Shown here in pieces: positions 1 through 64,000 of a stretch of 64,000 nucleotides of DNA. The stretch lies in assembly GCF_019059575.1 (NCBI RefSeq), contig NW_024881668.1, forward strand, positions 512,501 to 576,500, written 5' to 3'. The notes below the pieces were generated by a model. It ran no database searches, had not been told where the DNA came from, and was given only the letters and a program-made list of their open reading frames with translations. The stretch comes from Amphibalanus amphitrite (taxonomy: Eukaryota; Arthropoda; Thecostraca; Balanomorpha; Balanidae). A program made the translations under genes and the position numbers. The stretch's first letter is position 1. Each line of letters starts with the position of its first letter.

Positions 1-882
1 AACCGATTTTTTAAACTGCGCCTATGACAGGGAACGAGAAAATGAAAAATGACCATCAGTTGATCTTAAATTTGGCAGTTGCACCACCCGTCAACCATAT
101 CTGGGACCACCAATGGAAAATGCCTCGAAACAGGCAACTTAATCCTCAGATTTCAAGTTTCCTACAGCCTTTCATAAAAATATGCAACTTTGAACGAAAT
201 GTGAAGAAATTCCGTTGGAAAGTATCTAAATTATTGTAGCGGAAATCGTGGAAAATTGCATCAAAATAGCTTTGTTTAGTTCATTAATGTTACACATCTA
301 ATGCATCGACAGCACAGAACACATGCAAGAACATAAACATCGACATATAAACACAGGAAACTCAAAGCATCTGATCTCATTTCGGCATCGTCATCGTTCT
401 GATTTCAATCAGTATGAGAATCTCACTACTCCAAGATCCGATTTCGAGCGTATGCGCATTTGTCAGTTGTTGCATGCCATGCTGAGCATGATTTCGACAA
501 AAATTGATCGACACTTGTTATATGTTTAGATCGTTCACATGTTTTTTTTTTTTACTGAGCATGATTTTAGATATTTCTTAAGATGAGCCGAAACCGAGGC
601 TTCTATGTTAGCATTGTTTCCATGCAATATTTCTGTCAAAATGGCATCAAATGACATCATTCGTAACAGCACAAACAACTGTAATAATAACTGTAGCGTG
701 ACGCTAGGTCAGCCTCAAAATTCGGACGACCGGAACAGTCTTGGCTAGCACCATAACCTTCGCAACAAGCTATGTTCAGCATCAGCTCTGAGTTGTTAAA
801 AACGTGGGTCAATTCAACTTTTATCTATCAATTCAAAACATTCCAGCAAAACGTATAAAATAATTAAGTAAAGTGTTCGAAT

Positions 883-926
883 GTTTGTTTGTTTATTGGA
901 GCTTTAAGGTGCGCCGACTACGATGA
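883..926 (-). mobile_element. Fragment of a non-LTR retrotransposon 3' end
   Basis: The motif with TTGTTTATTGG followed by a GCTTTA..GCGCCGACT block matches the 3' untranslated end of the minus-strand non-LTR element at 55408 and the solo tail at 31268. Similarity to those copies fades after about 926, so this is either a very short insertion or the tail of a diverged subfamily that continues rightwards. Seen by eye only. Confidence 0.5.
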
Positions 927-1363
927 CTGAGATATTACAAATGAAATCAGATGCTCCGAGGCCCTCAAAAGTCAGGACAGTGAATCGATACATTGTGGCG
1001 GGCGTGCTTACGATAAAGCAGCGGTTGGAAACGCAGCCAGCCGTGAGCGGAGCTTCCACTGTTATGAGCGGTGATAATTGGATATTAGAGTGATAATAGA
1101 GTGATCGTTATCAGGAGGCCGCCAAAGCTGCGGTAAATGCTAATGGACGCTGGTGACCTCTATGGAGCATCGCTCGTACTATAGTTACGAAATCGAATGG
1201 CCAGAGGACGCGCCGACAGTCAAAATGCCCGCCCTAGTGTTGAACAGCCCCACTGAAATTTTACCATAATATAGGTATGGAACAGACCAGAACATTGTGC
1301 GCTGATGCAACTGACCCGAGAAAAAGTCTTGCTTTCCATGAATTTATGAGATCGTTAGGGTCA

Positions 1364-1398
1364 ACCATAGACCTCTCGGTATACAGAGGTCTATGGGT
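1364..1398. repeat. Short hairpin
   Basis: The arm ACCATAGACCTCT (1364-1376) is followed after 8 bases by AGAGGTCTATGGGT (1385-1398), its reverse complement with one mismatch. Nothing nearby tells whether it is transcribed. Confidence 0.6.
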
Positions 1399-2340
1399 CA
1401 ACATATTTAGTAGTTGTCTTAGCAACGCAAGACTACGACCGCAGTACGTTTTCCGTTCAGATGCGTTTGATCCTGCTCCAAATCAACTTTCCAACATCTA
1501 ACTCCCCACACACGCGCCACAATGTATCCCCCACCGTCCCGACCACCTCTGCCCCGTCTGCTCAGTTCCTACCTGGTGCCGATCCGTCCTCCATTGGTGC
1601 TCCATGTGGCGACTGGTGAGAGGCGCCCGGCAGACCGGTGGGGAGAGGTCCGTACTGGTGGCCGCCGGCGAATGATACGCCTGTGGGGCGGGGGGGGGGG
1701 TTAGAGGAGGTATATCTAGGCGGCTGGTGAGCAAGAGAACGGGACGTGACATTAGAATAGGGTGTACAGTCCACAGCAGAAGTAATGTGGGGTTTCAGTC
1801 ATGGGTATTTCTGCTTCTGAAGCTTAGGAACGATTAGCCAGACTACAATGAAACTTTGAATGTAGCTTATATGTATCGTCACCATTGCAGCTGCAATTTT
1901 AGCTATTGACATCTTCTTTTCGATCACTCCGCATTAAACAATCGCCAGTCAAAGCCAATCGTTGAGATTGGTAAAACCCTACATTACTTTAGCGGTGGGC
2001 TGTACGTGTACACTGAAGCGAGCACGTTAGCTTAACATTATTACATCATTACTCACAAATTAAAAAAACTTAAACCGTAACAAAATAATAAAAATACCAG
2101 AAAATACGATAAAGGGGCACAAACTATAAATAACCCACTAATGAATGATAATGATTTGATGGCCTATTGCAAAAAAAGAGTAACACAGGCTAAACTGTAA
2201 AATAATGAACAGATAAAATGCATAAGAAAATGAACCCTCTCGACCATTCGGTCCCAAACACCCTCCATTCTCCCCCACCATAACTAAACTGAACTTGCTC
2301 GGCCACTGAGCTCCTAACCCCCTCCCCCTACAATTCTCAC

Positions 2341-3943
2341 CATGAGCCGAGGTCGCCGTTCCGTCGTACCCTTCGTACTCATTGAGCTGCCCCAGGGCGG
2401 CATCTAAACTACCACCGTCTTCACCATCACTCAGATCCACTTTCTCCACTTTAATGTTCTCAGACTCGTGCTTCGCTACCGTCTCACGACTTCGCGCTGT
2501 CGGTACTGACGATCCTGCTGCTGATGGCGAGAATGATGAAGACGGTGCTGCCGATGATGATGTGAATGTAGATCCTGACGGTGCAACAGAGGGTGTGGTA
2601 GATGAAGATGCTGGTAATGAAGGCGCTCCTTCAGCCCCTCCTCCCGCTTCTGCTGAACCCGGTGCCGGTGCTGAAGCTGCCGTAGCCGTAGCCGAAGCCG
2701 CGGGTGACATGGCCACAGCTGGACTCGGAGACGGTATTGACTGGTTGGAAGACCCCGACAGCACGACGGGCGTCTCGGGACGCCGGGCCGGTGAGGCGGC
2801 CGGCCGGGGCCACGCCGGTGCGGGTCCGGAGGACAGGGGCGCGTCCCCGCTGTCAGAGGTCCTGCGCCGCTTGGGTGGCGGGGTGGCCAGCCGCGGCGGC
2901 AGCGGGTGGTGTCTCGGCGGCGCCGGTCGGGGCGGCGGCGCAGGGACAGGGTCCGGCGGCTGCGGAGGGGACAGAATCAGGATCAGAATCGGAATCGAAC
3001 ACTGCTAATTAACTTACAACTAGAACAGTCTCCGTTTGGGGAGGCGACATAATCAGAATCAGTCGCGTAAATATTCTCCTCGTACCATTTCGCCCCCTCC
3101 CCCATAATTTCCATATCTCCAAATAACCTTTTCTTCCTCCCCACCCATCACCTCTTTTCTGCTCCCATCCACCCCCTCCCCACTCTCATTTTACGCATAC
3201 TCGTCCCAGCAATTCCCCTTCTCCATTACCTCTCTCTCCCCACACCCACCTTATCCTCCTCGCCGCTGAGCCCCCTGATCTGTAGCATCTCCGCCGTCTT
3301 GATGAAGCTGGCCAGCTGGCTCTGGGACACGTTGACACTCCCCTTGTACATGAACTCCACTATGGCGTTCAGGTCGGCGGCAGTGGTATCCTTTAGGAAT
3401 ATTACCATCTGCTGGCATGATATGCTCTGGCAATGGAAAACAATGAGTCAAATGTGGATCAGGTCAAGATAATCATTGAGCAAAACAGATCAACAAGCAC
3501 AGACTGATCAGATTGTGGGAAGTCTGCATTGGACATCACATTACAAATAGATATTATTGCCTACTCCAAACTCACTCAACTGAATTCACTATTATCACGG
3601 TGATAACTCCCCATTAGACTTCAATTGTCTTTATATGACTACATTAACTCAACTTTCACTGTATTGAAAAATCATGATATAAGTCAAACTTGCATTTCAT
3701 TTTTACTGTAATCAGCCCCCAGCTCGCTTGCTACATATTCACATCACCCACCTTCAGCAGTTCCCTGAAGTACGGACTGCAGGCAGACAGCATCATCCTG
3801 TGGGCCCGGACACGCTGTCCCTCACAGCAGAGCGTGACGTCCAGCAGCTCCCCTCCAGAGCGGAGCTGGTCAAACACGGAGGTGACACTGCCCTGGAACC
3901 CGTCCCATTTGAGGCAGAACTTCTGCGAGTCCATCCTGGAGAG
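2341..3943 (-). CDS. BTB/POZ-domain transcription factor, first three coding exons
   Basis: Three exons are supported by splice sites and phase: 3943-3752 (ATG at 3934), 3426-3250 and 2959-2341. Both first introns are phase 0 with AAG|GTGGGT donors; the last exon ends at CATG|GTGAGA in phase 1, so the gene continues off the left side of the window. The acceptor at 3944 sits just before the ATG, so a 5' non-coding exon exists upstream. Residues 1 to about 118 form a BTB domain of the tramtrack/lola group, with [28 protein letters not shown] and SPYFRELL, then a second half with FMYKGSVNV. The third exon is low complexity (Pro, Ala, Ser) with a KRRR basic cluster near residue 150 (probable nuclear signal) and an IKVE sumoylation-type motif. 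Such proteins usually end in DNA-binding fingers or a helix-turn-helix, not visible here. Role: nuclear regulator; targets unknown. Confidence 0.88.
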
Positions 3944-4188
3944 CTGTGGAACAGGGGCAAGACAGCAGTTTAGTTCATGAGAGATGGTTTGCTGAATAAG
4001 GGAGAAACATATGAACGTGAGAAGTGAAAAGGGCTGTGGAATATGGAACAAGACAGAATATTGGAGCCTGGAGGAGGGGAAAGGGAAAGGGAGGGATGGG
4101 AAAGGGAGGGGAAACGTAATGGGGAGGAGAAGCAAACGATAACTTTCACGTGCTCAGAAACTATGCACACACCTAAGCCAAAACCTTT

Positions 4189-4627
4189 GTACACTGGGAA
4201 AAGACGGGCGGGCGCTTTGTGTTTTTTGCGGTGTTTGTCTTTGGCGGCGGGCAGGCGATTTTTTTTTGCGTCGTTTGCGGTGTTAAAATTGTTTGCGGTT
4301 GGCGGCCGCTTTCTCGTTTTTTGCGGTGTTTGCTTTTGGCGGCGGGCGGGCGATTTTAAGGCGTTTTCGGTTGACGGCTAGCGGGCGGGCGATGCGGGCG
4401 GTTTTATTGGTTTGCGGCGTTTTTGCGTTTTTTTATTTGCGGTTTGCGGCGGGCGGGCGTTTGTTTATTTTTTGCGACGTTTGCGTTGGCGTTTCGGGCG
4501 TGCGTTTTGCACGTTTTGCGGTGTTCGCGTTTTGCGGCGGGCGGGCGTTTTTCACAATTCAAAGTCCAAACCTTCGGGCCACAGCGCTCCTCGAAAAGCG
4601 CTGCCCTCGAGTACACTGGGAAAAGAC
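4189..4627. repeat. GGCGGGCGGGCG-rich minisatellite between 17-bp direct repeats
   Basis: An irregular repeat built from GCGGGCGGGCG and TTTGCGGTGTTTGC units occupies 4205-4550. The 17-mer GTACACTGGGAAAAGAC stands at both sides (4189-4205 and 4611-4627). The open frames here have repetitive composition and are not believable genes. Confidence 0.7.
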
Positions 4628-7600
4628 TTTCCATCCTGCACTGTAGCCAATTAGTCAGCGATGGGGTTTGTTGTCTTAGGAAAAAGTGCAAAAATAAACA
4701 ATAAAAATAGTACATAATCCAAGTATTCAGAGGCCGTCTGATTTTCCAAGGCACAAGTAAGGCAGTGTGTACTGCGTTCTTTCCTTACATGATTTTCTTT
4801 AGCAAATTCCTGCATTTCCTAAGATGTGCAAAAGGCTTGAGTCTCTTTAATGTAACTCCATCTCACAACTTCTGGCACCACTGGCTCATTTTGTCTATGA
4901 CAACATTGTCTCTTTATTCTTGCGATTACAATGTCTGGAATCAACATAATTGGGTTTAACGTTGAGCATTTCTAGTCATCAACCACAAATAACACAAAGA
5001 CTTCCTTCAGGCATCCCACCTCCTCAGTCATTCATCGCTGCCACATAAAATATGGTATAGGTATGTGAAGATGAAGTCCAGACTCAGAGTCCGGACAACT
5101 CTTCGATGGAAATGATGCTTACATCACATGTCTTGTCAAGACAAAATAAACTGCACCACAACACCAACCAATCACACCTCTTCAAATCACATATAAACAT
5201 AAACACCACAAAGGAAATACAGCTTTGCCATTATGGAAATACATATGTATTTGCTGCAATTTCAAGGTTAAAAGAAAACCCATTATAGATGTTGTTCGAT
5301 TGCATTGAAATACAAATTCAGTTGCATTGAACATCATCTGGTTGTGTGCAACAACAGCAAATGTTGCTGCAACAACATATGGTTAATTTACTTACTGAAA
5401 AAGGAGCGTTTCTGAAATTTATTCATTCATTTTAGGCCGAGTTCAGACTTTCTAAGACAGTGAGCAAATGGTTATTACTCTACAACATTGAATTATGCTG
5501 CTCATGCTGGTACTTAGCCACATGATTGCAGAAAAAAGAATTTTATTTGAAAAGGATTCATATTATGTATAATAAATTTTGAAGAATGCTTCAATATTAT
5601 CTATTATTCTCATTCTATTCTATTTCAATTTTTATATTGCCAGCCATGCAACATCTATAACTATCAATTTCTTTTCTTTTCATGTGCATGCATAGTTATC
5701 ATGCTGCATTCTGCAAGGAGGTGAGGGGTTTGTGTTTTGTATTATTTTGTTTTTTTGTGATACATTTTGGAATCATTTTTGGATTTAGGATATCAAATTA
5801 TGCATGCATAATAAAGATTTATTCTACAAAAATGAAGTCAACCTGACTACATCTTCACACATTTTCCAAAAACCTTGAGTTAGGTATCAAATCATTTATG
5901 TTTTTGTCGACTGGCTCAGAGTGCCACATCTGCTATATTGGCCCAGATGCCAAAGCACTGCCAAAAAGTGACTCAACCTATTAACGTCTAAAATGTAGCA
6001 TGGTGGTGACTACAATCGCTAATCCTTGTGCATGCCGCACAGCAATATGAATCATTCTGCAGTCGCACACTCTGAGCTGCAAATTCCAGAGGAAAGAAAA
6101 ATGTTAGGTGTTTGGTAAACAAAGTTTTTTGATACTGAAATGTGGGCATTAGGGCAAGGTTACGCAAGGTGTGCCGAGAGTGCTAAGTGCTTACGTTTCT
6201 GTGTAAAAAACAAATTAATTGAGTTGGCATTGGGGTACCAGCTCAAGCTATGACTTCCTCTTCTTCGTGGATTAGGGTGCGTTCAGTTGGGGAAACTACG
6301 AGGAGCCAAACAAAAATTGGATTAGCCAATCAACGGCTGGAGTGGGCGGGGCGATGACCATATATGGTCATAAAATCAGACAACTTCATCTTTTCAATGC
6401 ATCCTAGCATTCAAATGAAAAAATAAGGCACAAGAATGTTTTTTAACCACACAAGGTGAAGGCCTTCACTCACTCGGTGCACAATTAACTGGCGGCTCTA
6501 AAGTCTAAATCGCAGAGTTACAACACAAGGTCAAACAGTGATTGGCAAATATGGTGGATTGAAAGAGGCGCCAAAAAATGTAAGCGGTACCGCGGTTTAA
6601 AAATTTCGTTATCGGTTATTTTTATGATTTTGATTATGGTTTTTCTAATTTTGGTCAAGTTATTTTTTCAAAATTAAATATCTTTGTTTATTGTAATTAA
6701 ATTTTATCTTTTAACAATTTTCTTTCAAAACACCAATCAATTTATTGAATTGGCCAGCTGATTGTGACGTCCAGAACCTGCAGAAAAACAGTTTTCCTAT
6801 CGCCATTTACAAGTCAATTTGCCAAATTTAATCAGATCACGCTAATTCCTAGTGGAAAATGGAAGCCTTTTCTCTCCGATAAGTGGACACGATACCGCAA
6901 GTACCTACCGGCTTGTTAACCATTTTTCACCCTTAGTAGCGGGGCTGCATTTATGCCCATATATGGTCATCAAAAGTCCATTTATTGACCAATCAATGTT
7001 TTATCTTCGCCTCGTATTGTCCCCAACTGCGTTACTGATCTATGACGAAATTTGCAGCGCACGTCAACGCTGACGAAAGATCCAGGGGTGGGGGTTTCAA
7101 ACTGTACAAATTAAATATGAATCGGAAAAAACGAATTGAAGAATAAAAAGGTACTTACCAATCACACCCAGCAATTATTATAAACAAAAACCGACTGCCG
7201 ACTATGACGGCAGATGACGGCAGGCATCAACATACAACAAAATTACCTGTGCGGCGAACTCGACTTTAGCATCAGCATGAATTACACATTAAATTTGTCA
7301 ATGATTGATTGCGTCATCAAAGAGTAAATAATGTTTTTTTCATATTTTTATGCATATTTAAAGCCATCAGGCAACAAATGACTATTAATAGGAGTTTCTA
7401 AATAATAGTTATTGTTTTTTTTTAATTACGCAAGTTTCATCAGAAACTTACAATTTTGTCGTAAAAGGAGTGCCTAAAAAAGGAGCTGTAAATTTTTCAA
7501 GAGCTTTTTGAAAACTTATTCATAGCCCTCCTTTTCATATTCTTTTTTATTTCATGTAATGAATAATTTATTTTCCTTTTCAATTCAATTTTTTGGCAAA

Positions 7601-7946
7601 ATTGCAGGATATTCAACAAAATACAACTGAAATGCATGTTAAACTTATTTCTATGAAATCTTGAACATATCTTCCGGTTTCAAGCAGAAGATGAATGTAA
7701 GCACAAGGCCCTAAAACATATGAAAATAAATGTAAACAGCATAGCAAACAGCAGCAAATAATAGGGATTTTGCACGGATTTTGAATCTGAATTGGTGTTG
7801 GAAGATAGTGGCTCACGTGGAGGAGGCCTTGAGTCGATAATAGGTGGCTAGGATCTATCTTGAAAAGCAATAGATTGATATAGCTCCTATAATATCGCGA
7901 TTGTGTTATTTTCGTGTTCGCCCTTGCTGGCTGTTGCGACCGAAGG
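4628..7946. other. AT-rich intergenic DNA between the BTB and PRDM9-like genes
   Basis: No exon, transposase or RNA gene is recognised. The two genes are transcribed away from each other, so this 3.3 kb plus the minisatellite should contain both promoters. Several A/T homopolymers and a poorly conserved AT-rich block (6590-6760, 7320-7600) are present. I see no clear core promoter motif to name. Confidence 0.5.
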
Positions 7947-8079
7947 ATGGATGTCGAAGATGAGAAGTTTATACACATACGACAGTTCTTTGCCGAGGAC
8001 GCCTGGAGAGCCCTAAGTGATCTCGAGAAGCAAGTTTATTGCAACATGAAGTCCAACTATGACAAGTTGTCTGAACTTG
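7947..8079 (+). CDS. PRDM9-like exon 1: KRAB-like domain
   Basis: The exon starts at the ATG of MDVEDEKFIHI and ends at CTTG|GTAAGT in phase 1. FFAEDAWRALSDLEKQVY followed by CNMKSNYDKLSELG has the KRAB A-box pattern (aromatic pair, acidic-x-W, W/L-x-x-L-E, Y-x-x-V/M-K-x-N-Y). The next exon, 9.1 kb away, restores Gly and continues IAGQPPSFMRAP. This is the same junction, G-L/I-x-A-x-x-P-x-FM, that links KRAB to the next exon in vertebrate PRDM9. Short and remote from the rest, so this exon is the least certain of the eleven, but phase and motif agree. Confidence 0.82.
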
Positions 8080-11000
8080 GTAAGTCCGAGCTAGCCATTT
8101 TTACGTTCATTTATGTTTAGTTTATATCATAAAAAACGTGATATACCATACACTGACCTATCCGCGTAATTTGAATTAGACAAAGGCTCCTCGAGGAGCC
8201 TAGCTTTGTCTCAGTCTAATTCAAAGTACGCGGAAGTGATGGCCTTGATTGGATCCAATCAAGGCCATCTATGGCGCCCAATTTTGTCTGTTCAGTGCAT
8301 CGAGCGGAGTTTCCACGACGCCCGTTATTGGAATTTCCAAATACGCGAGCCGTTATGCGCCAAACTTCATATAGAAGCAAACATTGGGGTTCAGATTGTT
8401 ATTATGAGTAAAATGTAAGTCATTTTCTTCATTAAAGGGACACTCCCACCTTAACATTAGTTTTGAGTTGAGATAGCCAAATTGGTGGCCATGGCCTGCA
8501 AATACCGGTTTGGGCACTCACAACATCGAAAAATGCTTTAATTCGAAGATATGGAATTTCAAACTTGCAGTTTTCGGATTCTAAGGGGCTAATGCATTGG
8601 AATGCCCCCTTAGAATTTGTGACGTCAGCGGAGATCTAACGATTTTTAAATCTTAGACTAAAACCTATTTTTTTTTTTTTTTAGTGGCCTTATATATCCT
8701 CGGCCTGGCGAGGAGGAGGCTATCCAGCTCGTGAAGCGAGACCGGTGGCCACTTTTTAAGGCAGAATAGGGAAACCCACGCAAATGTAATTTTTCAAATA
8801 AGTGGAATTATTGGTAATATAGGCCAAAACACCTTATTATATTACATGTGCGTGGGGAAAACCCTATTATTTACGTTACGAGGTTTTTGGGTCCTTACCT
8901 CCACTAACCTTGTCTGGATTGTGATGTAGTTGATGTCGGTTGATCTCGTCGGTTGATGTAGTTTCAGGCCTGGTCGGCTGTTCCGGCCCAGTCTCTGCCC
9001 CCGCCCGCGCCGCCTTGCGCCTATCACCGCGGGGCGGCGCCCCCTGACCACCGGCCCGTCCAGCGCGGGCCACAGGCGGTCCACGCGACGGGCCGGCGGC
9101 CCGGCCTGCCCAGCAGATGCTAGGCGGCCGGGCACGGGTTGGCCCGGATGGGGTAGGGCGGGGGCGGCTCGTTGAGAGTGGTTTCATCAGGCCCGTTGGC
9201 TCGGGTCCGGCCGCTCTTCCAGACCCAGAGCCATCGGGATATTGTGATGTGAGTATATGGTAGTTGGGATTGAGCTGCTTCGGTACCGCCCGAATATAAC
9301 CGTTGAGGTCCAGGTCCAGCGTCTCTCTCAGATCCTGGACCGCCACAAAGCAATGAATCTGTTGGGAGCCCAGCTGGCCTCTACTTCAGATCCGAGCGTC
9401 CCGGGCAGATTGTTCGTTGCTACAATAAGAGGTGTCCTACTAGTCTCTTCATAGCTTGTCTACATAGGGGGAGTTCATTATAAATTCAAGGACTAGGTCA
9501 GTTAGATCCGGGTAATCATTCCCTAGCAATGTACTTAGGTTGTTCCTCAAACCATGATGTCTTAAATAGTTATTTATGTGAAGCCGATTTTGGACAAGCC
9601 CTATGCACCCTATAAGGATATGCTCGACCGTAAGCCGCACGTCGCATGTGGGACAGATGGGCGGGGCTGTACGGTCAAACAAGTGGCTATGTGTTGCACG
9701 TGTATGTCCGCACCTTAGTCGAGCTAGCAATACTTCACGTTTCCTGCTGCTTTGGGAGGCTGAGGGCCACGGGCATAGCTTGGGCTTTATGTTGAATATG
9801 TGGTTCGAATGATTGTGTTCCCACTTTTCCTGTAGGTATTCGGCAAATTTCATCTTCACTGTGTGAAGAGCGTCTCCTAGTGATACTTTCAGGTCTTCAT
9901 GGACAGGGAGCAGCGCAGCTTGTTTGGCTAGTAAGTCAGCGGAAACGTTTCCCTCGATTCCCGAGTGACCCGGGATCCAAAGAAGGGTAACATGCTGGTC
10001 GCTTGGGAGCGACGTAATTAGGCGATGAATTTCGTAAATTCCGGGATCTGTGAAGTCTTCGCTTCTTTGAAGGGCCTGGAGAGTAGATTTAGAATCTGTG
10101 CAGATCGTTGACTGAGGGATACGGTTGGCTTTGATATGAAGCAAGACTTTGTTGATTGCGTAAATTTCAGCCGTGAAAACCGTGCTGGTATCCGGAAGGC
10201 GCGCCGAGAATCTAAAGTGTGGTCCTACTGCGGCAGCACCTACTCTGTTGCTGTGAGCCGAGCCGTCCGTAAAAAAGAAAACGTCTTCCTCGTTTGTGTA
10301 TCTATATTCGTGGAAGGCTGATTGGATATCTGTTTGTGATAGGTTTGCTTTCTTTTCTTGAATAAGGTAGATGATTGAGAGATCATTGTACTCCCAGAAT
10401 GGCATTGGTGGGGGACTTGCGGCTAGGTTCATATCTGGGATGTTAAGGATTTGTCGGGCATGTTTAACAGCATCTGGGAGGCAGCATATGGGTCGTCGAG
10501 GTTTCCGCGTGTGGGGTTGCGCAGTCTCCAATGCTATTGACGCACCATGGTTTTTAACGCAGTTTGTTTTGTAGTAGTATCGGAGGATCTGAAGAAGTCT
10601 TCGATCTTCCAACGCTGGTAGGTCAGTGTCGGCGCGAAGGGCGAGTATGGGTGAGGTACGGAATGCTCCTGTTATCAAGCGGAGACACATTGATTGGATA
10701 GTTTCTAGTCGTTTTGAAAGCGTGGGTGAGATAGTGCTGAAAATGTAGCTGTTGTACTCAATTGTTGATCTGATCAGGCCTATGTAGAGCGTTTTCAGAG
10801 TCTTTCGATCTGCTCCCCATGAAAAGCCGGATATGCACCTCAATACATTGACTCGTTTCAAGGATCGAGCTCTGATATCTTCGATGTGGTCTCTGAACGT
10901 CAAGTGCGAGTCAAGTGTAATTCCGAGGAATTTGTGAGACCGTTTATAGGGAATGGGCTCAGTTCCTACTTTGGGGGATTGGGCCAGGGATGGGATCGGT

Positions 11001-14000
11001 CCACGTTTGAATATCATCATTGCCGACTTGGGAGCCGATATAAAAAAGCCCCATTTAGCGCACCACTCGACACAGTGATCCAACGCTTTTTGCAAGATTG
11101 AAAATGACTTTTCAACATTTTTGTTTGCACACCATAGAACTAGGTCATCTGCAAATAGTGAGTATCGGACGGAGGTTAATGACCGTGGAAGTGTGAGAAA
11201 GATGTCATTAATGGCTATCAGGAATAGAGTTGGAGAGAGAACGCTGCCTTGTGGGACACCGTGTTCAAGGAAATGAGTACCTGATAGAGAGTTCTGGCAG
11301 CGAACTTTGAACGACCTGGTCTGTAGAAAGTTGCAGAGGAAGTGAGCCAAGTGTCCTCGGATGCCTAGTGTGTACAGCTTGTATATGACAGTCTCGCGGT
11401 GAATCTTGTTGAAGGCAGAGGTAAGGTCAAGAAACACCGCGATAGTAGGACATTTCCGTTTCCAGTTTATTTGTATGTCCGTTACAAGGCGCGCTATGTT
11501 GTCTGCTGTAGAATGATGACTTCGAAAACCGCTTTGGAATGGGTCCAGTAGAGACTTGGTCTCAAGGAAATATCTCAGCCGAAGGTTTATCATTCGTTCT
11601 ATAATTTTACATGAGCAATTGGTCAACGATATTGGCCGATAGGAGTCTACGGCTTGCCGGTCCTTGCCCGGCTTTAGAATCGGGATAATTATGCTTTGAA
11701 GCCAGGATTCTGGGAAAGTGTGACTGTTCCAGAGCTTGTTTATCGCTAAAAGGAAGGTTGTTTGATTTAACTCATTGAGATTGGTGAAAAAGGAGTACGG
11801 CATTGTATCTGGACCTGCCGATGTTTTATCCTCTGATTTGTTAAGCGCCAGCTTCAGTTCTTTTAGTGTAAAAGGGGCATTGTATGTTTCTGTGTTATCA
11901 GAATCAAAATTAAGGTTGTTTGTTTTGCTCGTGAGCTCTAAGTGGACATTTGGTGGAAATATATTGGACGATGAAGCGTTTGAAAAATGCTGTGCAAAGG
12001 CGTTTACTACTTCATCGCATCGGGTGATCGGCATACTATTCACTGTGAGTTGTGGGAAGGACCTCACTGTATTCCTGCGGGAGGAAAAGGAACGTACTTG
12101 TCCCCAGATTTCACTGAGTGGGGTCGTTCTGTTACACTTTGAAGCGAATTCCCTCCATGCATCTTGCTTTTCACGGCGCAATGTTTCAGAACACGCTTTC
12201 CGAGCCTCAGTGTACAGCCTAGCATGGTGGTCACATATGCAACGCTGAAAGTCGTTAACACGTGGTGGTATACGCTGCTTTGCGCGCAACGTCTGCCGCA
12301 CTTTAAGGCTGCCAAATTATTGCTTCCAAATAAAGTCGCTAGTAACAGGGGAGATCCCAAAAAGCAAACAAAAGTAAAAGCCTAATGGGGCATTCCACGT
12401 CAAATCGAACAAAAATCGGCTGTTTTGCACCTTACCATCAGCGATTTCATTATAAATTTGTGAGCGAGTTCCTGTGTCGCCCCGAACATTACATTGATGT
12501 TTTTTGCACATTCTGACCAGAGGTCTTCTAAATATAGGGCATCGAATTTTTACAAAATGTTGCATCTTTATATTTTTGAACGACCATAACTTTGGTTGTA
12601 CTTGTTTGATTTGAATGAAATAAACCCCACTGTTTAGGTAATTTCTTAAGCATTTGTTTAGAATTGCACCTACTTAAATATATGACCTTGAAATTTGCTC
12701 AACTCTGTTCTTAAAGCGACCCTCCCACCTTCAAAAAAGTTAATGAATTGGCGTGAAAGTGATGTCACTCGGTTCAGAAAGAGCAAAAACGAATATCTAC
12801 CAAATTTCATCGAAAAATATTCACCGGTTTTCAAGATATTAGACTTTTACTTTTGTTTACTTTTTGGGATCTCCGCTGTTCCTAGCGACTTTATTTGAAA
12901 GTGCGGCATTTGTTGCGCGCAAAGCAGCATATACCACCGCGTGCTACAAAACGTTTTAGTCAAACATTTAACGGACGTTCGAAAGCCTGATGACGTCATC
13001 AGATTCCCGTAATGGTTAAGAGATAGGGACCACGCTGGTCCCACCCTGCAAGTAAAGGGAAGAAATTTCTTGAACACCATAAAGCTGCGGGGGTTGCGAC
13101 CAGGATAAATGGTGGTTTCTGAGCCTGGCCGCAAACTTGGCTATCTCAACTCACAACTAATGTTAAGGTGGGAGGGTCCCTTTAAGCACAAAAATTGAAA
13201 TAGCAAAAAAAACACGTCACCTTAGATTTGGCTAATTTTCATGTATTTTATTGCCTACCATATTCTTACAACCTGTGAAAAAATTAGAGTGGGCCATTCA
13301 TAAGTTTTGAAGAATATGGCACATATGCAAACGTATGTTAGCACGCGCAGTGGAGGGGGAAGAGTGAATTTCGCCTCACCCCTCCTGTTTTTCGCCAATA
13401 TCTCATAGTATTAATGCGAAATTAATTATAGCTACCTGTCCAAAATTGAATTGCACATCTCATCGTGCAAGCAAGAAGAAAATCGGTTCACAACTGTTCT
13501 AGTAATAGCGGTGTAAAGTGAACAAACATCCTGTCGCCGCGGCGACGCGGCGACTCGGCAGCCGGCGCCGACCGCTAGCCGCCGCCTGAATTGTAGACTG
13601 TGCCGGGACGGAACGGAACGGTTCCGTCTTTACATCGCGCTCCTTACCTCTGATTACGTTCGATTCGCGTCAAATTTTGTGAGAAGACTAAGAAATGTAC
13701 AGGCAATCTTATGGTGTAAGAATTTTGAAAATCAGTTGGTAAACAATTGAAATATGAACATGTAAACACAAAATTGTGATTGCTGCGTTTCCCGCGTCGG
13801 CCGATCCCGCCTCAGCCGGCGACATGTTACTCTTAGCAGGTCTCTAACTGCCATATTTATTATTAGATTAACTAGAAATTCCCCATACAAACTCAAAAAT
13901 GTATATTCTTTCGTATAGTGAAGATAAAAAGACGAAGATATCGTTGCGTGATAATGTTTTCGTTGAATTTTTGGCTTGATGATGCATTTCCACACGGCTC

Positions 14001-17000
14001 AAAATTCACCGCAAAATACCGTTTGCCTGAGACACTTTTACTATGGAACTTGAATGCTTGACTACGATGACGATGTATTTCCATTCTCGCAGAGTTTGGG
14101 ATATCACTAATCAGCAATCATTCATTTCAGAAACTGTACACAAGCAAGCATGTCTTGACTCTGTCTTTCAAGGTCACGCGCGGTTGCGTGATGTTGATGC
14201 ATGAAAACGGCGTTTGCCGCGAGAGTTATGAATGACCCACTCCAATTTTTTCACAGATGGTTAGGAACATTGTGACGGACATAATATGTAAAAATTACCC
14301 GAATCGAAGGTGACGTGTTTTTTGCTATTTAAATTTTTCTGTTTTAATTCAAGGTCAAATGCATTTCAAGGTCACTTCAATTTAATTTTATGATTAAAAA
14401 TCAAAGCCTTATCAATTGCCTACAAGACCCTGTTAATATCATTTTGATACCAGAAAAGGAACCAGAGTTATAGACATTTAAAAAATTGATGTGTGGCATT
14501 TTTGGCTATATTCGATGACCTATATCTTAGCGATACTTAATCAAATTTCGAAAATATTATACGTAACTCAGTTTTGAGCCATGCCCAGTCTGCCTACAAA
14601 TTTTCAGAAAAATCGAAGGGGATGACGGATTTCGGTGTTTGATTTGACGTGGAATGCCCCTAATGTCTTGAAAACCAGTGAATATTTTTCGGTGAAATTT
14701 GGTAGATATTCGTTTTCGCTCTTTCTGAACCAAGGGACATCGCTTTCATGCCAATTCATTAACTTTTTTGAAGGTGGGAGGGTCCCTTTAAGCGGTTGTT
14801 TGTCTATGTGGCGATCATTTATTAAGCACATCAACGAACGATATCATACTAGCTCCATTTTTTGCCAATTGCCAGTATACCTGGTTCATGGTTGCGGGCT
14901 GCGCCTGCGGCCGAGTGCGACGGTGGCGCCGACTATCGGCTACTCGTGCAATTAGGTCTCGTGGTTGCTCCGGCGGCCAAACTTCAGATGAAAATGTCCC
15001 TGCAGGGACACTGTGCAGTGACCCTGTGTGAAGACTTAAGTGAGCCTGGATGCCGGGTGCCAATCGACCGCCTTTGTGTCAGCGGCTGTGAAAACATCTA
15101 AACAAGCGAGAGTAAGATTATAATCGTCTAATTTATGCAGATCTCAGGTATGAGAGTTTGCTGTTGTGTCGGCCCAGGACTGGCTGTGTAACAGGATTTG
15201 GTTTGATTTACCGGCTCTGTTTGACCACCGTGGTGATCTGGGCCCTGTTCATGAAGTCTGCGGTCGCTGCGGCCGGCTGCACGTTCTAAGCCCCGCCCAT
15301 TTTTGAAACGTCATCACTCACTCGGCCGCAGCAGCGTTCCATGAACAGCGTCTGCTGCCGAAATAGTTTCCGACAATTGTTTACAACTGAAGCACACCGC
15401 TAGATAATTTTTTTACAAAATCGTTTCCATGACAACATGGCTTGCGCCTATTTGACTTCAGTGCGCCAAGTTCAGTGCAATCAGTTTTCTTGCGGCTCGG
15501 CGGTCGCTGGATTGCGGCCGCAGAGATCGCAGCGGCCGCAGCAAGGTGACGTCATACATTCTTCATACCAGGGATGCGGAGCCGGAGCCGGAGTCGGAGC
15601 CGGAGCCGCCGGAGCCGGCATATTTTGCCCGGAGCCGGAGCCGGAGCCGGAGCCGTGAAACAATATAGCCCGGAGCCGGAGCCGGAGCCGGAGCCGCCAA
15701 AAAAGGGGGCGACTCCGGCTCCTTTTTATTTTTTGAAGAGAAAAAAAAAAACAAAATAATTGACCTAGTTCGGTTTGACAGTACAAGGCAAAACATATGG
15801 TACTTACGTCATGGGCCATCAAGTGAATGAAAAAATCCGAATATCCCCAGTATCCCACAGTACGCAAACAACTTCCTGTTTGCTCCCCCCCCCCCCCACG
15901 TCTACTGCATCCCCAGAACATGAGGACCAGTCATCAGGTGACGGCCATTGTTTTCAAACCAGTGCAGTGGACTGCGACTCCCAGCACCGTCTTATCCCAC
16001 ACACCCCCCACCCCTCACCCCCCAATGCAGCCGAGACGGTTGTCAGCTTACGATGGTTCACTGAACTCCGATTCGCGGCGACTGCGTTTCCAATGCCATC
16101 GCTTCCTAGCCCCATCCATCCGTGCTTCTATCCTCAGGATACTGAAATCCTTCTCCTCCACGCCGCAACCCCCCTCCGGGCTGGACAGGCAACTTTATCT
16201 CATGCGGGCTGCTCCCTTGGAGCGGCACCGCTGCTCCTGAGGGAGCGCACCCCGTAGCCGGGTGCAGTGAGTGCCTTGGGGCTGAGTGGCCTGTCCTCTG
16301 GACGGGCTCAGCCCCGGCGACTCACTAGGGTGCCTGCCCAGACCAATGTCTCCCCCTAATTCCTATCATCCTTCCGGCTCTGCAATGGTCTTGTCGACCG
16401 AAAGGGCCTAACCCAACAAAACAAAAAAAGCTTCCTAGCCCTTTGTTCTGCCAGTTCTCTCCGAGGTGCGTTTGCGCGGGGACGCGGTGAGCCGGTCATG
16501 GCAAAGAGTAACGCGTATAACCAATCCAATTTTTCTTCCACCCGTATTTAATTGATTGCGTAGGGGATGTACTGAGTCGGAGCCGGAGCCGCCGGAGCCG
16601 GACCATTTTACTCGGAGCCGGAGCCGGAGCCGGAGCCGCCATAACATTTCACCCGGAGCCGGAGCCGGAGCCGATTTTTTTCTCCGGAGCCGGAGCCGGA
16701 GCCGGAGCCGTCTGAAATTTCCACGGCTCCGCATCCCTGCTTCATACTACATGAGCTCCGCCCCTTTTCGTGACGCAACAACCCGGCTGACCGCAGCGGC
16801 CGCAGCGACCGCCGTGCGCCGGGGTTCATGAACATGGCCATGATTCGGCCTTTGGTTAGGCAAGGTTACACCACCGGCACCAAGATAGGCGTGCCTAGGA
16901 GTTGATGCCAATTAACCCAATGCCAATGCCAGTTTTGTGTACGATTAGCCAAACTGTTCATCGGCTTTGCCACTGGAACGGTGCGGCAGTCGTACCTATG

Positions 17001-20000
17001 AGAAAGGAAGGTATGCAGTATGCACTATGTCCGCCACGCCGGAAAGGTGTTAACGCGCCCTGTAATCCCTCCCCCCCCATGCCTATACACACGAATACTG
17101 CTGTCGTTTGGTTAGAGCACGGCCCCAGCCCTCCATTTATGGCTGACGACTCCGCCAGAAATCCAGGAGAAGCAGTTAAGTGTCCCATTATCGGCTGAGT
17201 GCTTGTGTCGATCCCCACACAGGCATCGCGGGCCAGCCGCCATCGTTCATGCGCGCCCCGCCGCCGCCGCCGCCGCCCCGGCCGGCCCGACCGAAGCGTC
17301 CTCGACCAGCGAGGTCGGCCGATGACGGCGACGATGACTGGAGCCCGTCGCGATGCGTCCGGCCGGCCCAGCGGCGGTCGCGTTCCACCGTGCGACGTGG
17401 CGCCGCCAAGAGCAAGTTCCAGCCGCCGGTGAAGAGGACAGCGACGGTGACATCGGCTGAGGTTGGTGGGGAACTGTTGGGCTGGTGGTGGCTATCTTCT
17501 CTGTAAAACACGGGACATGTAACATTGTAGTCCGGAGAGGTAGAAAAGCATTTTACATTTTTACATTTTACACAGCATTTTGCATTTCAAAGTTGTGTTT
17601 ATTGTAGGACAAGGTAGTAATTACTTGGTAGTATTTAATTAGGTAGTAATTTACACCCATGCTTGCTAGTTATCGAGTCATCTACCGTTCAATAATATGC
17701 CCGAGGCTGGAAGGTCATCGCTTGGCTTTCTTGGAGTATCTTATCGGCACCTGTCACTATATTTCAGACGGCGCCTGCTGCTTCCTCGACCGTGTCCGGT
17801 GACGTCCAGTCGCAGGAGCGGCGGCGGTTCACCACAGAGGGGGCGGCAGCAGAGGAGGCGGACCGGTCTCCGCACCGACCGCCGTCGCCGCCGTACGATT
17901 TCATCGGCTTTACGCTCGAGGATCAGTTCAAGTAAGTAATGACAGCGAATGTTATTGTGAAAATTTCCAGATACCTGTCTATATCTATTGATAGCTATAA
18001 AACTAGCGACATTTTGCTGTAATTACAACGACTGGCGCTTTTGGATTACATTTTGGCGTATTATTTGTGGATATTTACTGTTATTTGGCGTTCGATTTAC
18101 TTTTCGCACACCTGCAAGGCAAGATTCAAGGGCCTTTCTTTATCGCCAAATAAATGAACCTCCAAGACCATTTTATGTATGGTTTGACAGGGCCCGGCAC
18201 GCTGTGGACACGAAAGCTGAATTGCTGTGGAACCACATCATCGCCGAGTTCAAGGACTTGGGAGAAGGTAATGATCGTAATCACCATTGTCACTGGTATG
18301 AATAGCATGTCCTAGAAAAGACACCATTTACGGTCACGATCGGTTTTGGCGTTTATCGTGAGACCAAAAGCTTTGCCCGGTATGTACTTTACGCGAAGGC
18401 AGCTGGATAATAGCCGTTTTCACGACGGGCTATCCGGCGAATGCACCTGATTTGACCAAATCTGCACCTAATTTCTTTTACAGCAAATATCTTCATTTTA
18501 TGAATTTATTTCAGTGTTTTAATCGATGATGCTCTCTGATAATATGACAAAGCAGGCATATAAGCAATTATTGCAGCCCTAGCTGATAGCTGCTAAGAGA
18601 CACACTGAACCTGATTTGACCAAATTTGCACCTAATCTGTACCAGATGTGCACCAAATGTGTACCAGATGGCCGTCGTGAAAACGGCCAATACTTCAGCT
18701 GGTGCTCTGGTGGCTATGTATGTTACATTGAGTGTTCGGGCATGACGTGATGTAATGTCAAATTCCACAGAGCCTCCCGAGCGGGAGGTGTTCAAACGAC
18801 GCCGGAACACGGTCAACTACCGGGAGGAGGAGGACCTGGACGACGACGACTACATCTGTGAGTAACCAGCTACCGTCTCATAAACAAACAACACTCAACC
18901 TGTCAGTCTCCACATTCTGCTGTGTATTGTACGGTCGTATCGGCCGCAATACGTGGTCTTGTTTTCCGAGTCTTCAGTCTTTTTACAGAATGAAATGACC
19001 TCTTTTTCGTGTTGTTCCAGTCTGTGACGAGTGTGACCGCGAGTGGGAGGGCGACTGTCCTGTGCACGGACCGCTGCAGGTCGTACCCGACACCAAGGTA
19101 CGGAACTCGGGAGGGGACCGCTAATTGCCCTCGCTCCGTTTGTACGTCTGTTGGCATTAATTGTGTTGGTTTGAACTCCGGTCGATCACATAAATCATGC
19201 GATGTGTTTGTAAGTAAGCTATAGCTCGAGCTACCGTTGCTCATTATTTTATATCATCTCGCCGTAGCAAGTGGTTCGAGTGGTAGTTACTACTTTTGTC
19301 ATGCTATGCTCGCTAAACTATTTAAATTGAAAAAAGTGTTCCGTGTTATTCTTTTCGCAATCATTGAACAATTATCAGCGGTTAACTACTTATTGTGATC
19401 ATCGCAACACGCTTGCACACTGCACAGGTCCCGTTCGACATTGGCGATCCAGAAAGAGACATCAAGACCCGTCCCGAGTTCCTCAACCCGGGCCGGTCCA
19501 AAATCCCCGGAGCCAACACTGGTAACATCCTCATTATTTATCCTGATCACTTGATTATGGATCCCCGCTTTGTTGGTTCACGATCTTCTAGGACTGTATT
19601 GATAGGAATCGTTCTTCTGTAGCGTCAATAAAGTGTTGTCATGCCGTTTCCTACAGTTCCTCCATCTCTTGTTGTCCACATTAAATATCCTGCGGCGGTG
19701 ATGTATTCCTTATCGCGTTCTGAAGTATATTATACATTGCCAATGCCTCCTGATTCTGTTCTCGGCAGGCTGTGTTTAGCCTATGGACAGTAACTACCAG
19801 CGTCACTGACCTGTACCCCCCCCCCCCCCCCCGTTCATCGGCACACAGGCATTTGGACGGAGAAGGACCTGCCGGCGCGGCTGAGGTTCGGTCCCTACGA
19901 GGGCATCGTCACCGCCGACCGACGCCAGGCCACCGACTCGGGCTACAGCTGGGAGGTGAGAGAGCGGCGGGTCTGTGGTGGGTCTGCGTGGGATGCATTT

Positions 20001-21985
20001 TGGAAACTAAATATCGATCGCGCTTATCGGGAAACAACAAAAACGGAACCAGCCAGGGAAATTGAGAGATTACCATTTTTGAACCAACTCAGATATTTGC
20101 ATTAGTGTGGTTCATGAGCAGAATAAAATGAAACACCAATCAATCCCCACGCCGTATTACTGGTTTGGTGTTAGAAAAGCCGGTGTCTGATTGACATTGC
20201 TGTCATGGATGAGAAAGTAGTCTTCAACATCTCTGTGATGCTGACACCCTCGATAACTAGTGACTCTTAACTTCTTGTGTTGTAATTAAACGCTAAACGG
20301 CCATTGAGTATTGACTGATGCACACGAACGGGTTTGCAGATTAAAAAGTGTCGGCGCGTGCACCACTACGTGAACGCCGGCGACTCGAGCTCCAGCAACT
20401 GGCTGCGGCTGGTCAACTGTGCCCGCTTCGAGCAGGAGCAGAACCTGATCGCCTTCCAGTACAAGGGCCAGATGTACTACAGGTAACGGTGAACGTGTCT
20501 AGCGCAGACCTTACCCTATAGAAACTTGTTCACTGCTTCTCACGGTAGCTGTCATTTATCTATACAGTTATCGGCCTCATATGGTCATTGTGTGCTGGTT
20601 TTTGGCAGGTCAGAAACAATTGTTAAGTATTGGAATATTACTCTGTTATAATAACAGCAGCTTAGCTGTACTGCTCTCTGATCTCCATGGTCGTCTTTGG
20701 TGATGTGCCAATTTTTATTGCGTTTTTTTATTGCGTTGTTACCCGTTTTGGCAGCAGTGATTTTATTCGATACGTGATTGTTAGCGTGAGTGCGCACAAG
20801 ATTCATCACTCGTCATTTTCTGACTCATAATTGCACCGTTTGTCATGGCCACAGGACGTACAAGCCGATTGTGAAGGGCTCCGAGCTGCTGGTCTACTAC
20901 GGAGACGCCTACGCCCGGGAGCTCAACATCAACGTACAGACGTTCAGGAAGGCTCCGGCCGCCGCCCCTCCGCCAGCAGCCTTCGTGTCAGGTGAACGAC
21001 CGAATATAGCATTTTCGGTAGAACAGATATATTACAAAATGCTTAGTAGTTGGCCAATCAGTAAAACACTTGAAAAACGTCATTTTTCCGCGAGACATGA
21101 CTGGCTGACTGCCATCCTCTAAGGCAGACTGACTAGAGCGACATCTATGTTACTGGCCGTCTCATCTAATAGATAAGTAGACAAGCGCAACTATGAGCTT
21201 CAACAAACTGCACATAAAGTCGCATGTTGATAGGTACGCACATACATCCATGTATGCTGGTTTGTGGTAATCAGTGACATTCGCCAGGTGGCTCCACGGT
21301 CCGCTGCGTCCACTGCGACTACGCCTGTCTGGGACAGGAGCGGCTGGACAGGCATGTGAAGACATGGCACGGTCACATCGGCAGGAACGGACGGCACAAG
21401 TGTGAGTGGTGCGAGTACTCTACAAACGATGTGTGTAAATTGAGTCGCCATCGCCTCACCCACACGGGAGAGCGGCCCCACCGCTGTGACGAGTGCGGCA
21501 GGACGTTTACTCAGCTCATTAGTCTGACCCGTCACCGCCGTACACACACCGGCCAGAGACCGTACGTGTGTGACGTCTGTGGGAAGGCGTTCACAGAGAA
21601 CGGTCACCTAACGACCCACAGACGGATCCACACCGGGGAGAAGGTACGTCAGTGTGAGCAGTGTGGGGCCGTGTTTAACGATCTGTCTAATTACACCACA
21701 CACATGCAGTCACACAACGGAGTGAAGCCGCACCGGTGCCAGGTGTGCCCGGCCCGGTTTGTTAAACAGGCGAACCTCACCACACACATGCGGACTCACA
21801 CGGGGGAGCGGCCGTACGGGTGCTCCTTCTGCCCGGCACGGTTCGCGGATCAGTCGGTCATGAGGAGACACGTCATCGCCCTGCACACACACGACTACCG
21901 ACACAGGTGTGGGCGGTGTGGTAAGGGATTTGTTAGACTCAATGAAATGAAGAAACACAGTGAGAGGTGCACGGTGACCAGCTGA
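7947..21985 (+). CDS. PRDM9-like: PRDM9-like histone methyltransferase (KRAB-SSXRD-SET-zinc finger), 11 exons
   Basis: Eleven exons join with consistent phase to 1956 nt (651 residues plus stop): 7947-8079, 17223-17461, 17768-17931, 18191-18267, 18771-18857, 19021-19097, 19428-19521, 19849-19955, 20340-20482, 20855-20991 and 21288-21985. Domain order is a KRAB-like segment (residues 1-44), an acidic DDGDDDWSP motif, SSXRD (about 204-234), a C2HC knuckle, SET/PR (about 290-405) and eight fingers (about 422-648). In vertebrates PRDM9 places H3K4me3 and H3K36me3 at sites bound by its fingers and so positions meiotic recombination; that this protein does the same is inference. SET residues NCAR, EQNLIAFQY and ELLVYYGDAY are kept, so activity is plausible. 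No frameshift or internal stop is seen. The finger array is diverse, unlike the tandem near-identical array of mammalian PRDM9. Confidence 0.9.
8160..8232. repeat. Imperfect palindrome in intron 1 of the PRDM9-like gene
   Basis: The arm CCGCGTAATTTGAATTAGAC with AAAGGCTCCTC meets GAGGAGCC..TTTGTCTCAGTCTAATTCAAAGTACGCGG. The arms are about 33 bases and centred near 8196. It lies about 80 bases behind the first exon and directly before a second, perfect palindrome. Confidence 0.75.
8238..8269. repeat. Perfect 32-bp palindrome
   Basis: The half-site GATGGCCTTGATTGGA is followed at once by its exact reverse complement, with no spacer (centre GGATCC). Function unknown; it may be the end of a small foldback element. 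Confidence 0.85.
8436..8665 (-). mobile_element. MITE-A copy (TTAA family), 3'-truncated
   Basis: It starts with AGGGACACTCCCACCTTAAC after a TTAA (8432-8435) and matches the reverse complement of the right half of the complete copy at 25597-26085. The similarity stops near GACTAAAAC at about 8665, followed by a T run, so the other end is missing. Confidence 0.75.
8690..9448. other. Intronic GC-rich stretch, no confirmed gene
   Basis: A GC-rich block (8940-9240) allows an open minus-strand frame of 156 codons (9346-8876). Its start (DLRETLDLDLNGYIRAVPKQ) looks less repetitive than its proline and arginine-rich remainder. I recognise no domain. It lies downstream of the minus-strand non-LTR element and may be part of its 3' region or of another element. 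Confidence 0.3.
9449..12255 (-). mobile_element. Non-LTR retrotransposon (NLR-B), 5'-truncated, RT and RNase H frame open
   Basis: A single open frame runs from the linker between endonuclease and reverse transcriptase through RT, RNase H and a C-terminal zinc motif to a stop at 9449. RT landmarks are GFRSHHSTADNIARL, NGVPQG-like HGVPQGSVLSPTLF and the catalytic FADDLVLW. RNase H has FFTDGSAHSN and WIPGHSGIEGN. The apurinic-type endonuclease is missing. The frame formally extends to 12301, but its first residues (RAKQRIPPRV) are encoded by an adjacent MITE-A fragment, so the true 5' truncation is near 12250. Elements with this order belong to the I/Jockey/R1 group. It sits in intron 1 of the PRDM9-like gene, in antisense. 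Confidence 0.88.
12387..14660. mobile_element. Long-inverted-repeat DNA element with TAAT duplication
   Basis: It begins GGGGCATTCCACGTCAAATC and ends with the exact reverse complement. TAAT is repeated at 12383-12386 and 14661-14664 and is present once in intact MITE-A copies. Beyond the ends, diverged inverted similarity continues inwards for many hundred bases (for example the CACGTCACCTT.GATT block at about 13213 and 14314, and GTGAAAAAATT.GAGTGGG at about 13276 and 14250). No transposase is seen, so it is non-autonomous. The superfamily is not assigned. Confidence 0.8.
12715..13181 (+). mobile_element. MITE-A, complete copy nested in the TAAT element
   Basis: The copy is 467 bp with ends AGCGACCCTCCCACCTTC and TTAAGGTGGGAGGGTCCCT, flanked by TTAA (12711-12714, 13182-13185). 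Together with its surroundings it makes MITE-A inside a TAAT element inside MITE-A. TTAA duplications and these ends suggest a piggyBac or Kolobok-type family; no transposase is present. Confidence 0.85.
15246..15352. repeat. GC-rich palindromic element
   Basis: CTGTTCATGAA..GCGGTCGCTGCGGCCG at the left is mirrored by CGGCCGCAGCAGCGTTCCATGAACAG at the right, about 107 bp in total. A second, related structure starts near 15490 (GCGGTCGCTGG..GCGGCCGCAG) and closes near 16833 (GCGGCCGCAGCGACCGCC..GTTCATGAACATG). That second copy is split by the hAT-like element. Confidence 0.6.
15569..16739. mobile_element. hAT-like non-autonomous element with GGAGCC arms
   Basis: The element begins CAGGGATGCGGAGCCG and ends CGGCTCCGCATCCCTG. 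The 8-bp sequence CTTCATAC stands directly on both sides (15561-15568 and 16740-16747), an exact target-site duplication of hAT size. Terminal CAGGG also fits hAT. Both subterminal regions are filled with GGAGCC hexamers (15576-15712 and 16575-16720). The middle part holds C runs and a stretch with no convincing coding sequence, so a transposase must come from elsewhere. It is inserted in intron 1 of the PRDM9-like gene. Confidence 0.9.
17223..17461 (+). CDS. PRDM9-like exon 2: proline-rich linker with DDGDDDWSP motif
   Basis: The acceptor CCCCACACAG ends at 17222 and the donor is GAG|GTTGGT. The exon opens with IAGQPPSFM, then a polyproline run, then ARSADDGDDDWSPSR. The acidic patch ending W-S/T-P is a conserved element between KRAB and SSXRD in PRDM9 proteins. 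The following basic stretch (RRSRSTVRRGAAKSK) could serve as a nuclear signal. The donor lacks a strong consensus at +4 to +6. Confidence 0.8.
17768..17931 (+). CDS. PRDM9-like exon 3: charged linker
   Basis: The acceptor is TATATTTCAG and the donor CAA|GTAAGT is strong. The frame that keeps phase reads TAPAASSTVSGDVQSQERRR and ends in YDFIGFTLEDQFK. A longer open frame in another phase over the same bases is a shadow. No known domain is recognised. Confidence 0.75.
18191..18267 (+). CDS. PRDM9-like exon 4: linker
   Basis: The acceptor is GGTTTGACAG and the donor GAAG|GTAATG. It completes the split Lys codon and reads ARHAVDTKAELLWNHIIAEF, a helix-prone segment of unknown function. It is kept because phase matches on both sides (2 in, 1 out). 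Confidence 0.72.
18771..18857 (+). CDS. PRDM9-like exon 5: SSXRD motif
   Basis: The acceptor is ATTCCACAG and the donor ATCT|GTGAGT. The residues REVFKRRRNTVNYREEEDLD then DDDYI match the SSXRD pattern of PRDM9: basic R-x-R, V-x-Y, an acidic run and DDDY. SSXRD is a repressor-type segment also found in SSX proteins. It leads directly into the zinc knuckle of the next exon. Confidence 0.85.
19021..19097 (+). CDS. PRDM9-like exon 6: zinc knuckle before SET
   Basis: The acceptor is GTTGTTCCAG and the donor AAG|GTACGG. FCDECDREWEGDCPVHGPL carries the C-x2-C-x7-C-x3-H spacing of the zinc knuckle that precedes the SET domain in PRDM9. Both exon ends fit the phase of their neighbours. Confidence 0.87.
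19428..19521 (+). CDS. PRDM9-like exon 7: pre-SET linker
   Basis: The acceptor is CACTGCACAG and the donor CACTG|GTAACA. It reads VPFDIGDPERDIKTRPEFLN and ends SKIPGANTG, leading into the G-I/V-W-T start of the SET domain. The segment corresponds to the linker between knuckle and SET in PRDM9. Confidence 0.83.
19849..19955 (+). CDS. PRDM9-like exon 8: first part of SET
   Basis: The acceptor GGCACACAG is preceded by a C run (about 19816-19832) that serves as the polypyrimidine tract. The donor is GAG|GTGAGA. It reads GIWTEKDLPARLRFGPYEG, the start of a PR/SET domain, and ends GYSWE, both well conserved in PRDM9. Confidence 0.9.
20340..20482 (+). CDS. PRDM9-like exon 9: SET core
   Basis: The acceptor is GGGTTTGCAG and the donor CAG|GTAACG. 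It contains HHYVNAGDSSSSNWLRLVNC followed by AR and EQNLIAFQYKGQMYYR. The NCAR motif and the EQNL-x-AFQY segment line the cofactor and substrate pockets in PRDM-type SET domains. No key position looks replaced. Confidence 0.92.
20855..20991 (+). CDS. PRDM9-like exon 10: end of SET with catalytic tyrosine
   Basis: The acceptor is TGGCCACAG and the donor TCAG|GTGAAC. It reads TYKPIVKGSELLVYYGDAYA then REL. The ELLV-[WY]-Y-G motif holds the tyrosine that PRDM9 needs for methyl transfer. An alanine and proline-rich tail links to the finger exon. Confidence 0.92.
21288..21985 (+). CDS. PRDM9-like exon 11: zinc-finger array
   Basis: The acceptor is ATTCGCCAG and the TGA is at 21983-21985. Eight fingers follow each other: CVHCDYA.., CEWCEYS.., CDECGRTF.., CDVCGKAF.., CEQCGAVF.., CQVCPARF.., CSFCPARF.. 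and a last C2HC-type finger ending HSERC. Linkers are TGERPH, TGQRPY, TGEKVR, NGVKPH and TGERPY, typical of DNA-binding arrays. The presumed base-contact residues (-1, 2, 3, 6) differ in every finger. All fingers lie in one exon, as in vertebrate PRDM9, but they are not a fresh tandem minisatellite. Confidence 0.95.
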
Positions 21986-23478
21986 TGTGTGTGTAGCTGT
22001 GCAGGCGGGGTGGTTGTTACGAGCCTATTGTGATTTTATATTGCATGCTATTGCCGGCGGATCAACTTATCGCGACAATGTGACTGTTGGCTGTGATCGT
22101 TGATTAAGGGCGTTGGTGCATGTCGCTTGATCAATTTTGGATTTAGTCGCACGCACACGACTCGATGACATTGCGCTACGTTATTGAGTCATCTTGTGAT
22201 TAGTTTTATTCATCGTATTACTGGACCCTATCGATAAATGGCTCGCTCATACTGCAATGGTATGTCTCATGGAGCGTTGTGTTGATGTTTTACGGTTTCG
22301 TCCGTTCAATATATTTGGTGTTACCACATCTCGGCTATTTCAAACATGCCGTTCACATACCATTGGCTGTGGTAAAACAGTCTATCCTACACAGTCTCTC
22401 TATATACGGCTGGACAGCCGTGGTGCACAGTGCCGGTGCATTACCGTCCGGCCGTTCGTGGTGACCTGTCTCGGTGCACCATGCCGGCGCCACACCACCC
22501 GCGGCACTGTAGTCTGTGTGTGTGGTCATACCGCCAACACAGAGACGGGTTATATCACGGGAGATCCGGGTCCTGACGATGGGCTGTGGTTTACACTGAC
22601 GAGGAAAATGGAACAGTCGATTAAGACTCTGTGGTGGCCGTGATTACATCGAGCTCATAATATTGGTGTGAACAGAAAAATCAACAATTAACTTCAGACA
22701 ATTGTTTTGGCTACATCGCCGCACAACATTACAAGCCTTGAGTGTTCTAAAGATTGATAATTAGTTGATGGAAGTCCACCGGTTGACCTTAGTTAGTCAT
22801 GGGGGTCAGATATGGCTAGGGGTGACCAGCTTTATCACCAAGACACTGCGTAGATAGGGGTGGGGGCATGACAAAGATAGTATATGAATCCGCAGGATAT
22901 CTGTATCCATCCGTATCCTTTCCACTGCTCAGATATTATCGTTCGGACGTAGTGGAAAGGATACGGAAGGATATCTGTATCCATCCGTATCCTTTCCACT
23001 GCTCAGATATTATCGTTCGGACTGACGGACAATGAACTGACAATGCACACTGCGAGTTGCACCAATCGGTGTTCAACTCTATTACCCATGCCTCCTACTG
23101 TCCTCTCATCCCATGTAGCTGAAATACCCTCATTGTCAATGGACCGATAGGGCCTAACGTACTAAAATGTTAACAGGCGCAAGGCTCTGACCATTCCCTA
23201 GATGTCCCCTGTCCACTTTGCGATAGAGGTGTTTTTGGAATTTGAAGTGGGGATATGCCCCTGCGGCGTCCAAGAGTGCCCTTCTGGATCCGCCAGTCTG
23301 TGTGCCACTGCGCGATTTATTCCTTATTTTGTTTTGGTTTTTCCCCTGGGCCCCGGTCAGCGTCGGGACATACAGCTATGCTACATAGAGCTACATAGCA
23401 ACGTCGAGACATAGCTCGGTCCCTGCAGTAAAGCTCTGAGGTAGTGAAGTAATCTTGGCTTGGTCCTGCCCTGGTTTG
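21986..23478. other. Downstream region of the PRDM9-like gene
   Basis: It should contain the 3' untranslated region. No further exon is recognised. A 55-bp direct repeat lies at 22894-23022. The short open frames are without motifs. Confidence 0.5.
22894..23022. repeat. 55-bp direct repeat around an inverted 19-mer
   Basis: Two identical 55-bp copies (22894-22948, 22968-23022), each starting AGGATATCTG and ending GTTCGGAC, are separated by 19 bases. The spacer is the reverse complement of the TCCGTATCCTTTCCACT core inside each copy. The unit can therefore fold in two alternative ways. Confidence 0.85.
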
Positions 23479-23586
23479 AGCGGTAGCTGACGTCCATATG
23501 AGCGGTAGTTGACGTCCATATGAGCGGTAGCTGACGTCCATATGAGCGGTAGCTGACGTCCATATGAGCGGTAGTTGACGTCCATG
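23479..23586. repeat. 22-bp minisatellite
   Basis: Five copies of AGCGGTAGCTGACGTCCATATG, two of them with GTT for GCT. The array begins exactly where the reverse transcriptase frame of the neighbouring element stops matching its family, after GFRPRHSTET. Confidence 0.85.
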
Positions 23587-25221
23587 GTTTCCGTGGAGTG
23601 CCGGGGGCGGAAGCCGTGCTGGGAGGATGCCAGAAGGTGATTATGGGAGAGGTAGGCGTAGAGCTGCTGATGGACAATGCGTTCAACTACTTTAATGATT
23701 ACAGGAACTAGGGAAATGGGTCGGAAGTTTGCGGGGTCTGAAGGGTTACCGGACTTGAACAGAGGGTGAACTATGGAATATTTCCATGAATCGGGGATGT
23801 CAGATCGGATTAAGCAGGTATTGATAATATGCAAGATGACACCACCAATAGCGGGGAATCCGAATTTCAGCATGCGGACACAGACGTTGTCGGAGCCGCA
23901 GGCACTCGAGTTACGCAAGCTGAAAATAATCCGCTCGAGCTCCCCCAGTGTTATCTCACGAAGCTGAAAACTGCATGCGCCGACACGGGTGAGACGCACA
24001 TCCAAATCGGTGGGAGTGTTTTGGGCTCCGATCTCGTCAGCGACATGAGGACCGACAGATGCAAAAAATGAATTTAAATCATCGGCAGATAGATCGGGCT
24101 GGACGTCTGGGCCGTCCTTCTTCGCGGCTACCACTGACCTGATGCATTGCCAAACTTTGTTGGGGCCCCGCTCTCCAATTTCCCTCCGTATCTCTATTCG
24201 CCTGTCTCGACGCACTGCCGCCCGGACTGAGCGGTTAGGTCTCTATATTCGCTCGAGTTGCGGCCTAGATGGCGAAGCGCAGCGCGACGTTGAGACATGA
24301 GGTTCCGGGTGGCGGCGGAGACGGGAGGAGCGGTCGGGTTACGGATAGACACACGCTTCATTGGGGCATGGACATCAAAAACAGGCACGAAGAACGACAA
24401 GAAAGCATGCCACTTGTCACTGACGGTTTCGGCAGAGAAAACATAATCCCAGTCGACATCGAGTAAGTCGTGATACAGTGCAGGGTGATCTAGGCGCTTA
24501 AAAGAGCGAGATGAGATAACGGCGGGCTTTTGACGCGCTTTCGGCACATTGACAATGACGTCGATGGTTTTGTGGGGACTGAAGTGACAATAACGCTGGT
24601 GTCACACACAAGTTCGCGATTGTTAACAATACATACATCCAATAGAGAGCCGGAGGTAAAACTTGGATTGTTACTAATTGATCTAAAGAATAATTCGATA
24701 AGAAGCTGATCAGATGTTGAGACGCGCGGAAACTCGGCCCCTTCAATAGGTCACAGTTGAGGTCCCCGCAGAGAACGAACGGAACTCTGGGGTAATCAAT
24801 GAGGACCCGCTGCAGCTGGGCCTCGAGGTCCGTGAAGTCGGCGAGCAGGGTAGCCTCAGAGTGTCGGGGTGGCCGATAAATGGAGCAGATGATTATCTGT
24901 TGGCCCTTGTCCAGCTTCAGCAGCGCCCACTGCGTCTCCAGCTTGCTCTCGGAGCTCCCGCTGCCGGGGATCTTCAGTGTCATTGACGTCAAACTGTTTT
25001 TAGTGATGATGGCTACGCCGCCATAACCGCAGCCACCTGGGCGGTCCACACGACTGAGCGAGTAGCCAGGAATGACCAGGAGGCGTTTCGGGGTAGACGG
25101 ACGTAGCCAGTGTTATTCGTATCATTAGGTAGTAGGACGTGCTGTGTGTTATTCGAGTGGTCAATTGAAGCAATTTGTTCTTCAAGGGCGCTGTGTTTTC
25201 TTTCTCAGTGCGGAAAGCCAA
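23587..25221 (-). mobile_element. Non-LTR retrotransposon remnant (NLR-D) with frameshifts
   Basis: Reading leftwards, endonuclease-like residues appear first (GGCGYGGVAIITKN, IICSIYRPPRH, VPFVLCGDLNCDLL; about 25049-24600). A linker follows (24547-24216), then the start of reverse transcriptase (SACGSDNVCVRMLKF, IVHPLFKSGNPSDPANFRPI, SSQHGFRPRHST; 24215-23590). At least two frame changes break it, and the palm with the catalytic aspartates is missing because the frame runs into the minisatellite. It is a different lineage from the I/Jockey-like copies in this window, closer in motif to CR1/RTE-type elements. It is a pseudogene. Confidence 0.8.
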
Positions 25222-25277
25222 AACAATGGGTAAATCTTTACTTAACTGTTACTTAACTGTTGTTTTACCATGCTGTT

Positions 25278-25543
25278 ATACCGTACGTAGCGCTCACCAA
25301 GAGTATTCACACTTCCACCCGCTAGATGGCAGTAGACGCGTCGCCTGAATGGTATACTGCACCGCAGCGCTCGCCAAGAGTATTTTCACCTCCACCCGCT
25401 AGATGGCAGTAGACACGTCGCCTGAATGGTATACTGTACCGCAGCGCTCACCAAGAGTGTTTACACCTCCGCCCGCTAGATGTCGGTAGACGTCGTCGCC
25501 TGAATGGCAAGATTACTTTCAAGATTACTTTCCTGAATGGTAT
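25278..25543. repeat. 77/78-bp satellite, left block
   Basis: Three copies of a unit containing GCGCTCACCAAGAGTATTTT, CCGCTAGATGGCAGTAGACG and GTCGCCTGAATGGTATACTG. The same unit continues at 30425, on the other side of a mariner-type insertion. Confidence 0.85.
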
Positions 25544-25596
25544 ACAGGGTATCCGGAAAGTCCTGGCGCTTTTCAAGTTTTTTTTTTTTTTACTAA

Positions 25597-26085
25597 AGGA
25601 ACCCTCCCACCTTCAAAAAAGTTTATGAATTGGCATGAAAGTGATGTCGCTCGGTTTAGAAAGAGCGAAAACGAATATGTACCAAATTTCACCGAAAAAT
25701 ATTCACCGGTTTTCAAGATATTAGACTTTTACTTTTGTTTACTTTTTGGGATCTCCGCTGTTCCTAGCGACTTTATTTGGAAGCAATAGTTTGGCAGCTG
25801 AAAGTGCGGCACTTGTTGCGCGCAAAGCAGCATATACCATCGCGTGCTACAAAACGTTTTAGTCAAACATTTAAAAATCGTTAGATATCTGCGCTGACGT
25901 CACACATTCAGAGGGGTATTCCTATGCATTAGCCCCTCTGAATCAAAATGCTGCAATTTTGAAATTCAATATTTCCGACTTAAGGCATTTCTCGATGCTG
26001 TGAGTGCCGAAACCGGTAATTGTGCGCCAGGGACCCCATTTTGGCTATCTCAACTCAAACCTAATGTTAAGGTGGGAGGGTCCCT
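25597..26085 (+). mobile_element. MITE-A, best complete copy
   Basis: The copy is 489 bp, from AGGAACCCTCCCACCTTC to TTAAGGTGGGAGGGTCCCT. TTAA stands at the right (26086-26089) and a one-base variant CTAA at the left (25593-25596). It has no coding sequence. The central part with CTTTTACTTTTGTTTACTTT and GCGCGCAAAGCAGCATATACC is shared with the copies at 12255-14787 and 12715-13181. Confidence 0.88.
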
Positions 26086-26530
26086 TTAATGCCTTTGGTC
26101 CATAGATACTCAACAATAGAACAAAACAGTGACCAGGAACACCAAGCCATATGCTTCTGTTAAGTGCCCATTCATTGTAACCACCGTCTGTGCCGGCGAC
26201 GGCCTCGACGCAAGGGCGGAAACGCCAGCGGGTTTTGACGATGCAGGACATTTTCTGTCCTCCCATGCTGTCATGATGCGAGTCCTCAGCGACCATAGAG
26301 ATCTTATATACATAGAGATGACACGCCTATGTTAAAGCACTTGATTTCGTGGCGATTCAGTGGGTCTTTTTAAGCAAGGTTTTCTGGGGTGCCATGGCCC
26401 GTGACTTGCATTTTGTAAGGATTCGGTCAAGGAGATTGTGTTCACATCCGCTTATTTTTAAGTACAGTTTTTCTTTTTTGTCTAGCTGTGACGCTTTCGA
26501 GCGTTATTTTTGAAATGAAATTAGGCATGA

Positions 26531-26853
26531 TAATAATATAAGAATAACCAGTAACCTCATAATATAAATCAGAGATAGGAGCAAAAAATTATACTTAAAA
26601 TTATCGAATATTTCGCTCCTGGAGCTTCGTCAGCGATAATTACAGAAAAACATACACGTTTTTCTGTAATTATCGCTATACGTTAAAAACATATCGCAAA
26701 AAACATATACGTTTTTCTGCAAAACGTATATGTTTTTCTGTAGTTATCGCTGACGAAGCTCCAGGAGCGAAATATTCGATAATTTTAAATACAACTTTTT
26801 GGCTCCTATCTCTGATTTATATTATGAGGTTACTGGTTATTCTTATACTATTA
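26531..26853. repeat. Large palindrome (foldback)
   Basis: The left arm from TAATAATATAAGAATAACC through CAGAGATAGGAGC and TCGCTCCTGGAGCTTCGTCA is mirrored on the right with few changes. The centre near 26690 has repeated ATATACGTTTTTCTG motifs. The full arms could form a hairpin of about 150 bp. Confidence 0.85.
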
Positions 26854-26952
26854 TTATTCATCATGAGCCTCAAGCAGAGTTTCAGCTTTTTAAGAAATTA
26901 GGCACGTTTTAACCTTATGCTCGTATCAGGTACTGCATGTACCTATCATTAA

Positions 26953-28166
26953 CACTCGCCGTCCGACGGGGGGGGGGGGAGGCGGGTGCCGCCTCCCTAT
27001 AGGGTTTTTCACGATAGCTCCGAACACGCAGGCGATAGAGAGCTGAAACTTGGCATACCTGACCTTTGATCCAAGCCGCATCTTGTGACACCAACCGCAT
27101 TTTCAGGTCAGGTCAGGTCACTGACCTGTGACGTCATAAGTGAACCTCTGCACAGTCCTCAGATGTCGCAATTTCGCAACGCCGTCAGTGCCAGAGAAAC
27201 TTTCACAGGGAGATGAAACTTACAGGATGTAGTATCATCCAGAGGTCTCACAACTTATACATATATCTCGGATTTTCCCTAAAAATCACATGAGGTCAGG
27301 TCGGCCACGTGACCTCACCATTAGGTATAAGTCAATGGGGAAAAATGAAAACTGCTATGTTAGCGCCGAGAACTATCTCAAACTGTCTCCAGCACATGGA
27401 ATCGTGATTTCTTGCACGCCTTGCAAGGTTCGATGCTTCACTTTTGCATTGTTGACATTGCGTGGCGTCATTTATGGTCACTTGGGTCATTGATTAAAGA
27501 AAGCGCGGTTTTGAGGCTCATGATTACATACCTATATAACTGCAATGAAAACCGTAAAACGGTTTGATAAAAGTCAGTTTGTCAGTTTGGCCAACATGTC
27601 TTATTTTCTTGGCCCTATTTTGAATATAATTATTAGCATGAGGCTTACGGTTTTCATTGCAGTTATATGCTCGGGTCATTAGAGTTTTTCATCAATAACT
27701 CCCCATCAAATTGAGTTAGCGAGTCGGGAAAGCCACCAATAAACTCAGGAAGACCTGCCGATTCGAGTAATATGTAACATGACCTCTTTCAACCAGCTTC
27801 GTGATCTAGGGGAGCTGACCTGCCCTTGACCCGAGGTCAACACCTCAAGTTGACCTCACCCGAACAAGAAGTGTACCATTCGACGCGCCTGAGCGAGGCG
27901 AAGACGATGATGCCAAAATCGCGGCTCTCCGACCGTTTTTTTTTTTGCGAAGTCATGAAAAACTGAACCCTGGCCCTTGGTCACTTGACCTGACCTCATG
28001 AGACCTTAAAATCGGGTACCAGTCCCTGCGTCTTGTAACGGCGCACACGCTTGTTTTTTCCGCGACGCTCTAGCTTCATCAGGGGCGAAACGGCGAGGGA
28101 AATCGTACCAACCCCCCCCCCCCCCCGGCCGGCGCGTATGTAGAAAACCAATAGGTCCGGCGAGGG
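26953..28166. mobile_element. TTAA element rich in AGGTCA half-sites, copy 1
   Basis: The ends CACTCGCCG..CGACGGGGG and CCGGCGAGGG are flanked by TTAA (26949-26952, 28167-28170). By eye it holds about 13 AGGTCA/TGACCT half-sites, including three in direct tandem near 27105 next to a TGACGTCA-type site. It is the same family as the element at 61475-62467 by ends, G run and content. No coding sequence. A small inner inverted repeat (27530-27670, CTGCAATGAAAACCGTAA) may be a further insertion. Confidence 0.7.
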
Positions 28167-28971
28167 TTAATGTATCATTGAATGGGAACATGCAACATAT
28201 GTATATTTGAGCTTGCACCGTGCTCAGAAAGGTTCAGAACAGCCGTTTTCACGACGGTTGACCGAAAGCGCCAAACTTGACCAAATCTCAAGGAACCTAC
28301 CCTGAAAATTCCATGAACCTGACCCAAATGACCTTAGACCTGTAACCTTTTTTTTGGGGGGGGACCATGTCCGGGGGGCCATAAAACATGCATCGCACAA
28401 CCCTAGTAAATAGTAAAGTTGGTTCATGTGCTGACCCTTGGTGACCTGACCTGTGACCTGACATGGTATTATCAGTGACCTCTAATAGCAACATATATAC
28501 TAGGCAACGTACGCCCTATTTTTAACGTACGCGAAACATTTTATCTTTGACCTGACCTGTGACGTCATCGGTGACCCCGAGGTCAATGAAATTGGAGTTC
28601 CGCCGAGAAATTTGACAGGGCTATCGAACATCGTTTGAATGTTACGGATCCGTCCAGTAGTTTCGGAAATACGGGAGGGGGCAAAAAATGCCCCCCCCCC
28701 CACCGCGCGGAAGGTGGCCGGGAGGTCCACCGCCTGCCGGGTTGATGAGAGCCTGAATGAGAGAGAATGTTTTTAGGCGAGCTTTTAAGGAATTCAATAA
28801 AAACACAAAATGAAATCATGCTACAAATTTCATTGCTTACCTCAGGAATGAAATCAGCCAGGAAAGAACAGCAATATTTTTAACCAGTAAAACGCCTTTT
28901 GGGGCGACCAACGGAGCGAGCGAGAGGGTGGGCCTTGGACAAGCGAATTTGCAAGGGACACCTCCAACTAA

Positions 28972-29205
28972 CTTGTGCACTGCACCCTACTAACCGGTCC
29001 CTAGCGATGTGCCAAATTTGAGCGCAATCGGCCTAGCCGTTCTCGAGATCTGGAAGCGGCACCCTGCACGTGCACACGTGCAAAATGGGTCACAACTGAC
29101 TTTTGCACGGCACCCTACTAACTGGTCCCTAACCATGTACCAAATTTCAGCACAATCAGTTCAGCCGTTCTCGAGATCTGGAATCGACCCCTGCACGTGC
29201 GCACG
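28972..29205. repeat. Tandem repeat of about 117 bp
   Basis: Two diverged copies share CACCCTACTAAC.GGTCCCTA, CCAAATTT.AGC.CAATC and GCCGTTCTCGAGATCTGGAA, then a GCACGTGC-rich part. A weaker third copy may follow to about 29360. It lies within the 3.4-kb element. Confidence 0.7.
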
Positions 29206-30424
29206 TGCAGCAGCACCCCAACTGTGGCACATGGATATGCATTGCCTAGTGGGTGCCTACCTACATACCAACTTTCAGCGCAATCGGCCAAGTAGTTACC
29301 AAGATATTGCAACAATTGCAAAACTGACACCTCTTCGTTTTGCACGTGGCACGTGCATAAGCGGTCACCCACATGCATCGAGAATAGTCCAATACTTGGT
29401 AGAAGGAATGAAACTACCCTAGAAAAATCATCGAATGTAAATCGGTCAAGTGGTTGCTGAGATATAAGCCTCGCAAAAGCGTAACCACGGCCGGCCGGCC
29501 GCTCATACTCAGAAATTTCCGTTAATCTACGAAAGACTACGCTTGCTTCGCTCGCTACGTAATAATTTCTTCAGACTAACAATGCCTCAGCCATATTGGC
29601 ACGCTACTGGCTGAAAATAAGTTGCTTAAAAAGACCCACTGAATCGCCACGATTTTAAGTGCATGTCATCTCTATGTATATAAGATCTCTATGTCAGCGA
29701 CTCCAGGGTGGGATGAAAGGTGGCCAAGAGCTTATTTTGCAAAACGCGTAGCATGCCTTAGTCGAGCGGGTTAAGGCTAGGAGAATAAGGTGGCCTAATC
29801 TCATTTCACTATGGTGATCTGGTCCGCCGAGCTCCTCTGTCAGTTTGGTTTAGACGGCAGCGGCGTTGTTGGGGGGGGGGGGGGGAGGGGGCGCTCCGTA
29901 GTGTTGAAGTGCGAAATGACCCTTAGGGCAAGTCGTCTTGATTCTCGTGTCCAGGAACCCCTCGTGGACCAGTCTGTCATTCATTTATTTGACCTTGACG
30001 AGGATGATTGAACATTTGTGTCCATCAGACCCCAGATTTTCTTCGATTGCCGCTGAAATGCTGCTTCAGTCTCAGCAGCTTTGGCATACCGTGGTCGTAC
30101 GGAGTGGGAATATTTTCTAAGAAATTTCCGATGCGGAATGCACCTTTGCCTGCTCAACCGTTCGCCGGGAAACGCCGCATCGCGCTGCAACTCGCGCCTC
30201 GTTCAAGCCGCAGCGGGCCCCCGCGCGCGGGCTCTCAGCGACAAGGCGCATCTTCGCCCATATGCCTATCACTGAAAACGGTTTCAAACTTCAAAGTCAT
30301 ATTTACGTGACCCCTTGCTGAGCGGTGAACGAGGGGTCATATCTGTGGTGATTGGTTGAAAGTCTAATAATCACAGCGCGCGTTAGACGACGTCCAGAAG
30401 CGCCAGGACTTTCCGGACACCCTG

Positions 30425-30730
30425 TACGCAGCGCTCACCAAGAGTATTTTCACCTCCACCCGCTAGATGGCAGTAGACGCGTCGCCTGAATGGTATACTG
30501 TACCGCAGCGCTCATCAAGAGTATTTTCACCTCCGCCCGCTAGATGGCAGGAGACGTCGTCGCCTGAATGGTATACTGTACCGCAGCGCTCACCAAGAGT
30601 ATTTTCTCCTCCGCCCGCTAGATGGCAGGAGACGTCGTCGCCTGAATGGTATACTGTACCGCAGCGCTCACCAAGAGTATTTTCACCTCCGCCCGCTAGA
30701 TGGCAGGAGACGTCGTCGCCTGAATGGTAT
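30425..30730. repeat. 77/78-bp satellite, right block
   Basis: Four copies of the same unit as at 25278, with the CTAGATGG marker at 30463, 30540, 30618 and 30696. The 78-bp length keeps one frame open through the copies, which gives a spurious ORF. Confidence 0.9.
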
Positions 30731-31223
30731 GAGATTACGCAAGGCCTTATGGAACCGCAGCTGGTGAAGTTCGGACCTATCTATCAGCAAAGCCTATTAT
30801 AGTAACAACAATGACTTAGACGGCACAACCGACAATTTCTACATCAGCGGAGTCGACCACCACCACACCTTCGTCTTGTCCAGGTAAAGAACTTAGCCCT
30901 GGTTACGCCATGCGCATCCCTGGGATACTTTGGGCTGAAGAGAGTGCCAGTCTTCTCTCGCATGCTGTATATATATTTAAAATATATATATATTTAATAT
31001 TCCAGGGTTCCTTTCGTCCCGTGCTGATGTCTCTTCGCTAATAAGCTCCCATAGTCCCATGTCATTCCAGGCTCCATTTTCGACCCGATGTTTTACCATT
31101 ACCTCATCTGCATCACGCTTCAGTGTCCCCTTTCGACCCGCGTTCACGTCTGTTCCCAGCTGTGCTCCTATATCGTCACAGGCTCCACTCTGACCTCTGC
31201 TCACGTCCCGCTCCCGTTTTCAG

Positions 31224-31921
31224 GCACACTCACCGACCCCTGCGCCTGTCCAGACGGCTTGCTCCTCTTGTTTGTTTATTGGGGCTTTAGGGCGCGCCGA
31301 CTGCGAAGGTCATTTTGCGCCCATAACGTCACACTAATAAAACAAGTGTTTCAAAACAAGAGACCTTCTATATACCAAGGCTAGAAAGTAAAAGACTTGA
31401 TAAAAACGACAAGGTAAGATAGAACAACGCAAGAGCGTCGTAACAGTCAACTGACTAGACAAGTAGACTAGAGAGGAATTGGGTCAGGTTGAGTAAATCA
31501 CTTGGAAGTTGACCGAACGCTGTATCTCCTGGCGAACAACGTCTGCTAGTTTCTCCTCCGCGCGGTCCCGGTGCCAGCAGATGGGCGCTCGCCTGGCGAC
31601 CGCTCGGTCCGAGGCCGAACATCAGTGTACCCTGGGCTCCAAGTACGGCTGGGTGGGTGCCACTGATGAGGCCACAGAGGGTGTTTATGTTGGTGAGGAT
31701 GGTCTAGTGGTGATGACTATCCCCACCACCTGGTGGCAGCCGGGTGAGCCGGGTGACGTCACTGGTGGAGAGAATTGCGTCATGACGGGAGGGAGTAGGC
31801 CGTGGGCGGATGCGGCGTGCACAAAAACGTATTACTATCTGTGTCAGTTGTCAGCTCTGTCAGCAGAGGGTGACTTACCATGGACAGTCAGCTGCTTCGG
31901 TACCTCGTTGGTCAGATCATG
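31224..31921 (+). pseudogene. C-type lectin domain exon split by a retrotransposon tail
   Basis: After an acceptor (CCCGTTTTCAG) the exon reads GTLTDPCACPDGLLL up to 31267. It resumes at 31520 with CISWRTTSASFSSARSRCQQ and runs to a stop at 31919-31921. The second part has CTLD marks: C..MGARLATARSEAEHQC, YGWVGATDEATEGVY, WWQPGEP in the sugar-site loop region, and the final ENCVMTGG..WADAACTKTYYYLCQL cysteines. Such proteins bind glycans, often outside the cell, but no signal peptide exon is seen in the window. Between the parts sits 31268-31519 of the 3' end of a non-LTR element in antisense. Unless the insert is removed by splicing, this gene copy is broken. Confidence 0.8.
31268..31519 (-). 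mobile_element. 5'-truncated non-LTR retrotransposon tail (NLR-C type)
   Basis: The sequence matches 55415-55675 of the NLR-C copy, from the TTATTGGGGCTTTAGGGCGC end to GTAAATCACTTGGAAGTTGA, the last codons of ORF2. It begins with repeated TTGT, as at 883. It lies inside the CTLD exon. Confidence 0.85.
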
Positions 31922-34282
31922 AACTAAACCACCTGCTGCACACCCAGTCCAAACAGCCTCGCGGGTACGCATGAATACGCCCAGAAAATTCAGCATGACA
32001 CAATCACCCATATCAACTAGCTATGCTCGACACATTGTATGCTGCGTATATTCACGGGGAGGTGAGTTCGGTGTTCTGTTGATGCTTTGTGCAGTAGCCT
32101 GGTGTGTATGTTACACGTATATTATAAAACTATCTAGTATAGATTTCGTAGCACGTGTCCCCAGTTCCCAAAGGCTGAAACAGACTCTTCCACAAGTCAG
32201 GAAATGTGATTTCCCGGCTGTCGAATGACTGCTTCAGTCCTAAGTTGAATAGACGGCTTGGCTAACGGGCAATGTGTGATATGAACGAGTAGCATTACAG
32301 AATATGTACAGTTTAAGCTAGGTCAGTTACCAACACGTTAAATAAGAAGTCGTTTTATTGCTATAAACGGGAAAACTACGCTTTAACAATCAAAGTTCCT
32401 GATAACCTTTATTTCAAGTGTACCTCTGTCACCCTCTGAAGATTTGGCCCGTACAGAACAGCACACCTGACTAAATAAAGCTGAACATTCCAGAAGCAAA
32501 GAGACGCCGTTGTCCAATGCTCTGAGTCATTTTATTGACACCATCATCATGAGAATATAGGTAAGTACACAGCGTGAACAATCGACGTCATTAGTACAAT
32601 ACACAGGGCATACCTTGTATTCAACCCACAGTTCACCTATGTAGCATTGTGCAACTTCTATTTCCATCTTGGCGACCGCAAACCAAGCTGTTTATGGACG
32701 ACCGTGTACGACATGATCGAGTTTGGTACGATATATCGGTCACAATGTGTAAAACGGACCATCGACATCAAGCGGCAATACACATTGTTTGTATTGTTTG
32801 TCGCCGCCGATAAAACACTGTCAACACACACGGATATGAACATTGCGACCGGCGAGTCTTAAACCTTTGAGAAACGCAAACAAACCAGCAGACACGCACA
32901 CAAACAAACATGAGCCAGCAAGTGGTGCTGACGTCGATCGCACAGTGTGACACAAGGTCATGTCATAGCAGGTCAGGTCACATCAGGTCACATCAGGTCA
33001 CCATTACCATCAGGTCACCATTACCATCAGGTCACCATTACCATCAGGTCATCGCTACATCTCATATCAGCTTCATCTATTTTCTGTCATACAAGAGCAG
33101 CTTGTCACAATGGATCCGGTCAACCTTGGTGATACAGCGCAGCAGTGAGCTAACATGGAGCTATGAGCCATCGGTAAACATTGGCGGAGCTATGGACCAA
33201 TAGTGAGCTAATGAGGAGCACCGAGCCAGTGATGAGCTATTACTTATTTCCCGAACAGCTATAACAGCTATAAATGTGTCTTTTGACTTGGCTTTGTTGT
33301 ATAGGTGCCGCTACCCAAGTACTAACAAGTGCTTTTTATTGATGAAAAGATATGTACGGATGATTATTGAGTGCTGCGTCATTTTACTCAGTACTATTTC
33401 CAAACGATTTTGGACAAGGTGCCATACTATATCCTGGCCTGCATGCTGACCACATTGATATTCATATAGAATCATAAACATTAAACAGCATTTGAGTATG
33501 ATGCAGTAAAATACAGACGCAGCATTTTGTAAGAAAGCTAAACAAGACGGGCATAGGTAACGTTTTTAGCTGTATTTCTACTGATGCAATATTTATGCTT
33601 CTTGCCCTCAGGTGCTGCTCGACAACCACACCTACATATATTGAAAAGGCCCAGTTCAAGGCCATCAATTTTAACCGACCTATGAAAGAGCAGCATCTGG
33701 CGGTGTGTGCTCTGATCACTAGGCTTGTGGGCAGGAGGTGCTGGCGACCCACACCGTCACCGGCCTTTGTACTAGCCGTGGAGGGTGTGGGAGGGGCTTC
33801 GTTGGAGCCCAGTGATGTGTGGCAACAATAAATTGTGCTGCGGTGGGGGGTCGCCTGTAATGTGTTTAACATATGCAACGGAGAGGCTGCAAACAACCTC
33901 AACTGGTTCTTGAGAGAAAAGATGTCTCACTTTCAGCGGGACAGTACCGTAAACGGCAAGGTCGTCAAAACGATTGCTGACCTGGAGGTGTGGATCTAGG
34001 CCTGGGTTAAGGTGGGCAACGGCAAGGACCAAAGAGCAGGTGCAAGGTTAAGGTAAAGATGCAAGGTAATCTAGGCCTGGGTAAAGGTTGGCAACGGCAA
34101 GGACCAAAGAGCAGATGCAACCGTACCCTTTGGTCAATTTGTGAAGCGGTTTCTGTTTTTTTTTTCAATAGGTTAACAGTTGCTGGCGACCCTGTTTTTA
34201 CGGACTTTGAGACATATGAAGATAGCGTTGTTTGTGAAGAGGAAAATATGTAGTTGGCTGTTCATTGTAAGCAGCAACCTAT
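31922..34282. other. Non-coding region
   Basis: No gene is recognised. It contains a tandem AGGTCA stretch at 32954-33049. A block at 33600-34020 has short open pieces in several frames but no domain I can name. It ends in front of the minisatellite at 34283. Confidence 0.45.
32954..33049. repeat. Tandem AGGTCA-containing repeat
   Basis: Copies of CATCAGGTCA are followed by three to four copies of ATCAGGTCACCATTACC (17 bp). Every unit carries the AGGTCA hexamer of nuclear-receptor response elements, all in the same direction. Confidence 0.85.
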
Positions 34283-35257
<975 letters not shown>

Positions 35258-35354
35258 AAGGAATAATACTCAAGCTAACGCAGGTTGCGGCGCAGGCTAT
35301 ATCGAGGTTGATGCAAGTCCGTGATAAGTACATCCCAGCTGGAAACAAGTATCT

Positions 35355-35614
35355 ACTGGCTTCGCCAGGCAACAAGAGTGGCCACTACGACCGAGGCGCG
35401 GTCCTCAAGGCTGTCGTATACTGGCTTCGCCAAGCAACAAGAGTGGCCACTACGACGGAGGCGTGGTCCTCAAGGCTGTCGTATACTGGCTTCGCCAGGC
35501 AACAAGAGTGGCCACTACGACCGCGGCGTGGTCCTCAAGGCTGTCGTATACTGGCTTCGCCAGGCAACAAGAGTGGCCACTACGACCGAGGCGTGGTCTT
35601 CAAGGCTGTCGTTG
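35355..35614. repeat. 65-bp tandem repeat, four copies
   Basis: Units begin ACTGGCTTCGCC at 35355, 35420, 35485 and 35550 and are nearly identical. They run directly into the tyrosine recombinase fragment, whose first residues (DRGVVFKAVV) are encoded by the last unit. Confidence 0.9.
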
Positions 35615-35772
35615 AGGAGCTGAAGCTCGATCAGCCCAAACTCTTCCCTGCCACGCGCCTCCGTAAATACTGCGGCACGACCTTTCTAATGCTGGCCCTG
35701 TCGGACTCGTACTTCGAGGTTTTGATCAAACACATGGGCCACGATAAAAATGTTCATAGAGAATGTTCATAA
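35580..35772 (+). pseudogene. Tyrosine recombinase fragment (box II region)
   Basis: The frame ELKLDQPKLFPATRLRKYCG then HMGHDKNVHREC matches the second half of the tyrosine-recombinase fold found in many aquatic animal genomes: RLRK (catalytic Arg), an alpha-helical segment, then G-H-D..H-R-x-x-Y. The position of the nucleophile tyrosine reads Cys-Ser followed by a stop, so the site is lost. There is no box I. It is a short relic, upstream of an unrelated reverse transcriptase fragment. Confidence 0.6.
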
Positions 35773-35796
35773 ATCATATTAAAACTTCGTTTAAAT

Positions 35797-36570
35797 ATGT
35801 CTTGCCCCAGCACTGCACAGACTGATGTCATCCGATCGTTCCTGTGGCCAAGCGGTCGTCAGACGTCAGTGTCCGACTGCCGGCTGACCGTGGATTTCAC
35901 GAAACTGAGCCGGTTCGTGAAGCGACCAACGCACCCGGTCCACTCGCCTCAGGATGCAGTGGCCTCCGTCTCACCCGGCGCTGCGTACTTCACAAGGCTG
36001 GACAGCAAGGCGGGGTACCACCAGGTCCCGATCTGGCCAGAAGACAGGGACCTGACGTGTTTCATCCCGCCGTGGGGCCGCTACCGGTACCTGAGGGCCC
36101 CAATAGGAATCGTCAGCTCTGGCGACGTGTACAACCAGCGCGGTGACGCCGCGCTCGGCGACATCCCGCGCACGTGTAAGGTCGTGGACGACGTCTTGGC
36201 CTACGATGCTGACAACGCCGCTCATCTGCAGCAGGTCCAGCAGATTCTGCAGAGGTGTGACCAGCACGGCATCACGCTCAACCCGAACGAATGTCAGTTC
36301 ACGGAAGACGAGGTTGAATTCTGCGGTTTCCGCATCAATTCAGCTGGCTATACCGCCGACGGCAAGCAAGTCCGTGCCATCCAGGCCTTCCCCAGGCCGG
36401 GCAGCATCACCGACGGTCGTTCCTCGGCCTGGTGACCAAGCTCAGCGCATTCCCCCCAGAGGTCGCCGCCGCCGCCGGGTCGCTGAGACAGTTGCTGCGG
36501 CCGCGGAACGAAGGCTTTCCTTTTCCATTCATTTGGACTCACCCTTCCGGTCATATGGACACACGTAAGT
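35797..36570 (+). pseudogene. Ty3/Gypsy-type reverse transcriptase fragment
   Basis: The frame contains FTRLDSKAGYHQVPIWPEDR, TCFIPPWGRYRYLRAPIGI, then CKVVDDVLAYD, the active-site motif in the usual xxDD form, and ITLNPNECQFTEDEVEFCGF. These are RT motifs 3 to 6 of Ty3/Gypsy polymerases. The frame shifts near 36415, after which LRSFLGLV-type sequence appears in another frame. Protease, RNase H and integrase are absent and no LTRs are seen. Confidence 0.8.
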
Positions 36571-36677
36571 AATTAACAGCTCCATAGTCGCCGCCACTGT
36601 GTATTCAGGGTCCTCCGCTGCTCCCGATAAATTGCCGTGACAGTGCTGAAATAACCATCGAACCGATCAAAACACAA

Positions 36678-37043
36678 GTGAAGTCAGCAACCGACGGCAC
36701 CAGACCTCCAGCAGCGTATCTGGCTACAGCGTCACTAGGAGTGCCATGGTCGGTATGGTATTATGATTTTGAGCTGTATGCAGTCACCATTGGGTGGACG
36801 ACATGGGATGTTCACAGGAAGAAGGCGCTGCTCCTTCACTGTTTGAGTCAGGAGGGCAGACGTGTGTTCAGTGCTGTGGCGAGCGAGTCGGCCTCCCCCC
36901 TCTCCCATCCAGAGAAACAACAATTATTCTCGAATGGTGATAGCTACAGACCAACTCAAAGAGACAACAGAGGTTATGACGGCGGTTACCAAACAGCCCA
37001 CCTACGGAAAGTGTTTGATGGATCTTATGTCCTGCGGAGATAA
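36678..37043 (+). pseudogene. LTR-retrotransposon gag-like fragment
   Basis: The start of the frame reads VPWSVWYYDFELYAVTIGWT and then KKALLLHCLSQEGRRVF. This W..W...FE.Y, K.ALLL.CL...G pattern is typical of Gypsy gag proteins. After about residue 80 the likeness is lost and the frame changes. It lies behind, not before, the pol fragment, so the two need not be one element. Confidence 0.5.
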
Positions 37044-37395
37044 GATCAAACAAAAAGCCCTCCGGCCCAAGATGTGGCTAGAGACGTACTTGGGTATGTC
37101 AGTCACGATATCTGTCTGTCCACAGGTCAGGTCTCGTCCCCACCACCTGTTCTATGGAGAGCGTCAACCATCTTTTAATGAACTGCGCTCCGAATTCCGA
37201 TGCATGCAAAGGCATGAAAACGAATCAGGAGCTATGAAACGCGTGTAATTCATACTCATTTGCAATATCACTCTACACATTTCACAATTATCCCGTTTCT
37301 TTTACGCTGTCTCTGTTTTACTTGTCAGGATGTCCTCGGAAAAAAACACCCATTTTTGCTGTGTTTGCTGATGCCTTCTCATTTCAGAGAACGAG

Positions 37396-38076
37396 AATGA
37401 CGTCATATGCCTTCAGAACGACGAGGTGGTTCACGGAGCAGGCGGTGCCGCCGGAGCCAGTTCGAGACCCCCGGATGCATCTGGTCTTGGGTGACTCGGT
37501 CGCGGAAAGATCCAGACTAGGGCCCCGTCACGGATTTGACCTGCAACCGTGCGTGCGAGGGCGCGGCGTGGCTGACGGTCCTCAACAACATCGAGATCGA
37601 CATCAGCGCATGGCAGGTGGCGGCCGCCGCAAGCGGTGAGCACCTCGGCAGCGCGTTCATCTGGCTGAACGGAGCTGAGCTGTACACCCGGTACACGCAA
37701 ATGTCCTCCTTCAGCGCAGCAGATTTAGGCAGCATCGGGGAGCGCGCTACCCGTGTCATCGGGCGCCTCATGGACATGGCCGAAAACGTGTAGGTCCTCG
37801 GGCCCCCTGCCGAGGCCGGCATAATACGTGAGTGCCGAAATATCAAGTTTGAGAGGTAAGCAGCAAGCAAGAAATCGGCTACGCGACAACTTTGAGGCAA
37901 CCAACTGTTGCAGAAAAGCACAGGCGGTCACCGCTGCCATTCATGAAGAAGCCGACCGGTTCTGGCTACATGGTGCCCACTGGACGACCCGACAACGCAG
38001 CTTCCAACCGATCTACCCGAACGCACTCCTCAGTCTAGTCGAATCAGCCGCCTCTCGGAGTGATGCCCTTCAGTGA
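37396..38076 (+). pseudogene. SGNH/GDSL hydrolase-like gene of a transposon, frameshifted
   Basis: The first frame holds RDPRMHLVLGDSVAERSRL, with the GDS block I serine. The following part is in a second frame from about 37530: CNRACEGAAWLTVLNNIEID and LGSAFIWLNGAELYTR, matching the block with the oxyanion Gly/Asn (W-x-N/S-G-N/A-x-x-Y). A third frame may carry more up to 38076. Such SGNH domains are known from DIRS/Ngaro-type and CR1 retroelements. The end of a related domain is found behind the truncated recombinase at 52625-52755. At least one frameshift makes it a pseudogene. Confidence 0.5.
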
Positions 38077-38237
38077 CGGACAACGTCCCAAGGTACGCCG
38101 TGCACATATTTACTTCGGACTTGCCGCCAGACCGTACCGCCCGTGGCCAAACAAACCAGTACACCTCCGCATGGAGTCCAGCTCTCTGTAACGTGCATGC
38201 TCGGTCAACGATTTTTGAAACAGCCACCCGAGAGCGG

Positions 38238-38422
38238 TTGGTTCGCTGCATGTTGGCGAGCGAGCCGCCGGTGGTGCTCAGGTCCCAGCTGCACTGACAC
38301 ACAGGCGTGCTAGCCGACATCGCAGGTAGGTAGCCGCAGGTTATTTCTTCATTAGCTTGGTTCGCTGCATGTTGGCGAGTGAGCCGGCAGCGGTGCTCAG
38401 GTACCAGCTGCACTGACACACA
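38238..38422. repeat. Tandem duplication (about 118 bp) at the retrotransposon insertion site
   Basis: The unit TTGGTTCGCTGCATGTTGGC to GCACTGACACACAGGCGTGC and GCAGGTAGGTA occurs once fully (38238-38355). It then occurs as a second copy cut at 38422 by the retrotransposon and continued at 45045-45090. Confidence 0.8.
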
Positions 38423-39426
38423 CCCCGCAGGGGGCTGACCGTGGTCAGAGCTGCTGCTTAGCCGGGGTCATCTGGCTCCGGCTGTGCGGCGGCTGTGACT
38501 TCGGCCAGTAAGGGGAGTAGCGCCCCCTCGGCCCCAGCTTGACGCGCGTTTTGACCTGGACTTGCCTTGCTTACTGGATGGATTGTCTGCAGGATTGGCC
38601 CCGCAGGGGATTGGCAGTGGCCGGGGTCGCTGTTGGACTGGGTTCCTTGGGCCTTTGCCCCGCGGCGGCCCTGGCCTCGGCCAGCAAGGGGAGTAGCGCC
38701 CCCTCGGCCCCAGCTTGACCCATGCTTGCTTACGACTTGCTTTGATCGCTGGATGGACAGATGGTACGGTCCGACTTTTCCTGGTTTTCGTGGTTTTGTT
38801 TCTCTTGAGCGGTCTTTGTTTGCTTTTGCTTTGCTTCTCACCGGATGTCCGCGTTTCGTTCGATCACAGCTTTTTGATTCTTTTCCTACCTTGTTCGTTG
38901 GTTTTGCACCCGCAGGAACACAGCCGAATTGGGCTAGTGTAAGGGGAGTGGCGTCCCCTCGGGTACCAGCCGGTTTTACTAGGCTAGGCGAGCCGACCCG
39001 TACCCCAGGACAACGGGATCCTGGAGGTTGAGCCCCCCACCGTGCGGAGCCAGTCGCGGTGGCTGGGCAACACGCCTCTTTGGCCCTGAGTTCTGTAAGG
39101 GCGGGACACTCAGTGGGGCGCCGCACTTGAGGAGCCATACCCAGTCGTGATGCCGCCGGGGGTGGTGTCGGAGAGGTGTCGCCGGCGGGGTTCGGGCACT
39201 TGTGCTCGTCCTCCGTCGGTGGGACTGATCTGTCGCTGCCCCTGGCGGTGACTCGGCGAGGCGTCAAGGGAGGAGGCGGTATCCGACCGTGGGGGGTGGT
39301 GAGTCTCTCTCTCCCCCGCGGAAGGTGCCGCCAAGTCCCGTACAGTCAGCTCGGCCGTCCTAGGCCTTGTAGCGGCGCCGTTGCGGAGCGTCGGCGGCCG
39401 AGCTGGCGGAGACCAACTCACACTGC

Positions 39427-41136
39427 ATGGATTCTGAACTCCTTCCCCCAACCCCTACCTCGACCTCGACCTCAACCACGACCACCTCGACCTCGGCGAC
39501 CACTTCAACTCCGGCCCCGCCCGGATGTCCTCGCCCCCAGACCTCGACTGAGGCAACCCCTCGACCACCCGGTGATCTTGGGAGGCCGCTGCCTCACTTT
39601 CTGCTCATGAGCTCAACCGATCAGGATGAGTCTGGCCAGCCCGTGCCGCTCAAACTCAATCCGTTTCAAAGAGAGCAGGCACTCTCGCCTCACTGTCAGC
39701 CTCAGCGTGTAACCCAACGCCCAGACGGGACCCTGGAAATCCACCTGACGAACCAAACTGAGATCCGGAATATGCTTGCCCTCAAAGAAATATCATTCAA
39801 GGCACGAGATAAGCAGGTCCGCAAAATAGAGGTCAAAGTTGAGCCACATCCGTTCAAAAATTCAGTGCGGGGAGTGATCACATGCCCGGACCTCCGCGGC
39901 GTGGCGGACGACGAAGTCGTGGACGGAATGGAAGGGCAAGGTGTCACCCATGCCCGCCGCATCCGCCGTAAGGTGAAAGGATCTCTTATGAACACCGACT
40001 CAATCGTTTTAACTCTGAACCGCCCCACCCTCCCGCGGGAGGTCAAGGTTGGCTATCTTGTGGTTCCCATTCGTGCCTTTCTTCCGGATCCAGTCCGGTG
40101 TTTCAAATGCCAAGCCTTCGGGCACGTCTCCTCGAAGTGCCGGGGAACACAGCGCTGTGGGGTCTGCTCAGCTGAGGGGCATGGCTCTGACGCTTGCCAA
40201 TCGGACAGTGTCAAATGTGCCAACTGCGGTGGCCAGCACCGGGCATGGCACCGCAAATGCCCTAAGTTTGTGTTCGAGGCTGAGGTGCGCGCATTGATGA
40301 CGAAGGAGAACGTCTCCTTTCGCGAGGCGCGGGACAGGGTGCGACAGCGCACTCCCGCACCTTCGCTTTCATACCGAGATGTGGCCGCTCGGCCACCCCA
40401 ACCTGCTGCAAGCCGGGTCGCCCTCGGACCCGGGGTGAGTGGTGCCCTCAGGAAGACCGGCAATCTTCGCCAGCTTTCTGTAGCAGAGCTGATCCAGCTC
40501 CTCTCGGGGCTCATTGAGGATGACACTCCGCCGGCACCCGCAGCCGATTCTGTGCCAGCAGCGCCTGCTGCTGATGCACGTCGCCGGGCAGAATCTGAGG
40601 ATGACTGGACCGTTGTTCACCCACGGCGCCGCCCGTCGAGGCGCCAGTCTCCAACAGCCACTGTACCACCATCTCCGGGATCTGACAGGGCGATCAGCCC
40701 AGCAGTGCTGGAAACCCTGAAGCGGGGAGAGGAGGAGCGACGGGCGAGGGACGCCAAACGTGCCAGACTGGCCGAGAAGGCCAAGGAGGGGAGGCCGTCC
40801 CCAGTGGTGAACGCCCCGGCCGGCTCTCCGGCCATGCCCCCTCCCCCTCCCCCGCCTCTCCCGAGGCGGCCCCCTCCGCCGTCCCTTGGGGCGGCATCCG
40901 GTACCCTCAGCGTGCCGGATCCTGCACCCAGCCCCCCAGGCTCGGTGCTGGCCGAACGCAGGCGTTCGGCCAAGCGTGGTCCCCCGTCGCCGCCAGAGCA
41001 GGGCCCTGGGCGGGTGCGGTTTGGCAACCGAACCGTTTCAGGCCCTGTGGGACCTCGGTCCCAGTCTGCCGACGGCCGACAGAGAACTAGCCACGCGAGG
41101 ATTCAATACGAATCCTCTGGGGAGGTGATTTTCTAG
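39427..41136 (+). CDS. NLR-A ORF1, gag-like nucleic-acid-binding protein
   Basis: The protein has 569 residues. After a Thr/Pro-rich start comes a domain with LNPFQREQALSPHCQPQRVT. Then three CCHC zinc knuckles stand at about residues 225-276: CFKCQAFGHVSSKC, CGVCSAEGHGSDAC and CANCGGQHRAWHRKC. The rest is Pro-rich and basic. The organisation is that of I/Jockey/R1-group ORF1 proteins, which coat the element's RNA. The initiation codon could also be the later ATG at 39607. The C-terminus resembles the ORF1 end at 63751-64000. Confidence 0.9.
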   Translation: MDSELLPPTPTSTSTSTTTTSTSATTSTPAPPGCPRPQTSTEATPRPPGDLGRPLPHFLLMSSTDQDESGQPVPLKLNPFQREQALSPHCQPQRVTQRPDGTLEIHLTNQTEIRNMLALKEISFKARDKQVRKIEVKVEPHPFKNSVRGVITCPDLRGVADDEVVDGMEGQGVTHARRIRRKVKGSLMNTDSIVLTLNRPTLPREVKVGYLVVPIRAFLPDPVRCFKCQAFGHVSSKCRGTQRCGVCSAEGHGSDACQSDSVKCANCGGQHRAWHRKCPKFVFEAEVRALMTKENVSFREARDRVRQRTPAPSLSYRDVAARPPQPAASRVALGPGVSGALRKTGNLRQLSVAELIQLLSGLIEDDTPPAPAADSVPAAPAADARRRAESEDDWTVVHPRRRPSRRQSPTATVPPSPGSDRAISPAVLETLKRGEEERRARDAKRARLAEKAKEGRPSPVVNAPAGSPAMPPPPPPPLPRRPPPPSLGAASGTLSVPDPAPSPPGSVLAERRRSAKRGPPSPPEQGPGRVRFGNRTVSGPVGPRSQSADGRQRTSHARIQYESSGEVIF

Positions 41137-41241
41137 TCGTTTTTCTACTCAATCTTTTAAACAGTCTTATCGTCTTCTTGGGCTGTTTTACGTCTGGACG
41201 GGCTTTTTAAGCGCTTCTGCGCCTCTTTTACTGTCTTCTCC

Positions 41242-44200
41242 ATGCAGAGTTTCTTACAGTGGAACTGTAGAGGACTCCGCAGTAGCCTTGTTGATTTACA
41301 GACGTTGATCCGCCGCGACTGTCCTCTCCTGGTCTGTCTACAGGAGACGAAGCTGAAGCCAGAGCATCACCTACATTTCAAAGGGTATTCCATTTTCAGG
41401 AAGGACCTGGATACCGACTCAGTTGCTCACGGTGGTGTTCTCGTGGCTGTCAGCCATAGAGTTTCGACGAGACCAATCCCGGTCAGATCCCCGCTTCAAG
41501 CGGTCGCTGTTCGGGTGGCTCTCGGTCACCGGGAGCTAACCTGTTGTTCACTGTACTGCCCACCAGGGGAGTCTCTCCCTGTGCAGGATCTTCGTATGTT
41601 ACTGGCAGAGCTACCTCAGCCAGTTTTGATTCTAGGCGATTTTAACTCTCACCACTCTGCATGGGGATGTCAGACAGTTTGCACCCGTGGTCGACTTTTA
41701 GCATCTTTTATTGGCGATGAGGACTTATGCGTCCTTAACTCCGGTGCTCCAACTCATTTTACTCTACCTTCTGGTCAGACATCAGTTCTAGATCTCAGTC
41801 TCAGCAGTCCGCAGCTCGTTCCTCTTTTCACGTGGCGCGTTGCTGCGCACCCAATGGGCAGCGACCATTTTCCGATATGGCTGGACCTCCGGGAGCATGG
41901 CTCAGTTGGCTGTCGGCCACCCAGGTGGAACTTAACGAAGGCAGACTGGACCGAATTCGAGGCGAGACTGACAGAGTCATTCTCAGATGTTCCAACATAC
42001 AGTTTGTCGGTCGATGATTTCACGGCCAAACTCGTCGAGGCTGCCGAAGCCTGCATACCCCGCAGTTCCGGTATGCCCCGACGACCACCAGTTCCGTGGT
42101 GGAGTGATGCTTGTTCTGACGCAATTCGTGCCCGAAAGCGTGCCTACCGTGCCTTTCAGCGGAATAGTTCCACGGCCAACATGATAGCTTTTAAGAGAGC
42201 CAGAGCGGTTGCCAAGCGCACTATCAAAGAGGCCAAGATCTTATCTTGGAAGCGTTATGTCAGCACTCTTAATCGTTTTACTCCAATCGGCGAAGTATGG
42301 TCGCGCATAAAGCGCATCTCGGGCCGGCACTCCTCTGTACCCTTACCCGTGCTGAAGGTGGATGGAAGGGACATCATGGAGCCAAACGCCGTTGCTTCGG
42401 AGATAGGCCGCGCCCTCTATCGGCGGTGTGGAGATGAGTCCCTCGACGAATCCTTTGTCAGGCACCGCTCATCTTGTGAAGCTTCTGGGGTCAATTTTAG
42501 CACCTCCGACGTTTTGAGCTACAACGATACTTTTACAATGGTTGAGCTCAAGTCAGCTATAAGCTGTCTTAAATGTGTCGCAGAAGGCCCGGATTCTGTC
42601 CACAATGAGATGCTCCGCCATCTCCCTCCGGTTGCTCTGGATGCTCTCCTTCAGCTGTTCAACCTCCTATGGATGACGGGTGTTTACCCAAACTCCTGGC
42701 GGGAGGCAGTTGTCATCCCTGTTCTGAAAGCAGGGAAGAGCGGTTTGGACCCTCTGCACTACCGCCCAATTGCGCTCACATCCGCCCTTGGAAAGCTGTT
42801 GGAAAAGCTGGTGAATATCCGACTTACCTGGCATCTGGAGCGGCACGGACTTCTTGCCAATTCTCAGTGTGGTTTTAGAAAGCACCGGAGTACTGTCGAC
42901 CACGTTCTTACTCTTGACTCAGTTGTCCGCTCGAATTTTAAACAAGGCCGTCAAGTAGGCGCCTTGTTCTTCGACATTGAAGCAGCGTATGATACCACTT
43001 GGCGTTTCGGTATCTTACAGAAGCTGCATAAGCTAGGCATTCGAGGCACGATGGGTCATTTTCTAAGCAGTTTTCTTGGTGATCGTTTCTTCCGTGTTCG
43101 AGTGGGCAACCAGTTATCTGAGCGGTTCGCCCAGATTAATGGAGTCCCACAAGGCGGTGTGCTCAGCGTGACGCTTTTTGGTGTCATGATCAACGACATC
43201 GAAAGAGTCCTTTCGCCAGCCATCGGCCGCGCTCTTTACGTTGACGATTTCGCTATTTGGTGCAGTGCGGCGTCGACCCGGTCAATGGAGCGACAGCTGC
43301 AGATTGCAGTCTCTCGAGTGGAGGCATGGGGCAAGGAGAACGGCTTCCGGTTCTCCTCTGCAAAGACGGTGGGCATGCAGTTTTCCCGTAAGCGTCGCCC
43401 CACTGCACCCATGGTGGTGAGGCTCTACCGTGAAGCCATACCAGTGGTTGCGGAGGCCAAGTTCCTTGGCATGACTCTTGACTGCCGACTCACATACCGA
43501 AGTCACATAAAGTGTCTCCGTGACAGATGTTTTAAAGCTCTTGACATTCTGAAGTGTGTTGCTCGCACGTCCTACGGCGCTGACCGTAGCACGCTACTCC
43601 TTTTGTATCGGTCTTTGGTACGGTCCCGTCTGGACTATGGATCTTTTATCTATGACAACGCTGCATCCTCATCCAAGCTTATCCTTGACACTGTCCACCA
43701 CGCAGCGATTCGCATTGCGACTGGTGCTTTCCGAACCACTCCTGTCGTCAGCTTGCTAGCTGAGGCGAACGAACCCCCTCTGGCCTTACGAAGGCTGATG
43801 TTGGGCATGCGATACGCCATCAAACTTCGTCAGTTTCCTTCCCATCCTGCTCACGGACCGGCTTTCTCCAGGTCGCTCTTAGCAGTCTTCGATGGCGACG
43901 AGAGGAGCCGCTCTCGAGTTTTCTGCACCCGAACGGCCGATCTCCTCCGAGATTGTGGTCTAAACACTCGGGACATCATGCGAGTTGTTATCCTCCCTGA
44001 ACCGCCTTGGAGGTTATCTGTCCCCTCTGTGGACCTAACCCTATCAGGCACACGGAAAGACGAAATTCTGCCTCTGGCCTTCAAGGCGAAGGCATTGGAA
44101 CATATTGAATCATATTCAGGCCATGCCGTGGCATACACCGATGGGTCCAAGTCGGACCTCGGTGCTGGCTGTGCCTTCGTCTGCGGCGACGCTGTGCGAT

Positions 44201-44964
44201 GTTTTACTTTACCTAAACATGCATCCGTTTTTACCTGCGAATTGGTCGCCGTCCTCAAACTTTTGTGTTTTATCCAGATTCATCCCGCTCGGTCATATCT
44301 TGTCCTCTCCGACTCTTTGAGCGGACTCCGGTCCTTGACACAATTCTATCCACTTGACCCCCTCGTACAGGAGATTCTTCTCCGTTTGACGGCTCTCGAC
44401 CGAGAGGGTACCTCAGTGACTTTTTGCTGGATTCCTAGCCATGTTGGTATAGCTGGCAATGAGCGGGCGGACCGTGCTGCGAACCATGCGGCGCGGCAGC
44501 CCTGCTCCCGCCGGTTCCCTCTACCGGCCAGGGACTTTTTCCCTGCGGTGAGCTCATTCTTCCGCGGAAAGTGGCAGGAGGATTGGAGCAAATGTCAGAG
44601 AAACAAGCTGCTACGCATCAAACCGGGTTTGGCAACCTGGTTGTCTGCGTCGCGCAAGTCGCGTCGAGAGGAGGTTATCCTCTGTCGGCTTCGCACAGGG
44701 CACACTTTCGGTACCCATGGACACCTTATTGGCGTCGGCCCAAGACCTGTTTGTGCGAGATGTGGCGACAGACTTTCCGTCCGACACGTTTTTCTGGAGT
44801 GTCCGAGACTGGAAGCTGAGCGGCTGAAGTTTCTGGGCCTGCGCGGAGCCCAGCTTTCTTTGAGAGCAGTCTTAGGTGACGAGTCCTCTTTGCTAGACTC
44901 TTCTCGTCTCTTTTCGTTTATTGCGGCCTCCGGCCTTCAGGTGATTTTTAACGCCCGACACTGA
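41242..44964 (+). CDS. NLR-A ORF2, endonuclease-reverse transcriptase-RNase H
   Basis: The 1240-residue protein is uninterrupted. The endonuclease (residues 1 to about 225) has QWNCRGLRS, LQETKL, LILGDFNSHHSAWG and GSDHFPIW with the catalytic Asp-Asn and Ser-Asp-His. Reverse transcriptase (about 470-740) has HYRPIALTSALGKLLEKLVN, GFRKHRSTVDH, INGVPQGGVLSVTLFG and YVDDFAIW near residue 665. RNase H (about 945-1080) has AYTDGSKS, CELVAVLKLL, LSDSLSGL and IPSHVGIAGNERADRA, all four acidic positions present. A CCHC finger (CARCGDRLSVRHVFLEC) ends the protein. It is expected to nick genomic DNA and copy the element's RNA by target-primed reverse transcription. It starts 105 bases after ORF1. Confidence 0.96.
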   Translation: MQSFLQWNCRGLRSSLVDLQTLIRRDCPLLVCLQETKLKPEHHLHFKGYSIFRKDLDTDSVAHGGVLVAVSHRVSTRPIPVRSPLQAVAVRVALGHRELTCCSLYCPPGESLPVQDLRMLLAELPQPVLILGDFNSHHSAWGCQTVCTRGRLLASFIGDEDLCVLNSGAPTHFTLPSGQTSVLDLSLSSPQLVPLFTWRVAAHPMGSDHFPIWLDLREHGSVGCRPPRWNLTKADWTEFEARLTESFSDVPTYSLSVDDFTAKLVEAAEACIPRSSGMPRRPPVPWWSDACSDAIRARKRAYRAFQRNSSTANMIAFKRARAVAKRTIKEAKILSWKRYVSTLNRFTPIGEVWSRIKRISGRHSSVPLPVLKVDGRDIMEPNAVASEIGRALYRRCGDESLDESFVRHRSSCEASGVNFSTSDVLSYNDTFTMVELKSAISCLKCVAEGPDSVHNEMLRHLPPVALDALLQLFNLLWMTGVYPNSWREAVVIPVLKAGKSGLDPLHYRPIALTSALGKLLEKLVNIRLTWHLERHGLLANSQCGFRKHRSTVDHVLTLDSVVRSNFKQGRQVGALFFDIEAAYDTTWRFGILQKLHKLGIRGTMGHFLSSFLGDRFFRVRVGNQLSERFAQINGVPQGGVLSVTLFGVMINDIERVLSPAIGRALYVDDFAIWCSAASTRSMERQLQIAVSRVEAWGKENGFRFSSAKTVGMQFSRKRRPTAPMVVRLYREAIPVVAEAKFLGMTLDCRLTYRSHIKCLRDRCFKALDILKCVARTSYGADRSTLLLLYRSLVRSRLDYGSFIYDNAASSSKLILDTVHHAAIRIATGAFRTTPVVSLLAEANEPPLALRRLMLGMRYAIKLRQFPSHPAHGPAFSRSLLAVFDGDERSRSRVFCTRTADLLRDCGLNTRDIMRVVILPEPPWRLSVPSVDLTLSGTRKDEILPLAFKAKALEHIESYSGHAVAYTDGSKSDLGAGCAFVCGDAVRCFTLPKHASVFTCELVAVLKLLCFIQIHPARSYLVLSDSLSGLRSLTQFYPLDPLVQEILLRLTALDREGTSVTFCWIPSHVGIAGNERADRAANHAARQPCSRRFPLPARDFFPAVSSFFRGKWQEDWSKCQRNKLLRIKPGLATWLSASRKSRREEVILCRLRTGHTFGTHGHLIGVGPRPVCARCGDRLSVRHVFLECPRLEAERLKFLGLRGAQLSLRAVLGDESSLLDSSRLFSFIAASGLQVIFNARH

Positions 44965-45057
44965 GGAAGTCAAATAAGAAATGGGCGCGATATAGCCTCG
45001 CAGCTGGTGCGCCCTGTCACTCCAAATCATCATCATCATCATCAGCACTGACACACA

Positions 45058-45862
45058 GGCGTGCTAGCCGACATCGCAGGTAGGTATACCCGGCTGATGC
45101 TGCAATCGATGTGTCGTGAGATGACAAGTGCGTCAATAGCAGGCCTAAAAAAGCAGGGCCGATAGCTAGTCCAGGTCCGAGAAAGCAGGTCCGAAGCTAC
45201 AGCGTCGCTAGTGTGACCTCACACGGCGAATGTTGGCCGCCTGAAGGGCAGCCGCGTGGCGCCGCTCGGCTGGGAAAGGGGCGGCGCCCGAAGGATTGCG
45301 GAGGAGCCACGGCGCCTGCAAAGCGCCGCCGATGCCTGACTGGCAACGTTAGCGCTAACGTGCCGAATGCGAAAGGACATGGTGCTGAGCATTGATACCA
45401 TTGATACGTGACTTCTCTACCAACTGGTGATTTGTATTGGCGTGTATTTGCATAGATAGCACGTGGCTTATCTGCTGGATATGCTACTGGCTTATCACCT
45501 TTTATGAAACTGTTCGGCTGTGTTCATATGCATTGCTGTACAACTGCAACTGTACAAATACTGCATATCTTGTGCGTTTGTGAAAGCATGCATGTTATGC
45601 TGGATATGCACCATGGAAGCACCTTTTATGAAACTTGGGCTGTGTTCATATGCATTGCTTTACAACTGCGACTGTACAAATACTGCATATCTTGTAGGTA
45701 CGTTTATCTGATCGATGAGTTAATACAGGAATCCGTTGTCATTCGGGTGTGTTTCGTAATAGCTCTTCCAACTTTGACGAATATCGACAGTGCCGTAACA
45801 AAACGGGTAATTCGTGTACAGACTGCAACCAAACTGGTACAAGTTTTTTTTTTTACAACATA
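45058..45862. other. Non-coding region with a local duplication
   Basis: No gene is recognised. TTTTATGAAACT..GGCTGTGTTCATATGCATTGCT..TACAACTGC and ACAAATACTGCATATCTTGT occur twice (45501-45575 and 45624-45695), a diverged 122-bp tandem duplication. Confidence 0.55.
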
Positions 45863-46650
45863 TTCCTAAATCAGAATCAGACCCCACCAAAGCCAAAGAG
45901 GGTCCCCTCGCGCTCCCCTTTGCGCAGACCGTCAACGTCCCACTCGGCTTCGGTCGAATGGACAGTGACAACTTCATATCGTGGCGGCCAGACTTAACAT
46001 CGACATTCTAAACAGAGTAGCGATCGCCACCTACAACCAAATTCTGGAGCTCTCGACCACGAACCTCCCCCTCACCGAACAAGAGTACGTGAGAGTATGG
46101 AAGACGATCCTGCTATATCGCGTTCAGAACATCGAAGAATGCGAAACTGGTACGCCTCTAGCGGCCCACCGCATCCACCTCGGACCATCCATCCTGATGC
46201 CGCGCCCGCTCGCAGACCTCGTCTACACACTAGGCAGATGGGAATCCCATACCAACATCGTTTACGACATCCGCATCCCACGCCGACCAGACGAGAACCC
46301 ACCACCCTGGTGGATACCAGACCCAGACCTCATCCGAAAGTGGCAGACACTCCACCATCGAGTACAGAAGTACATACTACATGTGTGCCGAGTCACCGCG
46401 CCGATACGCGTGGAAAGGACAGCCACTCGTCATCAATGGCACGAAGGAAGCGGAACACTACGTCCAAGCTGACAGCCTAACCAACGAGGCCCAGCTCTCC
46501 GACGCCGGTATACGTTGTGTCCGCGAGTCCGAGATGTTTCTCGACTCTCACATCACGTACGACACCAACCACCTGATCATGACCACACGTCACTGGATTC
46601 CAAATCTAGTAACGGCGTACGTCAGCTCCTATGTTACAGGAGTCCAGTAG
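45863..46650 (+). pseudogene. Frameshifted gene of unknown origin, possibly an endogenous viral insertion
   Basis: Non-repetitive, protein-like sequence extends through three frames: one up to about 46010, one from 45981 to about 46440, and one from about 46400 to a stop at 46648-46650. The middle part is rich in Trp, Pro and Arg and has no simple-repeat character. The whole would be roughly 250 residues. I do not recognise the family. Compact size, lack of introns and an A-rich end downstream (AATAAA near 46952, then AAAAAA near 46972) fit a reverse-transcribed RNA-virus structural gene or another retrocopy. At least two frameshifts make it non-functional. Confidence 0.4.
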
Positions 46651-47127
46651 AGCAGACTACTGCTACTACACCAACCGTGCTTCTTAGCGCGCCGCCAAAC
46701 CGCACTTCTTAGTGCGAAGAAGCAACTTTAATTGAGTATTTTCGTTTCGCCTAATGCGACATGTCACCGTTGTGACTTACCTTAATTGTGTTATCTCAAT
46801 GTTAATCAAGATGTGTTACGTTTAGGAAAAGCGGATATTGCTAACCCTGAAGTCGATTACGACGCCCCCCCCCCCCACCAATCTAGGACAACCTACCTTT
46901 TGGTAGTGAGCGTATCATATGCGGGAAACCCTACCCGACAAAATTCCCGCAATAAACGCTGATTCCATTTAAAAAAGACAAAGTAAACAAGCAAAAAGTA
47001 CTGTTTTCTCAATATTTTCCCCTCAGCTTTTCGTGTAACATGCATACTTGGGCCTCCTATGCCATATTATGCCTATATTGTTTCATTTCTAGTACCGTTT
47101 CGCCCTTCAGCAGATCTCGCCGGTGGC
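46651..47127. other. Non-coding, possible 3' tail of the retrocopy
   Basis: The stretch holds a C run (46867-46875), an AATAAA (46952) and a short A run. No coding sequence is recognised. Confidence 0.4.
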
Positions 47128-47670
47128 GGTCCGGCCGTCGGCTTTACCAGCACTGGCCTCGGTCATCGACGTGGTGGCTTCTCGGACAGGCGTCACAACC
47201 GTCTTCTGGGTGGACAGTTTGGTTGAAGAACGAACCTGGGGCGATCGAACGGCAAATGGGCTCGAGCGTCTGGACAATGAAATGTCCGACGATGCTGTAA
47301 TGCACAGCTGCATTTCGGCAGGAGCGAAACCTCGCGCGTTCCTGGAAGGACGTCAAATACAAAACTTATAATATGATCCTAAAACACAACCGCTACATGG
47401 CAATACTCATCGGCGGCAGCTTCGCCTTCTGGGCGGCGCAGCGCTGCGCTCTCGGACCAACGGCGGGCCATCACCGGCTCCTCCGACTGGTGAGGGAGCA
47501 CCTAACATCCCTCCTGATGGCCTCCTGTGAGGAGCTTTGGGACCTGGACATTCTGCTGGAAGGCGAGACGGAGCCGCTCCCAGAGCGCCAGCTGCGGCTC
47601 CGTCTGGGACGGCTGCTCCTCCGGCTGACTGTGTTTGAAGGCATCCGTTTCCGCCCCGAGGCTCCCTGCT
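47128..47670. repeat. Duplicated block, copy 1
   Basis: Part A (47128-47285) and part B (47405-47670) are each about 90 percent identical by eye to 54717-54876 and 54912-55163. The intervening bases differ. Both copies keep open frames (ALPALASVIDVVASRTG and WDLDILLEGETE in the two parts), which suggests former coding sequence. Confidence 0.8.
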
Positions 47671-48242
47671 GGGCTCCCTGCGTGAGGTGCAACCTCACGC
47701 AAGTGAAAGTGTCCTTAGCGAACTCCGAGCCAGTTGACGTTTCACTTGCACCGATCGATGCTACGATGTCGAACATTTTGACGTACGTCGGCGGCTGGGT
47801 GTTGCGACGTGGTGCGGAGAAACATGCCTGTGTTCAGTGCTCTGCTGTGCTCGCAAAACCCGATCATTTGGTGTGTTTTGAACGGGAGATGATGTGTGGA
47901 CTGAAAAGCTTTACCGGTGCATCAGAAGTAGACGCCGGAAGCCTGGTAGAGCCTACACAGGGCTTTTACGAGATTGTCTCGTACGCTTACCGCGCTACCC
48001 AAGTCCTGTGGCCGGCTCTATTCACAAAGTCGGGAATGCTGTCGGTAATCTTAAACCGTGTCATGACTTCGCAGCCGGCGCTAGATCTATTGGCCTTGCT
48101 GTGCGATAAGAATGCATTGGTTTTCATGATCACCCTTTTCATTCGCCTGAACCTGTACAGGCTCTGCAAACAGGGATCCTCTGGGCGAGCGCCTGCGCAG
48201 AAACAAAACAGGAAGCTGCTCAAAGTCACATCTCGAGCGTAG
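47373..48242 (+). CDS. P-element/THAP9-like transposase, C-terminal part
   Basis: The 289-residue frame falls in two halves. The first (FAFWAAQRCALGPTAGHHRL..WDLDILLEGETEPLPE) belongs to the duplicated block and I cannot name it. The second has MSNILTYVGGWVLRRGAEKH and CVQCSAVL, then LVEPTQGFYEIV and LFIRLNLYRLCKQ. These are the Y-V/A-G-x-V..C..C and F-x-R-L/R-x-x-L motifs near the C-terminus of P-element and THAP9-type transposases. The catalytic acidic residues and the THAP zinc domain are not seen. It is probably a decayed fragment; an exon of a domesticated gene is an alternative. Confidence 0.5.
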   Translation: MILKHNRYMAILIGGSFAFWAAQRCALGPTAGHHRLLRLVREHLTSLLMASCEELWDLDILLEGETEPLPERQLRLRLGRLLLRLTVFEGIRFRPEAPCWAPCVRCNLTQVKVSLANSEPVDVSLAPIDATMSNILTYVGGWVLRRGAEKHACVQCSAVLAKPDHLVCFEREMMCGLKSFTGASEVDAGSLVEPTQGFYEIVSYAYRATQVLWPALFTKSGMLSVILNRVMTSQPALDLLALLCDKNALVFMITLFIRLNLYRLCKQGSSGRAPAQKQNRKLLKVTSRA

Positions 48243-49143
48243 TCAGATAGTGGGGTGACGAGCAGGGCTGTGCCATCCTTTTCAATGATCTCATTTTCAT
48301 TTCACTAGGCTGAACAGTCGCTCTTGCAGTGATGGTTGTGCAAGCTCGATGTCGAAAGTTTTTTTTTGCATGTGTCTAAATGTGTGTATACTATATAGCG
48401 TGACGGCAGGCTGACACGTGTGCGCGCGCGTGTATGCTTGTGTATATGTAGATGCGAGTGTACTGAGGGTGTCGCTGGCGGTTCGACCTCCGCTGTCAGT
48501 CCCCACGTGTGTGGTGTGTCATGAGATGATTTCTGACGTCATCGGTCGGGGTGCGGCGTCTTGGGCTGATGTGCGGCGTAATGGGGTGATGCGCGCTGCC
48601 GTCGAGAGTCGCCGTGTGCGGGCGAGATGACAGTGATTAGAGATGAAACGGGAGCCAGCCGCTCCCGTTTCCCTGTGCTGCACCGCTCCCGTGTTGCTGG
48701 GCTGCACTGCGGCGCCTCGCGGCTCCAGTGGCTGTATTCGGGACTCCGCCAGGCCCCAGCGACGGTCTCGCGAACCATCTGCAACCGAGTGGCACGATCG
48801 TGGACCGGTATGGACTCCACACTGGATCGGGCGTCCGCCGTCCTGCGCGTGGGCTGAGCTCGGGCCGTTTGTGTCTGTGTGTGGGTGCGTGAGGCGCGCT
48901 CTCCGCGGACGGAGAGACGAATCTCGTGTCCAAATGACTGGGCTGACTGGCGTATCGTAAGTGTATTATCGTCAAAGGATACAATGAACAAACTAATTGA
49001 TCATGATCAATCACTGAACGTCTTTTCGGGCTTTCTGTGCCCACTGCAGATTTTGAGTGGCGGGTGAGGGGGAGCATGCAAGCCAAGCCCATCCAATTCC
49101 TCTTCCGACAACCGTCCGTATTATACTGGGACTTGGTTTGTAA
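48243..49143. other. Non-coding region before the recombinase gene
   Basis: The stretch has GT/GC-rich low complexity near 48410-48460. Open frames on both strands at 48540-49090 are Arg/Ser/Pro-rich and lack motifs. It may hold the left end of the recombinase element, but I see no terminal repeat. Confidence 0.4.
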
Positions 49144-51423
49144 ATGATCAGAAAACAGATATGGGCATCACTTGTGCCATGTTGTAACATTTTTCAACCC
49201 AAAACCCTAAAAATATTCGCGGAACATATCCCCGTCATTACGCTTTACACTGCGGTCCACCGCGCGTCGTGGCTAGGTTTAGTTCATCTGTTGGCCGCTA
49301 GGTGGCCGCGCTGGTCGCTGACATCAAAGGGGCCGACGCCGAGACTCGCATCCATATATCTCTCATCCACGGCAGTGGCACTGTGGTGCCCTGTCGTCGC
49401 CCGTGTAGTTCAGCGCGACCACCGGCGGAAACATGTCGCCCAGTGCCCTGGCGGCCAGGACTGCCCACTGGCCGGGGAGATGAGGACTATCAAGGACATC
49501 GAAGTGTGGTCCGCGCCGACCTCCAACACGGAACGGACGTGTTCCTGCGGAGAAGTGATTCGAAGCGGAGGGTACGGGCTGAGAAAGTGCCTGAGCCGGC
49601 ACCTCAAACGCAACAAGGTTCGTGAAGGGGATGATCAGGGAGAAGTGCTCATCAAGGTACTCAACACTGGGCACCGACTGGTGGCCAGGACGTGGGCCTG
49701 CGCCCAGGCCACTGGCCTCCCTCTGCTAAACGGCCCAGAAGTTCCGAAGCCCCCTGGCCCAACTCAAGACGGTGAGACTGCCGGTTCGTCTGAAGCAGCT
49801 CCAACACGCTACGTGACACAGCGGGAAGATCTGCATCGCTTGTCTGTGGAGCGGGTGGGGCCCTTCAGACCCGAATGGAGCGTCATGAACATTCCGTTCA
49901 AGAACGTGCACACGAAAAGGCAGTACACGCAGCACCTGACGCGCCTGCTACGTGCATCGAACATCCTGGATCACGACAAGCCTCTGGAGAGCCTCGACTT
50001 TCGGGTCTTGATGGCGGACACATCCTCGCAAGAAGCGTTGCGCAGCGCCCTGTCGGATTTTTTTAGAGAAAAGTATCCGACCGGGTATATGATGTGTATG
50101 TCGCTCAAGTGGGTGACCAAGATGATCGGGGGCCGGATCATCGTGGTTCCCAATGACCTGGAGCTGCGCTGGCAGGGGTACCTCGAGGCTTTCAACAAGC
50201 CCATTGACTATGAGCTGACGATGGCGGCCGACTCCAGAAAAGAAGCGAAGCGCTTCCGTCGGGACCGGAAGGTGCAATCCTACCAGAGCGACCCCGGCAA
50301 GGAGGGTCGCGCCAAGGTCCGAGAGCGGGGTCTACACTGGCTCCGAGAGATAAGAGAAAACTGGTTCACGGCGAGCCAAGAAGATCTGGAGCCAGTGGCG
50401 CGGCTTTTCGCCCAAGTGCTCTTCATACTATCCAACTTGTTCCAAGGCCAACGGACACAGGTGTTCTCGGAAGTAACAGTGGACGAGTTCCACCGAGGCG
50501 AAGACACGGAGCTAGGACGCTTCGTTGAGCACATTGGCGGGAAGACGAAGGACCAACACGGAAACGCGGTTGCGTTCTTCCTAAAGGCGGAAGCAGATCT
50601 GACGGCGTTCTACCTCGAGTATATGAGGAAGCACCTCCGAGACGCACCAAAACCGCAAGTCTTCCCCATCCAACGGTACCCCGCCCAACTGGGCCAGTCG
50701 CGCCAGCTGCTGGCCATCATCGGCATCGGCGCAGATGAGCTCAAGGCCATTATGGGGGTGGGGAGCCGCCGCTGGCACAACACCCTGTCGGTGGAGAAGA
50801 TGCGGGCAGGGCAGCTCACGTATCCTGAGTTTGAAAACCTCTGCAGCCTCCGCCGCCACTCGGTCCCGACCGCTCAGCGGGATTATAACATGGAGTCCCG
50901 CCGCGAGCGGGACATCAAGGGCGTGAAGCAGTTCGTGGCCATGGCAGGCGTCGACCGTGACCCCCGCACCAGCGTGGAGCCATTTGTCTTGGCGGACATC
51001 GTGGCGGAAGAAGCAGTCCCCCACGACTCACCCGAAGACGCCTCTCGCCAAGAAGACGACTCTCCAGGAGCTGAATCCTCGCCTCCCCCACCGAGCCTCG
51101 CACCTCCGGCTACAGACGTGGTCCCACCAAACCCCGCTCCTCCGGCTACGGACGTGGCCCCACCGAGGGAGCATTTTGAAGTCATACACGCCCCGCTGAC
51201 CACGGCGCCCGCTATGCCCTCCAGGGGCAGGGGGCGCAGCTCCAACCGCCCGTGGAGCCTTTCTGAGCTCGCATATGCTAAAATGCTACTTGAGAGGGGA
51301 GTTCCGTCAACGACAACGGCTATTACTCACTGGATGCAAGAAAACGACTTCCAATGGAGCGAGGTCAGTGGGCGACACATCACTGCCCTCTGCCTCAAGC
51401 TCAAGGACCTACAGAAAAAGTGA
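49144..51423 (+). CDS. Tyrosine recombinase of a Crypton/DIRS-like element
   Basis: The open frame has 759 codons. The first 110 or so look non-coding, so the true start may be later (for example the Met of EMRTIKDIEVW near 49480) or lie behind an intron. A Cys-rich segment follows (CSCGEVIRSGGYGLRKCLSR). An N-terminal core-binding part has KRQYTQHLTRLLRASNILDH. Box I reads LSNLFQGQRTQVFSEVTVDE, with the catalytic Arg in GQR. The C-terminal half has GSRRWHNTLSVEKM and then CSLRRHSVPTAQRDYNM, matching the H-S-x-x-T-A-x-x-Y end of Crypton-type recombinases with the nucleophile Tyr. A Pro-rich linker leads to a helix-turn-helix-like tail (RPWSLSELAYAKMLLERGVP, HWMQENDFQWSEVSGR). It should cut and rejoin DNA through a tyrosine-DNA bond. 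The frame is intact. Confidence 0.72.
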   Translation: MIRKQIWASLVPCCNIFQPKTLKIFAEHIPVITLYTAVHRASWLGLVHLLAARWPRWSLTSKGPTPRLASIYLSSTAVALWCPVVARVVQRDHRRKHVAQCPGGQDCPLAGEMRTIKDIEVWSAPTSNTERTCSCGEVIRSGGYGLRKCLSRHLKRNKVREGDDQGEVLIKVLNTGHRLVARTWACAQATGLPLLNGPEVPKPPGPTQDGETAGSSEAAPTRYVTQREDLHRLSVERVGPFRPEWSVMNIPFKNVHTKRQYTQHLTRLLRASNILDHDKPLESLDFRVLMADTSSQEALRSALSDFFREKYPTGYMMCMSLKWVTKMIGGRIIVVPNDLELRWQGYLEAFNKPIDYELTMAADSRKEAKRFRRDRKVQSYQSDPGKEGRAKVRERGLHWLREIRENWFTASQEDLEPVARLFAQVLFILSNLFQGQRTQVFSEVTVDEFHRGEDTELGRFVEHIGGKTKDQHGNAVAFFLKAEADLTAFYLEYMRKHLRDAPKPQVFPIQRYPAQLGQSRQLLAIIGIGADELKAIMGVGSRRWHNTLSVEKMRAGQLTYPEFENLCSLRRHSVPTAQRDYNMESRRERDIKGVKQFVAMAGVDRDPRTSVEPFVLADIVAEEAVPHDSPEDASRQEDDSPGAESSPPPPSLAPPATDVVPPNPAPPATDVAPPREHFEVIHAPLTTAPAMPSRGRGRSSNRPWSLSELAYAKMLLERGVPSTTTAITHWMQENDFQWSEVSGRHITALCLKLKDLQKK

Positions 51424-51551
51424 TGAGTGTAGAGGACTGATCAGTGTAGCACTGTAGAGGACTGATGTCCTGTCCTGGGCGCCCTGCCGCAGGTGCCCGG
51501 GAACCGGGCCCATGTTTGTCGGGCCTGGTGGGCCTACCCTGGCCCACCAGG

Positions 51552-51771
51552 CCACCTGGGTGTGTATCTGGGTTGGTGTTTGTGTGCATGAGTGTGTTTG
51601 CGTCTGTGATGATGTGTGAACATGTGTTGTTTGAGTGTACGGTATGTATGTTTTCGTTTCCCTGGCTTCCCCGCGGGTAGAGGGTTGAGGCCGGCCCCGA
51701 GGCAGGTAAAGTTTCCGCCACATTCCAAACGCGGATAAGTTTCCCGGCGGCATAAACCACCTGGGTGTGTA
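51552..51771. repeat. Two 15-bp direct repeats, 205 bp apart (third copy at 52583)
   Basis: CCACCTGGGTGTGTA stands at 51552-51566, 51757-51771 and 52583-52597. The sequence right of the first and third copies is also similar (T-C/T-TGGGT). Between the first two is GT-rich sequence. The left flanks of the three differ. Confidence 0.85.
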
Positions 51772-52580
51772 CTTCAGCGCCAAACGCCGAAAGTTTGTAA
51801 GTCATGCCGGGCGGGTCCTGGCAAAATCTCTCTCGCGGATCGGACCGTACAGCAAGCACATGACTGTCGACATCATGTCTGACAACATGCCGGAGGCGAC
51901 GCACCGTAACTACCGATACAACCTGCGCACCCTGCTGATAAGAGCGGGCCTGCTGACCAAAAACCAAGGGCTGGAGTCGTTCAACTTCCGATATCTGCTC
52001 TGGTCGCCCGAAAACGTCGAAAAAGTGCGGTTTGTTCTTGAAACAGTTTTCAGTCGCCACCCTGCCACTGGCTACATGATGCTGAGCGCCATTAAACATA
52101 TCCTCTGCATCATCCCGCGCCGGGTATTCCTGCTTGGTGACGACCAGGCCGTGGAGTGGACCAGCCTGGTAAATATCGTGACAGAGACACTTAAGGGCGA
52201 GGAACTAAAAGCTCGCCCTGAACAGCGCTCCCGCCGGGTCACCAAAGCCGCAGGGCGACAGAGGGAGTTCCAAAACGACATCGGAACTAAGCGACGTCTT
52301 GCGGCGCGCCTGCGCGCGCACGAATGGATGCGTCGCACCATTCAAACGGTTCAGGAAAACCAGGAGCATGTCGCAGCAGACGCGAGCGTCGCTACCACCT
52401 TCCGACAGGTGATTTTTATCAGTGTCGGTGTGCTCCATGGGCAACGTACACAAGTGTATTCAGAGCTCACGGTGGACGAGTTTTCGGACGCGCTTCGCTA
52501 CCCGGACGAGTCACGCTCGGCCATGCGTCTCGCTGGCAAAGAGGCCGCAAAATACGGCCCAGCGACCGGACCCGCCTCGG
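51767..52580 (+). pseudogene. Second tyrosine recombinase, truncated after box I
   Basis: The frame is related to the one at 49144. It has THRNYRYNLRTLLIRAGLLT, SFNFRYLLWSPENVEKVRF, ATGYMMLSAIKHIL and, 200 residues in, box I VLHGQRTQVYSELTVDEFSD. Just after box I it ends at the third copy of the 15-bp motif, so box II and the nucleophile are missing. The two proteins share the pattern but only part of the residues, so they are distinct family members and not a recent duplication. Confidence 0.7.
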
Positions 52581-52597
52581 GGCCACCTGGGTGTGTA

Positions 52598-52760
52598 TTT
52601 GGGTGTGTAACTGCTTTGGGTGGCGCTGCCTCACCAAGAAGCAGCGGGACGTCACTACATTCGTCCTCAGTGCGCGGGATGGTTCCGGGGGGATTTAGTC
52701 CACCTCAGCCTCAGCGGATATGAGAAGCTGGCAGATGCACAGCACCTGCCCATCTGACTG
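52598..52760 (+). pseudogene. C-terminal end of an SGNH hydrolase-like domain
   Basis: In the frame LTKKQRDVTTFVLSARDGSG is followed by GDLVHLSLSGYEKLADAQHL. This is the D-x-V-H-L-S..G-Y..L-A signature that carries the Asp-His pair in block V of SGNH hydrolases. It directly follows the truncated recombinase, joined at the 15-bp motif. With the hydrolase at 37396 it shows that this element family carried such a domain. Confidence 0.6.
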
Positions 52761-53147
52761 AGGTTCAGCGGTTCGGTGTAGGTGACTGTAATGCCTACCA
52801 GGTCCATGTCTCCTGACACGTGTTTGATTGCGAACAATGTTTAACAGTGCACGTGTTATACGGTGAATATTTTGTTTCGTGTTTATCGAGTAAGCTTTAT
52901 GTTGTGGGAATTAAAAAAAAAATCGTTTTTCGGGTGAGGAGAAGGTTGCGATAATGTAACGCTGTTCATTCGGCGGTTGCGGCTTCGTTCGGCACTGCGG
53001 CTAGGTGCACCGGTATTTTTTAGCGCGGCTCGCGCGGCCGCTCGGCTCGGCCGCCAGTGCCAGTGTCCTTATATGTCAAACGGGTGTTCTGTCGCGTGAT
53101 GGCCCGAGCCGAGGTCAGGGTCTCCCGCCGGACGGTGCGTCAGTTCG
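52761..53147. other. Non-coding region
   Basis: No gene or clear repeat is seen, except an A run near 52912. Confidence 0.5.
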
Positions 53148-53149
53148 TA

Positions 53150-54495
53150 GGGTAGGGTGGGGTAATTTGAACATGTGGGGCAATTTGAACATAGTGTGAA
53201 AAACACAAAATTACGGAAAATCCATAGGTGGCATGACAATAAGACCAATGAGGGAAATTATCGTAACTAAAAGGGCTATCATATGAACGGGGTTTTAAGT
53301 TTCAGGGAATGAAGATGTTGACGCACACTGTAAAAAATCAATTTCGCAAGTAAAAACGTCTAAAAACACGTCGTTGCAACTTCATTGCAGCGCAAAATCT
53401 TGCATTGCTAGCGCCTAATACGCAACGGCTTTTGTTGTACAATGACCTAATCAGCGCCTTCAATCCAAGAAACTTGCTTTTGAAACCTGTTTTTAGATAC
53501 GGCAAAATAACTTTTAGCGTGGGGTAATTTGAACATAGTGTGCGAATTTCAGTGAAGACAGGGATAGCTCCGAAAAAAAAACAACGCTCCCAGTTTTTTT
53601 TTTTTGCCAATATTTTCGACCCAAAGCAGTAGCAGATTAGTGATGCCAGTTTTATAACATTTACGCCTAATATTCGTCTAATGTCCGGCATTTTCGTTGA
53701 TTTCCGTTCAGAAACGTTAAAGTCAGCCATTTGTCCAAATATGTCCGAAAATTAGGTACGCGTTAATCAACACTCAAAATTGTCATTTAAATTGCTTATA
53801 ATGTAATTTTACCAGCCGAAAAGTGTTCATTTTATTGAGAGCTTAACAAGCTTTCCACTCGCCAACCAATGTTTGCACGATTACTTTATAAAAAGCGATG
53901 AAGTGTAGCAAGCCATCGTCCAATGTTGTCCAGTCTGCTACCTTTATCCAACCAACTCCGAAGTGGACATTGGACAAAATCAGAACTCCAAATGTCCAGG
54001 TTGCAATTGGCACCATTATAACAGATGCAGTGAGGTTGGGAGAGTTTTTATCGAACAAAAATGATAGACGCTCTGTTAATTGAAGAGAGGCGAATTCTGT
54101 CAACTGACCGGTGTGCAGCGTGCAGATATTGATACTCTGCAACTGTTATTTTTGTTGTTGTGTTGATTTTTCAAATGAAGGTATGTTTAGAATTGTTCTG
54201 CCACTTTGTTTATGCATCAAACAACATCGGTACTGGCGAGATTATCGTTTTTATGACACGTAAAGTCAGTATGTTCAAATTACCCCACGGTGGGCCAATT
54301 TGAACACACCGTGACTTGGTGGAGAAGTGAGGCTATGCTATTCAAGGTATGCTCGGCTCGTCCAAAAATGATGGTTGCATGGTGAAAGCAAGTGACACTT
54401 GCGCTACTGAAGCAGTTTTTCTTCATCCAGGGTTGAGCTGGAATTTGGTACAAAGGAGAAGACGTAAAATATGTTCAAATTACCCCACACTACCC
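53150..54495. mobile_element. TA-flanked DNA element with repeated GGGGTAATTTGAACAT
   Basis: The ends GGGTAGGGTGGGGTAATTTG and CAAATTACCCCACACTACCC are inverted repeats, flanked by TA at 53148-53149 and 54496-54497. The motif GG(G)GTAATTTGAACAT occurs again inside, at about 53172, 53521, 54271 (inverted) and 54293. Size (1346 bp) and TA fit Tc1/mariner/pogo. The open frames inside have no recognisable transposase, so it is non-autonomous or decayed. Confidence 0.82.
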
Positions 54496-54716
54496 TATTC
54501 AGTACTGACTCGAAGACCACCTAACGCCGACCTCCGACCGCCGCCCACCCGATAACAAATTCGCCGTCGCTGCTATGAACCTCTTTCCCTATACGGTGAT
54601 CACTGGCGTGGTGGCAGCGTCTCTATCCGTGTCTCCCCTTTATGTTCATTTACGTCAGAAATGGCACAGCGACCCTGGTCGTATTGCGCATTGGAGCGGT
54701 TTATTCGGACTCTTGA

Positions 54717-55163
54717 AATATGGCCGTCGGCTTTACCAGCACTGGCCTCAGTCATCGACGTGGTGGCTTCTCGGACAGGCGCCCAAACCGTCTTCTGGGT
54801 GAACAGCTTGGTCGAAGAACGAAACTGGGGCGATCGAACGGCAAATGGGCTCGAGCATGTGGACAATGAAATGTGCAGTCAGCGCAGTCCCAGTCAGTGC
54901 AGCGCTCATGCAGCTCCTCATCGGCGGCAGCTTCGCCTTCTGGGCGGCGCAGCGCTGCGCTCTCGGACCAACGGCGGACCATCACCGGCTCCCTCCGACT
55001 GGTGAGGGAGCACGTAACACCCCTTCTGATGGCCTGCTGTGAGGAGCTTTGGGACCTGGACATTCTGCTGGAAGGCGAGACGGAGGAGCCGTTCTCAGAG
55101 CGCCAGCTGCTCCTCCGGCTGGCTGTGTTTGAAGGTATCCGTCTCCGCCCCGAGGCTCCATGC
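54717..55163. repeat. Duplicated block, copy 2
   Basis: It matches 47128-47285 and 47405-47670. The link between the two parts is shorter here (about 35 bases against 120). The copy has GAGGAGCCGTTCTCAGAGCG where copy 1 has extra bases, keeping the frame. Confidence 0.8.
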
Positions 55164-55237
55164 TGGGAGAGCTGGTGGAGTTACGCCATCCCCTGCCTGG
55201 CCCGCGCGGCCCCCACTTGCTCTAATGGTACCACCAC

Positions 55238-55407
55238 ATGTACTCGGGGACACACCAACAGCAGTGTTACCTGTACATAGCCTGGAGCGTGGTGGACCCG
55301 GAGGATATGGCGGGCGGCGAACCGATGATGTCACCGGTCGGTGACGCCGTCACGCTCGACGTGACGCCGCTCACTCGGCTCCTCATCGACTCTGACCTGG
55401 AGTCCCT
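55238..55407 (+). pseudogene. Unrecognised coding-like fragment cut by NLR-C
   Basis: The frame reads HQQQCYLYIAWSVVDPEDMA and LDVTPLTRLLIDSDLESL, of natural protein composition. A stop lies just before it at 55224, and the NLR-C tail follows at 55408. I do not recognise the family. It may be an exon of a host gene or a continuation of the duplicated block. Confidence 0.35.
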
Positions 55408-55635
55408 GCTTGTTGTTGTTGATTGGGGCTTTAGGGCGCGCCGACTGCTAAGGTCATTTTGCGCCCATAACGTCGTACTAATAAAACAAGTGTGCCACAA
55501 GAAAGAACCTTCTAGATACTAAGACTAGAAAGTAAGACTCGATATAAAAATGCAAGGTAAGATAAGACAGCGCAAAGGTGTCGTCCTAGACAACTGACTA
55601 GATGAAAGGACTAGAGAGGGCTAGTTGGATTGGGG

Positions 55636-55820
55636 TCAGGTCGAGTAAATCACTTGGAAGTTGATCGAACGGATAAAAGAAAAGATGTTGCCGGATAAAA
55701 CCCAGGGTGACTCGTCACCCAGTAAGCGGCGGATAGTGGTACCCGGAGCGATGCGCCCGAGGTAGCGTGTCCGGTTCGGTTCAGCGAGAGGACAAGATAA
55801 AAGCACGTGAGAGACAGTGA
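55636..55820 (-). CDS. NLR-C ORF2, last segment
   Basis: It encodes TVSHVLLSCPLAEPNRTRYL and ends FSFIRSINFQVIYST with a stop at 55636-55638. The first residues complete the C-x4-L-T/S-V-x-H-V zinc motif whose cysteines lie across the insertion at 56584. Confidence 0.8.
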
Positions 55821-56583
55821 AGGCGGCCGCACACTGGGCCATTCGGCGGGCGAGATTCCGCAAAAGCGGAATTCCGTAGGCGACATTACGCCTCCGCGGA
55901 CGCCGAACCAACCGCCGAAACGAAAAATGTGGCTGTGAAGGGTCGGCAGCCAGCTGTTCACGGACAGAGTGCGCATGCGCGCGGACAGCCGCGGAATCGC
56001 GGAAAAAGCTGAACCGGTTCAGCTTTTTCCGCGACTTCACCGCGGACAGCCGATATTGTGGAACTTGATACTCACTAACTATTGATGGTGTGGCCGAGAA
56101 ATAGACTTAATTTGATAAGAAAGCCGTAATGTTATTTCTTTCCTCGCAATAAATGGCTCTATGCACTAAACTGGCTATTCAAAAAGTAGGTTGATATGTG
56201 CCTCTCCACAATTGTCTTTAGGTTTCTTGCATTTGTCGACAAACACGGTTGTTTACATTAATCACGAGCTTTATTTTTTTGCAACTTCCTCCAGAAATTA
56301 TGTCAAATTAATAGATATTCAAAACTTTATTGTACAGAAATATAGCATAATCGTATTAAATAAGCAAATATTGTATTTCCTTAAATGTATTTAGTTTGTA
56401 TTCGTTTATATTTATCATAAAATATTTCACATAAAGTTCCTGAAAATACTAAGTAGAAAATCGCATCGCCGAATCGTCCCGTAAACTGCTGAAAACAAGC
56501 GGAAAGCCGCTGTAGGAATGTCGCCCGCGACATTCCGCTTTTGCGGAATCTCGCCCGCCGAATGGCCCAGTGTGCGGCCGCCT
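55821..56583. mobile_element. 763-bp DNA element with TGA duplication (PIF/Harbinger-like)
   Basis: The ends AGGCGGCCGCACACTGGGCC and GGCCCAGTGTGCGGCCGCCT are perfect inverted repeats, which continue inwards for about 50 bp (CATTCGGCGGGCGAGATTCC). TGA is repeated at 55818-55820 and 56584-56586. A second hairpin with GCGGAAAAAGCTGAACC lies near 56008-56035. It has no transposase. Three-base duplications fit PIF/Harbinger, but TGA is not the usual TWA. Confidence 0.85.
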
Positions 56584-58845
56584 TGAGAGGCACGGTACAC
56601 CTGCGACAGGTGGGCTGCTCTTCTCCGCGGAGGAGATGACCATGCGTGGCATACGTATGGCCGATGCGCAGCCTACATAAGACGACTTCGTTATGTCTGT
56701 TACTTTGCATGGATGACGACCAAGGCTCGAGAGTTGGCTTGATATCTCTCAGCTTACTGCTCGCGCGCGAGTCCCACTCTGCCTGCCACTGCGAGAGCAT
56801 GGAAGATCGTACGACGGGATAGTAATCCCGGGCAGGCAGAGGAAATCGCCGAGTGTAGGGCGCTGCGGCAGCGCGTCTCGCGGCGGCGTCAGCAAGCTCG
56901 TTGCCTTGGATTCCAACATGACTGGGAATCCAGCAAAACCGGATAGTTTTTCCGGACTGTTCCACCGAAGTTAGCCGAGTTAAAATGTCCTGAATGACCG
57001 GGTCGTCAGGATTAAACCGTCGTAAAGCCAACAGACTGCTTAGTGAGTCTGATAAAATCAAATAGAAAAAACCGTCGGACACCTCAATAAAACACAGAGC
57101 CTTTTCGATGGCGACTAGCTCTGAGGAAAACACCGAGGCGCTGGGTGGAAGGGAAAACGAGCGGGTGTCCCGACCAGCGACAAAAGAGCAACCCGCTCCC
57201 TCGGATGTTTTTGAGCCGTCTGTGTAGACTGAAATAAAACCATCATACGAGGCTATATGCTCCAAGGCTCTGGTTTGTGCTTCATAGGACAGCAGGCTAT
57301 CCTTTTTTACTTCGGAAAGCGAGAGGTCTACCTGCGGCGGGGCGTTTCTCCAGGGTGGAGAAGGCGTTCCCCAGATACGCCGAACGCCGCGCAAGGCTAT
57401 ATTCGATGTAGAGAATAACCCTCTCATGCGTGCTCCGAATGGATGACTCGTCCCATTACCAGATGAAGCAATGTGACGCGAAAAGACGTACGGGTACGTC
57501 GGATGCGTCGGGAATTGACGTAGTTTAAGAGCATAACGCATCCCAAGCATCTGACGGCGGAGAGAAAGTGGCGGCTCGTGCGCCTCAGCAAGAATGCTGC
57601 TCCTGGGCGAGGTGCGGAATGCTCCGGTGGCTATTCGGAGTGCTGCATGATGGACTGTATCCAGGACCTTCTTGCTGGATTCACTCGCTGAATCATAGAC
57701 AAAGGAAGCGTAATCCAGCTTCGATCGTATAATCGATCGATAGAGAAGAAGAAGGGTCCTGCGGTCCGCACCATAAGATGTGCGGGCGACACATTTTAAA
57801 ACGTTCAGGGATTTAAAACATCGTTCCCGAAGCGTTCTAAAATGTTCTCTATACGTCAAACGACTGTCAAAAAAGATTCCAAGAAACTTCGCCACCGGCC
57901 GAGTAGGAATCACCTGTCCATGGAGCTTGATTCCCAAGGCTAAGTCGTCACAGCGGCGGCGGCAAAAGTGCATAGCGACGGTCTTCGTTGTTGAAAAACG
58001 AAGGCCGTTGTCGTCGCTCCACCTCTCCAGACGGGTTACAGCGAGCTGCAACTGTCTGGCAACGTGACGGGCGGTCGTAGCTGAAAACCAGATCGCGAAA
58101 TCATCGACAAATAGTGATTTGCCGATAGATGGTGCGAGATTGTCGCCAATGTCATTGATCGCCACAGCGAACAGCGCCACACTGAGCACTCCGCCCTGAG
58201 GAACTCCGTTCTCCTGAATAAAACTGCTCGAAAGACGGCTGCCAACACGGACTTTGAAACGACGACCCGATAAAAAGTTCTTGATAAAGAGACCCATTCG
58301 GCCACGTATGCCGCACTTATGTACTTTGGAAAGTATTCTGTGTCGTAACACTGTATCATAGGCCGCCTCAATATCACAGAACAGTGCTCCAAGGTGCTTC
58401 TTTTCAGTAAAACAGGTGCGTATCTCGGTGTCAAGGGCTAAGATGTGGTCCACAGGGCTGCGGTGTTTTCTAAAACCGCACTGGGCGTTTGTAAAAACAC
58501 CGTGATGTTCCAGAAACCAGCTAAGACGCACATTGACCATCTTCTCCATCAGCTTTGATAGCGATGATGTGAGAGAGATGGGCCGATAATGGAGAGGGTC
58601 ATGTCCCGACTTGCCAGCCTTCAAGATAGGAATGATAATGGCTTCCCGCCAGGTCTCAGGGAAGGTGCAAGTCTCCCAAAGCGAATTGAAGGTTGCTAGC
58701 AGCGCCTCGAGGGCAACTGCGGGGAGATGACGGAGCATGTCGTTGTGGACAGCATCCGGACCTTCTGAGAAGCTGCGCAACGAGCTGATGGCAGACGTAA
58801 GCTCAACCATGGTGAAAGGCTCATTGTACACGAAATTTTCAGCTG
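56584..58845 (-). CDS. NLR-C ORF2, reverse transcriptase and RNase H segment
   Basis: The frame is open from AENFVYNEPFTMVELTSAIS to CRRCTVPL. RT motifs are HYRPISLTSSLSKLMEKMVN, GFRKHRSPVDH, NGVPQGGVLSVALF and FVDDFAIWFS (about 58090). RNase H has VYTDGSKTSEGAGCSF, SELVAIEKALCF, LSDSLSSL and IPSHVGIQGNELADAA. Both domains look catalytically complete. The outer open frame runs into the flanking DNA elements at both ends. Confidence 0.92.
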
Positions 58846-58857
58846 CCCTAGTGAAAA

Positions 58858-59085
58858 AGTCCTTAAGGATTTCGCCAGAATCCCCACAATCCTTAAGGAT
58901 CCATAAGGACCCATAAGGATCAGACATGAAATCCTTAAGGACTCTACGGACTCTCTTGAATCCTTAAGGACGCATTCGCCGATCCGTAAGGATTTTAGGG
59001 CGATGTTTGGTATCCTTAAGGATCGCTCAGTATTCCGTAAGGAAATTGCTACTTGCTAGTGTCGCTTAATCCTTCAGGATAGCCG
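58858..59085. repeat. Left array of the ATCCTTAAGGAT motif
   Basis: Sites such as AATCCTTAAGGATC, AATCCTTAAGGACT, GATCCGTAAGGATT and TATCCTTAAGGATC recur with variable spacers. Each is a near-perfect palindrome. Confidence 0.85.
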
Positions 59086-59289
59086 ATGCAGCCAGTACGT
59101 CAATCATTATGGAGTGATTGAATCATCCCTACTATTATTCCGTGCTCCGTATCCGATAATTTATTAGCCATATGACATATACGGCATGTAAAAACTTTGT
59201 GACGGACCAAAGCAGCGTTCGCTATCATCATAGGCGCGGGAACCGGGAGGCGAGGGGGGCAGTGGGAGCAGCTTGCCCCCACTTTTGTG

Positions 59290-59899
59290 CTGAACTTTGA
59301 AATTAAATATTTTCGATTTAATCGTTTGGATGGTTGGCATGAGTGAAGACATTATAGTCAAAATTGATGTGAAAATGATCAATAACATGCCAAAAATTGT
59401 ATTGGTTCTTTAGTTTACCAAAGAGAAACAAAAGAGACAAGCTTTCGACAACACTGTCATCATCAGGTCTGAGTTTTTTGAAATTCCTTTACACACTTCA
59501 CAACATACAAAAACATATTCGCACGCTACAATGATGGAAAACATTCCTCCGTTTGTATGTAGGTAGATGTCGACATCCAGGTCACAAAATGCTTATTTCA
59601 ATATGCTTACAACGTCACATGTCACAAGTTGTGACTTGTGACATTACTTGTGTGTAAAGGAATTTCAAAAAACTCAGACCTGATGATGACAGTGTTGTCG
59701 AAAGCTTGTCTCTTTTGTTTCTCTTTGGTAAACTAAAGAACCAATACAATTTTTGGCATGCTATTGATCATTTTCACATCAATTTTCGATTTATGGCATT
59801 TCTCGATATTGCGAGTGCCAAAACCGGTGATTGTGAGCCAGGGATAACAATTTGGCTATCTTAACTCAGAATTAATATTCAGCTGGGATGGTCACCTAA
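59290..59899 (+). mobile_element. Degenerate MITE-A split by a palindromic element
   Basis: The right part (59787-59899: GGCATTTCTCGATATTGCGA, CAAAACCGGTGATTGTGAGC, GGCTATCTTAACTCAGAATT) matches the right half of MITE-A at 25970-26085. The left remainder ends TTGAAATTAAATATTTTCGA. TTTTCGATTTA occurs on both sides of the inserted palindrome. The terminal repeat is decayed (CAGCTGGGATGGTCACC). Confidence 0.6.
59360..59786. repeat. 427-bp palindromic element
   Basis: The left arm AAAATTGATGTGAAAATGAT to GGAATTCC-like GAAATTCCTTTACACAC is mirrored to the right with almost no change (CATTTTCACATCAATTTT). Arms are about 130 bp with a loop of about 165 bp. It includes CAAGCTTTCGACAACACTGT and CATCATCAGGTCTGAG. 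Confidence 0.85.
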
Positions 59900-61064
59900 A
59901 TGTCCACGCTGGGTTCACCCAGACTCCAAATCGGATAGACGAATAGTTCTGATAAAAAGTACCTATTGGTATCTCAACCAAGTGCCACAGTATGCATGTA
60001 TCGTGTGGCCTTAGTGCCACCGGTGCCACAGTGTTTGCGCTGTGCTCTTTCAGAGACCGTACCGACTGGAATTTAGCGACCGCTGACCGTTTCAAAGACT
60101 GTACGGGCGGCAGCGGGCGGTCTGATCCTCGCCTCCGGCAAGAGGGGAGACCGCGCGTCCCCCTGTCGCATTGTGCCGCTGCCGCTCGCGGGATGCGGAC
60201 GAGTCTGTTGAGTGTGTTGTGCCGTCTGCCGTCTCCTCTTCGGGCCATGTAAGTCTCTGCCATGCTGTGTATCAATGAGATAATTGATCCTAGTTATTGC
60301 ATTGATAGATACAAAAACCGGCGCTGAAACGTTCACTTCAATTAATGGCGATCGTCGTCGTCATTCATTTGGCTGCGGCAAATGAAAGTACTACCGGTAG
60401 CGTCGTTTAGCGTCATGCCTTGGAACGAGGCCCAGGTAAATATGTGTAATAGAATGGATTCAGGGTAGTAGGACGTAGGTGCATATTGCATTGCTAAATG
60501 AACATACACAGGCATCTAAGCTGGAAATGACTGAACTGAATTTACTCAAAGGCTCACCAATATTCTTTGGCTGGGACTGCAGTCTAAGCCTAAGAGTAGA
60601 ATTCGTGAGCCTTTGAGTAGGTATTGTTGATCAGTATATTACTGTTATTACATAGGAATATCCGCCTTGTTACAGGAACGCAGGATGCAAGACTGGACAG
60701 GCGACGGGCGACTCAACCGCTCAAGATGTGTAGAATGTGGATGGCGGAGGAGCGGCGGCCGAGGACGTGTGACGTGATAATATCTGAAGCGTGGCTGACT
60801 CGAAAAAGTGTAGACTTATCTTCATGTAAATATGTTTTTCGGAAGTCCTCGGTTTATATTTCTCGGAGCCTCAGCTGCAACCTGCGAATGCCTAGAGCTC
60901 CATATATGTATACCCGGCCGCCTGTGGTTGGCGGCTGCTCCATTCCTGGCAATGAAAAATGGCTAAATGTGCTTGTTTTAAGTAAAAAATATACCACCAG
61001 AGACCGTACAAATGTGTTTGCTAGGGTTTGATCCTTACGGATTTATATATCGCTCATTAAGGAA

Positions 61065-61335
61065 GAGCCTCAAAATCCTTGAGGATTGTCGCCAAGATCC
61101 TTAAAGATTTTGCTACAAATCTTTAAGGAAAAGCCACAAAGTCCTTAAAGATTATTACCAATGTCCTTAAAGACATTGCTAGAGATCCTTAAGGATTTAG
61201 CTAAAAATCCTTACGGATTTTCCGCAGAATCCTTAAGGAATTTCTAACAAAATCCTTAAGGATTGTGTATCAATTTCGTACAAGGATTTTGTTAAGGATC
61301 GTCCTTAAGAAATGCATAGGACTGTCCTTAAGGAT
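61065..61335. repeat. Right array of the ATCCTTAAGGAT motif
   Basis: About 12 sites are present, among them AATCCTTGAGGATT, GATCCTTAAAGATT, AATCCTTACGGATT and AATCCTTAAGGATT, more tightly spaced than on the left. Confidence 0.85.
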
Positions 61336-61348
61336 TTTTTCACTAGGG

Positions 61349-61474
61349 TGTGCTGAAGTCCACGGCGGCTGGTGCAGGTCGTGAGGACTCTCCTCGGCAG
61401 CGCTGATAGAGTGCACGGCCTATCGTCTCTGCGACGTCTGAAGGGTGAGATATGTCCGTGTTGTTCACTCTTAA
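61349..61474 (-). CDS. NLR-C ORF2, linker segment between two insertions
   Basis: It encodes VNNTDISHPSDVAETIGRAL then YQRCRGESS..VDFST, matching the IMEPNAVASEIGRALYRRCG stretch of NLR-A between endonuclease and RT. Only about 42 codons remain between two DNA elements. Confidence 0.85.
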
Positions 61475-62467
61475 CCCGCGCACCGACGGGGGTCTGCGCC
61501 AACTTAGTACCGACGGGGGGGGGGGGGGGGGCGGATGACCGCCCCCCCCTGAGATCTCGAGAACGAAGCAAGATAGCGACAAGCGGTAAACGGCATCGGA
61601 TACGCACGGACAAGGTCTACAATTTTTACAAAGGTCATTTTCAGGTCAGGTCAAAGATGACGTCACAGGGGTCGAAAAAGTCAAAATGGCGGCGCTAGAT
61701 ATGGAGAGGGTTTTTCTCGAATAACTTTCGAAGTAGTCAAGATAGGAACAAACTAAGGGCATCATCGTGATCCTCTCGTCAATCCGCATCGAATGATATA
61801 TATGTTGACCTCGAAAGGTCAAGGTCAAAGGTTGACCTCAAGGTCATCATGTATATCATTCGATGCGTCTTGACGAGCTGAACGCAATGAGACCATCCGC
61901 GCGGCTGTATCTTGTTCCTGTAAGGAGTTATTGGCAAAAAACCTTTGGTGACCTTTGATGACGTCACATGACCTTACAGCTGCCCAACAGCAAAACAGAC
62001 CTCAAGGTTGTGAAGGTTGATCGTATGTGAAGTCATGTATGGTATATGGGGCCATTCCGACCCGTTTTAGTGGTAAAAACAGGGAGTTGATTTTTCCCCC
62101 ATTGACTTATAATGGGGACGTCGCGAAATTGACCTGACCTTAGGTCACCGACATCAAAATTCCGAGATATACAAATTGTAGCTACTAATGACCTAATAAC
62201 ATCCTGCGACTTTCAAAGGCCTCCGACATCTACTGTAGCTCTGGCACGGTGACAAAGTTGCAAAAAAGTGACTTGAGGTTGGGTCATTCAAAGTGACCTG
62301 GTGACCTGACCTTAAAAGTTAGGAGGTTCAAACTTGCACACCATGTGTAAAATTGATGAGGTTATAGTCATACCAAATTTCGCGGCGCTACGCGCCGCGG
62401 TTTACCCGCTATCCGCGAAAAACCTCAGGGGGGGGGCGGATATCCGCCCCCCCCGTCGGTGCGCGGG
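61475..62467. mobile_element. TTAA element rich in AGGTCA half-sites, copy 2
   Basis: The ends CCCGCGCACCGACGGGGG and its reverse complement are flanked by TTAA (61471-61474, 62468-62471). Removal restores P-V-L-R-V in ORF2. By eye there are about 17 AGGTCA/TGACCT half-sites in 993 bp, several in direct pairs (CAGGTCAGGTCAAAG at about 61643, AAAGGTCAAGGTCAAAGG at about 61815). TGACGTCA-like sites lie beside them. G and C runs stand inside both ends. TTAA plus CC-starting ends fits piggyBac-type non-autonomous elements. Confidence 0.88.
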
Positions 62468-63671
62468 TTAAAACCGGAAGCGGAACAGAGCTGAACCGGC
62501 CTTCAATGCGCTTCATGCGTGCCCATATCTGGGTCGTAGGAGTAAAACGGTTTAAGGAACTTACGTAAGTGCGCCATGAAACAGCCTTTGCCTCTTTTAA
62601 AACGCGTCGGGCAAAAGCCCGCGCTTTCTTAAAAGCGATGAGGTTCTCAGTAGTGCCACTCCGGTCAAACTTTCTAAAAGCGCGTTTCCTGGCACGAATC
62701 GCGTCTCCGCATTCCTTGGTCCACCACGGAACAGGAGGACGACGAGGCTGACTCGACGTCTTGGGTATGCACCCGTTTGCGGAATCAATGAGTAGGGACG
62801 TAAACTCCTCTGTGGATATCACAGAGGTGTCGGCTCTGGATAGAACAGAGGCCTCTACGGCGGTCTGGAAATCGCCCCAGTCGGCCTTCCGAAGATTCCA
62901 CCTAGGTGGACGGCTGCCTACTACTGGGGACTCCTGGTGCTCCAGCCACACCGGGAAATGGTCGCTCCCGAGTGGGTCGTCATGGACGAACCAGTTAAAA
63001 AGCTGAGCTAGCTGCGGGCTGGCTAAGCTCAGGTCCAGAGCCGATGTTTGACCGGAGGGTGTTGTAAAATGGGTGCGCTGTCCTGTATTTAAAATACAGA
63101 GCGCCTCATCGCGGATAAAAGATTCTAAAAGTCGACCACGAGTGCCAGTCGTGTCGCAGCCCCACGCCAGGCTATGGGCGTTAAAATCGCCGACTAGCAG
63201 GACCGGAGGTGGAAGTTCATCGACAAGTCGATGTAGCTCAACCACCGGGAGCGCTCTACCTGGTGGTAGGTATAAAGAGCACACGGCCAGTTCCCGGTGG
63301 TTGAAATCAACTCTGGCGGCCACCGCCTGCAAGGGAGTCTGCAGCGGCACCTGGCGCGCAGGTACGCTATGGTGAACCGCCAGAAGCACACCTCCATGGG
63401 CAATGGTCGGGGTATCTAGGTCTCTTCTAAAAACAGAGTAGCCCTTGATGACAAAGGTGACATTTGGCGCTAGCTTGGTCTCCTGGAGACCTAAAACAAG
63501 GGGTGTGCACCAACGGATAAGAGACTGTAGGTCCTGGTAGTTGGCCCGGAGACCTCTACAGTTCCACTGTAGAATAAAAGGCGTGGTTAAAAAGGCGCAA
63601 AAAGGGCGCGTATAACATGAGGCAAAGGCGCACGCAGATACCTGACTGGCCACAAAAAAGGTAAAAAACAC
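62468..63671 (-). CDS. NLR-C ORF2, endonuclease and first linker
   Basis: The frame contains FILQWNCRGLRANYQDLQSL, LGLQETKL, VLLVGDFNAHSLAWG, SALDLSLASPQL and GSDHFPVW, the apurinic-type endonuclease motifs with catalytic residues present. A linker follows with RARKRAFRKFDRSGTTENLI and SSLNRFTPTTQIW. The first 30 or so residues (FFTFFVASQVSACAF) have no counterpart in NLR-A, whose ORF2 starts at QSFLQWNCRG, so the start codon is uncertain. Confidence 0.9.
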
Positions 63672-63750
63672 CGAGAGAAACGCACCTGGTAAAAAAGCGC
63701 AATAGCGCGAAAAAGAAAAGGATAAAAGAGGAAATGACTAGAGTAAATGA

Positions 63751-64000
63751 CTAGACTAAGTCCTCTTTTTCCGAAGAGGCGCTCCCCCCGTAGCGGATAC
63801 GGGGGTGCCCCGAGCCCTCTCGGTAGAGTCTGCCTTCTGCGGAGGCAGATCGGGCGTGACTCAAGCCCTGCTGGGGCTTTTTCGCCCGAGGAGCGTCACC
63901 CTCCGAGGGCGACCAGCTCGGGGGCGTCTGCCGTTTGGCAAGGCGCCCCGGAGCCGCAGGGGGCTGAGGCTGCCCCGACGGGGATGTCGGGGCGGCGGCC
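63751..64000 (-). CDS. NLR-C ORF1, C-terminal end (partial)
   Basis: The frame runs in from the window edge to a TAG at 63751-63753. It is Pro-rich and ends SHARSASAEG..RIRYGGSASSEKEDLV, comparable with the SHARIQYESSGEVIF end of NLR-A ORF1. The zinc knuckles would lie beyond the window. Confidence 0.7.
   Translation of the reverse strand, partial: AAAPTSPSGQPQPPAAPGRLAKRQTPPSWSPSEGDAPRAKKPQQGLSHARSASAEGRLYREGSGHPRIRYGGSASSEKEDLV

Follow-up and report, generated by a model that had tools for sequence, protein, structure and literature searches.

Structure and domain composition of the window gene

The 64-kb stretch of the Amphibalanus amphitrite genome analysed here (hereafter the window) contains a gene of 11 exons on the plus strand (7947-21985), which reads as a single frame of 651 amino acids followed by a stop codon. 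All ten introns have GT-AG borders and all exon phases are compatible. An earlier note on this DNA had described this phase-matched chain and its 651-residue frame, and its exon ends proved correct throughout. The exons, together with the first intron, are:

7947-8079 (+): exon 1, with the start codon and, in residues 1-44, a KRAB-A-like domain matched by a profile; same exon at 19 loci
8080-17222 (+): intron 1, 9.1 kb, containing a minus-strand element with reverse transcriptase and RNase H (9452-12316)
17223-17461 (+): exon 2, post-KRAB PPSFM motif, proline-rich stretch and acidic DDGDDDWSP motif
17768-17931 (+): exon 3, fast-evolving linker with a YDFIGF motif at its end; pN/pS 0.92 (9 copies)
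18191-18267 (+): exon 4, helix-like conserved segment of the KRAB-SSXRD interval; pN/pS 0.08 (14 copies)
18771-18857 (+): exon 5, SSXRD-like motif, present at 21/21 loci; pN/pS 0.08 (15 copies)
19021-19097 (+): exon 6, PRDM zinc knuckle, with Pfam and PDB matches
19428-19521 (+): exon 7, pre-SET region and start of the PR domain, with a Pfam match
19849-19955 (+): exon 8, PR/SET, with the Tyr equivalent to human Y276
20340-20482 (+): exon 9, PR/SET, with a VNCAR motif and the Tyr equivalent to Y341
20855-20991 (+): exon 10, end of PR/SET, with the Tyr equivalent to Y357
21288-21985 (+): exon 11, an array of eight zinc fingers at about 21305-21970, followed by the stop codon

Profile, Pfam and PDB matches support the KRAB-like domain, SSXRD, zinc knuckle, SET domain and eight fingers that the earlier note had read in this frame along with an acidic motif, and the HMM check that it proposed matched KRAB, SSXRD (both with our own profiles) and the PR domain (Pfam PF21549, E 2e-40). 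Profiles were built from vertebrate sequences (12 PRDM9 sequences for KRAB, 10 sequences for SSXRD) because the window protein had no match to the Pfam models of KRAB and SSXRD, even at E<=10, and the exon-1 peptide, searched by itself against the PDB, matched no KRAB chain. Among 1996 ORFs of the window, the exon-1 ORF ranked first for KRAB (E 9.3e-9, next 0.87) and the exon-5 ORF ranked first for SSXRD (E 0.0084, next 1.8). Taken alone, SSXRD is the weakest of the domain calls, yet its exon is present at all 21 loci described below. The zinc knuckle matched PF18445 on a sub-fragment (E 2e-5; 24.6 bits, below the cut-off of 25.8), and the motifs of exon 2 resemble the vertebrate 'RPAFM ... 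DEEWTP' in a comparison with proteins P0033 and P0038. The finger array lies entirely in the last exon and consists of seven C2H2 fingers and a last finger of the C2HC type. Its predicted DNA contacts (positions -1, 2, 3 and 6) read GERR, DCKR, QISR, EGHT, DSNT, KANT, DSVR and RNEK for fingers 1-8. Between KRAB and SSXRD, a DF[IV]GF motif (window exon 3, 17890-17931; proteins P0001-P0034) is shared by both barnacle groups and Periplaneta, and the sponge protein P0187 has a similar motif, EFIGF.

The top database matches are A. amphitrite proteins annotated as 'PRDM9-like', with 96% identity over residues 1-420. Three annotated full-length siblings from three loci (P0001, P0002 and P0003) show the same chain of exons and domains as the window gene, and their contacts are identical to those of loci L009, L013 and L017. 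These siblings, together with a KRAB exon that always lies upstream of the SET exon, argue for the predicted junction of 8079 to 17223.

The window also contains the following features:

3734-4153 (-): beginning of a BTB/POZ domain; a BTB gene probably has its first coding exon here and extends to lower coordinates
9452-12316 (-): reverse-transcriptase ORF
25289-25507 and 30422-30730: two tandem arrays separated by 5 kb, whose 77-78-bp units resemble each other in sequence
31518-31871 (+): C-type lectin domain
34530-35256: TC dinucleotide repeat, about 364 copies, 99% identity
35773-36432 (+): reverse-transcriptase ORF
41161-44961 (+): reverse-transcriptase ORF
56384-58963 (-): reverse-transcriptase ORF

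Three of the four reverse-transcriptase ORFs carry RNase H. The public protein P0004 joins a similar lectin (89%) to a PRDM9 copy; it is probably a gene-model chimera, and the fusion indicates that lectin and PRDM9 genes adjoin in another assembly too.

Catalytic residues and family placement of the PR/SET domain

The window PR/SET domain has tyrosine at all three positions aligned with human Y276, Y341 and Y357, which Baker et al. (2017; PMC5519329) give as the catalytic residues, and the catalytic tyrosine claimed in the earlier note is thus intact at all three sites. The best PDB match of the window protein is PRDM9 (2e-48), followed by PRDM11 (4e-24) and PRDM14 (9e-20). PRDM11 shares the PR domain and knuckle with the window gene and is the second-best PDB family. 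A PRDM11 identity was rejected on its much weaker score; unlike PRDM11, which has lost the Y341 equivalent, the window gene keeps this tyrosine, and it has a finger array.

In a tree of 56 PR domains, the barnacle copies group together (support 100/99) and join insect PRDM9-like sequences (94/95), with horseshoe crabs and a tick placed elsewhere. PRDM1 stands apart (100/100), PRDM14 is unseparated and the inter-phylum backbone is weak (34/83), so that the tree agrees with membership of the PRDM9 group without proving it. The assignment of the SET domain to this group in the earlier note therefore stands on the separation from PRDM1 and the best PDB match, with deep branches weak and PRDM14 unseparated. 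Overall, the window gene is confirmed as an intact, complete PRDM9 architecture in the barnacle A. amphitrite.

A family of PRDM9-type loci in the barnacle genome

A family search of the 807.6-Mb assembly returned 87 exon matches to the PR family, which is a lower bound. The window and 20 further loci with a window-type exon make up 21 loci of the window type. About twenty copies of a complete PRDM9-type gene in one genome are a new observation; the earlier note, which had reported an intact copy in a probable arthropod, was right about the arthropod, but its single-gene view missed this 21-locus family, which is visible only genome-wide.

Where whole, exons 8-10 of the 21 loci share 98-100% protein identity (exceptions: L017 exon 10, 93%; L027 exon 8, 97%), and exon 11 shares 82-92%. 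The SSXRD exon was found at 21/21 and the KRAB exon at 19/21 loci, and all 19 genomic KRAB-exon matches lie upstream of a window-type SET exon, on the same strand and at a distance of 9-31 kb; one of them covers residues 1-33 only. The two loci without a detected KRAB exon (on C951 and at the end of C1313) are both near contig ends. Exon-11 matches at all 21 loci are free of internal stops, and the array of L028 reads as disrupted.

Five copies lie on the window's own contig (C171) and five on contig C428; no second copy was found inside the 64-kb window itself. L021-L024, all near contig ends, share one common array (L023 differs by one residue in length) and are probably one locus assembled several times, and the family therefore comprises at most 18 distinct arrays. 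Some loci may also be two haplotypes of one gene. Simple allelism of the window copy with the other loci was rejected, as flanking identity is patchy in 7 of the 20 loci compared; for L019, the 98.7% identity of intron 9 to that of the window runs counter to ruling out allelism.

Selection on SET exons and DNA-contact codons

The SET exons 8-10 are nearly frozen (pN 0.0028, pS 0.0443, pN/pS 0.06; 16-17 copies) and are under strong purifying selection. Copies dropped for length from the exon comparisons numbered three each for exons 2 and 3 and two for exon 10. Codon analysis of the fingers used the 15 of 21 arrays that are distinct and full-length, leaving out L022 and L024 (no difference from L021 within the exon-11 match, counted per finger block) and L010, L011, L023 and L028 (no ungapped 232-codon match; L011 was truncated at the edge of the extracted segment).

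DNA-contact codons of fingers 2-8 are under diversifying selection. At these codons (-1, 2, 3 and 6) pN was 0.400 and pS 0.230, compared with a pN of 0.029 and pS of 0.089 (pN/pS 0.33) at non-contact finger codons outside the helix. Relative to the pS over all codons of fingers 2-8 (0.109), contact pN was 3.76 times as high (bootstrap over fingers 2.68-4.99); the excess at contact codons alone is 1.74-fold because their own pS is raised, an indication of some hypermutation at these sites or of changes spanning several bases. A codon model gave an omega of 2.70 at contacts (likelihood-ratio p 4e-6 against omega 1) and 0.36 at the remaining codons (p 6e-11), both from a tree-based estimate with kappa fixed at 1 that ignores recombination, which breaks its tree assumption. 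None of 20000 random sets of 28 codons was as divergent as the contacts. The encoded residue varies at 25/28 contact and 49/166 other codons, and contact sets differ in 15/15 distinct full-length arrays. Finger 1 serves as an inner control outside this diversification: its contacts are near constant, with GERR or GERK in 20/21 loci (L010, which deviates, differs by one residue in length).

How the finger arrays change

Nucleotide identity is 47% (0.467) between the fingers of one array and 88% between copies of the same finger, so that each finger keeps its own framework. A finger minisatellite model was rejected on the within-array value. The window array is a mosaic that has fingers 1-5 in common with L025: the two differ at 3/432 nt in these fingers and at 29/246 in fingers 6-8 (p 8.6e-11), and their introns 9 differ by 19.5%. 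Against L019 the window copy shows 1.3% difference in intron 9, 29/432 nt in fingers 1-5 and 8/246 in fingers 6-8; this comparison is non-significant alone (p 0.077).

For a given finger position, 25 pairs have equal contact sets, compared with 6.7 after shuffling; they agree at 3.8 of 4 codons, and common descent can account for part of this sharing. At different finger positions there are 15 such pairs (4.9 expected) with 1.6 of 4 codons identical; contact-set pairs are not mutually independent. Because so few codons are shared, we rejected the movement of recognition helices from one finger position to another and preferred convergence on DNA-reading helices. Over all pairs, 8/735 finger blocks are near-identical (<=1 nt difference), compared with 4.4 expected; two pairs contribute five of these eight, and the overall signal of exchange between loci is modest. 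Such exchange is evident in the window copy, and the other copies give no more than a hint of it.

A second, KRAB-less barnacle group

The A. amphitrite gene set also contains 38 other proteins with 44-66% identity to the window protein over aligned parts, and KRAB or SSXRD matches above 5 bits were absent from 38/38. This second group comprises loci L037-L041 and proteins P0006-P0031 and P0158-P0169, and all eight members that were aligned have Phe in place of Y341. It thereby resembles teleost PRDM9-beta, in which no KRAB or SSXRD is detected and of which the swordtail form has Y341F according to Baker et al. (2017; PMC5519329); the window gene, with KRAB, SSXRD and Y341 present, is of the other type. 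Six second-group loci were fetched and five used (L042 lacks an array of at least four spaced fingers). Their contacts, compared in register, gave pN 0.076 and pS 0.056 (ratio 1.37), against pN 0.410 and pS 0.107 (ratio 3.84) in the counterpart test of the window group. Baker et al. (2017; PMC5519329) describe the complete four-domain gene of vertebrates as the form with rapidly evolving fingers and intact tyrosines. The contrast between the barnacle groups is graded and leans towards this vertebrate rule, with five loci being few and the second-group ratio not below 1. The KRAB-less Y341F copies offer an in-genome comparison for the idea that fast finger evolution is tied to the complete domain set.

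PRDM9-type genes in other arthropods and known systems

The view in the earlier note that insects as a rule lack PRDM9 is not borne out in the protein database searched, since 5 of 32 tabulated non-barnacle arthropod proteins have both KRAB and SSXRD together with four or more fingers; the table derives from search results, one of which gave the best 120 of 510 matches. The five are public gene-set predictions from Diploptera, Cryptotermes, Frankliniella fusca (two) and F. occidentalis (one), and the other proteins of the table have parts of the KRAB-SSXRD-finger set, many being marked partial. Arthropod PRDM9 as such is thus not unique to the window gene, because its siblings are already annotated 'PRDM9-like' and the cockroach, termite and thrips predictions have the full set. 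Like the barnacle copies, the PRDM9-like proteins of Periplaneta, Cryptotermes, Diploptera and Frankliniella have a PR/SET domain of the PRDM9 group, with YYY where aligned. Unlike the barnacle arrays, those of Periplaneta and Cryptotermes are homogenised and mammal-like (non-contact identity 0.93/0.92, contact identity 0.39/0.35). In the Periplaneta americana protein P0034 the eight fingers are near-identical, with differences mainly at contacts, and the predicted protein has no KRAB match. Many PRDM9-like entries are found within single species in Frankliniella and Dreissena, and large PRDM9 families may for this reason extend beyond barnacles.

Vertebrate PRDM9 (Meisetz) has the same KRAB-SSXRD-knuckle-PR/SET-finger set, three catalytic tyrosines and diversifying contacts, but at one or few loci compared with 21 in the barnacle. 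Mammalian PRDM9 has a homogenised minisatellite; the barnacle, with fingers 47% identical, has none, and change apparently proceeds by contact substitutions and exchange between loci. Outside vertebrates, Prdm9 of Nematostella, Lottia and Capitella was reported to change rapidly at positions -1, 3 and 6 of its fingers (Oliver et al. 2009; PMC2779102). These genes are like the barnacle family in their fast finger change and unlike it in the concerted evolution among the fingers of one gene described there, where the Capitella copies are termed alleles or rapidly diverging paralogues (PMC2779102). The section of that paper dealing with these genes mentions arthropods only for the absence of PRDM9 in the fly. 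Within the open-licence PMC literature, we found no paper combining PRDM9 with barnacle, none combining PRDM9, arthropod, KRAB and SSXRD, and no title on arthropod PRDM9. Rapid finger evolution outside vertebrates is known (sea anemone, limpet, worm), and the many-locus family of complete genes with non-homogenised arrays is new.

A candidate ZCWPW1-type partner

A zf-CW family search of the genome identified two sites that are near-copies of each other, L043 (C122:706175) and L044 (C433:367618), each followed by a PWWP exon on the same strand. The CW and PWWP exons are predicted to be joined in one gene, with Pfam matches to zf-CW (4e-9) and PWWP (3e-7). Against PDB, the CW part matched ZCWPW1 best (1.2e-12; MORC4 4.4e-8, ZCWPW2 4.8e-8) and the PWWP part matched NSD2 best. 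CW and PWWP together we take to be the mark of ZCWPW1/2 in animals, and a putative ZCWPW1-type CW-PWWP gene is present in the barnacle genome. ZCWPW1 has been found to follow PRDM9 in vertebrates (PMC7494361).

Proposed role and alternatives

The barnacle genes contain the parts expected of PRDM9, under the expected selection, and the steps proposed below are adopted from knowledge of the family. Mammals place recombination by one PRDM9 gene; twenty complete PRDM9 genes in one genome are, to our knowledge, unprecedented, and we know of direct evidence for PRDM9 steering recombination in vertebrates only. By analogy, we lean towards the reading that the family is a many-locus PRDM9 system in a crustacean, which would place meiotic breaks. 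Each protein would bind its own DNA motif in germ cells via its contact residues, its SET domain would trimethylate H3K4 (and H3K36) at bound motifs and its KRAB part would recruit break-making partners; meiotic breaks would then form at the marked sites, and the putative ZCWPW1-type CW-PWWP protein would read the marks and assist repair. Loss of targets would favour new finger specificities, which would arise from contact-codon substitutions and in-register exchange between loci, not from unequal crossing-over of a homogenised minisatellite. More tentatively, the approximately 18 distinct complete arrays could place breaks jointly, their specificity turning over by selection on contacts and block exchange between loci (a Red Queen process).

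The main rival is germline defence, in which complete PRDM9 proteins would have diversified like KRAB-ZNF proteins and silence transposable elements or satellites instead of placing recombination. Repeat silencing is the better-known role of multi-copy zinc-finger families, and many copies with diverging contacts fit such a function, as does a genome rich in retroelements, several of them inside the window. Multi-copy expansion of KRAB-ZNF genes against retroelements is documented (PMC4592553). Nevertheless, the nearly frozen, intact catalytic centre is of the H3K4/H3K36 type and would set an activating mark ill-suited to silencing, the ancestral PRDM9-type KRAB does not bind TRIM28 in the human protein (PMC8835667) and a ZCWPW1-type reader appears to be present, which together make this explanation less likely than the placing of breaks.

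The copies could also be ordinary PRDM transcription factors of germ-cell genes whose contacts differ by subfunctionalisation after duplication, in keeping with the action of most PRDM paralogues as transcription factors (PMC5519329). The difference of contact sets among all 15 distinct full-length arrays, an omega above 1 at contacts and a window array that joins fingers of different lineages render this improbable. Relaxed decay, with redundant copies drifting and array differences being neutral, would account for the disrupted array of L028 and for the KRAB exon undetected at 2/21 loci (both near contig ends); it is very improbable given purifying selection on SET (pN/pS 0.06) and on frameworks (pN/pS 0.33), exon-11 matches free of stops at 21 loci and an omega of 2.7 at contacts, beyond neutrality. 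A mis-joined gene, in which the KRAB-like exon is part of a different gene with no splicing between it and the SET gene, might be suspected from the predicted join across a repeat-filled intron of 9.1 kb, but is scarcely credible with the same exon order at 19 loci and in P0001-P0003 and with compatible phases.

With about twenty complete copies, catalytically intact and diversifying at their contacts, this crustacean would open the age of PRDM9-directed recombination to tests outside vertebrates, and the barnacle family would pose the question of how self-erosion plays out in a system that divides its specificity among many loci.
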